DNA from: Sipunculus nudus
Lineage: Eukaryota; Annelida; Sipuncula; Golfingiida; Sipunculidae
Direction: 5' to 3'
Assembly (NCBI GenBank): GCA_026874595.1
Contig: CM049313.1
Location: 78,670,659 to 78,734,658, forward strand
DNA length: 64,000 nt
In this document: positions 1 to 64,000 of the stretch, in pieces
How the letters are laid out: the number at the start of each line of letters is the position of its first letter
Numbering within the stretch: the first letter of the stretch is position 1
Notes under the pieces: generated by a model
What the model saw: the letters and a program-made list of their open reading frames with translations, nothing else
The model's database searches: none
What the model was told of the DNA's origin: nothing
Made by a program: the position numbers and the translations under genes

Positions 1-1278
1 GGCAGGTTTCATCATCGCGTATTAAAGTTTAATAAATCGCATCTTATTATTTTCAAGTTGGGAGCAGCTTTACTGTCATTTATTGGTTCCTGTGTTTTCA
101 GGATGGCTTGTAGGCCTAATTGGTGATTTATATGACCGAAAGGGGGCGCCATCAGAAAATGTTAACAACCCCTCTTCCTTCTCTGCATGTGATGCATCTG
201 TACTGTCCCAAGACACATTTCTGATTCACTCTGGTGCTCCACATCAACGTGTTTAATCTGACTATAAATAATAATAATAATTAAGTGTCTATAGAGCACC
301 AGACACATTGCCCATGAGCGAAATTGCCAAAGGTCTGGACTATATCTGGTTCGCACTGATTTAATTGAAGGGCTATAGGTAATAGAGCTAGGAATTTGAT
401 CCAAAATTTGTAATTGATTAATGGGAACTTGTTCCAACTGATTATCAATAAAAGTCGATTTTTTTACAAGACCAGTGGAAAGTTGAATTAAGCTTAAACT
501 GGATAAAAATACATTTTAACAGCCACAGCTAGATTTATATGAATAATACAGCAAATATATATCTCATATACACATGCATAGAAAAAGGGTAAAAATATCT
601 AACTTACAGGTTAAAGTTAGAGTTTGTCAAGAGTATGAAATAATACAGTTCAGGTACATTAGATTTACATTCATGAAGATGCACAGACAATCATTTGATG
701 ATATTTAAGTATTACTTGGTTCATACAATCTTGGTTTATACATGAGAAAATCTATTCCAGTCTTCTTAAGAAAGTTCCCTCTGTTCATAAAATTGTATTA
801 TGAGACAGCTTGTGATTATTATCCATCATTTTTAATGCATTATTTATTTGTCAATATTCAATATATCCTTATACAGATGACATAATACAAGGTACGTCTT
901 ATTGATAGAACATAGAATCCCCTTTTGTCACCCACCTGACCGTCTCGGGTCACTCAGTCATTTCAATGATTTTATAAAATTGTAAGAAATTAAGTCTCAT
1001 TAATCCAAGTTTTATTTAAAACGCACACTGCCTCATTTGGGCATTAAACTCTACTTTAAGCTGATTGAAACAGGGATAATTATTGATGTCCATATCTGAG
1101 TGAAACTTGCCTCAAGATGGTGGTGGCAGCAACTTCTCTCACTTTGGGGGGCACCAAAACATTACTCGAGAATTCCTTTCACAACAAAAAACCTGCCACG
1201 CGTAATAAAAAACAAATAGCATCGAATGAAGAAGTTTCTGCTCTATTAGGCTGTTCTATGAAACTTTTCATAATTGTT
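1..1278. other. upstream non-coding sequence
   Basis: This AT-rich stretch has no convincing coding exon, RNA gene or recognisable repeat end. The only longer open frame (162-437, minus) is low complexity and matches nothing I know. It could be intergenic or hold an untranslated first exon of the downstream gene, but nothing in the sequence decides this. Confidence 0.4.
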
Positions 1279-3706
1279 TTTTAGCTCAGCTGACTTTCAG
1301 TCATGCTGGGCTATAGCGATGGGTCTTTGTCCGGCGTCTGTCCGTCCGGCCGGCCGGCCGTCCGTTAGCAGGGCACAAATCGTAACCATAGGGGCTAGGG
1401 CTATGAACCCTATGCAGTCTTAGAGGTTCTAAAAAGATCTCCTTGCAAACCTGAAATAAGGTCACAGTGACCTATATTCTCGAAGTTATGGGGTGTGTTT
1501 GCACCCCCTAGAAATAATTCTTTTAGCCAAAATTTTCATCCCAAACCTTCCATCTTTCACATACAGCTCACCTACCAACAGGGGAAGAACCATAATTATT
1601 TTGAGGTCACAAGGTCAAAGGTCAAGGTCACAGAACCAACTTCTTTGAAAAGCCTCAGGATGCATTTTAAGCCAAACCTTTCATCCCAATTCTTTGATCT
1701 TTCACATATAGCTCACCTACTAAGTGGTAGAAGAATCCCATAGATGTTGAGGTCACAAGGTCAAAGGTCAGGGTCACAGGGCCACTTCTTTGAAAAGGTT
1801 GTGGACACATTTCAAGCTAGACCTTTCATTCCAAACCTTTCAGCACTGATATCGCTTCTCTGCCAACAGGGGAAAAGACCTGTCGATTTTGAGGTCAAAG
1901 GTCAAGTTCACAGCACCCTCTTCTTGAGTGGAGTCATTTTCAGCAAACTTTTCAATCTATACTTTCCATCTGTCATATATGCCTTACCTACCAATAGGAG
2001 AAGAAGCCTATTGATGTTGAGTTCAAAAGGTCAAAGGTCAAGGTCACAATATTGTTCTAAATGCTTGTGAACATATTTCGAGTGAAACTGTTCAACCCAA
2101 ACCTTCAGTCTTTCACATATGCCACATCTATGCATCACTGAATTTGATTCAAACTTCATATTTATGGGTCTTTTTGCATGAAGAAATAACTAATTGATTT
2201 TGAGGTCAGCTGGTCAGGAGGTTAAAGGTTGCAGGTCTTAGTTATTCACTCATTGGTTGACAAGTAATTACACCCGGCCAGATGTTAGTGGTTAGTAGTT
2301 ACCCATAATTTAGAAAGATTCCAGTTGATATGTGGTCAAAAGGCCAAGGCCATAGATCAGGGATGTTCACAATAACTTATTTTGTAGACCATCTCTATTT
2401 TTCTTGTTTTCTTGTATATATAACCATATGGCACTCACAACTGGTACATCTCACTATGTGCCCATAATTGTCAGTGACACTTGTGATATATGACTCCCTT
2501 TTGTATCAGCTCATGGAGTGATAAGGATATATCATTAGTGCATAACAAAAACACTGTTGCCGGAATGCTTTAGCCAGGCATTAAGACTATGAGAGTTAAG
2601 TGTTAAGTTTAGCTACTGATTTATAAAATGATGGGAACATTTTGCAGTTTATATCATGGAATCATAGCAATAAACTTAGTTTTCTAGATATCTGAATATT
2701 ATTATAAAAATCATCCGATATACCAGCAAGTGTTTGTTCTGATAATATGTGGGTCTGTACCTGGATTTAGGATGGCTTTATTTGATTACAAGACTCTTAG
2801 TGATGCTTTCTGCATTTCTTTTCTTTTAGGTTTTGCAGTTTACCTACCCTGCTGACCCCATTGAATAGCAAGCTGATAATTAAAACAAATTGGACTTGCA
2901 CTTTTTACATTTGCATGTTCATAAATCTGATATGAGAGCTCTCGCACCTGATCATGCCTTTTGAATTGTTGTGGACATTCATAACTGTTACATTCTTTGA
3001 AGCAATTGCTACAAGTTTAGAGTCTTATTGGAGGATGTGTGACTTGTCAGAAAACCATTATGTCTGCCAGGTAGCCATTTTAGAAATCCTTTTGCCAGGA
3101 CAGTTTCTGTGATTTCTGTGATGTTTGGTCCCTTTTAGAGGATGTTTGTTGTTCAATATCTGACCAGTCAGAAATCCAATATGGCCACCAGGACACCATC
3201 TTTAAATTCCTTTAAAAAATTATCTAAAGAACTATTAAAGTGAATGCAGTGGGATGTATATTAATGTAATCTTGCATTGGGTCAAAGATTTCTTAATAAA
3301 TATGACCATCATTTATGAAAGGTCAGTACAGTTGGCTTGTATTGAATAAAAATTAATATGGAAGCACCCGTTTCACAATAATTCTTGCATGGATTTCCTT
3401 GATCTTTTGCTATATTTTGATCTTATATGTGGCCTGTGTGGTATTCCTTTTGAGACTGACAGGTATCGAGCAAGCTGTGGGATTAGTTCCTGATAGCTGA
3501 TAGCTCAACAACCATACATTTTGCTTCAGACCATCATTCACTATGTTTTAACCAGACATATATGATAAGAATTTATGGCATTGTAGAAAGTTTAAACAAA
3601 ATTGGCATATAGGTTCTGCAACAATTTTACTAGAAGTTGTGAATTGCAGCCCATGATGTCTTAGGTCATGCTTGGCAGCTGAGCGTCATGACACATGGGT
3701 CACTTG
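1279..3706 (+). mobile_element. Helentron-like element, family A (copy 1)
   Basis: The 5' end is a T tract followed by AGCTCAGCTGAC and a partly complementary arm (hairpin), then a GTCCGTCCG-rich stretch. The 3' end at about 3676-3706 reads CAGCTGAGCGTCATGAC, ACATGGGTCA, CTTG, followed by TT. CAGCTGAGC is the inverted copy of the 5' end, placed just inside the 3' hairpin. No protein-coding gene is visible, so it is non-autonomous. The internal part contains tandem modules rich in AGGTCA. Family membership rests on shared ends with the copies at 12371, 19044, 30157, 47955 and 52581. Confidence 0.65.
1470..2120 (+). repeat. tandem ~150-bp modules with AGGTCA clusters
   Basis: About four diverged copies of one module follow each other. 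Each reads roughly: GAGGTCACAAGGTCAAAGGTC, a short spacer, CTTCTTTGAAAAG, an A/T-rich arm, AAACCTTTCATC, then CACATATAGCTCACC. The same module recurs in the elements at 4630-5600 and in the arrays at 51790-52300 and 59053-59340, so it is shared by repeats with different ends. Confidence 0.7.
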
Positions 3707-4016
3707 TTCTATATAATTCTAAACATTCCCCAAACATTTCAAATTTGTTCAAAAAAAAAAAAAAATGGCCTGGAAATTAGCGCATACCTGCATACCTAAA
3801 TCAGTTTGGTAGACTGATTCTCGAGGATAAAAACAGATAATTGAGAATCAAAGATTTTTGGAATATCAATTAATCAATAATCCTTGATAAATGTACGGGT
3901 ACAGGTAATAGGTACAGATACATCTGCATTATGAGTAATACTCTGTGCAAATTATGAATGAAGTTTAAAGCCTACAGACAAATAGAAATGTAATAATAAA
4001 TCCCATTATAATAATT
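3707..4016. other. non-coding, nothing recognised
   Basis: AT-rich sequence between two elements, with an A homopolymer near 3751-3765. I see no gene or repeat boundary in it. Confidence 0.4.
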
Positions 4017-5612
4017 AATTATATCCCCAGACAAAGTCGGGGGATACTATGTTTTCATACCGGTCCCGCCGCCGCCGCATATAAATCTTGTTGGCGCGAT
4101 AACCCAAAAAATTTTTCACGGAACTTTACATAACTTGGTATATGTATAGATATCGGTAAGAGGACGACGCCTATTTAAAATGAGGTCATGACCTTTACTA
4201 GGAGAGTGTCCTTGACCTTGAATAGGTCCAATTTTGGGGAAAATCACACAAACTCTTTAATATCTCGAGAAATCTTGCATAGATTTATCCCAAAATCAAG
4301 TTGATGGAAGATCATGGATAGGGTTGTCATGTTCCAGAAACTGGTGGCGCCACCTATTATTCTTTACTAGTGCCGTTTAATACCCCCAAAATTGCCACCT
4401 TACAGTACTTTGAGCATTATAAGTCAAAAACTAATGGACAGATTTCTTTTATATTATGCATATACATAGGTATGGGTTATGGGATGATGTTTATTTAAAT
4501 TGGGGTCATGACCTTTCCTATGAGAGTGGCCTTGACCTTGAATATTGCCATATATGGTGAAAATCACACACCTCTGATGATATCTCCAGTGTTGATAGCC
4601 ATATGGATTTCAAACATGACTTATGTATGGCCCACCACTAAAGTAAGAACCCTATAGGTTCTAGGGTCATGAGGACAAAGGTCAAGGTCACTGGACTGGC
4701 ATCTTAAAAGATACTGTGGATGTATTTTAAGTCAAACTTTCATCCCAGGTCTTTCATCTTGAATATATAGCTCACTTGCCAATAGTGGATGATCCATATC
4801 AATTTTGGGATCACAAGGTCAAAGGTCAAGGCCACAGGAGCTATCTGTCCAAAAATTAGTTTCTGGATGATAATTCCTGCTTTTTTTGATGTATGGATTT
4901 CAAACTTGACTTGTATATGTTCCATTGGAAAAGCAAGACCCAAATTGATTTTGGGGTCATGAGGTCAAAGGTCAAGGTCACAGGACACATCTTTAAAAAG
5001 ATCTGGATGCATTTTCAGCCAAACATTTCATCTCAGATCTTTCATCTAGCACATATAGTTCACCTACCAAGAGTGGAAGACCCCTATTAATTTTGAGGTC
5101 ACAAGGTCAAAGGTGAAGGTCACAGGAGCCATCTGTCCAAAAATTAGTTTCTGGATGATAATTCCTGTTTTTATTGATGTATGGATTTCAAACTTGACTT
5201 GTATATGTTCCATTGAAAAGCAAGACCCAAATTGATTTTGGGGTCATGAGGTCAAAGGTCAAGGTCACAGGACACATCTTTAAAAAGATCTGGATGCATT
5301 TTCAGCCAAACATTTCATCTCAGATCTTTCATCTTGCAAATATAGTTCACCTACCAAGAGAGGAAGAACCCTATCAAATTTGAGGTCACAAGGTCAAAGG
5401 TTAAGGTCACAGCAGCCATCTGTCCAAAAATTAGTTTCTGGATGATAATTTCTGCTTTATTGATGTATGGATTTCAAACGTGACTTGTCTATGTCCCATT
5501 GGAAAAGCAAGACCCGAATTGATTTTGGGGTCATGAGGTCAAAGGTCAAGGTCACAGGACACATCTTTAAAAAGATCAAGGTCACAGGACCAACATCTTC
5601 AACAAGATTGTG
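4017..5612 (+). mobile_element. family C element, 3' end not recognised
   Basis: The 5' end is a hairpin, TATCCCCAGAC-AAA-GTCGGGGGATA, followed by ACTATGTTTTCATACCGG and a CCGCCGCCGC run. This closely parallels the start of the family B element at 20486. Inside are two GGTGGCGCCACC-type modules (one exact palindrome at 4343-4354) and then a ~288-bp unit repeated from about 4830 to 5600. No 3' hairpin ending in CTAG could be found, so the element is probably truncated or decayed. Confidence 0.5.
4830..5600 (+). repeat. ~288-bp tandem repeat with AGGTCA clusters
   Basis: Two full units and one partial unit start at about 4832, 5116 and 5405 with the words CACAGGAGC-ATCTGTCCAAA. Each contains two clusters of AGGTCA hexamers (for example 5249-5254, 5256-5261 and 5262-5267). 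Units are highly similar, indicating recent tandem growth. Confidence 0.75.
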
Positions 5613-6590
5613 GATTGATAGATGGAAGAAACAATAAATATGCCAAGTGTCAGTATATGCTGCTAAAAATTGGGGCCTATTCTTAAAGGGGGGGGGGCGG
5701 TGCCATGAAATATCTAGTTTTCCTTAATTTCTTGACATGTTAAACTAAGAGTAGGGCTTATTATATATTTTCATTAAAAATCATAAATCGATTTCATCTC
5801 AAACCTATAAACAATGAACATATTTATATAGATCATTTGTTTAAGCTTAATTTGTGAGTATCCATATATTTTTAACTTGCTTATGTCATGATCAATTTTA
5901 AAACAAGCATTTTGCTTCTGTCACATTTTTTTAAAATTCTTTGGTAATTTTGGAGATCTCCAGGTCAATTCATATTTTCCAAGAAAATCTTACATAAAGT
6001 GCTTCAAATAAAATAAAATTTATATTTATAACTAAATGCCAGAACAATAGCAAATGTTCTTATAGGTCAGTCAGTTGGTGCCAGAGAAATATCTCCCATA
6101 GATGTGTCTCACAGTCTGGCAGCATCATCATGCATGCTCATAGGAAGTGCCGGGACTTTAGCCTGAATGGTGAATGTCTGAGTCTGTACCTGTAGCAACA
6201 GCCTAATAATAAAACCTGTGTGAGGTTCCAAATAAGGAATCTCTTTGAACCATATAGTATCATATCAACTCTGCATTATCTGCTGGTCACTGTTTCAGTC
6301 CCCTGCCATAGGAGGGCGGACTACTCAAAGGGTCTGTCTCCATCTGTCCATCCTGCCCTTTTCCTTAACCAAATATTTCTATATGCCCAGCTGCATTCTT
6401 CACCACATTAATGACATGTTAATATTACCTGCAGGTGCCCTACCTATGCTGAACTGCATTCTGAGATCCAAATGAATTTTGCACATTCCATCTGATAAAT
6501 CAGTAAATAAGAACACTTGCGTAGGGTCTGAATATTCACAGAAAACTACTGAAAATCAGTGAGACCACCAAAATGATTTTTCCAAAACAT
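5613..6590. other. non-coding with short G run and a possible element start
   Basis: Contains a G homopolymer near 5690. At about 6296-6325 a GTCCCCTGCC...GGAGGGCGGAC hairpin-like word is followed by CTGTCTCC-CTGTCC, which resembles the head of the other elements here. No matching 3' end was seen, so it is not called as an element. Confidence 0.3.
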
Positions 6591-6591
6591 G

Positions 6592-7064
6592 ACCCAATAA
6601 TCAGGTCACATGTGAACTGGTGCCTAACCATTTTTCTGCAGTGCGTCTGCCCAGGGTTTAAATCACTCATATCCCAGTGGTTTGACTTATCCACCTTAAA
6701 TTTGGCTTGTGTATAGATCTTACATAGTTCTACAGCTATTACAAATTTAGTTGCCCAACTAACAACAATTTTTGCAAGGTGTCCATCTGTTCATCTGCCA
6801 AGGACTAAAATCACTCATATCTCAGCAATGGTTTGACATATCCACCTGAAAATTTGCACATTTAGACATCTTTTGATAGTTTCTCTTTCAAATAACAGGT
6901 GGTGCCCCCTACAATCATGTTTATGTGGCAGCCATTCATGCTCATATGTAACACATCTCATTCTTTTTCCCCTTATCACTCAATCCATGCCTCACTTCAC
7001 CTGTCCCACTCTTTACTTCGGCAGAAACGTAGTTGCTTTGGGACCATCCATATTCTAATTTATA
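6592..7064 (+). mobile_element. decayed family B element fragment
   Basis: Shares with the intact family B copy at 20486-21960 the phrases GGTCACATGTGAACTGGTGC, AAATCACTCATATCTC, GTGGTTTGACTTATCCACC and CATGCCTCACTTCACC. It ends near ACGTAGTTGCTTTGGGACC-ATATTCTAATTT, a worn version of the B 3' end. The 5' hairpin is missing. Confidence 0.55.
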
Positions 7065-7475
7065 CAGCTAAAGCACACAAGGCCCTGTGACCCTGGTTTC
7101 TTACATACCTTTAGTATTTATAACTTTTACAGTGGTATTATAATATATTTTTTATTATAATTATATGATTCCAGGGGCCTGCAGTATTTTCAAGCTTTAT
7201 CAATGTGATATGTAAAAGTAATATTTTTGCCATTCATTGGACAGTTTTCCATATCTGTTAAATTTTAATGTACAGTTCATTATAAGATTGAAATAATGAT
7301 ACTACAATAAGATTAGTAAAATTTGCACAAAAGCACTAGTTTGATATAATTTTCTTCTTAGCAAAATGAACTACTCATTTGTGTGTCATAAACCAAAGAT
7401 CACTTGCTTAAAGTTAGTATAATAATATATTCATCTGTGACAGTATGTTATTATTTTGGCTTGTTTCATTGAAGC

Positions 7476-7630
7476 ATGGATGAACTGACTGCAGCACTGG
7501 CAGGCAGCTTTCAGGTCAGCTCTGACCCGGACAGCACTGCAGCTGCTCATCCCAGGTTTACCCAGTACAAGATAAAAAAACGAGTTGATCAGGAGGAGAG
7601 GAGGAGCCGCATGTTATCTTCACAGAAACA
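7476..7630 (+). CDS. SNUPN: SNUPN coding exon 1
   Basis: Encodes residues 1-51 and two bases of codon 52. It starts [12 protein letters not shown] and runs into the first part of the importin-beta-binding domain ([18 protein letters not shown]). The start is the first ATG of the conserved N-terminus and aligns with the human start. GAAG just before the ATG could be a splice acceptor for a 5' UTR intron. The exon ends CAGAAACA before the donor GTAAGT. Its last ~30 bases are the seed of the minisatellite that follows. Confidence 0.95.
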
Positions 7631-10600
7631 GTAAGTCATATAGGAGGAGGGGCATGTTATCTTCACAGAAACAGTAAGTCATATAGGAGGAGGGGCATGT
7701 TATCTTCACAGAAACAGTAAGTCATATAGGAGGAGGGGCATGTTATCTGCACAGAAACAGTAAGTCATGTAGGAGGAGGGGCATGTTATCTTCACAGAAA
7801 CAGTAAGTCATATAGGAGGAGGGGCATGTTATCTTCACAGAAACAGTAAGTCATAAAGGAGGAGGGGCATGTTATCTTCACAGAAACAGTAAGTCATATA
7901 GGAGGAGGGGCATGTTATCTTCACAGAAACAGTAAGTCATATAGGAGGAGGGGCATGTTATCTGCACAGAAACAGTAAGTCATATAGGAGGAGGGGCATG
8001 TTATCTGCACAGAAACAGTAAGTCATATAGGAGGAGGGGCATGTTATCTTCACAGAAACAGTAAGTCATATAGGAGGAGGGGCATGTTATCTTCACAGAA
8101 ACAGTAAGTCATATAGGAGGAGGGGCATGTTATCTTCACAGAAACAGTAAGTCATATAGGAGGAGGGGCATGTTATCTGCACAGAAACAGTAAGTCATAT
8201 AGGAGGAGGGGCATGTTATCTGCTCAGAAACAGTAAGTCATATAGGAGGAGGGGCATGTTATCTGCACAGAAACAGTAAGTCATATAGGAGGAGGGGCAT
8301 GTTATCTGCACAGAAACAGTAAGTCATATAGGAGGAGGGGCATGTTATCTGCACAGAAACAGTAAGTCATATAGGAGGAGGGGCATGTTATCTTCACAGA
8401 AACAGTAAGTCATATAGGAGGAGGGGCATGTTATCTGCACAGAAACAGTAAGTCATATAGGAGGAGGGGCATGTTATCTGCTCAGAAACAGTAAGTCATA
8501 TAGGAGGAGGGGCATGTTATCTGCACAGAAACAGTAAGTCTTATAGGAGGAGGGGCATGTTATCTGCACAGAAACAGTTAGTCATATAGGAGGAGGGGCA
8601 TGTTATCTGCACAGAAACAGTAAGTCTTATAGGAGGAGGGGCATGTTATCTGCACAGAAACAGTTAGTCATATAGGAGGAGGGGCATGTTATCTGCACAG
8701 AAACAGTTAGTCATATAGGAGGGGCATGTTATCTGCACAGAAACAGTAAGTCATGTAGGAGGGGCATGTTATCTGCACAGAAACATTAAGTCATATAGGA
8801 GGAGGGGCATGTTATCTTCACAGAAACAGTAAGTCATATAGGAGGGGCATGTTATCTGCACAGAAACAGTAAGTCATATAGGAGGGGCATGTTATCTTCA
8901 CAGAAACAGTAAGTCATATAGGAGGAGGGGCATGTTATCTTCACAGAAACAGTTAGTCATATAGGAGGAGGGGCATGTTATCTGCACAGAAACAGTAAGT
9001 CATATAGGAGGGGCATGTTATCTTCACAGAAACAGTAAGTCATATAGGAGGAGGGGCATGTTATCTTCACAGAAACAGTAAGTCATATAGGAGGGGCATG
9101 TTATCTGCACAGAAACAGTTAGTCATATAGGAGGAGGGGCATGTTATCTGCACAGGAACAGTAAGTCATATAGGAGGAGGGGCATGTTATCTGCACAGAA
9201 ACAGTTAGTCATATAGGAAGAGGGGCCACATGTTATCTCAGCTGAAACAGTAAGTCATAAAACAGGAGGAGCCACATGTTATCTCGGCTGAAACAATATG
9301 TCATAATGCAACAGTGTTGAACTCTTGCACTGTTGGATGGGAAAATAATCATAACAGTTGGGGTTTCCTGTAGGCCTGTACTAAGCACTTGTAGTTGTAC
9401 CCTGTACTTAAGTACTTAATTTGGTGTGCTTTTTTGTGTATGGGGACTTAAATTGTTTTCATAATAGATGCATCGCTAATAAAAAAGACACGAGTAAACA
9501 CTTTTGACAGTATATGTTAAGGTATCTTTCTTTACATTTTTTTTACAGCTGACATATTATTTTACTATAATAATACTATTCTGGTCAATTAAAAAAATTC
9601 ATTAGTATTGATATATTGCAAAACTATGCTTAAATATAGTTAATATCAGAAAGCTCTCTGATTTTGCTTTCACAAGAGTGCTAAGTAAGCTACTTGTTTT
9701 TTTTAAGTCTCACAGTATATTGTTATTAAGTACTTCTAGTCAGTAACATGCATAATAGTCCTGTTAATAGCTGTTAAGAGAATAATAAGCAAAAAAAATG
9801 AAAGAAGGATGAAACTTGGTACAACAGTTGTTCAGACCATACGTAATATTTTCAGATATGGGGCCAAGCAGAATTCGCCCAATCTTGGTCAGAATCCAAG
9901 ATGGTCACAGGACCGTAAAATATCAATACATCCAGTTATATTTGTTCTAGAATCCTTTTCAAGTGCACTGTTTCTATGTATCATTACTAGAACATAGATT
10001 GTTCAGGAATGCAGGTAGCTTGTCCTTTTACCAATGGAATTTCCCAAACGCGGTGAAAATAAGGTAGAAAATAAGGGCATTTAATTTAAACACATCATAA
10101 CACTTTTTTGCAGGGTCACTCAAGCATGAAGTTCGGGAAGATGTAAGGGCCGGTGAACCTCTGCCTGTTTATACAGATTTTATATTCCGTGCCCTATTCT
10201 TGTTTGCTACTGATTTTTCATTACATTTTGGAAAAAATATTCTGCTGATCCATTTCAAGTCACTGTATTTTAATTCTAAAAGTAACATTTTGAAATCTTA
10301 ATTTTTGAGGAAAATTCCATTTTCTAGAATTACTCGGAAGATTCAAATCATTTTCATACCGGTTACTTCGGTATTAACATCGTCACATCGTAAGTTGACA
10401 TCGCTCCATGTCACAATTTGCTGGTGCATTTGAAAACATCGCTTGTCAACTTAACTAAATATCAAAGTAACTGAAGTTACCTTGTCAAGATACGCACGTA
10501 TAGGACACATGAAGCTTGAAAATTAATGATTTTAAGGTAAAATTAAAGTGGCCAGTCGGGGTAAGCAAGTTTTTTTCCTGAAGAAAGTTTCCGTGTGGGG

Positions 10601-13600
10601 AGCCATTTTGTCAAGGCAGTGTTAGCGCAAGGCACACTGGGACGAAATAGGTGGCTGTTCTGTTTACCACCCACCGCATACAGCCGTTCAAAATATTCTT
10701 AGCAGAATACCGGGGCGTGTCAGCACTCAAACTTGATTTTAGAAACGATCGTCTGCCATTGTGTGACTCTTTACGCAAATGGGTTTAAAGTAGGCTTTTA
10801 TTTCAATTTTGCTTGACCATGCCCAACGAAGTGGGCCGCTGTGTGTTACAGCAGGGTTGTTGTAAACGTATTATTTGATGACAATTACCAAGCTTTTATA
10901 ACAAGTTGTATATCACACGAAAGCTAATCAGCAATATTTAATTTATGAATAACAAATAATCGTAAATAATACATTTACACATGGTGAGACTGCTGCTAAG
11001 AACAGCCTTCGAAAGTTGCAATATTATCGCCCACTCACCGGCCCAAAAACAATGTCTGTCAGGAAGATATTCAGGAAACCCTTCTAGTATAAACCGCACA
11101 GTGCTTTCAGGAAAACAACCTGATTTCAAGATTTTGAATTTCTTGATTAAACCGCGGTTTTAAGTGGAGATTTTACGGTAGTTGTTAGCCTCGATATTCA
11201 CTATTTCACATGTTGGTCATGAGAGTAGACATGTGTTGGTATTCCGTCTTCTCAGTCCCAAGCCAAGCCTTGGTGAGTACCTTGCATGGTGTTTCCTTTC
11301 ATTAATTTAGGTCCTTCATTTGTAATAATATAAGAAGCATGTCTTCGTCCAAGCATGGGCTCAATTGTTCAACCTGTCACAAACTTAGCTGCGTGGGATC
11401 CCCAGGCTCAATCCCCTTACTGTCTAGCCAACTCGGGCGAATGTGGGGGAGTCTCCCTGTGCATTTTGCCTCTTATTTATTAAGAAACTTTGGAAAAAGT
11501 ATGAAAGCTATTACAAATGTTCCTCTAAATTACCTTCTACAGAGGCCGACTGGCCTTCTTTCCGCACCTAATTCCTCTTCTAAAACCAAGAATTTAAGAC
11601 TGGAGGACAGCTCCGTAGCTCCTTCTGCAAAAGTTTCTTCATTTCAAAGTTCCGGTTCCCCAACTATCACTCCGGTATCAGAAGTGTTAAAACCACCTTG
11701 AGAGATGTCCACACTGTCACCTCCAATAGTCACGTCCCAGTCCATTCCTCTTAATTCGCCTCCATCAGTAGCATAGGATGAGAGTCCTTCGGATCAGCAG
11801 TTAGTATAACTCTGATCAGACAGACGGTCTGCTCCATCTGGTCAGAGCTCATGTCATCGGCACTGGCTCCTGCTGTTCTGTTCAGCCCAGTGGCCAGCAG
11901 ATTCAGTCAGGAGGGTCCGGGGGACATTCATCAGACAGAGCCACAAGGTAAAAGAAGAGCTTCTAAACTGATGATGCCTGCAACAATCTGAAATAAAACT
12001 TATAAACAAATAAAATTTATTTCACATGGATTGTACAACTAGTTGTAATTACTATAATACAAGGCACTCTCTGTGGCTCAGATGGTGGCATTTTGAAGGA
12101 GTGTGTGGAATCAGAAGACAAGGAGTAAACCACTACAACCCACTCTCATAGCAACACTAGTTATAGATCCTTGGTCACCAGAGAGAGCAGAGCCTTTTAC
12201 CACCCATTACATATGTAAAATATTAATGAAACCATGATAAAAAAAACACCTAATGAGTACTTTGAGAGGTTTTGAACCCAAAAAATTGGATTTCTCAGCA
12301 AAAGAAAACCTCCATAAAAATAGTGTACTTGCAGTGCTTTGGAGGGCCATTATAACTGTTATTGACATTTTTAGCTCAGCTGACTGTAAGTCATCTGAGC
12401 TTTAGCTATCACCCTTTGTCCGTCGTCCGTCTGTCTGTCCGTCCGTCGTCTGTCTGTCTGTCCATCTGTCTGTCCGTCTGTCCTTTAACCTGGCACAAAT
12501 CGTAACCGCTGGACCTGGAAACTTGTAACTTGACATTCTGAGAGGTCCATAAAAAAAATCTCCTTGGAAACCAGAAATGAGGTCTCTGCTACCCATATCC
12601 TTCGAGCTATGGGGCCCCAAAATACCCCACAGAATAGTAAAAAATTTCATACAAAAACTTCAATATCTCATTTACTACATCACTGATGGTCATGATTTTT
12701 GGCATACATATTAATCATGAGATGTTCCATCAGTTCCTGCAGACTGGTGGCACCACCTGTATTTTTCGATTTTTTACGAATTTTTTTCTCTATTTTTGAG
12801 ACCTTTAAAAATGTGAACATCTGTTAACAAGGCACAAAACGTAAAGACTGGACCTAGAATATTCATTCTTTACACAGTGAGAGACCTATGAAAAGTCTAC
12901 ATGGAAACCAGAAATAAGGTCTCTGTTACCCATATCCTTCGAGCTATGGAGCCCCAAAGTACCCCCCAGAATAGTCAAAAAGTTCATACAAAAACTTCAA
13001 TATCTCATTAACTACATCACTGATGGTCATGATTTTTGGCATACATATTGATCATGAGATATTTCATCAGTTTCTGCAGACTGGTGGCGCCACCTATATT
13101 TTTCAATTTTTTACGAATTGTTTTATCTATTTTTGAGACCTTTAAAAATGTGAACATCTGTTAACAAGGCACAAAACGTAAAGACTGGACCTAGAATATT
13201 CATTCTTTACACAGTGAGAGACCTATGAAAAGTCTACATGGAAACCAGAAATTAGGTCTCTGTTACCCGTATCCTTCGAGCTATGGAGCCCCAAAGTACC
13301 CCCCAGAATAGTCAAAAAGTTCATACAAAAACTTCAATATCTCATTAACTACATCACTGATGGTCATGATTTTTGGCATACATATTGATCATGAGATGTT
13401 TCATCAGTTTCTGCAGACTGGTGGCGCCACCTGTATTTTTCAATTCTTTACGAATTGTTTTCTCTATTTTTGAGACCTTTTAAGATGTGGTTATCTGTCA
13501 ACAGGGTACAAATAGTAACAACTGGACCTAGAATCTTCATTCTTGTCATGCAAGGAGGCCCATGAAAAGTGTCTGTGGAAACCTGAAATTAGGTCTCTGT

Positions 13601-16600
13601 TTCCCATATCCTTCAAGCTATAGGACTCCTAAGTATCCCTCAGAATAATGGAAAATATGATACAAAAGCTGAAATATCTGAACAACTAATGCAGAGATCA
13701 CCATGATTCTTTGCATGTATATTGACCATTATGTGTTTTTATTAGTTTCTGCAGACTGGTGGAGCCTTCTTTTTTGTTTTTAAGTTTACTCATTTTTTCT
13801 CTATTTATGCAATATATATAAATGCAGTCACAATCTTGGCCTGTTGGTTAATCTGTTTGATGCTTCAGTTGAATGGGTATATACTACCATTCAGATGATA
13901 AAATTTCCTTTTGCGAATCTCTTCCCAGTCAGCTGAGCGTCATGACCCATGGGTCACTTGTTTAAACAGCCGCCATCTTGGATTTTGGCCAAGATTATTT
14001 ATTTTCAGCTAGGCGCCATATCTGAAATTCACCATTAAGCTCTAAAGAATACTTGCCAACTTTCATGCTTCGGACATTTTTTGCACAATTCTTCCAAATA
14101 TGGGAGCTTTACTGCTGGACTACAAGTATTTGTACACGAATTGAATCTTCTAAGCAGAGACTGAATTGTTGCCAGCATGGCCACTGATTAGGTCCAGGTT
14201 TCAGATTTTTCCTAGGTATTTTTAAGCATGTTTTTCTTCTTATTACTTCTTTCCTTTATCACAGTCACTCATATAGTGTAATGTATTTATGAACAAATTG
14301 AAATATCTAAAAAAAGTGATATGTCTTTGAACACAGGAGCCGTTTTGATTATGTTAACCTGGTTAGACAGCTTGGCACAAACACATGGGACTCGGACAGA
14401 CAAGAGGATATGGAATGGCAAGACACAGGTGGAAAACCTGGCAGACATTACAAAAACCAGGTATTGTTGATTTCTTTTACAACCCTAGACATAAGACTTT
14501 GTACAACTCTATTAAATCAAAATTAAATTTTAGAGAATCAAACCCATTAGAAGACAATCATGACAGTTCATGGGCATTCAACTAACTTCACGCACCATGA
14601 GTTTTTGAATGAAGGATTTGAAAGATGAACTTTTTTAATTAGTTTTTATCAAACCTGTGAGCTTATGTGATGGTGTGGCGTCGTCCGTCGTTTGTACGTT
14701 AACCCATACTATCATAAAAACAGCAAGAGTTAGCATCACAAATTTCATGCAAAAAATTAGTCATCTAAAAATTCTATCGTGTTTTGCTTTTTTTTTTGGC
14801 TAACTGCATTTTCTTATATTTTATAGGGAAAAAAGCTAAAAAAGCTTTAGAAATCTTCTTCTCTGAAATTGTTCAGCCAAATTGTCCAGTATTTCACAGC
14901 AATTATTCCTGGAACAATCTCTCTCAAGATTGTTCGAATGGTTTAAGTTTGGTGATTTTTGGCCGAGTTACAGGAAGTTGAACTTTAGTCATCTGTCCAA
15001 AAAAGCATACTAAAATTACAATCTCAGAACCGGCTGGAGCTATCATCACCAAATTTTATGCCAATGTCAGTCACGAGTCATATCTGAAATTGAGATATTG
15101 GTGGCGCCACCTGCATCGGCCATTTTTGTACAGGGGTCATCAAACAGCTGTACATTGATTATAAATAATTGGTATCCATACTCTACTTAATTCAAGATTT
15201 TGGCATCAGTGAGATATATCTGTATTATAGTTTTGCATTCAATATGCATCTGTAGTAAATTTTAGCAAACCTGTGAGCTAATGCAATGGTGTGGCGGCGT
15301 CTGTCATCCCTCCTCTGTACGTTAACCCACACTATCATGAAAACAACTGGAGCTAGCATCATGAAATTTAATGCAAAAAATTAGTCAACTGAAAAACTGG
15401 GTTTTCTTAGATTTTATAGAGAAAATCTAAAAAACCCTTAAAAATCTTCTCCTCCGAAATGGTCAAGCCAAACTGTTCAGTATTTCACAGAAACAATCTT
15501 TTATACCATATCTCTCAAGTTTGTTCGAATGGTTCAAGTTCAGTGAATTTATGCCAAGTTACAGGAAGTTGAACTTAGTCATCTATCCAAAAAAGCATAC
15601 TAAAATGACAATCTTAGAAACGGCCGGAGCTATTATCACCAAATTTTATGCCAGCGTTGGTCATATGATTCGTATATGAAATTCAGGTATTGGTGGTGCC
15701 ACCTGCATTGACCTTTCTTTTATGAGGGTCATTGGTCATCTGAACATTAACCCATAATTTCTCAGGAATAGCAGGAGCTACCATCCCCAAATTTTATGCA
15801 ATAATCTGTCACGTATCAAATGTTATGGGATTCAGCTTAATTTTTTGCTATCTGCATTTACTGAAAAAGCTGAAAAACCTTTTAAAGTCTTCTCCTTGTA
15901 AACTGTCCAGCCAAATTGTTCAATATTTGACAGAAATGATCCCAGAGGCAAGCCCTCTCAAGTTGGTTCAAATGGTTTGCATTTGATGAATTTTAGCAGA
16001 GTTACACAAATTTGAACTTCGTCATTTGGCCAAGTAAGCATACTGACATAGTAATCTCAGAAACGACAGAAGCTAGCATTACCAAGTATTGTGCAAATGT
16101 TGGTCACATGACTCATGTTTGAAGTTGAAGATTTTGTGGTGCCACCTACATTGACCTGTTTTTTTATGGGCAAAAACATAATAATTTTAGCCTCTTTCGG
16201 CTTAAAATGTTTATGATGAAACTGTCAAGTTGAATCATTCAATTTTCAAAAGAATTATCCTAGGACATGTTTCTTTCAATCATATCAGAATAGATTAAGT
16301 TTGTTGATTTTTGGTTGAGTCGAGAAAAGCTTAAGGTGGTCTTTTGGCTTTATTATGTCTATTTCAGACTGAGGACTGCAATAGTGTTCTTCTATAAAAT
16401 TATTGTTTCAATTATAACTTCTGTAACATTGCACAAAAATTATTCTTAGGAGGCCTTTGTTCAAGTTTACTTGAATGAGTTTTGGCAAAATTATATGACC
16501 TTTAACAATGGAAGGACTATATCTTTTATTATTCTAGATATTTTGATAAAAAGTTTATGAACATATCAGCTTGAAAAAAAAAGATTTTAGCCAAAGTCTT

Positions 16601-17928
16601 TCAGTATGTGTAAACAGATTTACCAACAGGCCAAGATTGAGTCTTTATCTTTAAATAGGTTGAGAAACTGCCAACTGTTTCAGATTTTGCAACAGATCAA
16701 GAGTTCATTCAGTGAAGCCAGATATAGGTTAAGAGTTCAATCAGTGCAGCCAAGCACAAGGCATGTGATCCCCTCATGGGTGACATGTGAACACCTCATG
16801 GGCCCCATGTGATCACCCCATAAGTAGCATGTGATCACCTCATGAGTATCATGTGATCACCTCATGTGTGTCATGCCCCTCAGGGCTGCATGTGGAGCCA
16901 GTCTGTGAGCTAATGCAATGGTGTGGCTACTATTTCAGATTTGGCAACAGGCCAAAGGTCAGTCTGGATCCATTTATAGCTTTGGCAGACTGCCAACTGT
17001 ATCAGACTAGGTCAAGAGTTCACTCAGTGCAGTTGCTGCATTCTATTTATAGCGTCGGCAGACTGCCCACTGTATCAGATTTGGCACCAAAGTTCAGCCT
17101 GGATCTATTTATAGCTTTGGCAGACTGCCAACTGTGTCAGATTATTTAACAGGTCAAGAGTTCACTCAGTGCAGCCAGGTACAGGTCAAAAGTTCACTCA
17201 GTCTAGCCAGGTACAGGTCATGAGTTCACTCAGTGCAGTAGCCTGAGCCAGCAATTTGTCACAGTTCCCTCGGGGCAACTGCCTTTCTCACCTAAGCCCG
17301 GTTAGCCCAGTGCATCAGACTCAAGGTAAATTTGATGTATTGGCCTGATATTTTGACCTGACTATGTGTCTTTGATGGCTTTCTCATTCACAAGACAAGT
17401 GTCCCCACCTACAAAGACTTGCACAGTGTATGTGCCTGCTTATTTCTACAGAGGAATTTGATATATCAGCCTGAAATTAGGCATATATATACATATTGAA
17501 TAGCTGTGTTGTATACAAGACTGGTGGTGCCACTTACTATAATTTTTGCACAGTGTGTGTCCCTGCTTATTTTCAGGAGGGGTTAGATATATCAGTCTGA
17601 AATTGGGCATATGTATATATCTCTGATAGCTTTGTTGTATACAAGACTGGTGGCACCAGCTACAATCATTTTGTGTTGTGTGCACCAATGCCAGAATTTC
17701 AGCTGTGATGTTTGTGTAATTGTTTCTTATTCAAAATGTTTAGTACTTGCATTGTTCATATATATATCTGAAGTAATGGTCCAGCATTGAAGCATTATAC
17801 CTGGTGTATTTCCCAATGCACAGGTATGCATTAGGCCTGTAGGCCTTGTTTTCATTTGAATCATAAAAATGAAAAATAAATAATTATATAAAACTGTTGT
17901 TCAGCCTCAGTAAAAAAGAACAAGATAA

Positions 17929-17980
<52 letters not shown>

Positions 17981-20900
17981 AATTGTAAATTTTAGTATAA
18001 CTATTTGTCCATAGGTACCTATGTACATGCCAAAAATTATGTCAATATTGTGTAATATGTAGACGTGGAGGGCATCAAAATAATGTACCTTGTCAAGACT
18101 GAAGAGATATACACCATAACATATTCATTAATCCCCTCATCAGCATAGTTGATCATAACATCAAATCTGTCAAATTGAAAGCTTGCAGACTACCATACAC
18201 TATAGATCCTTCTACAAATAGCCTTATCATCATTCTACTGCTGCTTATTACTGCTGTCATTGCATTCATATTTACTCAAATATATAATGACTTTGGCACA
18301 GTGTATGCCCCTGCTTATTTCTACAGAGGAATTTGATTAGCAGCCTGAAATTGGGCATATTTATTCATATTGAATAGCTTTTTCATATACAAGACTGGCG
18401 GTGCCACCTACAATAATTTTAGCACAGTGTGTGTCCCTGCTTATTTCTCAGGAGGGGTTTGATATATCACATTATCAGTCTGAAATTGGGTATATGTGTA
18501 TATCTCTGATATAACTTCGTTGAATACAAGACTGGTGGTGCCAGCTACAATCATTTTTGTGTTGTGTGCACCCATGAAAGAAATTTCAGCAGTGATGTTT
18601 GTGTAATTGTTTCTTTTTCAAAATGTTTAGTACAAGTTTGCATTGTTCATATACATGAAATCAAAGTAATGGTCCAGCATTGAAGCATTATACTTGGTGT
18701 ATTTCCATAGGGCACAGGTATGCATTAGGCCTGTAGGCCTTGTTAATTGATTGTTCCATTGAGTCTTGTTTTAAAACAAAATACTGCAGGTACACCACTT
18801 TAGTTGATTATTTATTTGTCTGCTTAGTTGATGCTGTCAGAATGGATGGTGGAAGTTCCTGAAGATCTACAGACCAACTGGTTGATGGTGGCTTGTCCTG
18901 TTGGCAGAAGGAACCTAGTGGTTGCTTCACAGGTAAGTTATCAGTGGTTGCAGTGTAACATCAGTTACTGGATTATTTCATCATCTTTTCAGCATCTGAA
19001 TCATGTAATTGTTATTTGTGCCACTCAAGTATGTCTAAATCTTTTTAGCTCAGCTGACTATAAGTCATCTGAGCTATAGTCGTGGTCCTTTGTCCGTCGT
19101 CCGTCCGGCTGTCCATCCGTTAACAAGGCACGTTTTTAAACCATTGGACCTAGGGATCCAAAACTTTGCATACCATTAGATGTCCCCAAAATCTCCTACC
19201 ATACAAAAAATTGGGTCATTAGGACTTTCTTCCAATGAGATATTAAGGAAAAACCTCCGTTTTCCATAAAAAAGCCATTGTTACACTTCAAGGCTGCCTA
19301 ATATCAAAACCACTAATCTGTTTTTTATCATATTCTTCCATACATTTTCTATGAACATACTAAAAATTAGGTCAGTATTGGGTATTATTTTGAAGTTATG
19401 GGCCCAAATATAATGCAATTTTTAAAAAATCAGGAAATATATTTATTCACCTAACATTAGAATTGCTGAAGCTGAAGACTTTTTTTTCAGGAATATAACT
19501 TTATTTAATATAGATTCAATTGTTTACCCAAAATTAGATCTGAATTTTGCTAATTTGTCAAGTTATTAGCATAAATAAAAAATCAATACCTTAAATTTTG
19601 TCCAACTTTGGTAATGGCACATTTTTTTGGTGTAAGCACTGTTGATTTAATTTTCACAACATATATACATAAGGATTTCATCTTTTAAAATCTGAAATTT
19701 CAAAGGAATTGATTGAAAAGAGTAGTTTTTATTCAAGTTTCCATACACCATGTCAAGTGTTGTTTACATCTAGCCCACCTGGTAGTACAGCCTTCACTTG
19801 CATTATGTAAATGACCCCAGACAGCTTGCCTTGGCTCAGCTTGGCCACTACTATCAGGCTTCCCCTCTGCCCAGCACTCCTCCCCCCCCCCCCCAGATGG
19901 TGCATTAAGTAGATGAATGTTATTATTTTCTGTATTTTATTTTATTCTTGGCTATGCTACATTTTAGATTTTGTATTGTACCATCAGGGTTACAATAATT
20001 AAAGTGCACATTGAATTGTGTCCACAAAGTGGTGTATTGGTAAGAAAGTGCGGATGTTCATCAGATAAGTAATTCCTTACTTCAGAAGAGTAAAAACTTC
20101 ACCAGGTGTGAAATTGACTATTAATTCCAGTAATAAATTATAGCTGAGATAGTAATTAGCGCAATGATATTGTTTGTCCCTCATTCAACCAACAGTGTGT
20201 ATACTTTATTTTAAAAGATGTTTTTATTTTATCAAATTTACTAAATCTTTTATTTCATTTCATTGAATAAAATTAAGCATGTACTGAAAACTCCAATGTG
20301 CAAAACTCTTTAATAGTGATTCAAGGAATAATCTTGTAGATGCCATGTTGTGGCATTATTTTCTTTTAAATTCAGTTTAAACATTTGTGATTTAAAAATA
20401 ATAAAATATATGTGTATGCATAATATGACCCAATATGAGCTACACTCTGGATATATAATGATTGCAACTTAGAATTCTAATATTTGTATCCGCCAAAACG
20501 AAGTTTTGCGGATACTATGTTTTTGACCGGGTTCCGCCGCCGCCGCCGCCGCCGCCGCGTTCGTTTCCGGAGAACTCCTCTGAGACTACTGGACAGATTT
20601 TTCCGAAACTTACACAAATTATCGGGTCACATGTGAACTGGTGCCTAACCAAGTGACCTTGACCTCTGACCTTTCGTCTCTGCCCAGCGTCCGTTTGTGC
20701 GTCTGTTTACACACATAAACCCATATATCTCGGGAACCGTTTGACCGATCCGGAAAATTTTTTTACACAAATGTAGCCCTGGGATAGCTTTATAACATAC
20801 ACAACAAAAGGTGGCGCCACCTGCAACCATGTTTGCACAGTGTCCATCTGTTCATCTGCCTGGGGTTAAAATCACTCATATCTCTGCAGTGGTTTGACTA

Positions 20901-23900
20901 ATTCACCTAAAATTTGGCATGCATATACATCCTAGATAGCTTTCTCAATTTTATGACAGGTGGCGCCACCTACATTCACGTTAACGCTCCACACATAAAC
21001 CCATATATCTCGGGAACCGTTTGACCGATCTGGAAAAAAATTTTACACAAATGTAGCCCTGGGATAGCTTTATAACATACACAACAAAAGGTGGCGCCAC
21101 CTGCAACCATGTTTGCACAGTGTCCATTTGTTCATCTGCCTGGGGTTAAAATCACTCATATCTCTGCAGTGGTTTGACTAATTCACCTAAAAATCGGCAT
21201 GCATATACATCCTAGATAGCTTTCTTGATTTTATGACAGGTGGCGCCACCTACATTCACGTTAACGCTCCACACATAAACCCATATATCTCGGGAACCGT
21301 TTGACCGATCCAGAAAAAAATTTTACACAAATGTAGCCCTGGGATAGCTTTATAACATACACAACAAAAGATGGCGCCACCTGCAACCATGTTTGCACAG
21401 TGTCCATTTGTTCATCTGCCTGGGGTTAAAATCACTCATATCTCTGCAATGGTTTGACTAATTCACCTAAAATTCGGCATGCGTATACATCCTAGATAGC
21501 TTCCTTGATTTTATGACAGGTGGCGCCACCTACATTCATGTTAACGCTGCAGACATCCAAGCTCATATCTCGGGAACCGTTTGACCGATCCGGAAAAAAA
21601 TTTTACACAAATGTAGCCCTGGGATAGCTTTATAACATACACAACAAAAGGTGGCGCCACCTGCAACCATGTTTGCACAGCTTCCATCTGTTTGTCTGCT
21701 GTGGGATAAAATCACTCATATCTCTGCAGTGGTTTGACTTTTCCACTTGAAATTTTGCATGTGTATATATCTTGGATAGTTTCTCGTTCAAATAACAGGT
21801 GGCGCCACCTACAATCATGTTTATGTGGCAGAGATCCAATACTAATATTTTACATATGTAACTCTATATCCCCTTGCCACTCAATCCATGCCTCACTTCA
21901 CCCGTCCTTCTCTGATTTTGGCGGATACACGTAGTCGCTTGTCGACTACCCGTATTCTAGTTTAACTTATATTTTCAGGTTTTTTTATTACAAACTTATA
22001 AAACTTGTAAATAAAAAAAATGAATCAGATAAAAACTATTAATGGATAGTGGATATGCTAAAAAAATAGGCTTATATAAAAACTTAAATGCATTATTCTC
22101 TTGAAAGTGAAATAAAGGTATTAGTCCATTCTGTCCACTTGCCAAATTTTTCATATGCATCACAGTATCTCAATACTATTACTGTTTTTTTTCATGATGG
22201 CAGTCTTGTCATAGTATTAGTTTGCAATCATATATTTAGAACTTTACTATAACCAAGTTGGAGGGCCCCTTTTCTCTTAGCTTCTCATATGCTTATATAA
22301 ATGAAAAATTTTACAATAGCATATTTTGCATTTGCAAAAATTTCAAACTTCAGCTGAGGGCCGTGACCCATGGGTCCCTTGTTTACACCTACAAAAGGAC
22401 ATTGAGGGTCCTCGTAAAAAATATTCATACAAATTCAACTGATGTGAATTTCTTATTTTCCCTGACTGTTGTTATATTGCAGGGAAGCACTAGGGCCTAC
22501 TCCAAGAGTGGTTACAAAGTTTTAGACTTTCACTCTGTACTCCCAGGAGGAAACAAGCAGGGTGGTAACTGGAAAAAAGGTGATTTTTTTTTTGTGATGT
22601 TACACCATACACCAATGTCTGTAGCTCACTGAAAAGTTTATGATGTAACACCTTACACACTTGTCTGTAGCTCACTTAACATTTTAAGTAAGTTGTTAGT
22701 TTAAGTGTCAGGGTGCACTGAGAACACTTGACAGCTATGCCGCCCATGAGTGTCAACTGCACCATTGTTAAGGTGGTACCTGACTACATTTGTATGGCCT
22801 GCGTATCCAGGATTCTGTAGGGAAGAACACAGGAGCTTGAGCTAAACACAGCCTTGATCACTTAACTGATCAGCCTGATCATGACATTGTCAGCAGGAGG
22901 TTAATTAAAGCTAAGGAAGCAATCACATTCAGACCAGTATTCCTCACTTGGGTCACTTGGGTTGTTTTGAAAGTAATTAATGTGTCATGTGTCTTTCCCC
23001 GGTAAAAGAATTCCCATGGCCCTTACAGTCCCAAATGCTTGCGCATATAGCTTCATTGACCAACTGACAATGGTATCAAAAGATACCAACAAGAGGAGTG
23101 GTCATGCATGTTGCTATTGGCATATTATAAGTTCTCTTGGGTTACAAGCCATGTTAAAGGTATATATGAAGTATTTTAAAATAGAAAGCAATCAATAAGA
23201 ACAAACTTAATGTTATCCTATTGAATATCCCATTGAAAGTGCAACCAACACTGTTCATTGACTTAAATTCCTTTGTTATCACTCAGTACTCAACATACTG
23301 GCTGTCTTAAGGCCTTCCAAGTAATGTTCAGTGCAGCAGAAAATAGTTGTGTATAAATAAAAGTCTTGAGTCTTTATATCATTATTTTTAGTTCACTCTG
23401 TGAACTTATGCCATGGCGCAGCGTCCGCCGTCCACTGTCCACTGTCCACCGTCCACCGTCTGTTACTAAATATCTCAACAGTCACAGCAGCTACCTTCAT
23501 GAAACTTTGGAGAATTAATAATCATGGGATGGACATGCAAAAATAAGCTTTTGGTGGCGCCACCTATGTTGACCTACTTTCTGCGGGACGAAATGGTCTT
23601 TTCCACTTCTTCCAAGATAAGTCATAAAGTATTAATATTTTGGCCTTCATATCATAGTCAACAGTTCCTTAGAAGAAGGGGAATAATTTGTGTGTAAATT
23701 CAGTCAGGTCATTTTCAAGATGGCGTCTCTATGGAACTTCAAATCGTGTCCATCCCAAAATATGACAACTTGATGTGTTTCCATACAGGATGTATTGTCT
23801 GTTACTAAATATCTGAGGAACTGCTGCAGCCTTCAGTTTCAAATTTCACAGGAATATTGATCATGTGACTGCTCAATGATTTTTACCTCCAGGTGGCGCC

Positions 23901-26900
23901 ACCTGTGTTGACCTACTCTCTATAGGCTGTAATGGTCTTTTCTCTTTTTTCCAAGATATGTCATAAAGTATAAATACTTTGGCTTTCATATCATAGTCAA
24001 CAGTTACTAGGAGGAAGGGAAATAATAATTTTAGTATAAATTCAGTTAAGTCATTTTCAAGATGGCATATCTACGGAACTTCAAATTGTGACAATTGCAA
24101 AATTTGACAACTTGATGGTTTCCATACAGGATGTATTGTCTGTTACCAAATATCTAAGGAACTGCTGCAGCCTTCAGTTTCAAATTTCACAGGAATATTG
24201 ATCATGTGACTGCTCAATTATTTTGACCTCCAGGATGCGCCACCTTTGTTGACCTACTTTCTGCGGGACAAAATGGTCTTTTCCACTTCTTTCTAGATCA
24301 GTCACAAAGCATTAATATTTTGGCCTTCATATCATAGTCAACAGATCCTTAGAGGAAGGGGTATAAGTTGAGTAAAAATTTAGTCAAGTCATTCTCAAGA
24401 TGGCGTCTCTACGGAACTTCAAATTTTGTCGATTGTAAAATTTAACAACTTGATGTGTTTCCATACATGATGTATTGTCTGTTACCAAATATCTTAAGAA
24501 CTGCTGCAGCCTTCAGTTTCAAATTTCACAGGGATATTGATCATGTGACTGCTCAATGATTTTGACCTCCAGGTGGCGCCACCTTTGTTGACCTACTTTC
24601 TGCGGGACGAAATGGTCTTTTCCACTTCTTACTAGACAAGTCACAAAGTATTAATATTTTGGCTTTCATATCATAGTCAACAGTTCCTTAGAGGAAGGGG
24701 AATAATTTGAGTATAAATTTAGTCAAGTCATTCTCAAGATGGCGTCTCTACAGAACTTTAAAATTTGTTGATCGTAAAATTTAACAACTTGATGTGTTTC
24801 CATACATGATGTATTGTCTGTTACCAAGTATATTAGGAACTGCTGCAGCCTTCAGTTTCAAATTTCACAGGAATATTGATCATGTGACTGCTTAATGATT
24901 TTGACTGCAGGTAGCGCTACCTGTGTTTAGCTACTTTCAGCAGGCTGTAATGGTCTTTTCCACTTTTATCCATAATATGTCATTAAATATTTATTTGTTA
25001 TAATCTGCCAAAACAGAGTCTCCTCTGAGACTCTTGGACTGATTTTTCTGAAACATTTTTTTTAATAACCTGCCAAAATGCACAGTAATTCACAGAGTGA
25101 ACATTAGACCCCTGGGTCTCTTGTTATTTTATAGCTCAGCTGACTAAAAGTCATCTGATTTTTTTTTCACTTTTTGTCTGTTGTCTGTCTGTCTGTCCAT
25201 TAACAGGGCATAAATCTTATTCACTAGGCTTAGAATCTTCAGACATGAAACCCATGGAGTTCCATGAAAAATCTCCTTGGAAACCTGAAATAAGGTATGT
25301 CTTACCCATATTCTCCATGCTATGGGGCTCAGCAGTACCCCCTCCCTCCGAGAATAATTTAATCATTTCCTGAAGAAGGCTGGTGGCTTGACCTGTATTT
25401 TTAGCGAACCTGTGAGCTTATGTAATGGTGCGGCGTCATCCGTTGTACATCGTGCGTCGTGCGTCGTCTGTACATCAACCATAGCTATCTCAAAAAACGG
25501 CAGGAGCTAGCATCACCAAATTTTTTGCAAATAAACAGTCATCTGGAAAACTCAATCAGATTATGTTTATTTTTTTTTTAACTTTTTTTACAGGGAAAAA
25601 GCTAAAAAAGGTTAAAAAATCTTCTTCTCCGAAACTGACAAGCCAAATTGTCCAATATTTCACAGAAATGATCTCTGGAACAATCTTTCTCAAGTTTATT
25701 TGAATGGTTCCAGTTTTGAGATTTTTGGCCGAGTAACAGGAGGTTGAACTTAGTCATCTGTCCAAAAAAGCACACTAAAATTAAAATCTCAGAAATGGCT
25801 AAAGCTATCATCAGCAAATTTTATACCAATGTTTGTAACATGTCATATCTAAAATAAAGGTATTGGTGGCGTCACCTACATTGATCTGTTTTTTTTACAA
25901 GCGAAAATGTAATTTTTGATGCTTCTAGCTTATACACTGTTTAATGATGAAATTGTTAAGCTAATTGGTTTAAACTTTACAAGAATTATTCTATAGTAGG
26001 GTTCTGTTAGTTTTATAAAAATAGATTGGGTAAATGCAGCTTTAAAAAAGCAGTGTAGCCAATTGAAAAAGGCTTTCTGTGTTTGAAAACAGATTTGACA
26101 ACATGCAGAGTTTCAGCAACCAATTCAAGAGGTCACTCAGTACAACCAGGTGGGGTCAAGACATCACCATGGCAACTGACCTGGCTCTGTCTGGTGTCTA
26201 GACAATATGTCTAGACGTCTAGACACAGCGTCTAGACGTCTAGACACAATGTCTAGATGCAGAATTCCCAGATTTTTTTAACTATATCTTTCAACTGTTT
26301 GAAAAAACTTGGTTTGCATTTTAAGGGAATCGGGTTTATCATCAGGTCACATGTGAACTGCTGCGCCCTCATTTTTGGTTGACCTCTGACTTTTCCTGGC
26401 TGCCCAGCTTCCATTTGTGCATCTGTTTCCACACATAAACCCACATATCTCTGGAACTGTTTGACTGCTTAGGTTAAAAATTTTGCACAAATGTAGCCCT
26501 TTGATAGCTTTATAATATACACTAAAAATGGTGGCGCCACCTGCAACCATTTTTGCACAGTGTCCATCTGCCTTGGGATAATATCACTCATATCTCAGCA
26601 GTGGTTTGACTTATCCACCTGAAATTTTGCAGGTTTATACATCCTGGACAGCTTTCTGGATTTTATGACAGGTAGCACCACCTACATTTACATTTACTCT
26701 GCTGACATCCAAGCTCATATCTCGGGAAAATTTTATCTTCAAAATTTTGTATGTGTATAGATCTCACATAGCTCTTCATCATAGGCAAAACTGGTGGCGC
26801 CACCTGCAACTACTTATGCACAGAGTCCATCTGTTCATCTGGTTTGGGATAAAATCACTCATATCTCGGCAGTGCTTTGACTTATCCACCTGAAATTTTA

Positions 26901-29900
26901 TACATCCTGGACAATTTTCTCGATTTTATGACAGGTGGCGCCACCTACATTCACGTTTACCCCTCAGACATCCATGCTGATATGCAACACACCTCACTCT
27001 ATTCCCTGTGCCACTTTATCCATGCCTCACTTCACCCGTCCCACTCTGATTTCTGCTGATACACATAGTCGCTTGTTGACTACCAATATTCTAGTTTTAA
27101 AATGTCCTAGTCTGAAACTTGCAGGTCCGAAACGTCCATTTTGCCGAAATCATAAAGACTAAGGTAGATATGCAGGACGTAATAGGATCAATATTAAATT
27201 TAAAAAATAAACCTCCATTCATAACTTTGCACAGGTTCGCATTAGGCCTGTAGGCCTTGTTTCTAATTTTTACGCGTTTTTTCTGTTTTTGAGACCTTCA
27301 GATGAAGCAGTCCATCCGTTACAGGACACAAATTATAACAGTAAAGACCTAGAAACTTCTAACTGTACATCAATGGAGGTCATAAGCAAATCTCCTTGGA
27401 ACATTGATGTAAGTCATGGTGACCTATATTTTGGGAAATACAGGCTGAAAACATGATTTTGAGCACCCTGTCGCACTGGTCATAAATTGCATCTGCCAGG
27501 CCTAAAAAATCTGCATTGAAACCTTAAATTAGATCATGGTGTCTATGATGGTGACATATTTTGTACCAAGGGCCAAAAACCTTATTTTTAGCGCCCTGAA
27601 AATCAATTGGGCAATATTTGTATCTTCTAACCCTAGAATGTTCCCATGAAATATTCAGGGAAGTCTTGTGCAATCTCCATTGACACCTGAAATTAGTTCA
27701 TGGTGATCAGTATTTTGCATGCTACCGACAAAAAATTTGAATAATATCCATGGAAACCTGAGATTAGGTCATAGTTACCTATATTACTGGCCAAAAATAT
27801 TTTAAGCTCCCAGACAGTCAGTCAGGGTACAAAACTTTACTGTTTGACCTAGAATCTTCTGTCTTGACATTTAAAAAATTTGCATGGTTATTTTTACCTT
27901 GATTGACTGCATACAAAAAGGTTAGATTTCATGGGAATGGCTGGACATATTATCATAAAACTTCTTGTCGATTTTGATGAACTTCAATAGCAACAGTTGA
28001 ATGAGGATACCACCTAGACCAAATTTGTCATTCAGATGATAAAATTCCTTTTGTGAATATCGTCCTAACTGCTGAGCGTCATCACCCATGGGTCACTTGT
28101 TATTATTTTTCATTAGTTTGCACCGCTGTGAGTTCCATCACGTGTAGATAATGTTTTGTCATTTGTTTGAAGCTGAGACCATCCTGGACTGCATGTACTA
28201 TGAGCCCAGTAGGACATTCTATGTACTTGATATCATGTGCTGGAAGGGCAACCCAGTGTATGAAAGTGATGTAAGCATTTTTATTATTTGTTTGTTTAAT
28301 TATTAAATGTCTGAAAAATTATGTGGTTAACTAACATGACTACACTGATGTCAATTATAAGTTTTAACTTACAAGATTCAGGAGTTACCGGTAGACCTAC
28401 AAATCCAAAATTCAGCATACTGTAAGATTTCCCCAAGATCTCCTACCAAACTGAAAACGGGTCACTGCAACTTCGTTCCTTAGAGAAATTAAGGAGAAAC
28501 CTCAATTTTCCATTAAAAACCTATTATTATACTGAAGGATTGCCATATATCAAAACCACTTGTGTTTTTCTTCATACTTACTATAAATATTCCCCTATGT
28601 AGTTCCTATGTACATGCCAAAAAATTGAGTCAGTGTTACGTAATTTTTAAAAGTTATGAGCCCAAACATTATGCACTTTGTAAAAAAATCAGGAAATATA
28701 TACACTCACTGAACATCAGAATGGTTAAAGCTAGAGACTTTTATTCAGGGATATGACTTTATTTAATCAGTTGTATTCAGTTGTATACCCTAAATTAAAA
28801 AAATTTTTATAAGTGATGCAACACTGGTTGAGCACCCCTGCTGTTGCGGGTATACAGTTGTCACCTCCCCCTCCCCCCCCCCACCAAATGTATTGTAATA
28901 ATTGTTATTGTTTGAACTGTATTTCATTAATCGTAAAGCTTTTTCATCTCCGATGTACAAAACTTTTCTTGAAATATTTATTAAAGGAGGATTCCAAAAG
29001 ATGAAGTAATGAAGCATTTTTAAAGAAATTAATTTCCTTTTAAATATTAAAGTGATTTGAAATATAATTTTACCATTCATGAGACATACTTTGATAAAAT
29101 ATGAGCCAAATCATGGATAGACAAAGGTCCAATTTAGAATTGTTAATTCTAAATCAAGTGTCATTTTTAGATATCTGTTGTTTAACAAATTTAAAAAATA
29201 TAGTTTATAAAAAAAAAAATAAAAAATACATCTGGGTACATAATTTGATATAACCTGACCAAATAACCTATTAATTTTGTTGCAATTTAGAATTGTGAAC
29301 CAAGTTAAATATTCAGATATATGATATACTGTTAATGTAAAGTAAAATTTATAAACTTTAAAAAATATTGATGTAATTAAAAAAAAGGATCCAATGCAAA
29401 CATTTGTTTATTATTTTCTTGCCTCAGTAGAATGGGATTTTAAAGTGATTTGCTTTGTTCTTCCATCTCTCTGCCTGTTTAAAAATATTTAGTATTAAAC
29501 TTTTTATTCCAGTTAGCACTGTTGAATTAAATTTCATATCCTGTATGTATATGCAAGGGTGTTGTAACTTGCACCATTCCATTTTCATTAATTAGAATGG
29601 AAGCTATGGCCACAAAACAAAGACATTTTCACTCCATTTACGTGTAAATGTGTAAAGTTTGCAATCCGCATTTTGGAAACTTTTGTAGCAACAGCAATGA
29701 AATAAATACAGGGACACCATTGATTTTCTATTTTTCTAAAACTTGGGGTTAGCAGGATGGAAAAAACAAACAAATTTATAAGTCTGGTCTAATTTTGAGT
29801 GGCAAAACATATAGAGTAATACTTTGTTGTGTCAGTATTGGTTAAACTGTATACCCTTTTTGTGTGAAGATTGAGCAAACTTTTTTTTAATTATTACATT

Positions 29901-32569
29901 TTAAACATGCTTTAGACAGGCCTATCAGATGCCACCAGCTCTGACACACCAAGGTTTTCCTGTATATAAGTAAGTATAAAGAGTCAAAAAGCAGTGCTTA
30001 TTTACTTTTTCAGGGACAGTTGATGGGATGAATTCATGTCACATGATCTGTTTCTCTTTTTTTTTCTTCAGACAGAGTTCAGGTTTTATTGGATGCAAAC
30101 AAAATTAGCAGAGATTCCTGAACTTGCAACATATGCACCTACAAATCCAGTAAGTATTTTTAGCTCAGATGACTATAAGTCATCTGAGCTATAGTTGCGG
30201 TCCATTGTCCGTCGTCCGTCCGTCTGTCTGTCGTGCCGGCCGGCCGTCCATCCGTCTGTCTGGATGTCCGTCCGTAAGACTGGCACATTTTGACACCATT
30301 GGACCTACGTCTCTGAAATTCCCCATACAGTTAGATGTCCCCAAAATCTCCTACCATGCCGAAAATTGGGTCAATAGGACTTCGTTCCTTTGAGATATTA
30401 AGGAAAAACCTCAATTTTTTATTAGAAATCTATTTTCACACTTCAGGACTGCCTAATATCAAAACCACTGATCTAGTTTTCTTCATATTTACCATAAATA
30501 TTCCTCTATATAGTTCCTATGTACATGCCAGAAATTAAGTCAGTATTATTAAATTCAAAAAAGTTATGGGCCCAAACATAATGGACTTTGTAAAAAAATC
30601 AGGAAAGATATTTGGTCACTTAAGACCAAAAGTGTTGAAGGTAGGGACTTTTTCTCAGTAATACAATTTTAATTGATCAAAATTTAATTGTATACCAAAA
30701 ATTAGATAAAAAATCTGTTAAATTTTTTTAAATATTAGCAAAAATATAAAATTGGTACCTTAAATTTTGCCCAAGTTTGACCATGGCACGTTTTTTTTCC
30801 TGCATGTACTGTGGATTTAATTTTCACAGCATGTTTTCGTTAGCATTTTGTCTGTTAACACCAAAAATTTGAAACCAGTTGATCAAAAACTGTAAATTTT
30901 ATTCAAGTTTTCAAGCACCATGTCACAACAAGTTTACATCAAGCTAGTGTTATGCAGTTTGCTAGAGCTCAGCTCCCCAGCTTCAGCTCTAAAGTTCCTT
31001 AAATTTAGCATACAGTTAGATGTCTCCAAAATCCCCTATCATGCCAAGAATTTGATCACTAGGACTTAATTCCTTCGAGATATTAATGAAAAACTTCATT
31101 TTTCCATTAAAAACCCATTGTTACACTGTAAGACTGCCTAATATCAAAACCACTGATCTGACTTTGATCATATATAATATACATATTTTTCTATACATTT
31201 GATATGCACATGCCAGAAATGATGTCAGTATTGCGTAATTGTTTTAAGGTATGGGCCCAAACATAATGCACTTTTTAAAAAATCAAGAAATATATTTATA
31301 ACCTTAACAAGAGGATTGCTGAAGCTAGAGATTTTTTGTCAGGGATGTAACATTATTTAATCAAGATTCAATTGAATACCAAAAATTAGTTCTGAATTTT
31401 TCAATTTTTATAAGTTATTAGTATAAATATAAAATTAGTACCATAAATTTTGCCCAACTTTGACCATGGCACATTTGTTTCCTGAGAGCACTATTGATAT
31501 AATTTTCATATCATGCACACATAAGGATTTCATCTTTGTAGTTTAGAAAGCTGAAATAAATTGGCCAAATATTGTAGCTTTTACTAATGTTTATATGAGA
31601 CCATGTCAGACCCAGGCTTAATCCAGCCCCTCTTCAGTCACCTGTATGTTGACCTTTCATCAAATTATGCATGCTTGATGCGAGGCATACACTGGGGAAG
31701 CCAGGCAGCTTATGGCCAGCCACAGTTGATCCAGGTGTCCAACCCAACTCATCTAGTAGTTGTTTTGAAAAACAACTTAACAATAAACAATAAATTAATA
31801 AGTTTGTATTGGTTTTTTATAACAAATTAAAGAAAAATTCATAGAAAAGGAATTTGTTAGTTGATGAGTAACAGAAAATTAACTTGCAGTTACTGATGAT
31901 GTAGGAATCTTGTATGGATGGATAGAATGTCAATGTCAATGTTATTCCAAATAACACCATGCAGTCACCTATGGTATTTTTCAGTGAAATTTTAATGATA
32001 AAAGAAAATCATATTATTCATTACTAATCATTAGGGATCATATGAAGGAAATTAATGATAGACAAAGATGCAGTTGATAATATTAATCTAGATTCTTACT
32101 GTGTCTAGTGTGTAGATTGATGTGAAAGTAGTCCAAAGTGAATATATTACATTTATTTTTTTTTAATATAAATAAAGCCATAAAATCAGGTACTTATGAT
32201 CATTTTTTAAATTTGTGAATTTTGTATATTCTGGATTCTCAACATCTTTGTTTGGCTAAAACTGAATAAATACTAGACATGGTGCGAATGCTTTGCAAAT
32301 GTATTTGAATACAAATATGAATATGTACTGCATTAAAAAATTTTATTGCATAAGAATGGGAATTCAGGTAAAAATTAAAGTATTTGAATACAAGTGCAGA
32401 TACTTTCAAAATGTATTCATGAATGCATTCATGAATATATTCTATAATATTATTTCAGTAATCATTTCAGTTATATTATATTTTAAAAAATCAAATGATT
32501 TTCTTATTATTTTTAGCTCAGCTGACTATAAGTCATCTGAGCTATAGTCATGGTCCATTGCCCATCGTC

Positions 32570-32600
<31 letters not shown>

Positions 32601-35600
32601 CTGGATGTCTGTCCGTAAGACTGGCCATTTCGACTCCATTGAATCTACATATCTGAAATTTGCCATACAATTAGATGTCCCCAAAATCTCCTACCATGCA
32701 GAAAATTGGGTCAATAGGACTTCGTTCCTTCGAGATATTAAGGAAAAACCTCAATTTTTTATTAGAAATCTATTTTCACACTTCAGGACTGCCTTATATC
32801 AAAACCACTCATCTGGTTTTCTTCATATTTACCATAAATATTTCTCTATATAGTTCCTATGTACATGCCAGAAATTAAGTCAGTATTATTTAATTTAAAA
32901 AAGTTATGGGCCCAAACATAATGGACTTTGTAAAAAAATCAGGAAAGATATTTGGTCACTTAAAACCAAAAGTGTTAAAGGTAGGGACTTTTTTTCAGTA
33001 ATACAACTTTAATTGATCAAAATTTAATTGTGTACCAAAAATTAGATCAAAATCTGTTAAAATTTTTAAAATATTAGCAAAAATATAAAATTGGTACCTT
33101 AAATTTTGCCCAAGTTTGACCATGGCACTTTTTTTCCTGTAAGTACTGTGGATTTAATTTTCACAGCATGTTTATGTTAGCATTTTGTCTGTTAACACCA
33201 AAAATTTGAAACCAGTTGATCAAAAACTGTAGATTTTATTCAAGTTTTCAAGCACCATGTCACAACAAGTTTACATCAAGCTAGTGTTATGCAGTTTGCT
33301 AGAGCTCAGCTCCCCAGCTTCAGCTCTAAGTTCCTTAAATTTAGCATACAGTTAGATGTCTCCAAAATCCCCTACCATGCCAAGAATTTGATCACTAGGA
33401 CTTAATTCCTTCGAAATATTAATGAAAAACTTCATTTTTCCATTAAAAACCCATTAATACACTGTAAGACTGCCTAATATCAAAACCACTGATCCGACTT
33501 TGATCATATATAATATACATATTTTTCTATACATTTGCTATGCATATGCCAGAAATAATGTCAGTATTGCGTAATTGTTTTAAGATATGGGCCCAAACAT
33601 AATGCACTTTTTAAAAAATTAAGAAATATATTTACTCCCTTAACAAGAGGATTGCTGAAGCTAGAGATTTCTTGTCAGGGATGTAACATTATTTAATCAA
33701 GATTCAGTTGAATACCAAAAATTAGTTCTAAATTTTCCAAATTTTATAAGTTATTAGTATAAATATAAAATTAGTACCTTAAACTTTGACCATGGCACAT
33801 TTGTTTCCTGAGAGCACTGTTGATATTATTTTCATTTCATGCACACATAAGGATTTCATCTTTGTAGTTAAAAAAGCTGAAATAAATTGGCCAAATATTG
33901 TAGCTTTTACTAATGTTTATATGAGACCATGTCAGACCCAGGCTTAATCCAGCCCCTCTTCAGTCACCTGTATGTTGACCTTGTTGACCTTTCATCAGAT
34001 TATGCATGCTTGAGCGAAGCATACACTGGGGCAGCCAGGCAGCTAATGCCCAGCCACAGTTGATCCAGGTGTCCAACCCAACTCATCTAGTAGTTGTTTT
34101 AAAAAACAACAAAACAATAAACAATAAATTAATAATTTTGTATTGGTTTTTTATAACAAATCAAAGAAAAATTAATAGAAAAGGAATTTGTTAGTTAATG
34201 AGTAACAGAAAATTAACTTGCAGTTACTTATGATGTAAGTATCTTGTATGGGTGGATAGAATGCCAATGTCAATGTTATTTCAAATAACACCATGCAGTC
34301 ACCTATGGTATTTTTCAGTGAAATTTTAATGATAAAAAAATAAATCATATTATTCATTACTAATCATTAGGGATCATATGAAGGAAATTAATGATAGACA
34401 AAGATGCAGTTGATAATATTAATCTATATTCCTACTGTGTCTACTTTGTAGATTGATGTGGAAGTAGTCCAAAGTGAATATATTACATTTATTTTTTTTA
34501 ATATAAATAAAAGCATAAAACCAGGTACTTATGATCATTATTTAAATTTGTGAATTTTGTATATTCTGGATTCTCAACATCTTTGTTTGGCTAAAACTGA
34601 ATAAATACTAGACATGGTGTGAATGCTTTGCCAATGTTTTTTTTTAATATGAATATGAATATTTACTGCATTAAAAAATTTTATTGCATAAGAATGGGAA
34701 TTCAGGTAAAAATGAAAGTATTTGAACACCAGTGCAGATACTTTCAAAATGTATTCATGAATGCATTCATGAATATATTCTATAATATTATTTTAATAAT
34801 CATTTCCATTATATTTTATTTTAAAAAATCATATGATTTTCTTATTATTTTTTTAATAAAAATTATATTGGCACAATATTTGTTATTAAATTTTATATAT
34901 AGTTAACTCTTTTATTATATGTGCTGCTTATAAATTATATGGCCAAGTCAAAATCTGTGTGACAATAGCACTCCATTTGTTAATAAAATAAATGAAATCA
35001 ATCCTCTTCCTTGTCTCTAGATACTATCAAAATCATACATAAGCTATTAAACACCAACAACTCATAATAAAGCTTATATTTATTACAACACAAAACCAGC
35101 ATGTGCCTCATTCCAATCATATTTTTTATCATATATAACAGCTGAGCACTGTGACCCATGGGTCCCTTGTGTAAAAGATTGTTACAATAATTTAAATGCT
35201 GTAAGTTCAAGGATAATAAGTTCTCAGATTTTTTGGTCACAAGGTCATTTGTTAAGGTCACAGGACTGTCATTCTGAAAAATTTCTTTAAAATATCCTTA
35301 TTGACAAATTCAGCAGATCGTCGAGATCCATGGGTCCCTAGTTAGATGCAGTGTGGTCAAGTAAGACCTTAAAGAAAGGAAACAGTTTTTTTAGCAATAC
35401 AAATTAATATGCCAAACACCATCAGCACTGCCACTTAGGCTTGCAGACAAAACAATCAAAAGGAACCTCGTTTCCATATACTTGGATTATTTAACCCTTA
35501 AAGACAGCGGAGCACTGTAATCCATTGGTCCCTTGATTGTTTTTGTGAAAAGTGTAAAAGCATAATTTCTCAAGAAAGCATCAGTGTATCATCCTGAAAT

Positions 35601-38600
35601 TTGGCCTGCCCACATGTTTTAAATAATTTAATCTTGTAAAATTTGTGAAAAATACTAATGCAGCTTTGTTGTATTTCAGTACACATTCATTCCACTGCAG
35701 AACCACAGCTGTGAGAGTGACAGTATTAAGAGAGTGTTAGAATCAAGTGTAGGTGGAGGATACAGTGTGGAGGTAAGAACTTGGGCTGTGACTTAGCCGC
35801 GGATTGGCCATGGACCTTTCCTGTAAAAAAAAACATAGCTGTGATCGTGAAAGTATAAAAGAGTGTATGAAGGATGTACAAGAGGACGATACAGTGTGGA
35901 GGTGAAATGACAACTTTGATACTGAAGATACTGAGTTAACTAAGATGGATTTTAAACTTGTTATGTTTAAATTATGATTCTCTAAGTCCCTATGACAAAA
36001 TTGTTTTTTATGCCCCCGCCACAAAGTGGCCGGGGCATATAGTTTTACCCATGTCCGTCCTTCCGTCATTCCGAAATCAAACAGTTGTACGGTCTTTTTT
36101 TCACAATGCCTGCAGATATTGGCCTGATTTTTGGTGTGTGGCAGATAATGACCAGTTACAGATCCAGTTCGCGTTTTGTCCCGGTTGACCTATTTTTGAC
36201 CGTTTTACGGCTCCTTAACTTAGAAAATTTCATGAAAAATAGAAATTTTCATGACAAATACACATGTACGAGCTTTTTGGCGCAATGCTTGCAGATATTG
36301 GTCTGATTTTTGGTGTGTATGCAGATTTTGACCAGTTACACGATCGAGTTTACGTTTTGTCCCAGTTGACCAACTTTTGACCATTTTACGGCTCCTTAAC
36401 TTAGAAAATTTCATGAAAAATAGTAATTTTCATGACAAATACACATGTACGAGCTTTTTTGCACAATGCTTGCAGATATTGGTCTGATTTTTGGTGTGTA
36501 TGCAGATATTGACCAGTCACACGATCGAGTTTGCGTTATGTCCCAGTTGACCTACTTTTGACCATTTTACGGCTCCTTAACTTAGAAAATTTCATGAAAA
36601 ATAGAAATTTTCATGACAAATACACAGGTAAGAGCTTTTTTGCGCAATGCCTGCAGATATTGGCCTGATTTTTGTTGTGTATGCAGATATTGACTAGTTA
36701 CAGATTGAGTTCTCGTTTCGTCCCAGTTGACCTACTTTGACCGTTTTATGGCTCCTAAACATAGAAAGTTTCATGAAAAATAGAAATTTTCATAACAAAT
36801 GCATATGTACAGACTTTTTATCCGCAATGCCTGCAGATAAAGCCCTGATTTTTTATCTGTGGGCAGATAATGACCAGTTACAGAACGAGTTCGCGTTTCG
36901 TCCCGGTTGACCTACTTTTGATTGTTTTACAGCTCTTAAACATAGAAAATTTCATGAAAAATTTAAATTTCATGACAAATGTACATGTACAGCTGTTTTA
37001 GCCCTCAGCTCATAGGCTGATGGGCTATTGTCGTCACCCAAGCTGTCCGTTTATCTGTCCGTCCATTTGTCTGTCCGGTGTCCGTCCGTTCCGCGTCTGT
37101 TTACTTTTACCTTGTGAGCGGGATTTCTCTAAAAGGATTAACCGTTGGAATTTTATTTAATCAGTGAAGATGTATATCAATAAAATCTCGGTCACGTTCG
37201 AAGATGGGTGACCTTGACCCATTTTTCTACATGTTAGAGCTGATTATAGAAAAACACTCAGAAGCTTATATCTCAGGAACCATTGTGTGGATTTTCACAA
37301 AACTTACTATGATCATTGGGACTGATGGTCTGTATGTGCTGCACAATTTTGGTGGTGCCACTTGCAATTTCTGATTTTTTAATGAAATTTATCGGATTTT
37401 TAAATTTTGGCCTTTTGTGCAGGATATCTACAAAGGTATTCAACATAGGAACTTCATTACTTCAGTGCTTTTGCATCATATTTACAAAATCTTGGTCAAG
37501 TTCAAAGATGGGTGGTCTTGACCTTCTTTTCAAGGTCACAGAGCTTAGTATAGAAAAAAACTTAGGAGCTTATTTCTCAGGAAGCATTTGGTGATACCTC
37601 TGGTACATACCTCTCCAATTTAAATTTAAAACTGATTATCAGCTTTTGCTAATTTTCTAGTTTCGCAATGCAATGCTTACAGATACTGGCCCAATGTTTG
37701 GTCTGTGGCGCATAATGACCACTTTCAGATCGAGTTCGCGTTTCTTCCCAGTTAACCTATTTTTGACCATTGACAGATCCTGAACATAGAAAATTTCATG
37801 TAAGACAGAAATTTTTATGAAAAATGCACATGTATGGACTTTTTATCACAATGCCTGCAAATACTGGCCTAATTTTTGGTGTGTTGCTTGATAATGACCT
37901 GTTACAGATCGAGTTTGCATTTTGCCCTTGTTGACCTACTTTTGACCATACACCTCCTGAACTTAAAAAATTTTACAAAATTTAACAAACGTTTCTTATT
38001 TGCCCCAGGCGGGGGCATTCGTGTCGTTCCGACACATCTAGTCTTATGATTAATTCTGTCGCATGTTCTTGTGATTGTTGCCTTGATCATTTTCAGGCCC
38101 TAGCCACAAGAGCATGCTTTATGCATGAATGCAGCCTATGCAGCTAAATTCTCTAAGATTGATTCGTTTAAACATTCAGGTATTGATAAATATGTTTCAT
38201 TGCAGGTTGATGGCTTGCTGTTTTATCACAAAGAAACTAACTACACATTTGGTAGCACCCCACTGGTGACTTGGCTCAAGCCTTACATGCTTCCTGAAAT
38301 TCTTGGTGTGCCTGTACCTGAACATTACATGAAACAGAAACCTTCATCGTACAAAGACTTCTCTACACACTCCCAAATGGTCAAGAAAAATCAGGAAGAA
38401 GCTAGCAAAAGAAAAGAGCAGCAGAGCAGTCCAGGACAAAAGAAGGTGCTGCAGAGACCAAAAAAGGAAGGAGGTGGAGAAAAAATGGAGGTGCCCCAAG
38501 AACACACAACACAAAAGGGGAGACGGAGATCCAAAGGCAAAAAACAAAATAAAGAAGCAATGGACACAACACAGGCACATGTTAAGGAAAATACACCGAA

Positions 38601-38604
38601 ATAG
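7476..38604 (+). CDS. SNUPN: snurportin-1, complete gene of eight coding exons
   Basis: Snurportin-1 is the nuclear import adaptor for spliceosomal U snRNPs: it binds the trimethylguanosine cap, recruits importin-beta, and is recycled by exportin-1. Joining 7476-7630, 14337-14460, 18828-18932, 22483-22579, 28173-28270, 30072-30149, 35680-35772 and 38206-38604 gives 1,149 nt, 382 residues plus stop. All introns are GT-AG with compatible phases. The importin-beta-binding region lies at about residues 25-75 ([27 protein letters not shown]). The cap-binding domain follows from about residue 94 ([45 protein letters not shown]). Trp99 and Trp273 appear to match the cap-contacting tryptophans of the human protein. 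The tail after about residue 290 is lysine-rich and longer than in the 360-residue human protein. The identification is strong; a 5' non-coding exon may exist upstream. Confidence 0.96.
7631..9303 (+). repeat. 43-bp minisatellite made from the exon 1 splice donor
   Basis: About 37 regular units plus two diverged units at the 3' edge. A unit runs GTAAGTCATATAGGAGGAGG, GGCATGTTATCT, then (T/G)CACAGAAACA. Forty-base variants lacking one GGA appear mainly after 8700. The second half of each unit matches the last bases of exon 1 (ATGTTATCTTCACAGAAACA), and the first half is the intron start, so each unit regenerates an exon-intron boundary. Roughly six units have GTTAGT in place of GTAAGT. The distal edge units read GGAGGAGCCACATG, closer to exon 1 (GGAGGAGCCGCATG), as expected if the array edge preserves older sequence. 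Confidence 0.97.
9304..12367. other. intron 1, mostly unclassified
   Basis: AT-rich to about 10,300, then a more balanced stretch (10,300-11,950) with more CpG and an unidentified open frame at 11339-11701. The dinucleotide shift could mean an old coding insertion, but no splice-compatible exon of the snurportin gene lies here, because exons 1 and 2 join in phase without it. Confidence 0.4.
11339..11701 (+). other. unidentified 120-residue open frame inside intron 1
   Basis: A Ser/Pro-rich open frame beginning [18 protein letters not shown], with one CxxC pair near residues 16-19. It stops at 11701, and similar-composition sequence continues, broken by stops, to about 11990, where AATAAA words occur. 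The higher GC content and Ser/Pro bias differ from the surrounding intron, which suggests a decayed retrocopy or transposon protein. I do not recognise the family and assign no function. Confidence 0.25.
12371..13960 (+). mobile_element. Helentron-like element, family A (copy 2), intact ends
   Basis: AGCTCAGCTGAC at 12373-12384 forms a 5' hairpin with GTCATCTGAGCT. The 3' end has GTCAGCTGAGC (13928-13938), the exact inverse of the 5' word, then the perfect palindrome TGACCCATGGGTCA (13943-13956) and CTTG before TT. Inside are four tandem ~330-bp modules starting at about 12485, 12830, 13160 and 13490, each ending near a CTGGTGGCGCCACCT-type box. No protein gene is present. Confidence 0.75.
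13961..14336. other. end of intron 1
   Basis: No gene or repeat end recognised. The last bases, TCTTTGAACACAG, form the acceptor used for exon 2. Confidence 0.4.
14337..14460 (+). CDS. SNUPN: SNUPN coding exon 2
   Basis: Encodes residues 52-93. It begins by completing a Gln codon, then [13 protein letters not shown], the second half of the importin-beta-binding domain (human counterpart KRLDYVNHARRL). The acceptor is ACACAG and the donor is CAG followed by GTATTG. The acidic linker after it ([10 protein letters not shown]) is shorter than in human snurportin. The exon ends in phase 0. Confidence 0.93.
16762..16871 (+). repeat. 22-bp tandem repeat, five copies
   Basis: Five units of the form CATGTGATCACCTCATGNGT follow without gaps, each containing CATGTG and usually TGATCA. 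They lie inside the family E elements of intron 2. Confidence 0.8.
16900..17240 (+). repeat. short diverged tandem repeats
   Basis: Repeated phrases TATAGCTTTGGCAGACTGCC, AACTGTATCAGA and AGAGTTCACTCAGTGCAG recur several times with small changes. This is internal structure of the family E elements and not a gene. Confidence 0.55.
17932..17977. repeat. (TA)n microsatellite
   Basis: About 22 uninterrupted TA dinucleotides within intron 2. Confidence 0.95.
17990..18290 (+). mobile_element. fragment shared with family A2 3' regions
   Basis: Closely matches 44055-44345, including the phrases GTACCTATGTACATGCC, GTAATATGTAGACGTG and CCTCATCAGCATAGTT. In the 44 kb copy this segment lies between the endonuclease remnant and the element's 3' end, so this is a dispersed piece of the same element type. 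Confidence 0.6.
18828..18932 (+). CDS. SNUPN: SNUPN coding exon 3
   Basis: Encodes residues 94-128, starting [14 protein letters not shown], then [15 protein letters not shown]. This is the start of the trimethylguanosine cap-binding domain; Ser97 and Trp99 (LSEW) correspond to conserved cap-pocket residues of the human protein. The acceptor is TCTGCTTAG and the donor is CAG before GTAAGT. It is phase 0 at both ends. Confidence 0.95.
19044..22381 (+). mobile_element. Helentron-like element, family A2 (copy 3), hosting a B element
   Basis: Starts ~110 bases after the exon 3 donor with TTTTTAGCTCAGCTGACTAT and its hairpin partner, then GTCCGTCGTCCGTCC. It ends CAGCTGAGGGCCGTGACCCA-TGGGTCC-CTTG, about 100 bases before exon 4. 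The A2 type is marked by GGACCTA...ATTAGATGTCCCC and GAGATATTAAGGAAAAACC. It is interrupted at 20486-21960 by a family B element. A poly-C run lies at 19882-19894. Confidence 0.75.
20486..21960 (+). mobile_element. Helentron-like element, family B, intact
   Basis: The 5' end GTATCCGCCAAAAC-GAA-GTTTTGCGGATAC is a near-perfect hairpin (20486-20515), followed by a CCG-repeat run. The 13-base inverse TTTTGGCGGATAC lies at 21916-21928, then hairpin GTAGTCG-CTTGT-CGACTAC (21931-21949) and the terminus CCGTATTCTAG. Internal ~270-bp units (about four) each carry GGTGGCGCCACC boxes. The related copy at 52581-54498 lacks this insertion at 54007-54013, which fixes the borders to within two T residues and allows a TT duplication at most. 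Confidence 0.85.
22483..22579 (+). CDS. SNUPN: SNUPN coding exon 4
   Basis: Encodes residues 129-160 plus one base of codon 161. The sequence [13 protein letters not shown], then [13 protein letters not shown], matches the human GSTSAYTKSGY...LLPGGN segment of the cap-binding domain. The acceptor is TTATATTGCAG and the donor is G before GTGATT, slightly weaker than the other donors. It ends in phase 1, compatible with exon 5. Confidence 0.94.
22580..23387. other. intron 4, first part
   Basis: No repeat end or coding exon recognised. ACACCATACACCAATGTCTGTAGCTCACT-like sequence occurs twice in tandem near 22600-22680. An open frame at 22980-23198 has no recognisable content. Confidence 0.35.
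23389..25123 (+). mobile_element. Helentron-like element, family A4, intact ends
   Basis: The 5' end is TTTTTAGTTCACTCTGTGAA; GTTCACTCTGTGAA (23391-23404) returns inverted as TTCACAGAGTGAAC at 25089-25102. The 3' hairpin GACCCCTGGGTC (25107-25118) is followed by TCTTG and TT. Four to five tandem ~335-bp modules fill the interior, each with ATTTCACAGGAATATTGATC, a GGTGGCGCCACC box (23553, 23892 and 24572 exact) and TGTTGACCTACTTTC. No protein gene. Confidence 0.8.
26196..26258. repeat. cluster of GTCTAGAC palindromes
   Basis: GTCTAGAC occurs at 26196-26203, twice back to back at 26209-26224, twice back to back at 26230-26245, and as GTCTAGAT at 26251-26258. Spacing is 5 bases between groups. 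The cluster sits just upstream of the nested family B copy. Confidence 0.9.
26335..27094 (+). mobile_element. family B element, 5'-truncated, nested in family E
   Basis: Begins without the GTATCCGCC hairpin, near TCAGGTCACATGTGAACTG, and ends with ATAGTCG-CTTGT-TGACTAC, CAATATT, CTAG at 27091-27094 followed by TT. It has exact GGTGGCGCCACC boxes at 26530, 26793 and 26934. The outer family E sequence resumes afterwards. Confidence 0.7.
28173..28270 (+). CDS. SNUPN: SNUPN coding exon 5
   Basis: Encodes residues 161-193. [20 protein letters not shown], then [13 protein letters not shown], matches the human [31 protein letters not shown] region of the cap-binding domain. The acceptor is TTTGTTTGAAG and the donor is GAT before GTAAGC. 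It completes codon 161 and ends in phase 0. Confidence 0.95.
28376..29590 (+). mobile_element. family A2 fragment in intron 5
   Basis: Lacks the AGCTCAGCTGAC head but follows A2 copies from GACCTACAAATCCAAAATTC through ACTTCGTTCCTT...GAGAAATTAAGGAG, TATCAAAACCACT, a poly-C run (28873-28882), and on to TTTCATATCCTGTATGTATA. No 3' palindrome is seen. It is a truncated copy. Confidence 0.55.
30072..30149 (+). CDS. SNUPN: SNUPN coding exon 6
   Basis: Encodes residues 194-219, [20 protein letters not shown] then YAPTNP, matching human TDFRFYWMHSKLPE. The acceptor follows a long T tract ending TTCTTCAG, and the donor is CCA before GTAAGT. It is phase 0 at both ends. A transposable element starts about 7-12 bases past this donor. 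Confidence 0.95.
30162..32516 (+). repeat. 2.35-kb direct repeat, first copy
   Basis: Extends from the AGCTCAG hairpin to GATTTTCTTATTATTTTT, where the second copy starts. Landmarks shared with copy two at an offset of ~2,330-2,350 bases include GCTCCCCAGCTTCAGCTCTA, CATGTCAGACCCAGGCTTAA and GACATGGTG(C/T)GAATGC. Confidence 0.85.
32517..34855 (+). repeat. 2.35-kb direct repeat, second copy
   Basis: Repeats the first copy with few differences and then runs on past GATTTTCTTATTATTTTT into sequence absent from copy one, down to the common 3' end at 35169. The high similarity implies a fairly recent duplication. Confidence 0.85.
35170..35679 (+). mobile_element. two short family-A-type 3' fragments before exon 7
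   Basis: Two worn 3' ends follow each other: CAGCAGATCGTCGAGATCCA-TGGGTCC-CTAG near 35313-35341, and CAGCGGAGCACTGTAATCCA-TTGGTCC-CTTG near 35506-35535. The first is preceded by an AGGTCA-type module (35225-35285). The final ~140 bases are ordinary intron ending TTGTATTTCAG. Confidence 0.45.
35680..35772 (+). CDS. SNUPN: SNUPN coding exon 7
   Basis: Encodes residues 220-250: [20 protein letters not shown] then [11 protein letters not shown]. It matches the position of the human segment ([20 protein letters not shown]...) that precedes the VDGLLFYHK block. The acceptor is GTATTTCAG and the donor is GAG before GTAAGA. A worn duplicate of the exon's 3' part and donor lies at about 35835-35905 (CATAGCTGTGATCGTGAAAG, GAGGACGATACAGTGTGGAG), so this boundary too has been locally duplicated. 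Confidence 0.92.
36009..38041 (+). mobile_element. Helentron-like element, family D, intact ends
   Basis: The 5' end ATGCCCCCGCCAC-AAA-GTGGCCGGGGCAT forms a hairpin. ATGCCCCCGCC (36010-36020) returns inverted as GGCGGGGGCAT at 38008-38018, followed by hairpin GTGTCG-TTC-CGACAC (38021-38035) and ATCTAG before T. The interior is a ~180-bp unit repeated about seven times, starting near 36103, 36283, 36462, 36643, 36823, 37673 and 37848 (GCAATGC(C/T)TGCAGATATTGG). A family G element interrupts it at 36998-37660. Confidence 0.8.
36998..37660 (+). mobile_element. family G element nested in family D
   Basis: Starts with TTTTAGCCCTCAGCTCATAG-GCTGATGGGCT (hairpin), then GTCCGTTTATCTGTCCGTCC, and ends AATTTTCTAG at 37660. 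Removing it restores a normal family D unit (CATGTACAGCTGTTT joined to TCGCAATGC), so the borders are well supported. A GGTGGTGCCACTTG box, a variant of GGTGGCGCCACC, lies inside. Confidence 0.65.
38206..38604 (+). CDS. SNUPN: SNUPN coding exon 8 with stop codon
   Basis: Encodes residues 251-382 and TAG. It opens [38 protein letters not shown], close to human [28 protein letters not shown]. Trp273 corresponds to the human tryptophan that stacks on the cap base. The remaining ~90 residues are a charged Lys/Gln/Glu-rich tail without a recognisable domain, longer than in human. The acceptor is TTTCATTGCAG. The 81 open bases upstream of it (38125-38205) are intron, since human homology and splice phase both start at Val251. 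Confidence 0.95.
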
Positions 38605-38852
38605 AGGGATCTCAGCTCAATGTCAAAACCAAATCACTCAGGTTTGGAATAAGGAAGATATGAGATGATGGTCAGGGAATAATATGAATAGAAGATTCAC
38701 TTTTAAGTGTTTCTGAATACACAGGCATCATATGTCCCTGTGTTGACCTCAGACTTCTTTTAAGTAGTGAGGTCAGCAGGTTTTTTTTTTATGCCATGGA
38801 GGGTTGTCAGAAACTGTTTGTAACAAACAGTTCCTGTTCACCATTGTGTGAT

Positions 38853-38858
38853 AATAAA
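38853..38858 (+). promoter_or_regulatory. SNUPN: candidate poly(A) signal of SNUPN
   Basis: AATAAA 249 bases after the stop codon, the first such hexamer in the 3' region. Further AATAAA words at 39595-39600 and near 40257 could give longer 3' UTRs. The signal cannot be confirmed from sequence alone. Confidence 0.4.
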
Positions 38859-40657
38859 TAAGTCATTTTTTATACATAGATATCTATTGTTTTATTTGAT
38901 CCTAGCAGCCAGACATTGCTTTCTTTTCCACTGTAGTGGGAAAAGTTTATCTCTCAGCACATGCATGTGGCACTCTAATTCAGTAAAGTGATTAGGTATG
39001 ATGATAAAGTGCAATTCATATGTGTTTAATATGCATACAAACCCAGGTGTCCTGCAAAATAGTATTTACTTTCAACATAGAAACAAAAAATTACATCAAT
39101 TAATAACTTAAGATATGACAGCACTGCTGCTCACTTTTTTGTGTTTGTTTTCAAAAGATTGGCTGTAAATTTGCCCCAAAAGTTCCATGTCAGTGAGAAA
39201 ATCATAAGAATCGGATTGTTTGTGAGAGCATAACAGTATCAGCCATTCAACAGTTGATATGAAATGAAGCTTATATATATATATATGGACAATCCTTCCA
39301 GTTACATGGACAACGTATATTTACTTTAACTCCTGTGGGCAAGATAAGGTTTAACATCTGATATGATGGTCCATGCTGTATATGCAGCTTTAGGTGAAGA
39401 TGTTTATGTATGTTTAAGTATAGCATTTGTGAAAAAAAGTGAATGCTCCAAATAGTTGAACTTTTGTAAAGTGATAAAATTTAAAACAAACCAGCCTAGC
39501 TGAAATTTTTTTCTTTTTTTTTTTTAAATTTTATCATCTGTTAAATGTTGCTGCATCATGGAAAAATGGCTGCTTTAAATTGACATTTCTTAAAAATAAA
39601 GTCATTGTTACATTTTACCAAAATAGACATGTTTTTGTACCAGGTAGATCATATTCTAATTCTGTGCAGACATTAAACTTACTTTAAATTCACTAGCTTT
39701 GATTGACTATATCTACCTTTCAGTAAATGCACCATTTAACCCTTGGAAACCAAACATCTGAGCTTTGTGTTCACATATTTGATTCTTACGTGCAGTTTCT
39801 CTGTGTAATAATAAGGACAACCCTTGTCTTCTGAAATATGATATGCTATATGTGCAAACTTTATGTTCTAAGTAATTTACCAAAATATTAGGGAAATAAT
39901 AAATAATATTCTTTATGTTATAAAGTATATATATTTATTATGTTAAGAATTTGACTACTTGTTCACCTGTTCTGGACATTTTCAGAGACTTTTCTATTGT
40001 TTTTTCTTCATAGTATTAAGTTTTTTTGTTGGTGCATCAAGACATCATGTTCATTACAGTGCTGTCACACATTTTAAGTTTAGGTTTTTAAGTGTAAGTT
40101 ATTTTTAATGCCAGAACATGGATGCTATTGAATTGCTATATATATGTACTTTTTGTTTCTTTTATGACCATTAACTATCTGATGTCTGTTTCTTTTTCAC
40201 CAAGTAAAATGGGACAACATTGCACTGCCCTTTAAAATAATCTTACTGCTAATCTCGAATAAAAACTAGTAAACCTACAGTGCTACCTTTTATGTGTGTA
40301 TTCAAGTGTATGTATGTGCCAAGGGCAACTAATTATATTTTCATGTTTTAATATCTGATTGTTTTCAAGTAAATAATGATTTGAACATGAAAAGCATAAT
40401 ATCAGATAATTTATGTTGATTTTGTTCAGACTAGTTGCCAGCAAGTCCACACTTTGCAAGGAATTTGACCAAAATTAAATCAACATGAAATGTTTGCCAA
40501 GGGCACCAACTTCCATGAGCCTCAGATCCTGTATGCCATTAGGAATAGGGGAAGAGGTTATGGGATTACTCCCCCCCCCCCCCTAATGGAGAAAATAACC
40601 TTTTTTGCATGGTTAAACCTCTTACCCCCCTCCCTTCAAACTCTGGGAGTTGTCTAC
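38859..40657. other. 3' UTR or intergenic, no gene seen
   Basis: AT-rich sequence without coding exons or clear repeat ends. A poly-C run follows at 40571-40583. Confidence 0.4.
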
Positions 40658-40660
40658 CTT

Positions 40661-41040
40661 TTTTTAGCCTTCAACTAAATGTAGGCTGAGTGGCTATTGT
40701 TGGCACCCATGCTGTCCCCTACGATAACTAAATTATCATGAATTTTTATCACTATTTGTCATTTTTGCCTTGTGAGTAGGGTTATCTCAGATAGAAATTA
40801 CCATAGCTTTGTATTTCACTTAGGCAGATTTATACCAACAGAATCTCTATCAAGTCTGTAAACCGTGACCGTGACCTACTTTTCAGGTAATGGACCTGTG
40901 TAGAGAAAAATTTTTTTGAGCACATTTTTCAGAAACCACTTGATGGATTGTTATGAAATACGGTGAGCTTGTTGTCCTTGATTAGCTATATTTGTTGCAA
41001 CAGCCACCTACAATATCTTAATTTAAGAGCTTTAATGTTA
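40661..41040 (+). mobile_element. family G element, 5' end only
   Basis: TTTTTAGCCTTCAACTAAAT-GTAGGCTGAGTGGCT forms the same type of 5' hairpin as the G copy at 36998 and continues TATTGTTGGCACCCATGCTGTCC. It runs into a family A2 copy without a recognisable 3' end. Confidence 0.5.
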
Positions 41041-43072
41041 ACACTATAAGTCATCGTCCATCCGTCTGTCTGTCTGTCCTTCCGGATGTTTCGACACCTT
41101 TGAACCTAGGAATCTGAAATTAGGCATAAAGTAAGATATCCCCAAAATCTCCTACCAAGCCGAAAATTGGGTCAATAGGACTTCGTTCCTTCGAGATATT
41201 ACAGAAAAACCTCAATTATTTATTAAAAATCTATTTTAACACTTCAGGACTGCCTAATATCAAAACAACTCATCTGGTTTTCTTCATATTTACCATAAAT
41301 ATTCCTATATATAGTTCCTATGTACATGCCAGAAATTAAGTCAGTATTATATAATTTTAAAAAGTTATGGGCCCAAAAATAATGGACTTTTGTAAAAAAT
41401 CAGGAAAGATATTTGGTCACTTAAGAGAAAAAGTGTTAAACCTAGGGACTTTTTTTCAGTAATACTATTATAATTGATCAAAATTTAATTGTATACCAAA
41501 ATTAGATCAAAATCTGTTAAATTTTTTTTCAATATTGGCAAAAATATTAAATTAGTACCTTAAATTTTGCCCAAGTTTGACCATGGCATGTTTTTAGCTC
41601 AGCTGACTATAAGTCATCTTATGACCATTGGACCTACGAATCCAAAATTCTGCATACCAATAGATGTCCCCAAAATCTCCTACCATACCGAAAATTAGGT
41701 TATTAGGACTTCGTTCCTTCGAGATATTAAGGAAAAACCTCCGTTTTTCATAAAAAAGCCATTGTTACACTTCAAAGCTGCCTAATATCAAAACCACTGA
41801 TCTGTTTTTGATCATATTTAGTATTCATATTTTTCCATACATTTTCTGTGCACATACCAAAAATTAGGTTAGTATTGGGTATTATTTTGAAGTTATGGGC
41901 CCAAATATAATGCAGTTTCTTAAAAATCAGGAAATATATTTGCTCACTTAATATGAGAATTGCTGATGGTGGAGACTTTTTTTCAGGAATATAACTTTAT
42001 TTATCAAGATTCAATTGTTTACCCAAAATTAGATCTGAATTTTGCAAATTTTTCAAGTTATTAGCATAAATAAAAAAACCAATACCTTAAATTTTGTCCA
42101 ATTTTGGCAATGGCACGTTTTTTCCCTGTAAGCACTGTTGATTTAATTTTCACAGCATATATACATAAGGATTTAATCTTTTAAAACCTGAAATTTCAAA
42201 GGAATTGTTTGAAAAGAGTAGCTTTTATTCAAGTTTTCATACACCATGTCAAGTGTTGTTTACATCTGGCCCACCTAGTAATACAGTCTTCACTTGCATT
42301 ATGTAACCCACCCCAGGCAGCTTGCCTTGGCTTAGCTTGGCCACTACTATCAGGCTTCCCCTCTGCCCTGCACTCCCCCCCCAGCTGGTGCATAAACTAG
42401 ATGAATGTTATAATTTTCTGTATTTTATTTTATTCATGGCTATGCTACATTTTAGATTTTGTATTGTACTACCAGGGTTACAATGATTAAAGTGCACATT
42501 TAATTGTGTCCACAAAGTGATGTTTTGCAATGAAAGTGTGGATGTTCATCAGAGTGCTCATTAAAGATTTTAATTTGTTTGACTTATAACTCATGGTTGT
42601 ATCAGTTGTTACATGATACTGGCTAAATCATCAAAATTTATATTGCTGATCCTTTATTTCAGTTCATAAAATTAAACATTCCCAACTCCAGTTTGCTCCT
42701 TGTATAATATATTGGGTGTTTTGATCCTTGGATTAATTTTAACACATGTATTAGTTTCATAGTTGAGAATACTTTTCTTTTTTCCTGATACCATTTAAAA
42801 AATATAAATATTTAAATTTTTCCTGTTAGTGCTGTGGATTTAATTTTCACAGCATGTACACATTTCATCTGTTAAAATCTGAAATTTAAAACTAATTGAT
42901 CAAAAACTGTAGATTTTATTCAAGTTTCCAGGTACCAAGTCTTCATTGTTTACATCAGGTCAGTATAAATGCAGTGTACTGGGCAGTTGTTACATAACAC
43001 CTTCAGGTCTGACCTACTGCCACTGTAAGTGTCTGGGTCAGGCTGGGCCAGGCAGTAATTACCAGAGAGCCT

Positions 43073-43074
<2 letters not shown>

Positions 43075-43103
<29 letters not shown>

Positions 43104-43110
43104 GCAGTAC

Positions 43111-43145
<35 letters not shown>

Positions 43146-43168
43146 CTCTACTTTTTCTTTTTCTCTCT

Positions 43169-43219
<51 letters not shown>
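43075..43219. repeat. (TC)n microsatellite
   Basis: About 145 bases dominated by CT repeats with a few interruptions. The open frames on both strands here (Ser-Leu or Arg-Glu runs) are products of the microsatellite. Confidence 0.95.
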
Positions 43220-43225
<6 letters not shown>

Positions 43226-43904
43226 TTATTGCCTCCCTTCCTCCCTCCATCCCATTCTTTTGACAGGTACTATAAACTAGATACATTAGCTATAAATGTT
43301 GATGCAATTTAGAAATGTGAATCAACTGAAATATTCACAATCACATGTATGTTATACTGTAAATTTATAGTAACATTTGTAAACCTGGATAAAAATTATG
43401 TAATGAAAAAAAGGAATAAATGCAAATATTGTTAATTTTTTATTGGCTCAGTAGAATGGGGGAAAAAACGGTTTGCTTTGTTTCTCCATCTTTCTGCCTG
43501 TTTTAAATATTTAATGTTCATGAATAAACTTTTTTTATAAGCACTGTTGAATTAAATTTCATATCCTGTATGTATATGCAAGGGTGTTGTAACTCTCACC
43601 ATCCCCTTCTTCATCCCACTGAGGCTTTACTCCTTGGCACTGTGAACAATAGTTCTATGGCTATAGCATAAAATTTAATAATTAAAGAAAATATCTACAG
43701 AGAGACAGAGGCGTTGTAATCTGATCATAACACAACCCCCCCCCCCCCCCCCATCAAGTCATTGCACCTGTGGAGTGGGGACGTTATGGCAACTGTATAC
43801 ATATCATAAAATTGATAAAAAAAGGTTTACCAAATAAATTGGATCTCATCAGACAAATGTATAAACTGTTGAACTGTCAACAGCTTATGTAACCAATGTA
43901 AGGC

Positions 43905-44030
43905 ATGGTCAGATCTCAAATATTATTTGCAACATTTTCTTCAATCATATAAACCAACCATGGCCCAAATTACCTCTTTCTCTCAAACTTTATCTACATT
44001 TCATCATATTTTTAATATTTTAACCTTCTA
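43905..44030 (+). pseudogene. worn AP-endonuclease-domain remnant
   Basis: Nucleotide similarity to the better copy at 50490-50590: GCATGGTCAGATCTCAAATA-TTATTTGCAAC against ACATGGTCAGATCACAAGAT-ATTATTAGCAAC, followed by matching CATTTTCTTCAAT and CATGG phrases. In the better copy this encodes the conserved SDH motif of the domain. The frame is not open here. It is placed in the same part of its A2 element as the other copy. Confidence 0.5.
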
Positions 44031-45230
44031 GGTGGTTCAGTACTGTTGACCATTTGTCCATAGGTACCTATGTACATGCCAGAAATTAATGTCAATATTG
44101 TGTAATATGTAGACGTGAGGGTCATCAAAATAATGTACCTTGTCAAGACCGATCTTGTCAAGATATCATGCCGTACAGTCACAAATTCATAAATCCCCTC
44201 ATCAGCATAGTTAATCATAACCTTGTATCTGTCAAATTGAAATCTTGCAGTTTTCCATACACTATAGATCCTTCAACAAATAGCCTTATCATCATTATAC
44301 CACTGCTTAGTATACTGTCATTGCATTCATATTTGCTCAAATAAATTGTTTTTTTTTTACCCCTCCCAAATAAATAAAAAATAAACCACTATATTTTACT
44401 CCATATTAATCCATCAGTCAGATTATTTCATATATCATTTACTCACATATTACATTAATTTCCTTTATAAAAGCCCAACATGACCATGATATTCATAAGC
44501 TTTTTCTACTCAATATAGTATAACAATGGTGATACATTTATAGTCCAATCATGATCATCTGAGCGCCGTGACCCATGGGTCCCTTGTTTCTTGTAAGAAC
44601 ATTTAATTTACTTTTCACAGTCAGTATATATATAGATTTAATCTGTTAAATTCTGAAATTTGAAAATAAAAGCTTGAAAATTATTTTAGTTATTGAAGTT
44701 TTTCTGAGGCTCAAGTGTATTTACTTTTTGAACCTCCAGACCAGCCATGTCAGGTCCCTACAGCCTTGCCTGGGAAAACTTATTAGTGATGCAACACTGC
44801 TGTCACAAATGTAGAATCATGTGGCAACCCTGACTTCCCCCCCCCCCCCCCCCCCCACCAGATATGTTGCATTAGTTACATTCTTTTATTGCTTTGCTGT
44901 TTCTGATCCAATGTATACAACTTTCCTGAATCAAGTGTTATTTTCAGATATTTATTATTTTGCAATTTTTTAAAATATATTTTAAGAAAATATAAATACA
45001 TCTGTGTATATAATGTGATGTTGCCTGAGCAGATTAACTATAAAAGTTAATGTAATTTAGAATTGTTAATCAACTTAAATTTTCAAATATAATTGATATA
45101 TACTGTAAATGTATAGTAAAATTTATAAATTTTGTTCCAGATTTCCTGTAACAAAAAATTGATGTATTAAATAACCTTGTAAACAGGTTATCTAAAAAAG
45201 AATTAAATATAGGTACATTGTACTTCATTT

Positions 45231-47734
45231 CTGCAGGGCACACATGTATACATATATACCAGCAAAATCTTTGTCAAATTTGAAGATGGCTGACCTTGAC
45301 TGACATTTAAAGGTCAAAGATCATATATTCATAAGCCATACTACTCTAACCACAAAGCAATTAACCGTAATTTAAAAAACTAACACTAACTTCAGCTTCA
45401 TTTCACATTTTGCCCTCTATTGTAGCTAAGGACATTTTGTTTCATAGGTATTCCCCTACATGTAGATTTTCATTATACAGATCTATATCATACTTCTGAT
45501 ATGAGACCTGCAAAGTTCAACATAATACTAGTACACTCTAGTTCTAGCTAGGTTATAACATAAACTAGAGACATTGATACAGATATAAACATCCATGTGA
45601 GTACAGATATAACTGTTATCACCAATACAGTGTTCTTTGCGCTGAGGGCTCATGTCTACCCCCCCCCCCCCCCAAAAAAAAAAATGACTGGGTCCACCCC
45701 TTAAACACTAATATTTTTTTTTAATGCTGGACCCTGACATATTTGATGCTCTGCTGTGATGCCTGTTAATAGCAGCTCACACATAACCTACCGGTAGTTA
45801 TTCACAATGCAATAGAGACATTGGTATAAAATATCCACGGCGAAAATCTTAGGAACAAATTATTGCAATACACCCGATTGCAAGTCGCACTGGATTCGTT
45901 TGTGAAGGGTTGCAGAACTGCCTTGAATATATCGGTATGTATCAGTGATTTGGACGGGAATAGCCGACGCTTATAACCGAATTTAAAACTTAAAATTAAA
46001 GAGTAACCAAAGGTGTGGAACACGCATAAGATACGAGTATTATGTTGCCACGGCATGATGGGTGAGCGATAATTGGGGATGTACCGGACAACAACCGTGG
46101 TACACATTCGCAGTGCTAGTCTGGTCAAACGAAACCCCCAAAACACAGGTGTGAAACGCATTAAAATTCGAACTTGAAGTTAAAAACTTGCATCAGTTGT
46201 AAATATGGAGAATTTCTCAGGAAAGTAGAATTTATTGGTATTTGTCAGGAAACAACAACATACGTGACTCCCATTTTTTAGCTCGACGGACTAAAACTCA
46301 TCTGAGCCATATAGTCCGTCCCAAAATTCTTGTCCCCAGATTTATTGTGATAATAATTTTAAGAATATTCTGTAAAAATGCTCTTTGGTCCAAAGCAGAT
46401 ATACATAAAATGATATATTCAGCTGATTTTGTGTAAAGTTGTAATATTTCTTATAAAAAGTATTTACTTTGTTACTCTTTTGCGTTATGCTGACGGCCTG
46501 TTGATTGCACCTTCCCGGTACTGCTGTATGGAATGTTCCTCCATTGTACAGTTTCAATGTCTATGTCTGCATATGGTGTTTGTTATACAACAGTGATGTC
46601 ACAAAGACATCACAATGATCAGTTGTGCATAATCTTCAACTGACTGAAGTTATCAGTTTGCCTTGTTATGGGTTCATAACTGAAATGAGATTTCAGTTAT
46701 GGGGATCTTCTTATGGAAAAGCGTAGCAAGGGTATATTGGGATATTAGCAAAATAAACAGAGAAAATGGAGGCACTTAAGCAAATTTCTTACCAATAATG
46801 GCTAATAAACTGTTCTGGAGTAAAAATAAATTATGTAGAAGTGCCCTTATAAGGAAATTGTTAAGATTTCAACTCCTGTTGGTTTTTTTTAGCCTTCCAT
46901 GCTGTCATGTTTATCTTTTGTCACATGACCCTGTCCTTGACCTTATTGATATGAGAAAAGTTGTCCTCTGATTATTGTCCCAAATAAATTATAGTAAATA
47001 TTGTTTCCATAACTTCCATAGGCAAATTTGTTAAAACCTTAAAAGATATAGCCATAAACTTATAAAGGACTTATTGTAGCCATATATTATCATTAACTCA
47101 CAAGTATTATTCATGAAATAAGATTTTTTTAAATAGATTTATTAGCAATAAATTACTCTGGTACACCAGAGGTCAGGTCACAGGTCAGGTCTTGGGTGAC
47201 CAGAGTTCATGCCTCAGCAACATGGCTGTGTCAGTGATGGTCTTCTGCTCTTCTCTTCATGATAAAATGCTGTTATATCATATATAACATAAACAGAAGA
47301 CTCCACATGTATGGAAACTGATATATAAAGGATATATAGGTAGAGTTAACATAGTTTAAGCTGCATCTTATTCTTAATTACTCTTTTATTCTTTCCTTCT
47401 GATAAATCAGAAGGACTGCTACAATATTTCGTAAGAACATATTCAAGGCTGAGTATGGAGCCCGGGTCACCTGGTGTGTAATTCTCAGCCTTGCACCAAG
47501 GCAACAGTTTGCCAGGCTTGTGTATTATCAGTTCAACAGTGATGAAATAGTAGTAATCACTGTAACCTATTTTATCATATTTTGGATAATTTGTCTCATA
47601 CTAAATCATAGCAAGGTAAGGCATTATTTTGATGCAGGTAGTTGGCGTAATAGTTCCTGCAACCTGTGGACCAGAAAGGTTTACACTGCTTAATGTGTAT
47701 GAAAAATTATTCCAGAAAAACATGTGGACACGAA
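45231..47734. other. intergenic, no gene recognised
   Basis: Includes a C run followed by an A run (45659-45684) and a worn family A head at 46274-46330 (TTTTTTAGCTCGACGGACTA, CATCTGAGCC). A more CpG-rich patch lies at 45,840-46,160 with a 119-residue minus-strand frame of no recognisable content. Near 47165-47215 an AGGTCAGGTCACAGGTCAGG cluster lies next to an inverted CTGGT(G/A)(T/C)ACCAGAG-type word. Confidence 0.35.
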
Positions 47735-47950
47735 TACTGGGACGGACTACAGTCATGGTCCATTGTCTGTCCATCCGTCTGTTTGACTGGCATGTTTTGA
47801 AACAGTTTGACTTATAAATCCAAAGTTTGGCATACTGTTAGATGTCCCCAAGATCTCCTACCAAACTGAAACTTGGTCACTGCAACTTTGTTCCAGAAAT
47901 TAAGGAAAATCCTTGATTTTTCCATTTGGTCTGCCTAATATTAAAACATT
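47735..47950 (+). mobile_element. family A2 fragment
   Basis: GACTACAGTCATGGTCCATT, GTCTGTCCATCCGTCTG and ACTGTTAGATGTCCCCAAGA place it in A2. It is short and truncated at both ends by decay and by the next element. Confidence 0.5.
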
Positions 47951-47954
47951 CTGT

Positions 47955-50900
47955 TTTTAGCTCAGCTGACTATAAGTCATCTGAGCTATAGTCGTGGTCC
48001 TTTGTCCGTCGTCCGTCCGTCCGTTAACAGGGCACGTTTAAAAATCGTTGGACATATGATTCCAAAATTTTACGTATCATTAGATGTTCCCAACATCTTC
48101 TACCGTACCGAAAAATTGGGTCATTAGGACTTCGTTCCTTCGAGATATTAAGGAAAAACCTCCGTTTTCCATAAAAAAAGCCATTGTTACACTTTAAGGC
48201 TGCCTAATATCAAAACCACTGATCTGTTCTTTGTCATATTTGGTATTCATATTCTTCCATACATTTTCTATGAACATACCAAAAATTAGGTCAGTATTGG
48301 GTATTATTTTGAAGTTATGGGCCCAAATATAATGCAATTTTTAAAAAATCAGGTAATATATTTACTCACCTAACATGAGAATTGCTGAAGCTGGAGACTT
48401 TTTTTTCAGGAATATAACTTTATTTAATCAAGATTCAATTATTGACCCAAAATTAGATCTGAAATTTGCAAATTTTTCAAGTTATTAGCATAAATAAAAA
48501 ATCGATACCTTAAATTTTGTCCAACTTTGGGAAAGGCACGTTTTTTCTCTGTAAGCTCTGTTGATTTAATTTTCACAGCATATATACATAAGGATTTAAT
48601 CTTTTAAAACCTGAAATTTCAAAGGAATTGTTTGAAAAGAGAAGCTTTTATTCAAGTTTTCATACACCATGTCAAGTGTTGTTTACATCTGGCCCGCCTA
48701 GTAGAACAGCCATCACTTGTATTATGTAACCCACCCCAGGCAGCTTGCCTCAGGCTCAGCTTGGCCACTACTAGCAGGCTTCCCCTTTGCCCTGCACTCC
48801 CCCCCCCCCCCAGATGGTGCATTAACTAGATGAATGTTATAATTTTCTGTATTTTATTTTATTCATGGCTATGCTACATTTTAGATTTTGTATTGTACCA
48901 CCAGGGTTACAATAATTAAAGTGCACATTTAATAGTGTCCACAAAGTGGTGTAATGTTATGAAAGTGTGGATGTTCATCAGATAAGTAATTCCTTACTTC
49001 AGAAGAGTAAAAACTTCACCAGTAATTTTGTCAGTATTATATAATTTAAAAAAGTTATAATCTGTGTTTCTATTATATATCTATTTTCATACTTCAGGAC
49101 TGCCAAATATTAAAACCACTCATCTGGTTTTCTTCATATTAACCATAAATATTCCTCTATATAACTTAAATTTTGACCATGGCATGTTTCTTTCTTGTAA
49201 GAACATTTGATTTACTTTTCACAGTCTACATATATAGATTTAATCTGTTAAATTCTGAAATTTCAAAGTAAAAGCTTAAAAATTGTTCTAGTTATTGAAG
49301 TTTTCTGAGGCTCTAATGTATTTTCATTTTGAACCTCCAGACCAGCCATGTCTGGTCCCTACAGCCTTGCCTGGGTAAACTTATTAGTGAGGCAAAACTG
49401 CTGTCACAAATGTAGAATCACATGGCAACCCTGACCTTCCCCCCCCCCCCCCCAACAGATATGTTGCATTAGTTACATACTTTAATTGCATTGCTGTTTC
49501 CGATCCAATGTATACAACTTTTCCTGAATCAAGTGTTATTTTCAGATATTTATTATTTTGCAAATTTAAAAAAATATATTTTAAGAAAAATTAAATACAT
49601 CTGTGTATATAATGTGATGTTGACTGAGCAGATTAACTGTAAATGTTGATGCAATTTAGAATTGTTAATCAACTTAAATTTTCAAATATAATTGATATAT
49701 ATTGTAAATGACTATAAAGTTTATAAATTTTGTCCAAAATTTCCCTTAACAAAAAACTTATGTAATAAAAAAATGAGGACCTAATGCAAACTTTTGTTCA
49801 GTATTTTTCTCAGTAGAATGGGAATTAAAGTGATTTGCTTTGTTTTTCTATCTCTCTGTCTGTTTTTAAATATTCAATAATTATGAATAAAACTTTTTTT
49901 ACCTGTAAGATTAAATTTTGTATCCTGTATGTTTATGCAAAGGTGTTGAAACTTTCCTCACTCCCTGCCACTGAGTATTTGTTTAGGACAATATTCTTCT
50001 GGCAACTGCATAAAATTTATAACTGGTAAATAAAGAACTAAATATACAGAGATACAAAGGTGTTTTTAAACTCTCATCCCCCCCCCCCCCTCCCCATCAG
50101 GTCAAACAGCCGAGTCCCCATGTAACCCTTCACCACAACTGTGGCACAACACAACATCAGATTATGAGTCATCTCTTCTCTATATATTCACACTTAGACT
50201 CAGTCACTTTAGATTGTTTTCCTGTATAGGTCACCCGCATGTCCCATCAGTAACTTCTTCTCTGAACTCCCCAAGTTTTAGTCTCTCAAGTTGACCTCAA
50301 CCTGCCTATAGTGATCATGGGCGATTTCAATATTGACATTTCTAATATAATATATAACACCAAATTGACACAATTATGTCAACTCTTTAAATGTCAACAA
50401 CTAGTCAGAGAACCAACCAATGACCATGGAAATACCATAGATCTTGTCTTTACTAACTGTTTAAATGCTTCAGTTTCTACATTAGAAAACACATGGTCAG
50501 ATCACAAGATATTATTAGCAACAATCCCCCATTCTTCAATTCAGATCAAACATGGCAATTTCTCACAGCTTAATCTACAATTTCTTCTCTATAGATACTT
50601 TTTGAGACATTCTGTTTCCTCTCTAATTCAGCAACAACTGCTTCCCAAAACATATAAGTTTTCTACTTTTCCATAAATACTTTTATTTATTAAATGTGTA
50701 TTTTCATACTTAAAGATTTCCACTTCCTTCCTCTGCAATTTACTACATCTGGTCATTCCCATTGCAATATTTTAGACACACATTCTTGTTCATATTTAAA
50801 ATACTCATACTTCTAAATAACTATACCGCTCAACTACATAATTAATACAAAAAATTACATCTGTCAAAATGAAATCTTACAGACCTACATACAACAATAG

Positions 50901-50955
50901 TGACACAATTATATCTGTCTCATTCAGCTGAGCGCCGTGACCCATGGGTCTCTTG
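47955..50955 (+). mobile_element. Helentron-like element, family A2 (copy 9) with endonuclease remnant
   Basis: Head TTTTTAGCTCAGCTGACTAT with hairpin and GTCCGTCGTCCGTCCGTCC. The end CAGCTGAGCGCCGTGACCCA-TGGGTC-TCTTG lies at 50955. The body follows A2, with poly-C runs at 48799-48811, 49439-49453 and 50078-50090. Near 49020-49170 two A2 segments appear joined out of order, suggesting recombination between copies. It carries the best-preserved protein remnant of any element here (50281-50676). Confidence 0.7.
50281..50676 (+). pseudogene. AP-endonuclease-like domain fragment in a Helentron-like element
   Basis: An open stretch reads VDLNLPIVIMGDFNID, then QLVREPTNDHGNTIDLVFTN, then WSDHKILLATI. 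GDFN, the R-x-PT turn, T-x-ID-x-VFTN and SDH are hallmarks of the exonuclease-endonuclease-phosphatase fold found in LINE ORF2 proteins and at the end of Helentron Rep-helicase proteins. The N-terminal half of the domain, a helicase and a reverse transcriptase are all absent. After about residue 85 the frame no longer looks conserved. It lies about 280 bases before the element's 3' end, and a second worn copy holds a comparable place at 43905-44030. It was probably inherited from an autonomous element; a chance LINE insertion is the alternative. Confidence 0.6.
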
Positions 50956-51785
50956 TTCTTAACATTAATCATAAATATTTACCTTTATTGTTTTTATGTA
51001 CATGCCAGAAATTAAGTCAATTTTACATAATTTTAAAAAGTTATGGGTCCAAACACAAAGCATTTTGTAAATAAATCAGGAAAGATATTTACATAACATA
51101 TTATTTGTTCAAGCTCCAGGCTGCCCACTTCTGGTCACTACAACCCTGCCTAAGTAAAATTGTAAGTGATGCAAAACTGGTCTAGCCCCCTGTTGTCACA
51201 TGTCACCCCTCCCCCCCTCCCCCCCCCCCCCAATCACCAAACGTACTGCAATAACTGTTATGTTTGAATTGCATTTCTTTAAATGTAAAGCTATTTCCAG
51301 TTTAATGTGCTTAAACCTTTCTTGAAATAATAATTTCAAGGAGTAATCCAGAAGATGCCATGTTGTGGTTTTGTAGCATTACAAAAGAAACTTATATTAT
51401 TTTAAACAATTTAAGCAAAATAAGCATTAAAACTGGTCAGTTGGCATAATTTGATAATATATGAGCCAAATTATGGATAAATAAAGATGCAATTTAGAAT
51501 TGTGAATTCTGAATCAAGTGTTATTTTCATAAATTTATTGTTTCCAAATTTAAAAATTGTATTTTATAAAAAAAAATGAATACATATGTGTTCATAATGG
51601 GATGTTGCCAGACAAAATTTGCTTTAAATGTTAATTAAATTGAGAAATGTGAATCAACAGTAATATTCAGATATGTAATACTGTAAAATATTTAGTAAAA
51701 TTATAAACTTTAAAAATATTTGATGTAGTAAAAATGATCTAATGCAAACTTTGGTTCATTATTTTCCTGCCTCTGTAGAAATGGA
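50956..51785 (+). mobile_element. family A2 internal fragment
   Basis: Follows A2 copies from GTACATGCCAGAAATTAAGTC through CAGGAAAGATATTT, a broken poly-C stretch (51205-51231) and AACTTTGGTTCATTATTTTC. It has neither element end. Confidence 0.5.
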
Positions 51786-52300
51786 ATTAAAGTTATTAAC
51801 CCTGAAGGGGATATTGTAATGCTTCCTTTCATGTGTCCATCTGGAATTGGCTTGTGGATCAATTTATAGCCAAACCATTTGTCCAAAACCTTTTATCTTG
51901 CACATATGCCTCACCTACCTATAGATGGAAAACCCTGTTGATGTTGAGGCCAAATGGGCAAGGATCATGGCCACAGGGACCACTTCTTGAAAAAGCTTGT
52001 GCACCCAATTAAAGCCAAACCATTTGACCAAACCCTTTCATCTTGCACATATGGCTCACCCACCCATGGATGAAGACCCCAATCCATTTTGAGGTCATGG
52101 GGTCAAAGTTCACAGCCACAGAGCCCCTTTTCTTGAAAAGGCTTGTTGACCCATTTAAACCCAAACCATTTCACCAAAACCTTTCATCTTGCACATATGG
52201 CTCAACCACCCATGGATGAAGACCCTTATCAATTTTGAGATCAAGGGGTCAATGGACATGTCCACGGGTCCCCTCCTTGAGGACCCATTGAAAGCCAAAC
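51786..52300 (+). repeat. tandem ~135-bp AGGTCA-type modules, left part
   Basis: Three to four diverged units, each with AAGCCAAACCATTTGACC, CTTTCATCTTGCACATATGG, CTCACCCACCCATGG and GAGGTCA...GGTCAAAG. The series is cut at 52300 inside a unit and resumes at 59053, where a 6.75 kb segment has been inserted. Confidence 0.7.
52288..52300. repeat. 13-bp direct repeat, left copy
   Basis: TTGAAAGCCAAAC, identical to 59053-59065. Neighbouring modules read TTAAAGCCAAAC or similar. The shared TTGAAAG variant on both sides therefore points to duplication of one target rather than module periodicity. Confidence 0.7.
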
Positions 52301-52580
52301 TAGCTAGCTAGATCTAGTATTTATCGTCAATCAGACTAATACGGTTGGAGTAAACCCAAGTTTACCGCCCCGGTTGTCTCTTTAGACACCCGAGATGTTA
52401 TTCAGGGTTGAAGTTTTGGTGTTCTGTCGCAGGAGCTGTATTCAATATGCCTGTTTCATTAGTGTTGACCATGGTGGATCCCAGCTGCAGAGTTGTCTCA
52501 ATGCAGCAAAGTGCTATTGTTGTGGTCATGCATGGATCAGTGCTGCACGAGGTTCTCGGCTGGTCCCGCCACGTCTATTG

Positions 52581-54498
52581 TTAGCTCAGCTGACTGTAAG
52601 TCATCTGAGCTATAGTCGTGGTCCTTTGTCCGTCGTCCGTCCGGCCGGCCGTCTGTTAACAGGGCATGTTTTAAAACCGTTGGACCTGCGAATCCAAAAT
52701 TCTGCATACCATTAGATGTCCCCAAAATCTCCTACCATACCGAACATTCGGTCATTAGAACTTCGTTCCTTCGAGATATTAAAAAAAAACCCTCCGTTTT
52801 CCATAAAAAAGCCATTGTTACACTTCAAGGCTGCCTAATATCAAAACCACTGATCTGTTTTTGATCATATTTAGTATTCATATTTTTCCATACATTTTCT
52901 GTGCACATACCAAAAATTAGGTCAGTATTGGGTATTATTTTGAAGTTATAGGCCCAAATATAATGCAATTTTTTAAAAATCAAGAAATATATTTGCTCAT
53001 TTAACATGAGAATTGCTGAAGCTGGAAGCTTTTTTTTCAGGAATATAACTTTAATTAATCAAGATTCAATTGTTTACCCAAAATAAGATCTGAATTTTGC
53101 AAATTTTTCAAGTTATTAGCATAAATAAAAAATCAATACCTTAAATTTTGTCCAACTTTGGCAGTGGCACATTTTTTCCCTGTAAGCACTGTTGATTTAA
53201 TTTTCACAGCATATATACATTAGGATTTAATATTTAAAAATCTGAAATTTCAAAGTAATTGTTCGAAAAGAGTAGCTTTTATTCAAGTTTTCATACAGCA
53301 TGTCAGGTGTTGTTTACATCTGGCCCACCTAGTAGTACAGCCTTCACTTGCATTATGTAACCCACCCCAGGCAGCTTGCCTTGGCCCAGCTTGGCCACTA
53401 CTAGCAGGCATCCCCTCTGCCCTGCACTCACCCCCCCAGCTGGTGCATAAACTAGATGAATGTTATAATTTTCTGTATTTTATTTTATTCTTGGACATGC
53501 TTTATTTTAGATTTTGTATTGTACCATCAGGGTTACAGTGATTAAAGTGCACATTTAATTGTGTCCACAAAGTGGTGTATTGCTATGAAAGTGTGGGTGT
53601 TCATCAGATAAGTAATGCTTTACTTCAGAAGAGTAAAACTTCACCAGGTGTGAAATTGACTATAAATTCCAGTAATTAATTATAGCTGAGATTGTAATTA
53701 GCATAATGATATTGTCTGTCCCTCATTCAACCAACAGTGCGTATACTTTATTTGAAAAGATGTTTTTATTTTATCAAATTTACTGAATCTTTAATTTTAT
53801 TCCGGTGAATAAAAATAAGCATGTACTGAAAACTCCAATGTGCAAAACTTTTTAATAGGGATTCAAGGAATAATTTTGTAGATGCCATGTTGTGGCATTA
53901 TTTTCTTTTACATTCAGTTTAAACATTTGATTTAAAAATAATAAAATATATGTGTATGCATAATATGACCCAGTATGATATATAGAGATTGCAACTTAGA
54001 TTTCTAATATTTTAACTTATATTTTCAGTTTTTATATTACAAATTTATAACACTTGTAAATAAAAAAAAAAATGAACCAGATAAAAAATTCTTAATGGAA
54101 AAAGTGGATATACTAAAAAAATAGGCTTATATATAAACTTATATGCATTATTCCCTTGAAAGTGAAATAAAAGTATTAGTCCATTCTGTCCAATTTCCTG
54201 TCCATCTGTAAATTTTTCATATGCATCACAGTATCTCAAAACTTTTACTGTTTTTCTTCATGACAGTCTTGTCAGAGTATTAGTTTGCAATCATATATTG
54301 AGAACTTTACTATAACCAAGTAGGAGGGCCCTTTCCTCTTAGCTTCTCATATGCTTATATAAACATAAATAAGCTAAACACCAACAACTCATAATACAGC
54401 TTATATTTATTTCCACACAAAACCAGCATGTGCCTCATTTCAAAATCATATTTTTTATCATATATAACAGCTGAGTGCCGTGACCCATGGGTCCCTTG
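52581..54498 (+). mobile_element. Helentron-like element, family A2 (copy 10), intact ends
   Basis: Head TTAGCTCAGCTGACTGTAAG-TCATCTGAGCT (hairpin) and GTCCGTCGTCCGTCCGGCCG. The end CAGCTGAGTGCCGTGACCCA-TGGGTCC-CTTG lies at 54498. The body is closely similar to copies 3, 8 and 9. It provides the uninterrupted sequence CTAATATTTTAACTTATATT (about 54005) at the site where copy 3 holds the family B insertion. Confidence 0.8.
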
Positions 54499-54585
54499 TT
54501 TTCTTGTTGTGACGTTTTTGTTTTCTTTCTTCTTATTTTGAGCCTTTTCTTCTATTTTCTTTCGCTGTTTTGAGTTGTGAGACTT

Positions 54586-54860
54586 CTATTTTGGGCTAGA
54601 GTATTCTTCTGGTTCACTTGATTCTTCCTCGCTGTCAGATGAGCTGATCTGTAAAGTGGTAGGACATTTTCTGTATGTCTGAAAAAATCCTGTTTTGTAA
54701 GGTTAAACCGTAGTATGGTCTTGGCTGCTTTGTAAAAGTCATTTGCTAACACGACCTCTACTGAATCATCCCATGAGTGATGGAGGACTGCTCCAGCCAG
54801 TAGATAGAACAACTGCAGTGGGTTGTAGTAGCTGGTGTTGTTACCGGCATCTGGGCACTT
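54586..54860 (-). pseudogene. possible last coding exon or decayed gene fragment
   Basis: On the minus strand, 54860 down to about 54690 reads CPDAGNNTSYYNPLQLFYLL, AGAVLHHSWDDSVEVVL and ANDFYKAAKTILRF without stops. After a TTTTTT run the sense shifts by one frame to a Ser/Glu-rich end, SSSDSEEESSEPEEYSSPK, and a TAG at 54586-54588. This looks like real coding sequence with a one-base slip in the T run, or two parts of one exon. TTTAG and CCCAG words upstream could be acceptors. I do not recognise the protein and found no further exon with confidence. Confidence 0.3.
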
Positions 54861-55252
54861 TCACACTAAAGGTTGGATATGAAAAATTGTTAAACAATGG
54901 TTCACAGGTAAGTTTTGTGGCTGGAAATATGATACATATTATCATATTTGTAAAGGCCACACCAGCCTCTATAAACACAGAAAATTTTATAACTCTAGAC
55001 CAATTTTTAAGAAGTTCTGGCCATTTAAGTGTTATTTTCATCAAATTTTGGAGTCTCACTCACAAAAATGGAAAAATTTAATGTAAATATGACTGAAATT
55101 TGTTTACCAGAACAGAAATATTCTAATTGCAGCACATGCTGTAACATGTAAACTACAAGTGCTCCAAGTTTCATGACTTTCATACTGGTGGTTAAAATTA
55201 TCCAATCAATATCCTTCAGTATAATAATTGGTTAAAAAATTTTGCTGGGACC

Positions 55253-55268
55253 TGTCCTCTCCAGTACA
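55253..55268 (+). repeat. TGTCCTCTCCAGTACA, copy 1
   Basis: Exact 16-mer, preceded by a less conserved GGTTAAAAAATTTTGC arm. One of five copies in 2.3 kb. Confidence 0.9.
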
Positions 55269-55432
55269 ATGCATCCTCAAAAGAAATGTAATTCTCATGT
55301 CACAAAACAAAATCCTGCTTTAAACAGCCAGTATTATATCTAATCATGTTTTGGTAACTAAGGGCTGGGTATGTGTGTCCTGACCGGGATGATTTGGCAC
55401 TTGTTTACCTGGTATATGCCTGTTAAAAAAAT

Positions 55433-55448
55433 TGTCCTCTCCAGTACA
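55433..55448 (+). repeat. TGTCCTCTCCAGTACA, copy 2
   Basis: Exact 16-mer, preceded by TGTTAAAAAAAT. Confidence 0.9.
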
Positions 55449-55596
55449 TACAGATAAAATTCACTTTAATGTAGAAATTAAAAGCCTATTTTAGTTTATA
55501 TGTAACAGGTAGCTAAGATGATAAATTCCCTGGTGTTTGCATTGCATACCATCTAATATTCTGTGGCCAGTTTAGCAATGAGTGTATCTGTTAAAA

Positions 55597-55612
55597 TGTC
55601 CTCTCCAGTACA
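55597..55612 (+). repeat. TGTCCTCTCCAGTACA, copy 3
   Basis: Exact 16-mer, preceded by TGTTAAAA. Confidence 0.9.
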
Positions 55613-55936
55613 ATCATTTTTAACATGAGGCAGGCTAGAGGAATACTTCTCCAAGTAAGCTTAATATTTACTTCAAGTTTGTCCTAGTGGTAAATATAAA
55701 TAGACTGACTGGTTTAGGGAAGTAGTTTGGCTCATTATATATATAAATTAGCATGTAATTCCATTCATTGTCACACCAATGTTTAGAGTGATGAATCTTC
55801 ATTGATGAATTCATGATTAAGCCTTTCTTTTACATGTTCCTTCTTTGTACAGAAGTGAGAAGCAGACAAAAAGCATACCTGCAATAACTGCATGTAAATT
55901 ATGACAGTAGCAGACTTTAATTTTGTGTTACCTAAA

Positions 55937-55952
55937 TGTACTGGAGAGGACA
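55937..55952 (-). repeat. TGTCCTCTCCAGTACA, copy 4, inverted
   Basis: Exact reverse complement (TGTACTGGAGAGGACA). On the minus strand it is preceded by TGTTAAAAAAA, as in the other copies. Confidence 0.9.
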
Positions 55953-56913
55953 TTTTTTTAACACAGGATAAAAGTGTCAAATGTACAACCCTACAGTCTT
56001 TCAGATTTGCACGGTAGTTCTTGAAGCTTTCAATCACTGTGGATACCTATTCTGCTTACTTTTAATTTTAATAAATACCATGCAGTTTACTACATAGACC
56101 CCTTCATCTAATTCTTTGGGTAATATAAATAATGTGTAATTGTATCTGTTTTTAACTAGAACCACATACATGTTAAGATTCTTTACCAAATTAGACCGGT
56201 AGAAATAGTCCTAATTTTCATTTTTACCAAAATCTAACATTTCATTATCTGGATCATTAACTCTCTTCATGTCACATATTTTATGTAAATGTGCCATATT
56301 GATGATTGCTGACGAATCAACCCAAATTGTTTTGGCCAAAGATAATTTTTATGAAAATACCAGTGCTTTCTGTTCCCTTGCCATCTCACAAGCTATGAAT
56401 CATTACTTCATGAGAGCAACTACAATCAAATTTGCCAATACTTTTGCCTCAAGAAAAAGTCAACAACTTGTGAAACCAAAGAGTTTGGTAAAACAGCTTT
56501 TGACACTATGGTTTCCCAAATTGCTGGTACACATTTTAAATGACACAGTTATCAGTGTTGGGGTTAGGGGTGGTTAGGGTGAAGGCATCATGTGAACTTG
56601 GTCTTTGACAACGTGCTTTTATTTTTCCATCCATCTTACCAAGTCTCATAGCAAAGTCTATGAAAACAATGATATCGACATTGTCTTCTTGCAAAAGCTT
56701 AATTTTCTGGTTCCAATTTATCTAAGTCTCAGAAAAGTTGTTTATATATTTTAAATTCAAATTTAACGGTAAAATCCTCACAAGTAAAAAGCCAAAAGCA
56801 ACTGAAATGTCCATTCCCACAACTGTTGTGTAACAATGTAAAATACTACTAGCAGGACCCAAATCTGTAGTTACCACATGATACAAAAATGTATGTCCGT
56901 AATTTTGAATAAA

Positions 56914-56915
<2 letters not shown>

Positions 56916-56969
<54 letters not shown>

Positions 56970-56970
56970 T
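56916..56970. repeat. (TA)n microsatellite
   Basis: About 25 TA dinucleotides with one interruption near the end. Confidence 0.95.
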
Positions 56971-57541
56971 GGATATTTTCCCAAGGTCTACAATAAACAT
57001 TTTGTTTATATTACATTCAGGTGAGCTATGTTGTCTATGAACCAATTGTTTAATGTATATTGTAAAATAAGTTGATAGATGTTGATATTCAAAGTAAATG
57101 TGTTGGAAATAAAGCATGAGTGCAAAAAAACAAATTATATTTGCATTACGGATTGTGAACAAAACTGCTTCTGAATAAAATTCTGTGATATATTTAATTT
57201 TCAAGATGACCATTTCTCCAAATTATTGTTAAAAATATATTTTTTTTTCAACAAAACAAAAGGTACTAGCCATTCAATATTTATAATCTCGCTTTAAGTA
57301 TCATTTAATATCATGGAGTCATAATTGACTTACATTATACTTAATATATTATACTGATAATTGGGTATGTCTATTTTGTGCTCCTTTCACCACAAGGTCC
57401 AAATAGTTGCAGATGAACTTGCCTCTGGAAAATGAGGTGGACACTGATTCACTTAATGTTCTAAAGGTCCATGAACAATACAAGAGAGAGAGGGAACAAA
57501 AACATTCCTTTTGAACTCTTCCACAGTGCATGTTAAAATAA

Positions 57542-57557
57542 TGTCCTCTCCAGTACA
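57542..57557 (+). repeat. TGTCCTCTCCAGTACA, copy 5
   Basis: Exact 16-mer, preceded by TGTTAAAATAA, 1.6 kb from the previous copy. Confidence 0.9.
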
Positions 57558-58080
57558 AATGTTGGTAAAAACCATTATCATATAAATCAAGTGACAACAG
57601 ACTAAGGCATCAACATATTTCCTGATTTCTTGAACTCTGTACAGCTGAAAAACTTCTCTCACCATTTCTGTTACTAATTGACTAGAGCAGTGTCAGAATA
57701 AAGACTGACAGCATACTTCCTTTAATCATAATTAAAATGCACTGTTAAATTTTTATAAAAATATGAAAATTTCATAAAACAAACAAATGTGATTGCAGAT
57801 TTTTTTACCATGCACTTAGGGCATGATCAAATACATCAGATAAAGACATTAGAACAAACCAATGAGCGAAAATTTAAATTATGTAGAGCTGTGAAGAGAA
57901 AAAGATTATTGTAAAAATATGGGATGTTTGAATTCCTGAATTCAATGTAACTTTTATTAGTTCACAGGTAAAATGGTATACTAAACAGTTTCCTTTAGCT
58001 AAGATATGTAGCTTTTCAGGGGTAAACTTAATATTGCTCTGTTAGGTATTCAGTTTTTACTCCCCAGTGAGACTAATCAC

Positions 58081-58980
58081 TCAACCTTTTGTGTGAAAGT
58101 GCCCATCTGTCATGTATTCTCTTGTTGTATTGGTGCAAGTATCTTGTACACTTAGCTTCAGTGAAAATACTTCGTCAGTCTGCGTTTCTTGGGTTTTTGT
58201 GGTAATTGCTTTTGGCATACTTAGTTCGGTTTCCATTTGTTCTAGAGTGACCTGGGGGGTTGGTGGTTGTATGTTTCTCTTGAAGGACTGGTAGGCTGTA
58301 CATCCACGGAATGAGCTGTGGTTTCTGTGACAGTTAGCACATGGTCTAACAGACGCAGAACATTGCTTCGCTGTATGCACTGTGCTACCGCATCTATAAC
58401 ACCGGGGGTGGCTTTTGCATTGACATGAAGTGTGGCCCCAACCAAGGCATCTGCCACAGAAGGGGTGTTGTACTGAGATGTAAGCTTAGGTCTTGTAACA
58501 TCTATAGCTGACTTGTATACCAGACTGGATGGCTGTATCGGCGGCGTCCTTGTCCTTGACTCTATGAATAGGTGACTTGGTAGCGGCGCTCCGGAGTCAC
58601 ACTATTTCTGTTACTGGTAGAGTCTCTTGCATTAGCTGACAGAGTTCCTGTGTATCTATGTCCGGGTGAACTCCCTTCATCACTACAGGGTACTCAATTG
58701 GCTTGGCTGGTTTGTGTCTACGTCTAGGTTGTCTATGTGTTGTTGGTATGACACGGCACACCATCTTGAAACATGGCACAGCTTTCCATTCTGTTAAGTC
58801 TCTCAGATGAGGTCCATGCTGGGCTTGTGTTGTATACAAGTACAATCTGTCCCTCGACTCGAGGGCTTTCACAAAGGTGATATCCAGAAAGGTTGTGCGT
58901 AGTGCCTTGTAAAGGCGTACTTGGTCTGCTAACAAGTCAGGGGGAACCCCCTCGACAAAGTATCTTACTGCTGGCGACAT
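58081..58980 (-). pseudogene. LINE ORF1-type nucleic-acid-binding protein, inactivated
   Basis: A 300-codon frame from ATG at 58980 (MSPAVRYFVEGVPPDLL) to TGA at 58083-58081. It has a basic middle (RQPRRRHKPAKPIEYP) and three zinc-knuckle-like clusters at about residues 173-227: CGRCLGWGHTSC, CYRCGSTVHTAKQC and CANCHRNHSSFRGC, then FKRN. This order, basic region then CCHC knuckles, is typical of ORF1 (gag-like) proteins of I/Jockey-type LINEs, which coat the element RNA. Two in-frame stops break it: TGA at codon 128 (58597-58599) and TAA at codon 165 (58486-58488). The 72 bases upstream up to the insertion border would be its 5' UTR. Confidence 0.7.
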
Positions 58981-59052
58981 GGCAACAAGCGAAGTGTGAT
59001 TGCACGCTGAGCTGTCTAGAACACGTCTAGTCACTACGGACGTTAACTCACG

Positions 59053-59065
59053 TTGAAAGCCAAAC
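59053..59065. repeat. 13-bp direct repeat, right copy
   Basis: TTGAAAGCCAAAC, identical to 52288-52300, at the other border of the 6.75 kb insertion. Confidence 0.7.
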
Positions 59066-59345
59066 AGTTTGACCAAAACCTTTTATCTTGCAAATATGGC
59101 TCACTCACCTATGGATGGAAGACCCAATTGATTTTGAGGTCACAGGGTTAAAGGTCGGGGCCACAGCACCCTACTTCTTAAAAAAGCTTGTGGACACATT
59201 TTAGGCCAAACCGTATGACCAACATCTGTCAGTGTCATCTTGCTCCTATGGCTCGCCCACCTATGGGTTAAGAACCCTATTTAGTTTGAGGTCATAGGAG
59301 CAAAGGTCAAGGCCAGGGAGCTGCCCTCCTTATTTTCACACTGTG
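59053..59345 (+). repeat. tandem AGGTCA-type modules, right part
   Basis: Continues the series interrupted at 52300: CAGTTTGACCAAAACC, TTTTATCTTGCAAATATGGC, GATTTTGAGGTCACAGGG, then a second unit with TGAGGTCATAGGAGCAAAGG. Confidence 0.7.
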
Positions 59346-61910
59346 TAATACACCTGTTCTAATGATGCCCTGAGCAAGGAGATGCTGCGCTATGCTGTCC
59401 CCTTGTTTGTTTTGTTTTCCCATGTCTCTGTTTTTTAGTATTTTATAATCATGAATAACGTTTTTTTCCTGCAAGGACTGTTGAATTAAATTTCATATCC
59501 TGTATATATGCAAGGGTGTTGAAACTCCGAGCATCTCCCTCCCCCTGCCATTGAGTCCTTGCACCAGAGCACTGGGGACAATAGTTTTATAGCAATAGCA
59601 TGAATTGATTAGATAAAAAAATATATACCGAGGTGTTGTAACTCCTATCATTATCGAGATATGATTTGTACACATATCTTTACATTTATTTTGTGGCATT
59701 GTGCTCATGGCAAGAAATTCATACGCAGGTATATTTACCTTGAAGACCTGGTCAGTGATGATGTTAACATTTGTAAGCCGGAATGGAACACTTGGGCATT
59801 CACCTGCTGCAATCTTTTGTAATCATTTCAGGCCATTTGTTTTTCACATTAACTATCCATGCACGTGGACCCGTCAGATATTTGGTCAAATGTTAGGCGA
59901 ATTCCTTTTATAAGTGTTATATTATGACATCAAGGCTATTAGTATTACACTGTAGCCAGGTACCCAGCTGAACCCAGATGAGAAAAGCCTACTGGGGCCC
60001 ATTGCCTCATGCATAAAACCAAAATCATTATCACAAGAATAGATTCATTTCTGAATATTTGCCTTAGAACACCAATTTAAGATCACATTATACACACTAC
60101 GTAATGAAGTCTGATATCATATGAAATGATGCATAAAACTTCAAGATATGTAAAGTTTAACAATACAGTCGAGCCTACTTTGTGTCATATCGGTTATTTG
60201 AAAATCCTGTTTATTGTCACATAAATCTGAAATCCCAAATCATTTCCTATATCAACAATGGTAAATCTGACCGTTTAATATCATGAAATATTGTCATAAT
60301 CCCGGTTATTGTCATGCTTGGAACCCTTGGTAATGATTCCAGATCACTGTTAATGTCACATCAGGCGCCGACACGGCGATCAACGAGGCCAAGAGCCTTT
60401 AATCGGTCAGGCGTATCAAACAATCACATCTCCCACCTGTGTGCAGCAGGCAATGCAGTGATGCATGCAGATCACTCCCTGTCACTTAGCTAATTTACGT
60501 CTTAAGATACCATGGTAACCCACGTCATTGCCTTTCTTCGTACGTTAACAAGTGCAAGTTTGCCATCACATGTCATACATAATGAACTCCTGGGCTTTGC
60601 AAGGCTGTGGTTTACACCTCGATGACGTTGCAGAGATGATATGAAGCACGAGCTCTAAACGTTGCTTATGACCGTAAAAATCCCCTTTTGGGGTCAAGGT
60701 TTTGTGAGCACTGTGAGATACCTGGTCAAAAACCTCAATCGCGGCGAAACTTCAGAAAGTTGACAATGGCATGAGGAAGCCCGACCCCAACAATCCTGTC
60801 ATAAAGACGATCATCGAAGTTTGAGTTATTAATAAGATATTCAGAAAATAAGGTGCAATAGTCGGGGAAATAATTATCTAGTAAAAAAAAGGTTGCATAC
60901 GCATAACGTTATGACTATGCTGCATATTTGCAGACATGTGACCTCATGACCCAGACGGTACGACTCTTTCTGTTGGCAAGTCGAATTTGTCAGTTATTGC
61001 AGCATGCAGCAGAAAACTTACAGGAAATAAATTGTCAGGTGCGCATAAACGTAATTTGAAATGCTGTTGTGCAATAAAAAAATTCATAAACGATTCTGTT
61101 TCCTTTTTATTGACGATTTATTTAATATAATTTGAGATATAATGCTTCTTCTATGACTCAAAAGGACATCGATGTTGAAGCCCGCATTATCTCACATCCT
61201 GGTTATTATCATAATGTATGCATGCACCACGGATATGACAATAAGTGGGCTTTCTGGGTATAACAGAAAAGCACATAAGTGTCATCATCCAGCCACAAAC
61301 CTGCAGATAGACTGGCCAAGTGGATGCAATAGTAAAAACATAATTCCCACCACTATCAGAGTCATCAAACCTACTCTTGCTGTGTTGCAACTCTTATAAC
61401 AGGTACTACCACCTTGTGGCAAATTGTATAACTAAATTACAGCTCTTTGGCTGACTGTTTCTAACACCTGTTTGTAAACACTGGTAATAGGAAGGTCAGC
61501 ACCACATAGCACCGCCTTGCTGAACTTAGGTCTTTTCCAGTGATGTCAGCAGTAATTGGTGCTCTTTCCAAGATTTTTTTCAAAACCAACATGGTTCATT
61601 CAATCATCGGCTATTGCAGGTTCCCAGTTATCTACTAATTCACAATAACCCTCAGCCTCAGTGTTACTGTTTTTCAGACTATGGCTCTTCAAAGTGGGTC
61701 TGTTTTTAAACAAAATGTATCCAACTCTGGCTCAGCAAATCAGCATGAGATATTCATGTATACATGCCATGAATGCAGTCAAGATGTGATATATGTACAC
61801 ATGGGCTGAAACGATCACAGGTTTGCAACTTGGCAGTGGCTTTGGGTATAAATACACAGGTTTACACAGATGCTGTGCTTACCATCTGTGCAGAGGAAAC
61901 TGGACCTGTT
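59346..61910. other. intergenic, mostly unclassified
   Basis: 59,440-59,650 resembles the 3' parts of family A2 copies (TTTCATATCCTGTATATATG). Near 60166 CAGTCGAGCCTACTTTGTGT, preceded by TA, resembles a pogo/Tigger-type terminal repeat, but no matching inverted end was found. 60,300-61,050 is richer in CpG. No exon of LSM6 is identifiable here, although a 5' UTR exon is possible. Confidence 0.35.
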
Positions 61911-61918
61911 GTTACAAT
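61911..61918. repeat. 8-bp target site duplication, left
   Basis: GTTACAAT, repeated exactly at 62883-62890. Confidence 0.85.
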
Positions 61919-62267
61919 TAGGGCTGTATCAATATATCGATATATCAATATGAATCGATACATGGCGTCGATACAATAACCGAAATGCGTTGCATGCTGT
62001 ATTGGTCGTATCGATTGATTGCTAAAGAATAGGAATATAACTCTCACTTTAATATAACCATGACAATTTATAAATCTAAATGAACTTTATATTTGTTGCT
62101 TTGGCCTTTAAGACCTGTCAATAAATGTATATACACATGCACGTCAGTACTTCCATAACAAACAGGCACATGTGAGTGATAAAAAAAGAATGATTCTGGA
62201 TTTATTAATGAAATTGATATTCACATCACATATTGTTATTAGGAATAAGGTACATTCATGTATATAT

Positions 62268-62310
<43 letters not shown>

Positions 62311-62882
62311 CAATTCTGTGACCTGAGCTGGGCACTTTTTCGCTTATGATAAATCATTTTATCTCTCAGTCTCACTATTTTTTATTTACGCAGCCGGTCA
62401 AAGGTTACTCGGAACTCCCGCGTTTGACAATAGATGTAAAATAAATGGTTAAAGACTGGGGACAAATCCTGTACAAACATGAGAGTGATTAATGGGATTC
62501 ATATTCACACAACAAAACAGTGTTATTACATGACATAAAAAATACAGCCTTTGAACCTCCCCACCTAATGCAATGAAACAGTTTGTGCATATTTGGGGGG
62601 GGGGGGGAGGGTTGGGATGAAAAAGGCTTTTTGTTAGTCTTGATAAGATAGATTTTGATAATTAAAATCAACTGGTCTGTTTATTTATTTAACATCAAGC
62701 TAAAGCTGCTTAAGAGCATAGCATACTAAATACGTGGTATGTTAAAATAAAAAAAAACATATAAAAACAAGAAACAGAACTTTTATCTAGAAATGATATA
62801 AAAAGAAAAATGAAACGTATCGTCAATACGTATCGGTATCGAATTAACTGTATCGGAAGAGGCGGACCAATACACAGCCCTA
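61919..62882. mobile_element. non-autonomous hAT-type DNA transposon
   Basis: Ends TAGGGCTGTATC and GATACAGCCCTA-like (3' end reads CCAATACACAGCCCTA), giving a terminal inverted repeat TAGGGCTGT(A/G)T. The element is bounded by a perfect 8-bp duplication, GTTACAAT, the hallmark of hAT transposition. Subterminal regions are rich in TATCGAT/CGTATCG words on both sides, plausible transposase-binding repeats. At 964 bp and with no open frame longer than ~60 residues it cannot encode its own transposase. It contains a (TA)n run and a G run. Confidence 0.9.
62271..62308. repeat. (TA)n microsatellite
   Basis: About 19 TA dinucleotides inside the hAT element. Confidence 0.95.
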
Positions 62883-62890
62883 GTTACAAT
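62883..62890. repeat. 8-bp target site duplication, right
   Basis: GTTACAAT, identical to 61911-61918. Confidence 0.85.
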
Positions 62891-63231
62891 AATATTGGGA
62901 TAGTATCTTCATTGCACTTCATTGCACTTGTCGAGCAGTCCTCTTGTAGGGTACATAAATATAAGTTTTGCAATTAAAAAAAATTTCCAAAGATTACTCA
63001 ATATATTCTCACCACCACCTAGTGACTTGTGTAGTTTCCAACTTTTCAAACTTGCATATTGAAAGTTGAGGACATTAATTTGCTTTCACTGCATAAAAGT
63101 TTCAGATTTCATCTCATTTGTGTATGTTTATACAAAAATATGTGTATGTATTTCAATTAATACTTTATTATCTTTCTGTATGTACCTCACTCTTCTGTAT
63201 GAGCTTAGTTAGTTGTGTGTTTTCTAGCAAG

Positions 63232-63322
63232 ATGAGTCGGAAGCAGACACCAAGTGACTTCCTGAAGCAGATCATTGGCCGTCCTGTTGTGGTCAAGCTC
63301 AACTCTGGAGTGGATTACAGAG
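63232..63322 (+). CDS. LSM6: LSM6 coding exon 1
   Basis: Codons 1-30 plus one base of Gly31, ending VDYR. The donor is AGAG before GTACTG. The open frame continues past the donor but loses LSm homology there. Confidence 0.95.
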
Positions 63323-64000
63323 GTACTGGGTGTTTATGTCTATACTCTGTTCCAACACGTCCACCTCATCTTTTCACTATATTTCTTTCAAGTGATTTGT
63401 TTGCCACGAAAAAACAGGAGGACAGGGGTAGTCAAAAGGGATACACATAATGCAGCATGCATACACATATTTATTTATTCCAAAATATCTTGTTGCAACC
63501 ACTATTGACATTAGTGAGATATTCAGATATAATTTGTGAGTGTAAACTATCAAGACAACAGAAAACCAAATATTGATAAATTACAATGTTTTTTCACATA
63601 AATATTGAGATGAACAGTTCACTTCAGACCTAGCATGAAACATGGTGCTTTTTCTGCAAACACCCTTTAACCCCCCCCCCCCCCTGCAGCTTGGCCTGTA
63701 AAACATGCACTTTTAGGTGCTACTGGGTGCTCTGTAGATTACCATAGATCCCCCATTTAAAGCCACACATCTATTTATATCCACACCTTGATTTTACAAG
63801 GTACTTAGAAATACTGGGGTGTGGTAATTACTACTGCTACTGGTAAGTACCAACTTCAGGGCTTTTCCTCCTGTTGGAAGATCAGCTTGTTTGTTTTTTG
63901 ATTATATGCTTGTTCCCATGTATTACAGGTGTCCTGGCTTGTCTAGATGGCTACATGAACATTGCTCTTGAACAGACAGAGGAATATGTCAATGGACAGC
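63232..64000 (+). CDS. LSM6: LSm6, U6 snRNA-associated Sm-like protein, partial at window end
   Basis: LSm6 is one subunit of two seven-membered Sm-like rings: nuclear LSm2-8, which binds the U6 snRNA 3' end, and cytoplasmic LSm1-7, which acts in mRNA decapping. Joining 63232-63322 to 63929-64000 gives 54 codons and one base: MSRKQTPSDFLKQIIGRPVV, VKLNSGVDYRGVLACLDGYM, NIALEQTEEYVNGQ. This is nearly identical to the first two-thirds of the 80-residue human protein and covers the Sm1 motif, including the RNA-contacting LDGYMN loop. The Sm2 motif lies beyond the window. TTTCTAG five bases upstream of the ATG looks like a splice acceptor, so a 5' UTR exon upstream is likely. Confidence 0.97.
63323..63928 (+). 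other. LSM6 intron with poly-C tract
   Basis: A 606-base GT-AG intron in phase 1, ending TGTATTACAG. It contains a 14-base C run at 63671-63684 and no recognised element. Confidence 0.9.
63929..64000 (+). CDS. LSM6: LSM6 coding exon 2, cut by window end
   Basis: Starts by completing Gly31 and reads VLACLDGYMNIALEQTEEYV, NGQ, running off the window in the codon after Gln54. Confidence 0.95.

Follow-up and report, generated by a model that had tools for sequence, protein, structure and literature searches.

How might a gene go on being spliced at its own donor when that donor has been copied, many times over, into the intron that follows it? The question is raised by a minisatellite in the 64,000-nucleotide stretch of Sipunculus nudus DNA analysed here (the window; all positions are counted from its first letter). 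At 7599-9305 on the forward strand, 40 copies of the junction between exon 1 and intron 1 of SNUPN stand head to tail. Studies of how one donor is picked out from several equal ones have mostly used constructs with few sites. The SNUPN locus is a natural experiment, in which 32 donors, identical over nine bases, belong to a gene found at one place in the genome, and it has a built-in readout in that protein would come from the first donor only. Exon definition, cap proximity, G-run context and U1 occupancy could be separated here at one locus.

The sequence comparisons identify the gene that carries the array as SNUPN (snurportin-1), the assignment already made in a first-pass annotation of this DNA. 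The product of exon 1 matches snurportin-1 in the PDB (1.6e-11). In the joined exons 1-6, Pfam recognizes the importin-beta-binding family Snurportin1 (PF11538; 5.3e-13, 49.3 bits, cut-off 22.1) and the m3G-cap-binding family SPN1_m3Gcap_bd (PF21974; 3.6e-54, positions 1-125 of 179), with both scores well over their cut-offs. Joining the donor at 7631 to exon 2 at 14337 keeps the frame and yields ...QKQSRFDYVN, which is co-linear with what we take to be the human counterpart, QKSKRLDYVN. The located part of the reading frame comprises six exons and a last one (Table 1); about 25 residues ahead of the last exon were not found. Exons 1-4 match the 1.43-Gb assembly at this locus only (four matches, E <= 0.001). 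No retrocopy of SNUPN, in which the splice junction in use would be preserved, was seen among the best candidates; all four of these exon 1-4 matches are the locus itself. The single genomic location, together with the Pfam scores, indicates that a functional-looking gene carries the array. With exons 1-4 found once in the assembly and a product that is plainly a snurportin, choice of the first donor is probably good enough.

Table 1. Positions of the SNUPN exons, the donor minisatellite and its parts in the window
Feature	Position	Strand	Evidence and remarks
SNUPN first coding exon, 155 nt, ends in phase 2	7476..7630	+	PDB snurportin-1 match, Pfam Snurportin1; encodes 51 residues plus CA
SNUPN exon 2	14337..14460	+	Acceptor ...GAACACAG ends at 14336; tblastn with human SNUPN; frame check
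SNUPN exon 3, donor CAG/GTAAGT	18828..18932	+	tblastn, frame check
SNUPN exon 4	22483..22579	+	tblastn, frame check
SNUPN exon 5, acceptor edge approximate	28174..28270	+	tblastn, frame check
SNUPN exon 6	30072..30149	+	tblastn, frame check
SNUPN last exon found, start approximate	38200..38604	+	tblastn, frame check, open reading frames
Minisatellite, 40 copies, unit 43 bp (some 40 or 46)	7599..9305	+	Tandem Repeats Finder, anchored count, copy table; 3' edge approximate (match edge)
True donor GTAAGT (copy 1)	7631..7636	+	In-frame join to 14337 gives ...SSQKQSRFDYVN
37 distal GT donors, copies 2-27 and 29-39	7674..9255	+	31 GTAAGT (nine bases as in the true site), 6 GTTAGT
Copies 39 and 40, diverged relics at the 3' end, with CAGCTG/CGGCTG and GCCACATG	9213..9305	+	Copy 40 without GT; 74-79% identical to array copies

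The array itself was delimited in two ways. Tandem Repeats Finder reports it at 7599-9259 with a period of 43, 39.0 copies and 95% matches, and anchoring on ATGTTATCT (first anchor at 7611, last at 9276) gives 40 copies, where the first-pass annotation had counted about 38 decoy donors. The 39 spacings between copies are mostly 43 bp (31), with six of 40 bp and two of 46 bp, the latter both at the 3' end. The copy table bears out a 43-bp unit drawn from the exon 1/intron 1 junction and corrects its make-up: 32 bases are exonic (7599-7630) rather than the roughly 20 first supposed, and 11 are intronic. GT is kept in 38 of the 40 copies, being absent from copies 28 and 40. As had been claimed, most copies (32/40) have the GTAAGT of the true site, namely the true donor at 7631 and 31 distal ones; a further six (copies 23, 25, 26, 32, 36 and 38) have GTTAGT. 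The nine-base donor ACA/GTAAGT is common to all 32 GTAAGT copies, the true donor included, and these score alike, with a simple matrix score of 2.9 and a U1 pairing energy of -5.6 kcal/mol, compared with -1.1 and -1.9 for the six GTTAGT donors. Elsewhere in the window, GTAAGT has a frequency of 0.26/kb on the + strand, against 32 in the 1.7 kb of the array, so the array donors are not a product of chance.

An acceptor-like word had also been ascribed to every unit. TTATCTTCACAG is present in only 16 of the first 38 copies, and the remaining 22 have TTATCTGC. Beside the acceptor-like CACAG words the pyrimidine share, by a crude measure, is 0.41 for copies 2-38, compared with 0.53 for the other three (1, 39 and 40); in another framing, likewise crude and uninformative on CACAG use, it is 0.47-0.59 in copies 1-3 and 0.47 at the true acceptor.

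By sequence comparison, the source of the array is the stretch of about 43 bp over the SNUPN exon 1/intron 1 junction, with the exon first and the array copied from it. The end of the exon within copy 1 aligns with human snurportin (13 residues, QSERRRRLLELQK; common residues ERR-R-L--QK), and since these residues of copy 1 are common to the human protein, the array was copied from the exon and not the reverse. The exonic part of copy 1 differs from the commonest copy solely in a change of CC to GG, and copies 2-38 have GGGG in place of the GCCG of the exon. We infer that a tandem duplication of about 43 bp at the junction was followed by minisatellite growth inside intron 1. From ATGTTATCT on, 29 bases of copy 1 are identical to 14 other, intronic copies (within 7654-9214), a sign either of recent growth or of homogenisation extending into the coding exon. 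Because the coding copy equals these intronic ones over 29 bases, conversion between the array (7654-9214) and the exon (7476-7630) could alter the importin-beta-binding region of the protein. Growth in blocks was not apparent among copies 2-38, where the likeness of adjacent copies does not clearly exceed that under shuffling (share of shuffles 0.079). A search of the 1.43-Gb assembly with the array returned 38 matches, all within the array (the search skips very common words), and a search with the 3' relic region returned 30, itself and 29 in the array. With the matches to both confined to the array, a mobile or dispersed repeat as its source is not supported.

The origin of such an array is less surprising than it may seem. 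Minisatellites with units of 20-100 bp and at least 20 copies occur in four of twenty 10-kb stretches chosen by set position (5, 20, 40 and 60 Mb along each of chromosomes C1-C5), a small sample. Extrapolated from four per 200 kb, the genome would hold about 28,500 of them (95% interval about 7,800-73,000), and about 40-370 arrays would be expected to lie over a donor if seeds are random and 170,000 donors are assumed. Among the 16 sampled rows with a period of 10-100 and five or more copies, none shows GTAAGT in the consensus of either strand. Since minisatellites are common in the sampled stretches, the birth of a donor-spanning array is, on this small sample, expected in this genome rather than freakish. 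The interest lies instead in the survival of a donor array in a gene found once, and a minisatellite can evidently occupy a splice junction without evident gene loss.

In silico joins to 14337 show what use of a distal donor would bring. All 37 distal donors lead to the TAA at 7632-7634 and a stop after 52 residues, close to the truncation at about 52 first proposed, and among the 38 GT donors only donor 1 permits reading past residue 52. This TAA lies in copy 1 and is in frame whenever the first donor is skipped. The first-pass annotation had correctly noted about six GTTAGT units and had supposed that they remove the stop; they give no frame rescue, because every distal donor includes the stop of copy 1. 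The stop precedes the new junction by 39 to 1615 nt and more junctions follow, so nonsense-mediated decay (NMD) of distal-donor RNAs is expected. In the 52-residue product the match to the importin-beta-binding family is only partly retained (positions 1-29 of 40). Any distal leakage would give this one product and should enter NMD. As every leak would meet the same stop and be bound for NMD, the array would cost at most a share of SNUPN expression.

We think it likely that the first donor at 7631 is still mostly used, with the 37 other GT donors removed along with the intron, and that exon definition or choice of the 5'-most site, together with G-run context, probably secures this choice. The first donor would close a short exon, whereas distal ones would lengthen that exon by 43 to about 1,620 nt, and either exon definition or 5'-most choice would favour copy 1. 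The sites had been described as equal, and as nine-base motifs they are; in context they differ. In all 38 of copies 2-39 the 45 nt ahead of the donor position contain GGGG, and TAGG lies upstream in 37 of the 38 (the exception is copy 7); both are absent from copy 1. GGG runs number zero in exon 1 and the preceding 276 nt and 38 in 7631-9318, and copy 1 is the sole array donor with every nearby G-run on the helpful side. In the available parts of two articles, G-runs are enhancers when downstream of a donor and silencers when in the exon, and hnRNP F/H bind such runs (PMC12062376, PMC8150589). The polarity of copy 1 against copies 2-39 fits this published rule. The GGGG in the would-be exon of each distal donor would silence that donor, with hnRNP F/H as the putative agent, and the first donor, with G-runs downstream only, would be helped. 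A UAGG/GGGG splicing code is cited in the available part of PMC3390395, and the GGGG and TAGG upstream of copies 2-39 are like it as sequence motifs. As far as that text goes, the code regulates single donors or exons, whereas in SNUPN the motif separates one donor from its own copies.

The G-run contrast should not be overweighted, on two counts. The distal copies probably all descend from one GGGG-bearing unit, so that 38/38 would represent one evolutionary event, not 38. Nor is a GGG-free stretch of 431 nt rare here: the GGG density of intron 1 beyond the array (27 runs in 5018 nt) gives it a probability of about one in ten. Exon definition probably also helps.

Donor strength alone has no power to mark the true site, since between 7300 and 14336 the array is flanked by seven other GT sites with a matrix score of at least 2.9 or no more than 0.05 short of it, including one at 7515, within exon 1. 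Upstream of the 155 coding bases of exon 1 there are ten candidate acceptor-like words, among them those ending at 7361 and 7474. Against predominant use of the first donor, classic work with duplicated donors often finds the intron-proximal site preferred, a preference that would make this gene fail. Folding predictions gave copy 1 no clear advantage, with an accessibility of 0.40 against 0.04-0.49 in the other 39 copies and low values in several among copies 22-27 and 36-40; concealment of the distal donors by RNA folding is thus not indicated by any clear difference in favour of copy 1. Recursive splicing was rejected, as it calls for AG/GT and all 38 GT donors read CA/GT. Rfam returned no match at gathering score in the window.

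The closest known system is a human one. Turri, Cuin and Porter (1995) reportedly described an IFI6 minisatellite that supplies several donor sites, to judge from the title. In the available part of PMC4526556, two downstream repeat units of human IFI6 (G1P3, 6-16) act as donors, and three mRNAs encoding isoforms result. The SNUPN minisatellite likewise supplies several donors beside the true one, and on sequence evidence it resembles the IFI6 type in origin, as a repeat seeded by an exon-donor junction with the donor kept (GT in 38/40 copies, GTAAGT in 32/40). The two differ in unit, which is 12 bp long and frame-keeping in IFI6 but 43 bp long in SNUPN, and in outcome. The IFI6 isoforms are coding in that same text, whereas the SNUPN distal products, predicted from DNA alone, would all be dead ends at 52 residues (37/37). 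A second donor minisatellite besides IFI6 was not recognised in the literature searched, a scope outside which most subscription papers fell. In unit size and copy number the array is also like the intronic VNTRs of hTERT, with units of 36-61 bp and 40-44 copies in one case (PMC2915984, available part); a donor of the adjoining exon is not reported for the hTERT units in that part of the article, whereas the SNUPN units have one.

The IFI6 comparison bears directly on a different reading, in which distal donors are often used and their mRNAs tolerated, as a neutral supply of numerous long 5' exons like a noisy IFI6. We consider this unlikely. It is consistent with the nine-base identity between the true donor and 31 of its 37 distal counterparts and with the use of two downstream units in IFI6; however, the IFI6 products stay coding in the available part of PMC4526556 while all those of SNUPN stop at 52 residues, and SNUPN, found once, must still yield protein. 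A role apart from splicing also seems improbable, namely that the array, close to the start of the gene and not itself spliced at, serves as a landing platform for U1 that guards the 31-kb transcript from early polyadenylation or raises transcription. A density of 32 GTAAGT sites in 1.7 kb would suit such a platform, as would the distribution of AATAAA/ATTAAA words, with six in intron 1 past the array and none inside it, although six such words per 5 kb of AT-rich DNA is in our judgement ordinary.

The array is known from one assembly, and it could be an assembly error or private to the sequenced individual; to this we give little credence. The variants are scattered and distinct (15 sequences among copies 2-40) and the 3' relics have diverged, unlike the result of simple read-stacking. 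The window is without any N, and the sampled chromosomes measure 93-111 Mb, as in long-read assemblies. At 1.7 kb, the array is also shorter than the usual long read, which counts against an error.

A poison switch, in which nuclear U1 snRNP sets distal use and the truncating splice closes a negative feedback on SNUPN, is very unlikely in our estimate. In its favour, all 37 distal donors would lead to the same unproductive product, with 31 equal U1 sites the choice of donor would respond to U1 occupancy, and snurportin imports U snRNPs (available parts of PMC8150589 and PMC11292911). Minisatellites are nonetheless common in the sampled genome, so that a function is unneeded as an explanation, and donor decay is seen in the six GTTAGT copies and the two that have lost GT. 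The more elaborate proposal of a graded U1-snRNP sensor, in which 31 identical decoys (37 with GTTAGT) vie with the true donor, all decoys truncate the snRNP importer and a decoy-only exonic GGGG sets the first-donor default, strikes us as far-fetched, although if true it would let array length tune SNUPN output.

Several other features of the window and assembly were noted. Downstream of SNUPN, on the same strand, lies the first coding part of LSM6 (MSRKQTPSDFLKQIIGRPVVVKLNSGVDYRG, 63232-63324; PDB LSm6, 1.2e-14), a short piece for which Pfam returned no match; with it, two genes of snRNP biology stand side by side. Other tandem arrays, with units of 180-340 bp, lie in or before SNUPN introns at 4664-5577, 12554-13766, 20710-21821, 23553-24965 and 36086-36999. 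Units of like period and look were seen by eye in three sampled stretches (L103, L107 and L111), and these arrays may belong to dispersed satellite-bearing elements. Retroelement-like reading frames at 50266-50676 (+) and 58081-59082 (-) are, by eye only, endonuclease-like and zinc-knuckle-like.

A COX1 search of the assembly gave 11 matches, one of them short and with a stop on chromosome C5 and ten on small bacterial-looking contigs (C60, C61, C62, C66, C72, C74, C75, C89 and C123). The ten COX1-family genes comprise nine of near-equal length (577-578 aa, two of them on C89) and one of 489 aa. The C60 protein, the one so compared, is at most 59% identical to the prokaryote genomes used, and the gene on C123 (112 kb) is by eye a bacterial cbb3-type oxidase. 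The small contigs are perhaps several strains of an associated or contaminating bacterium.
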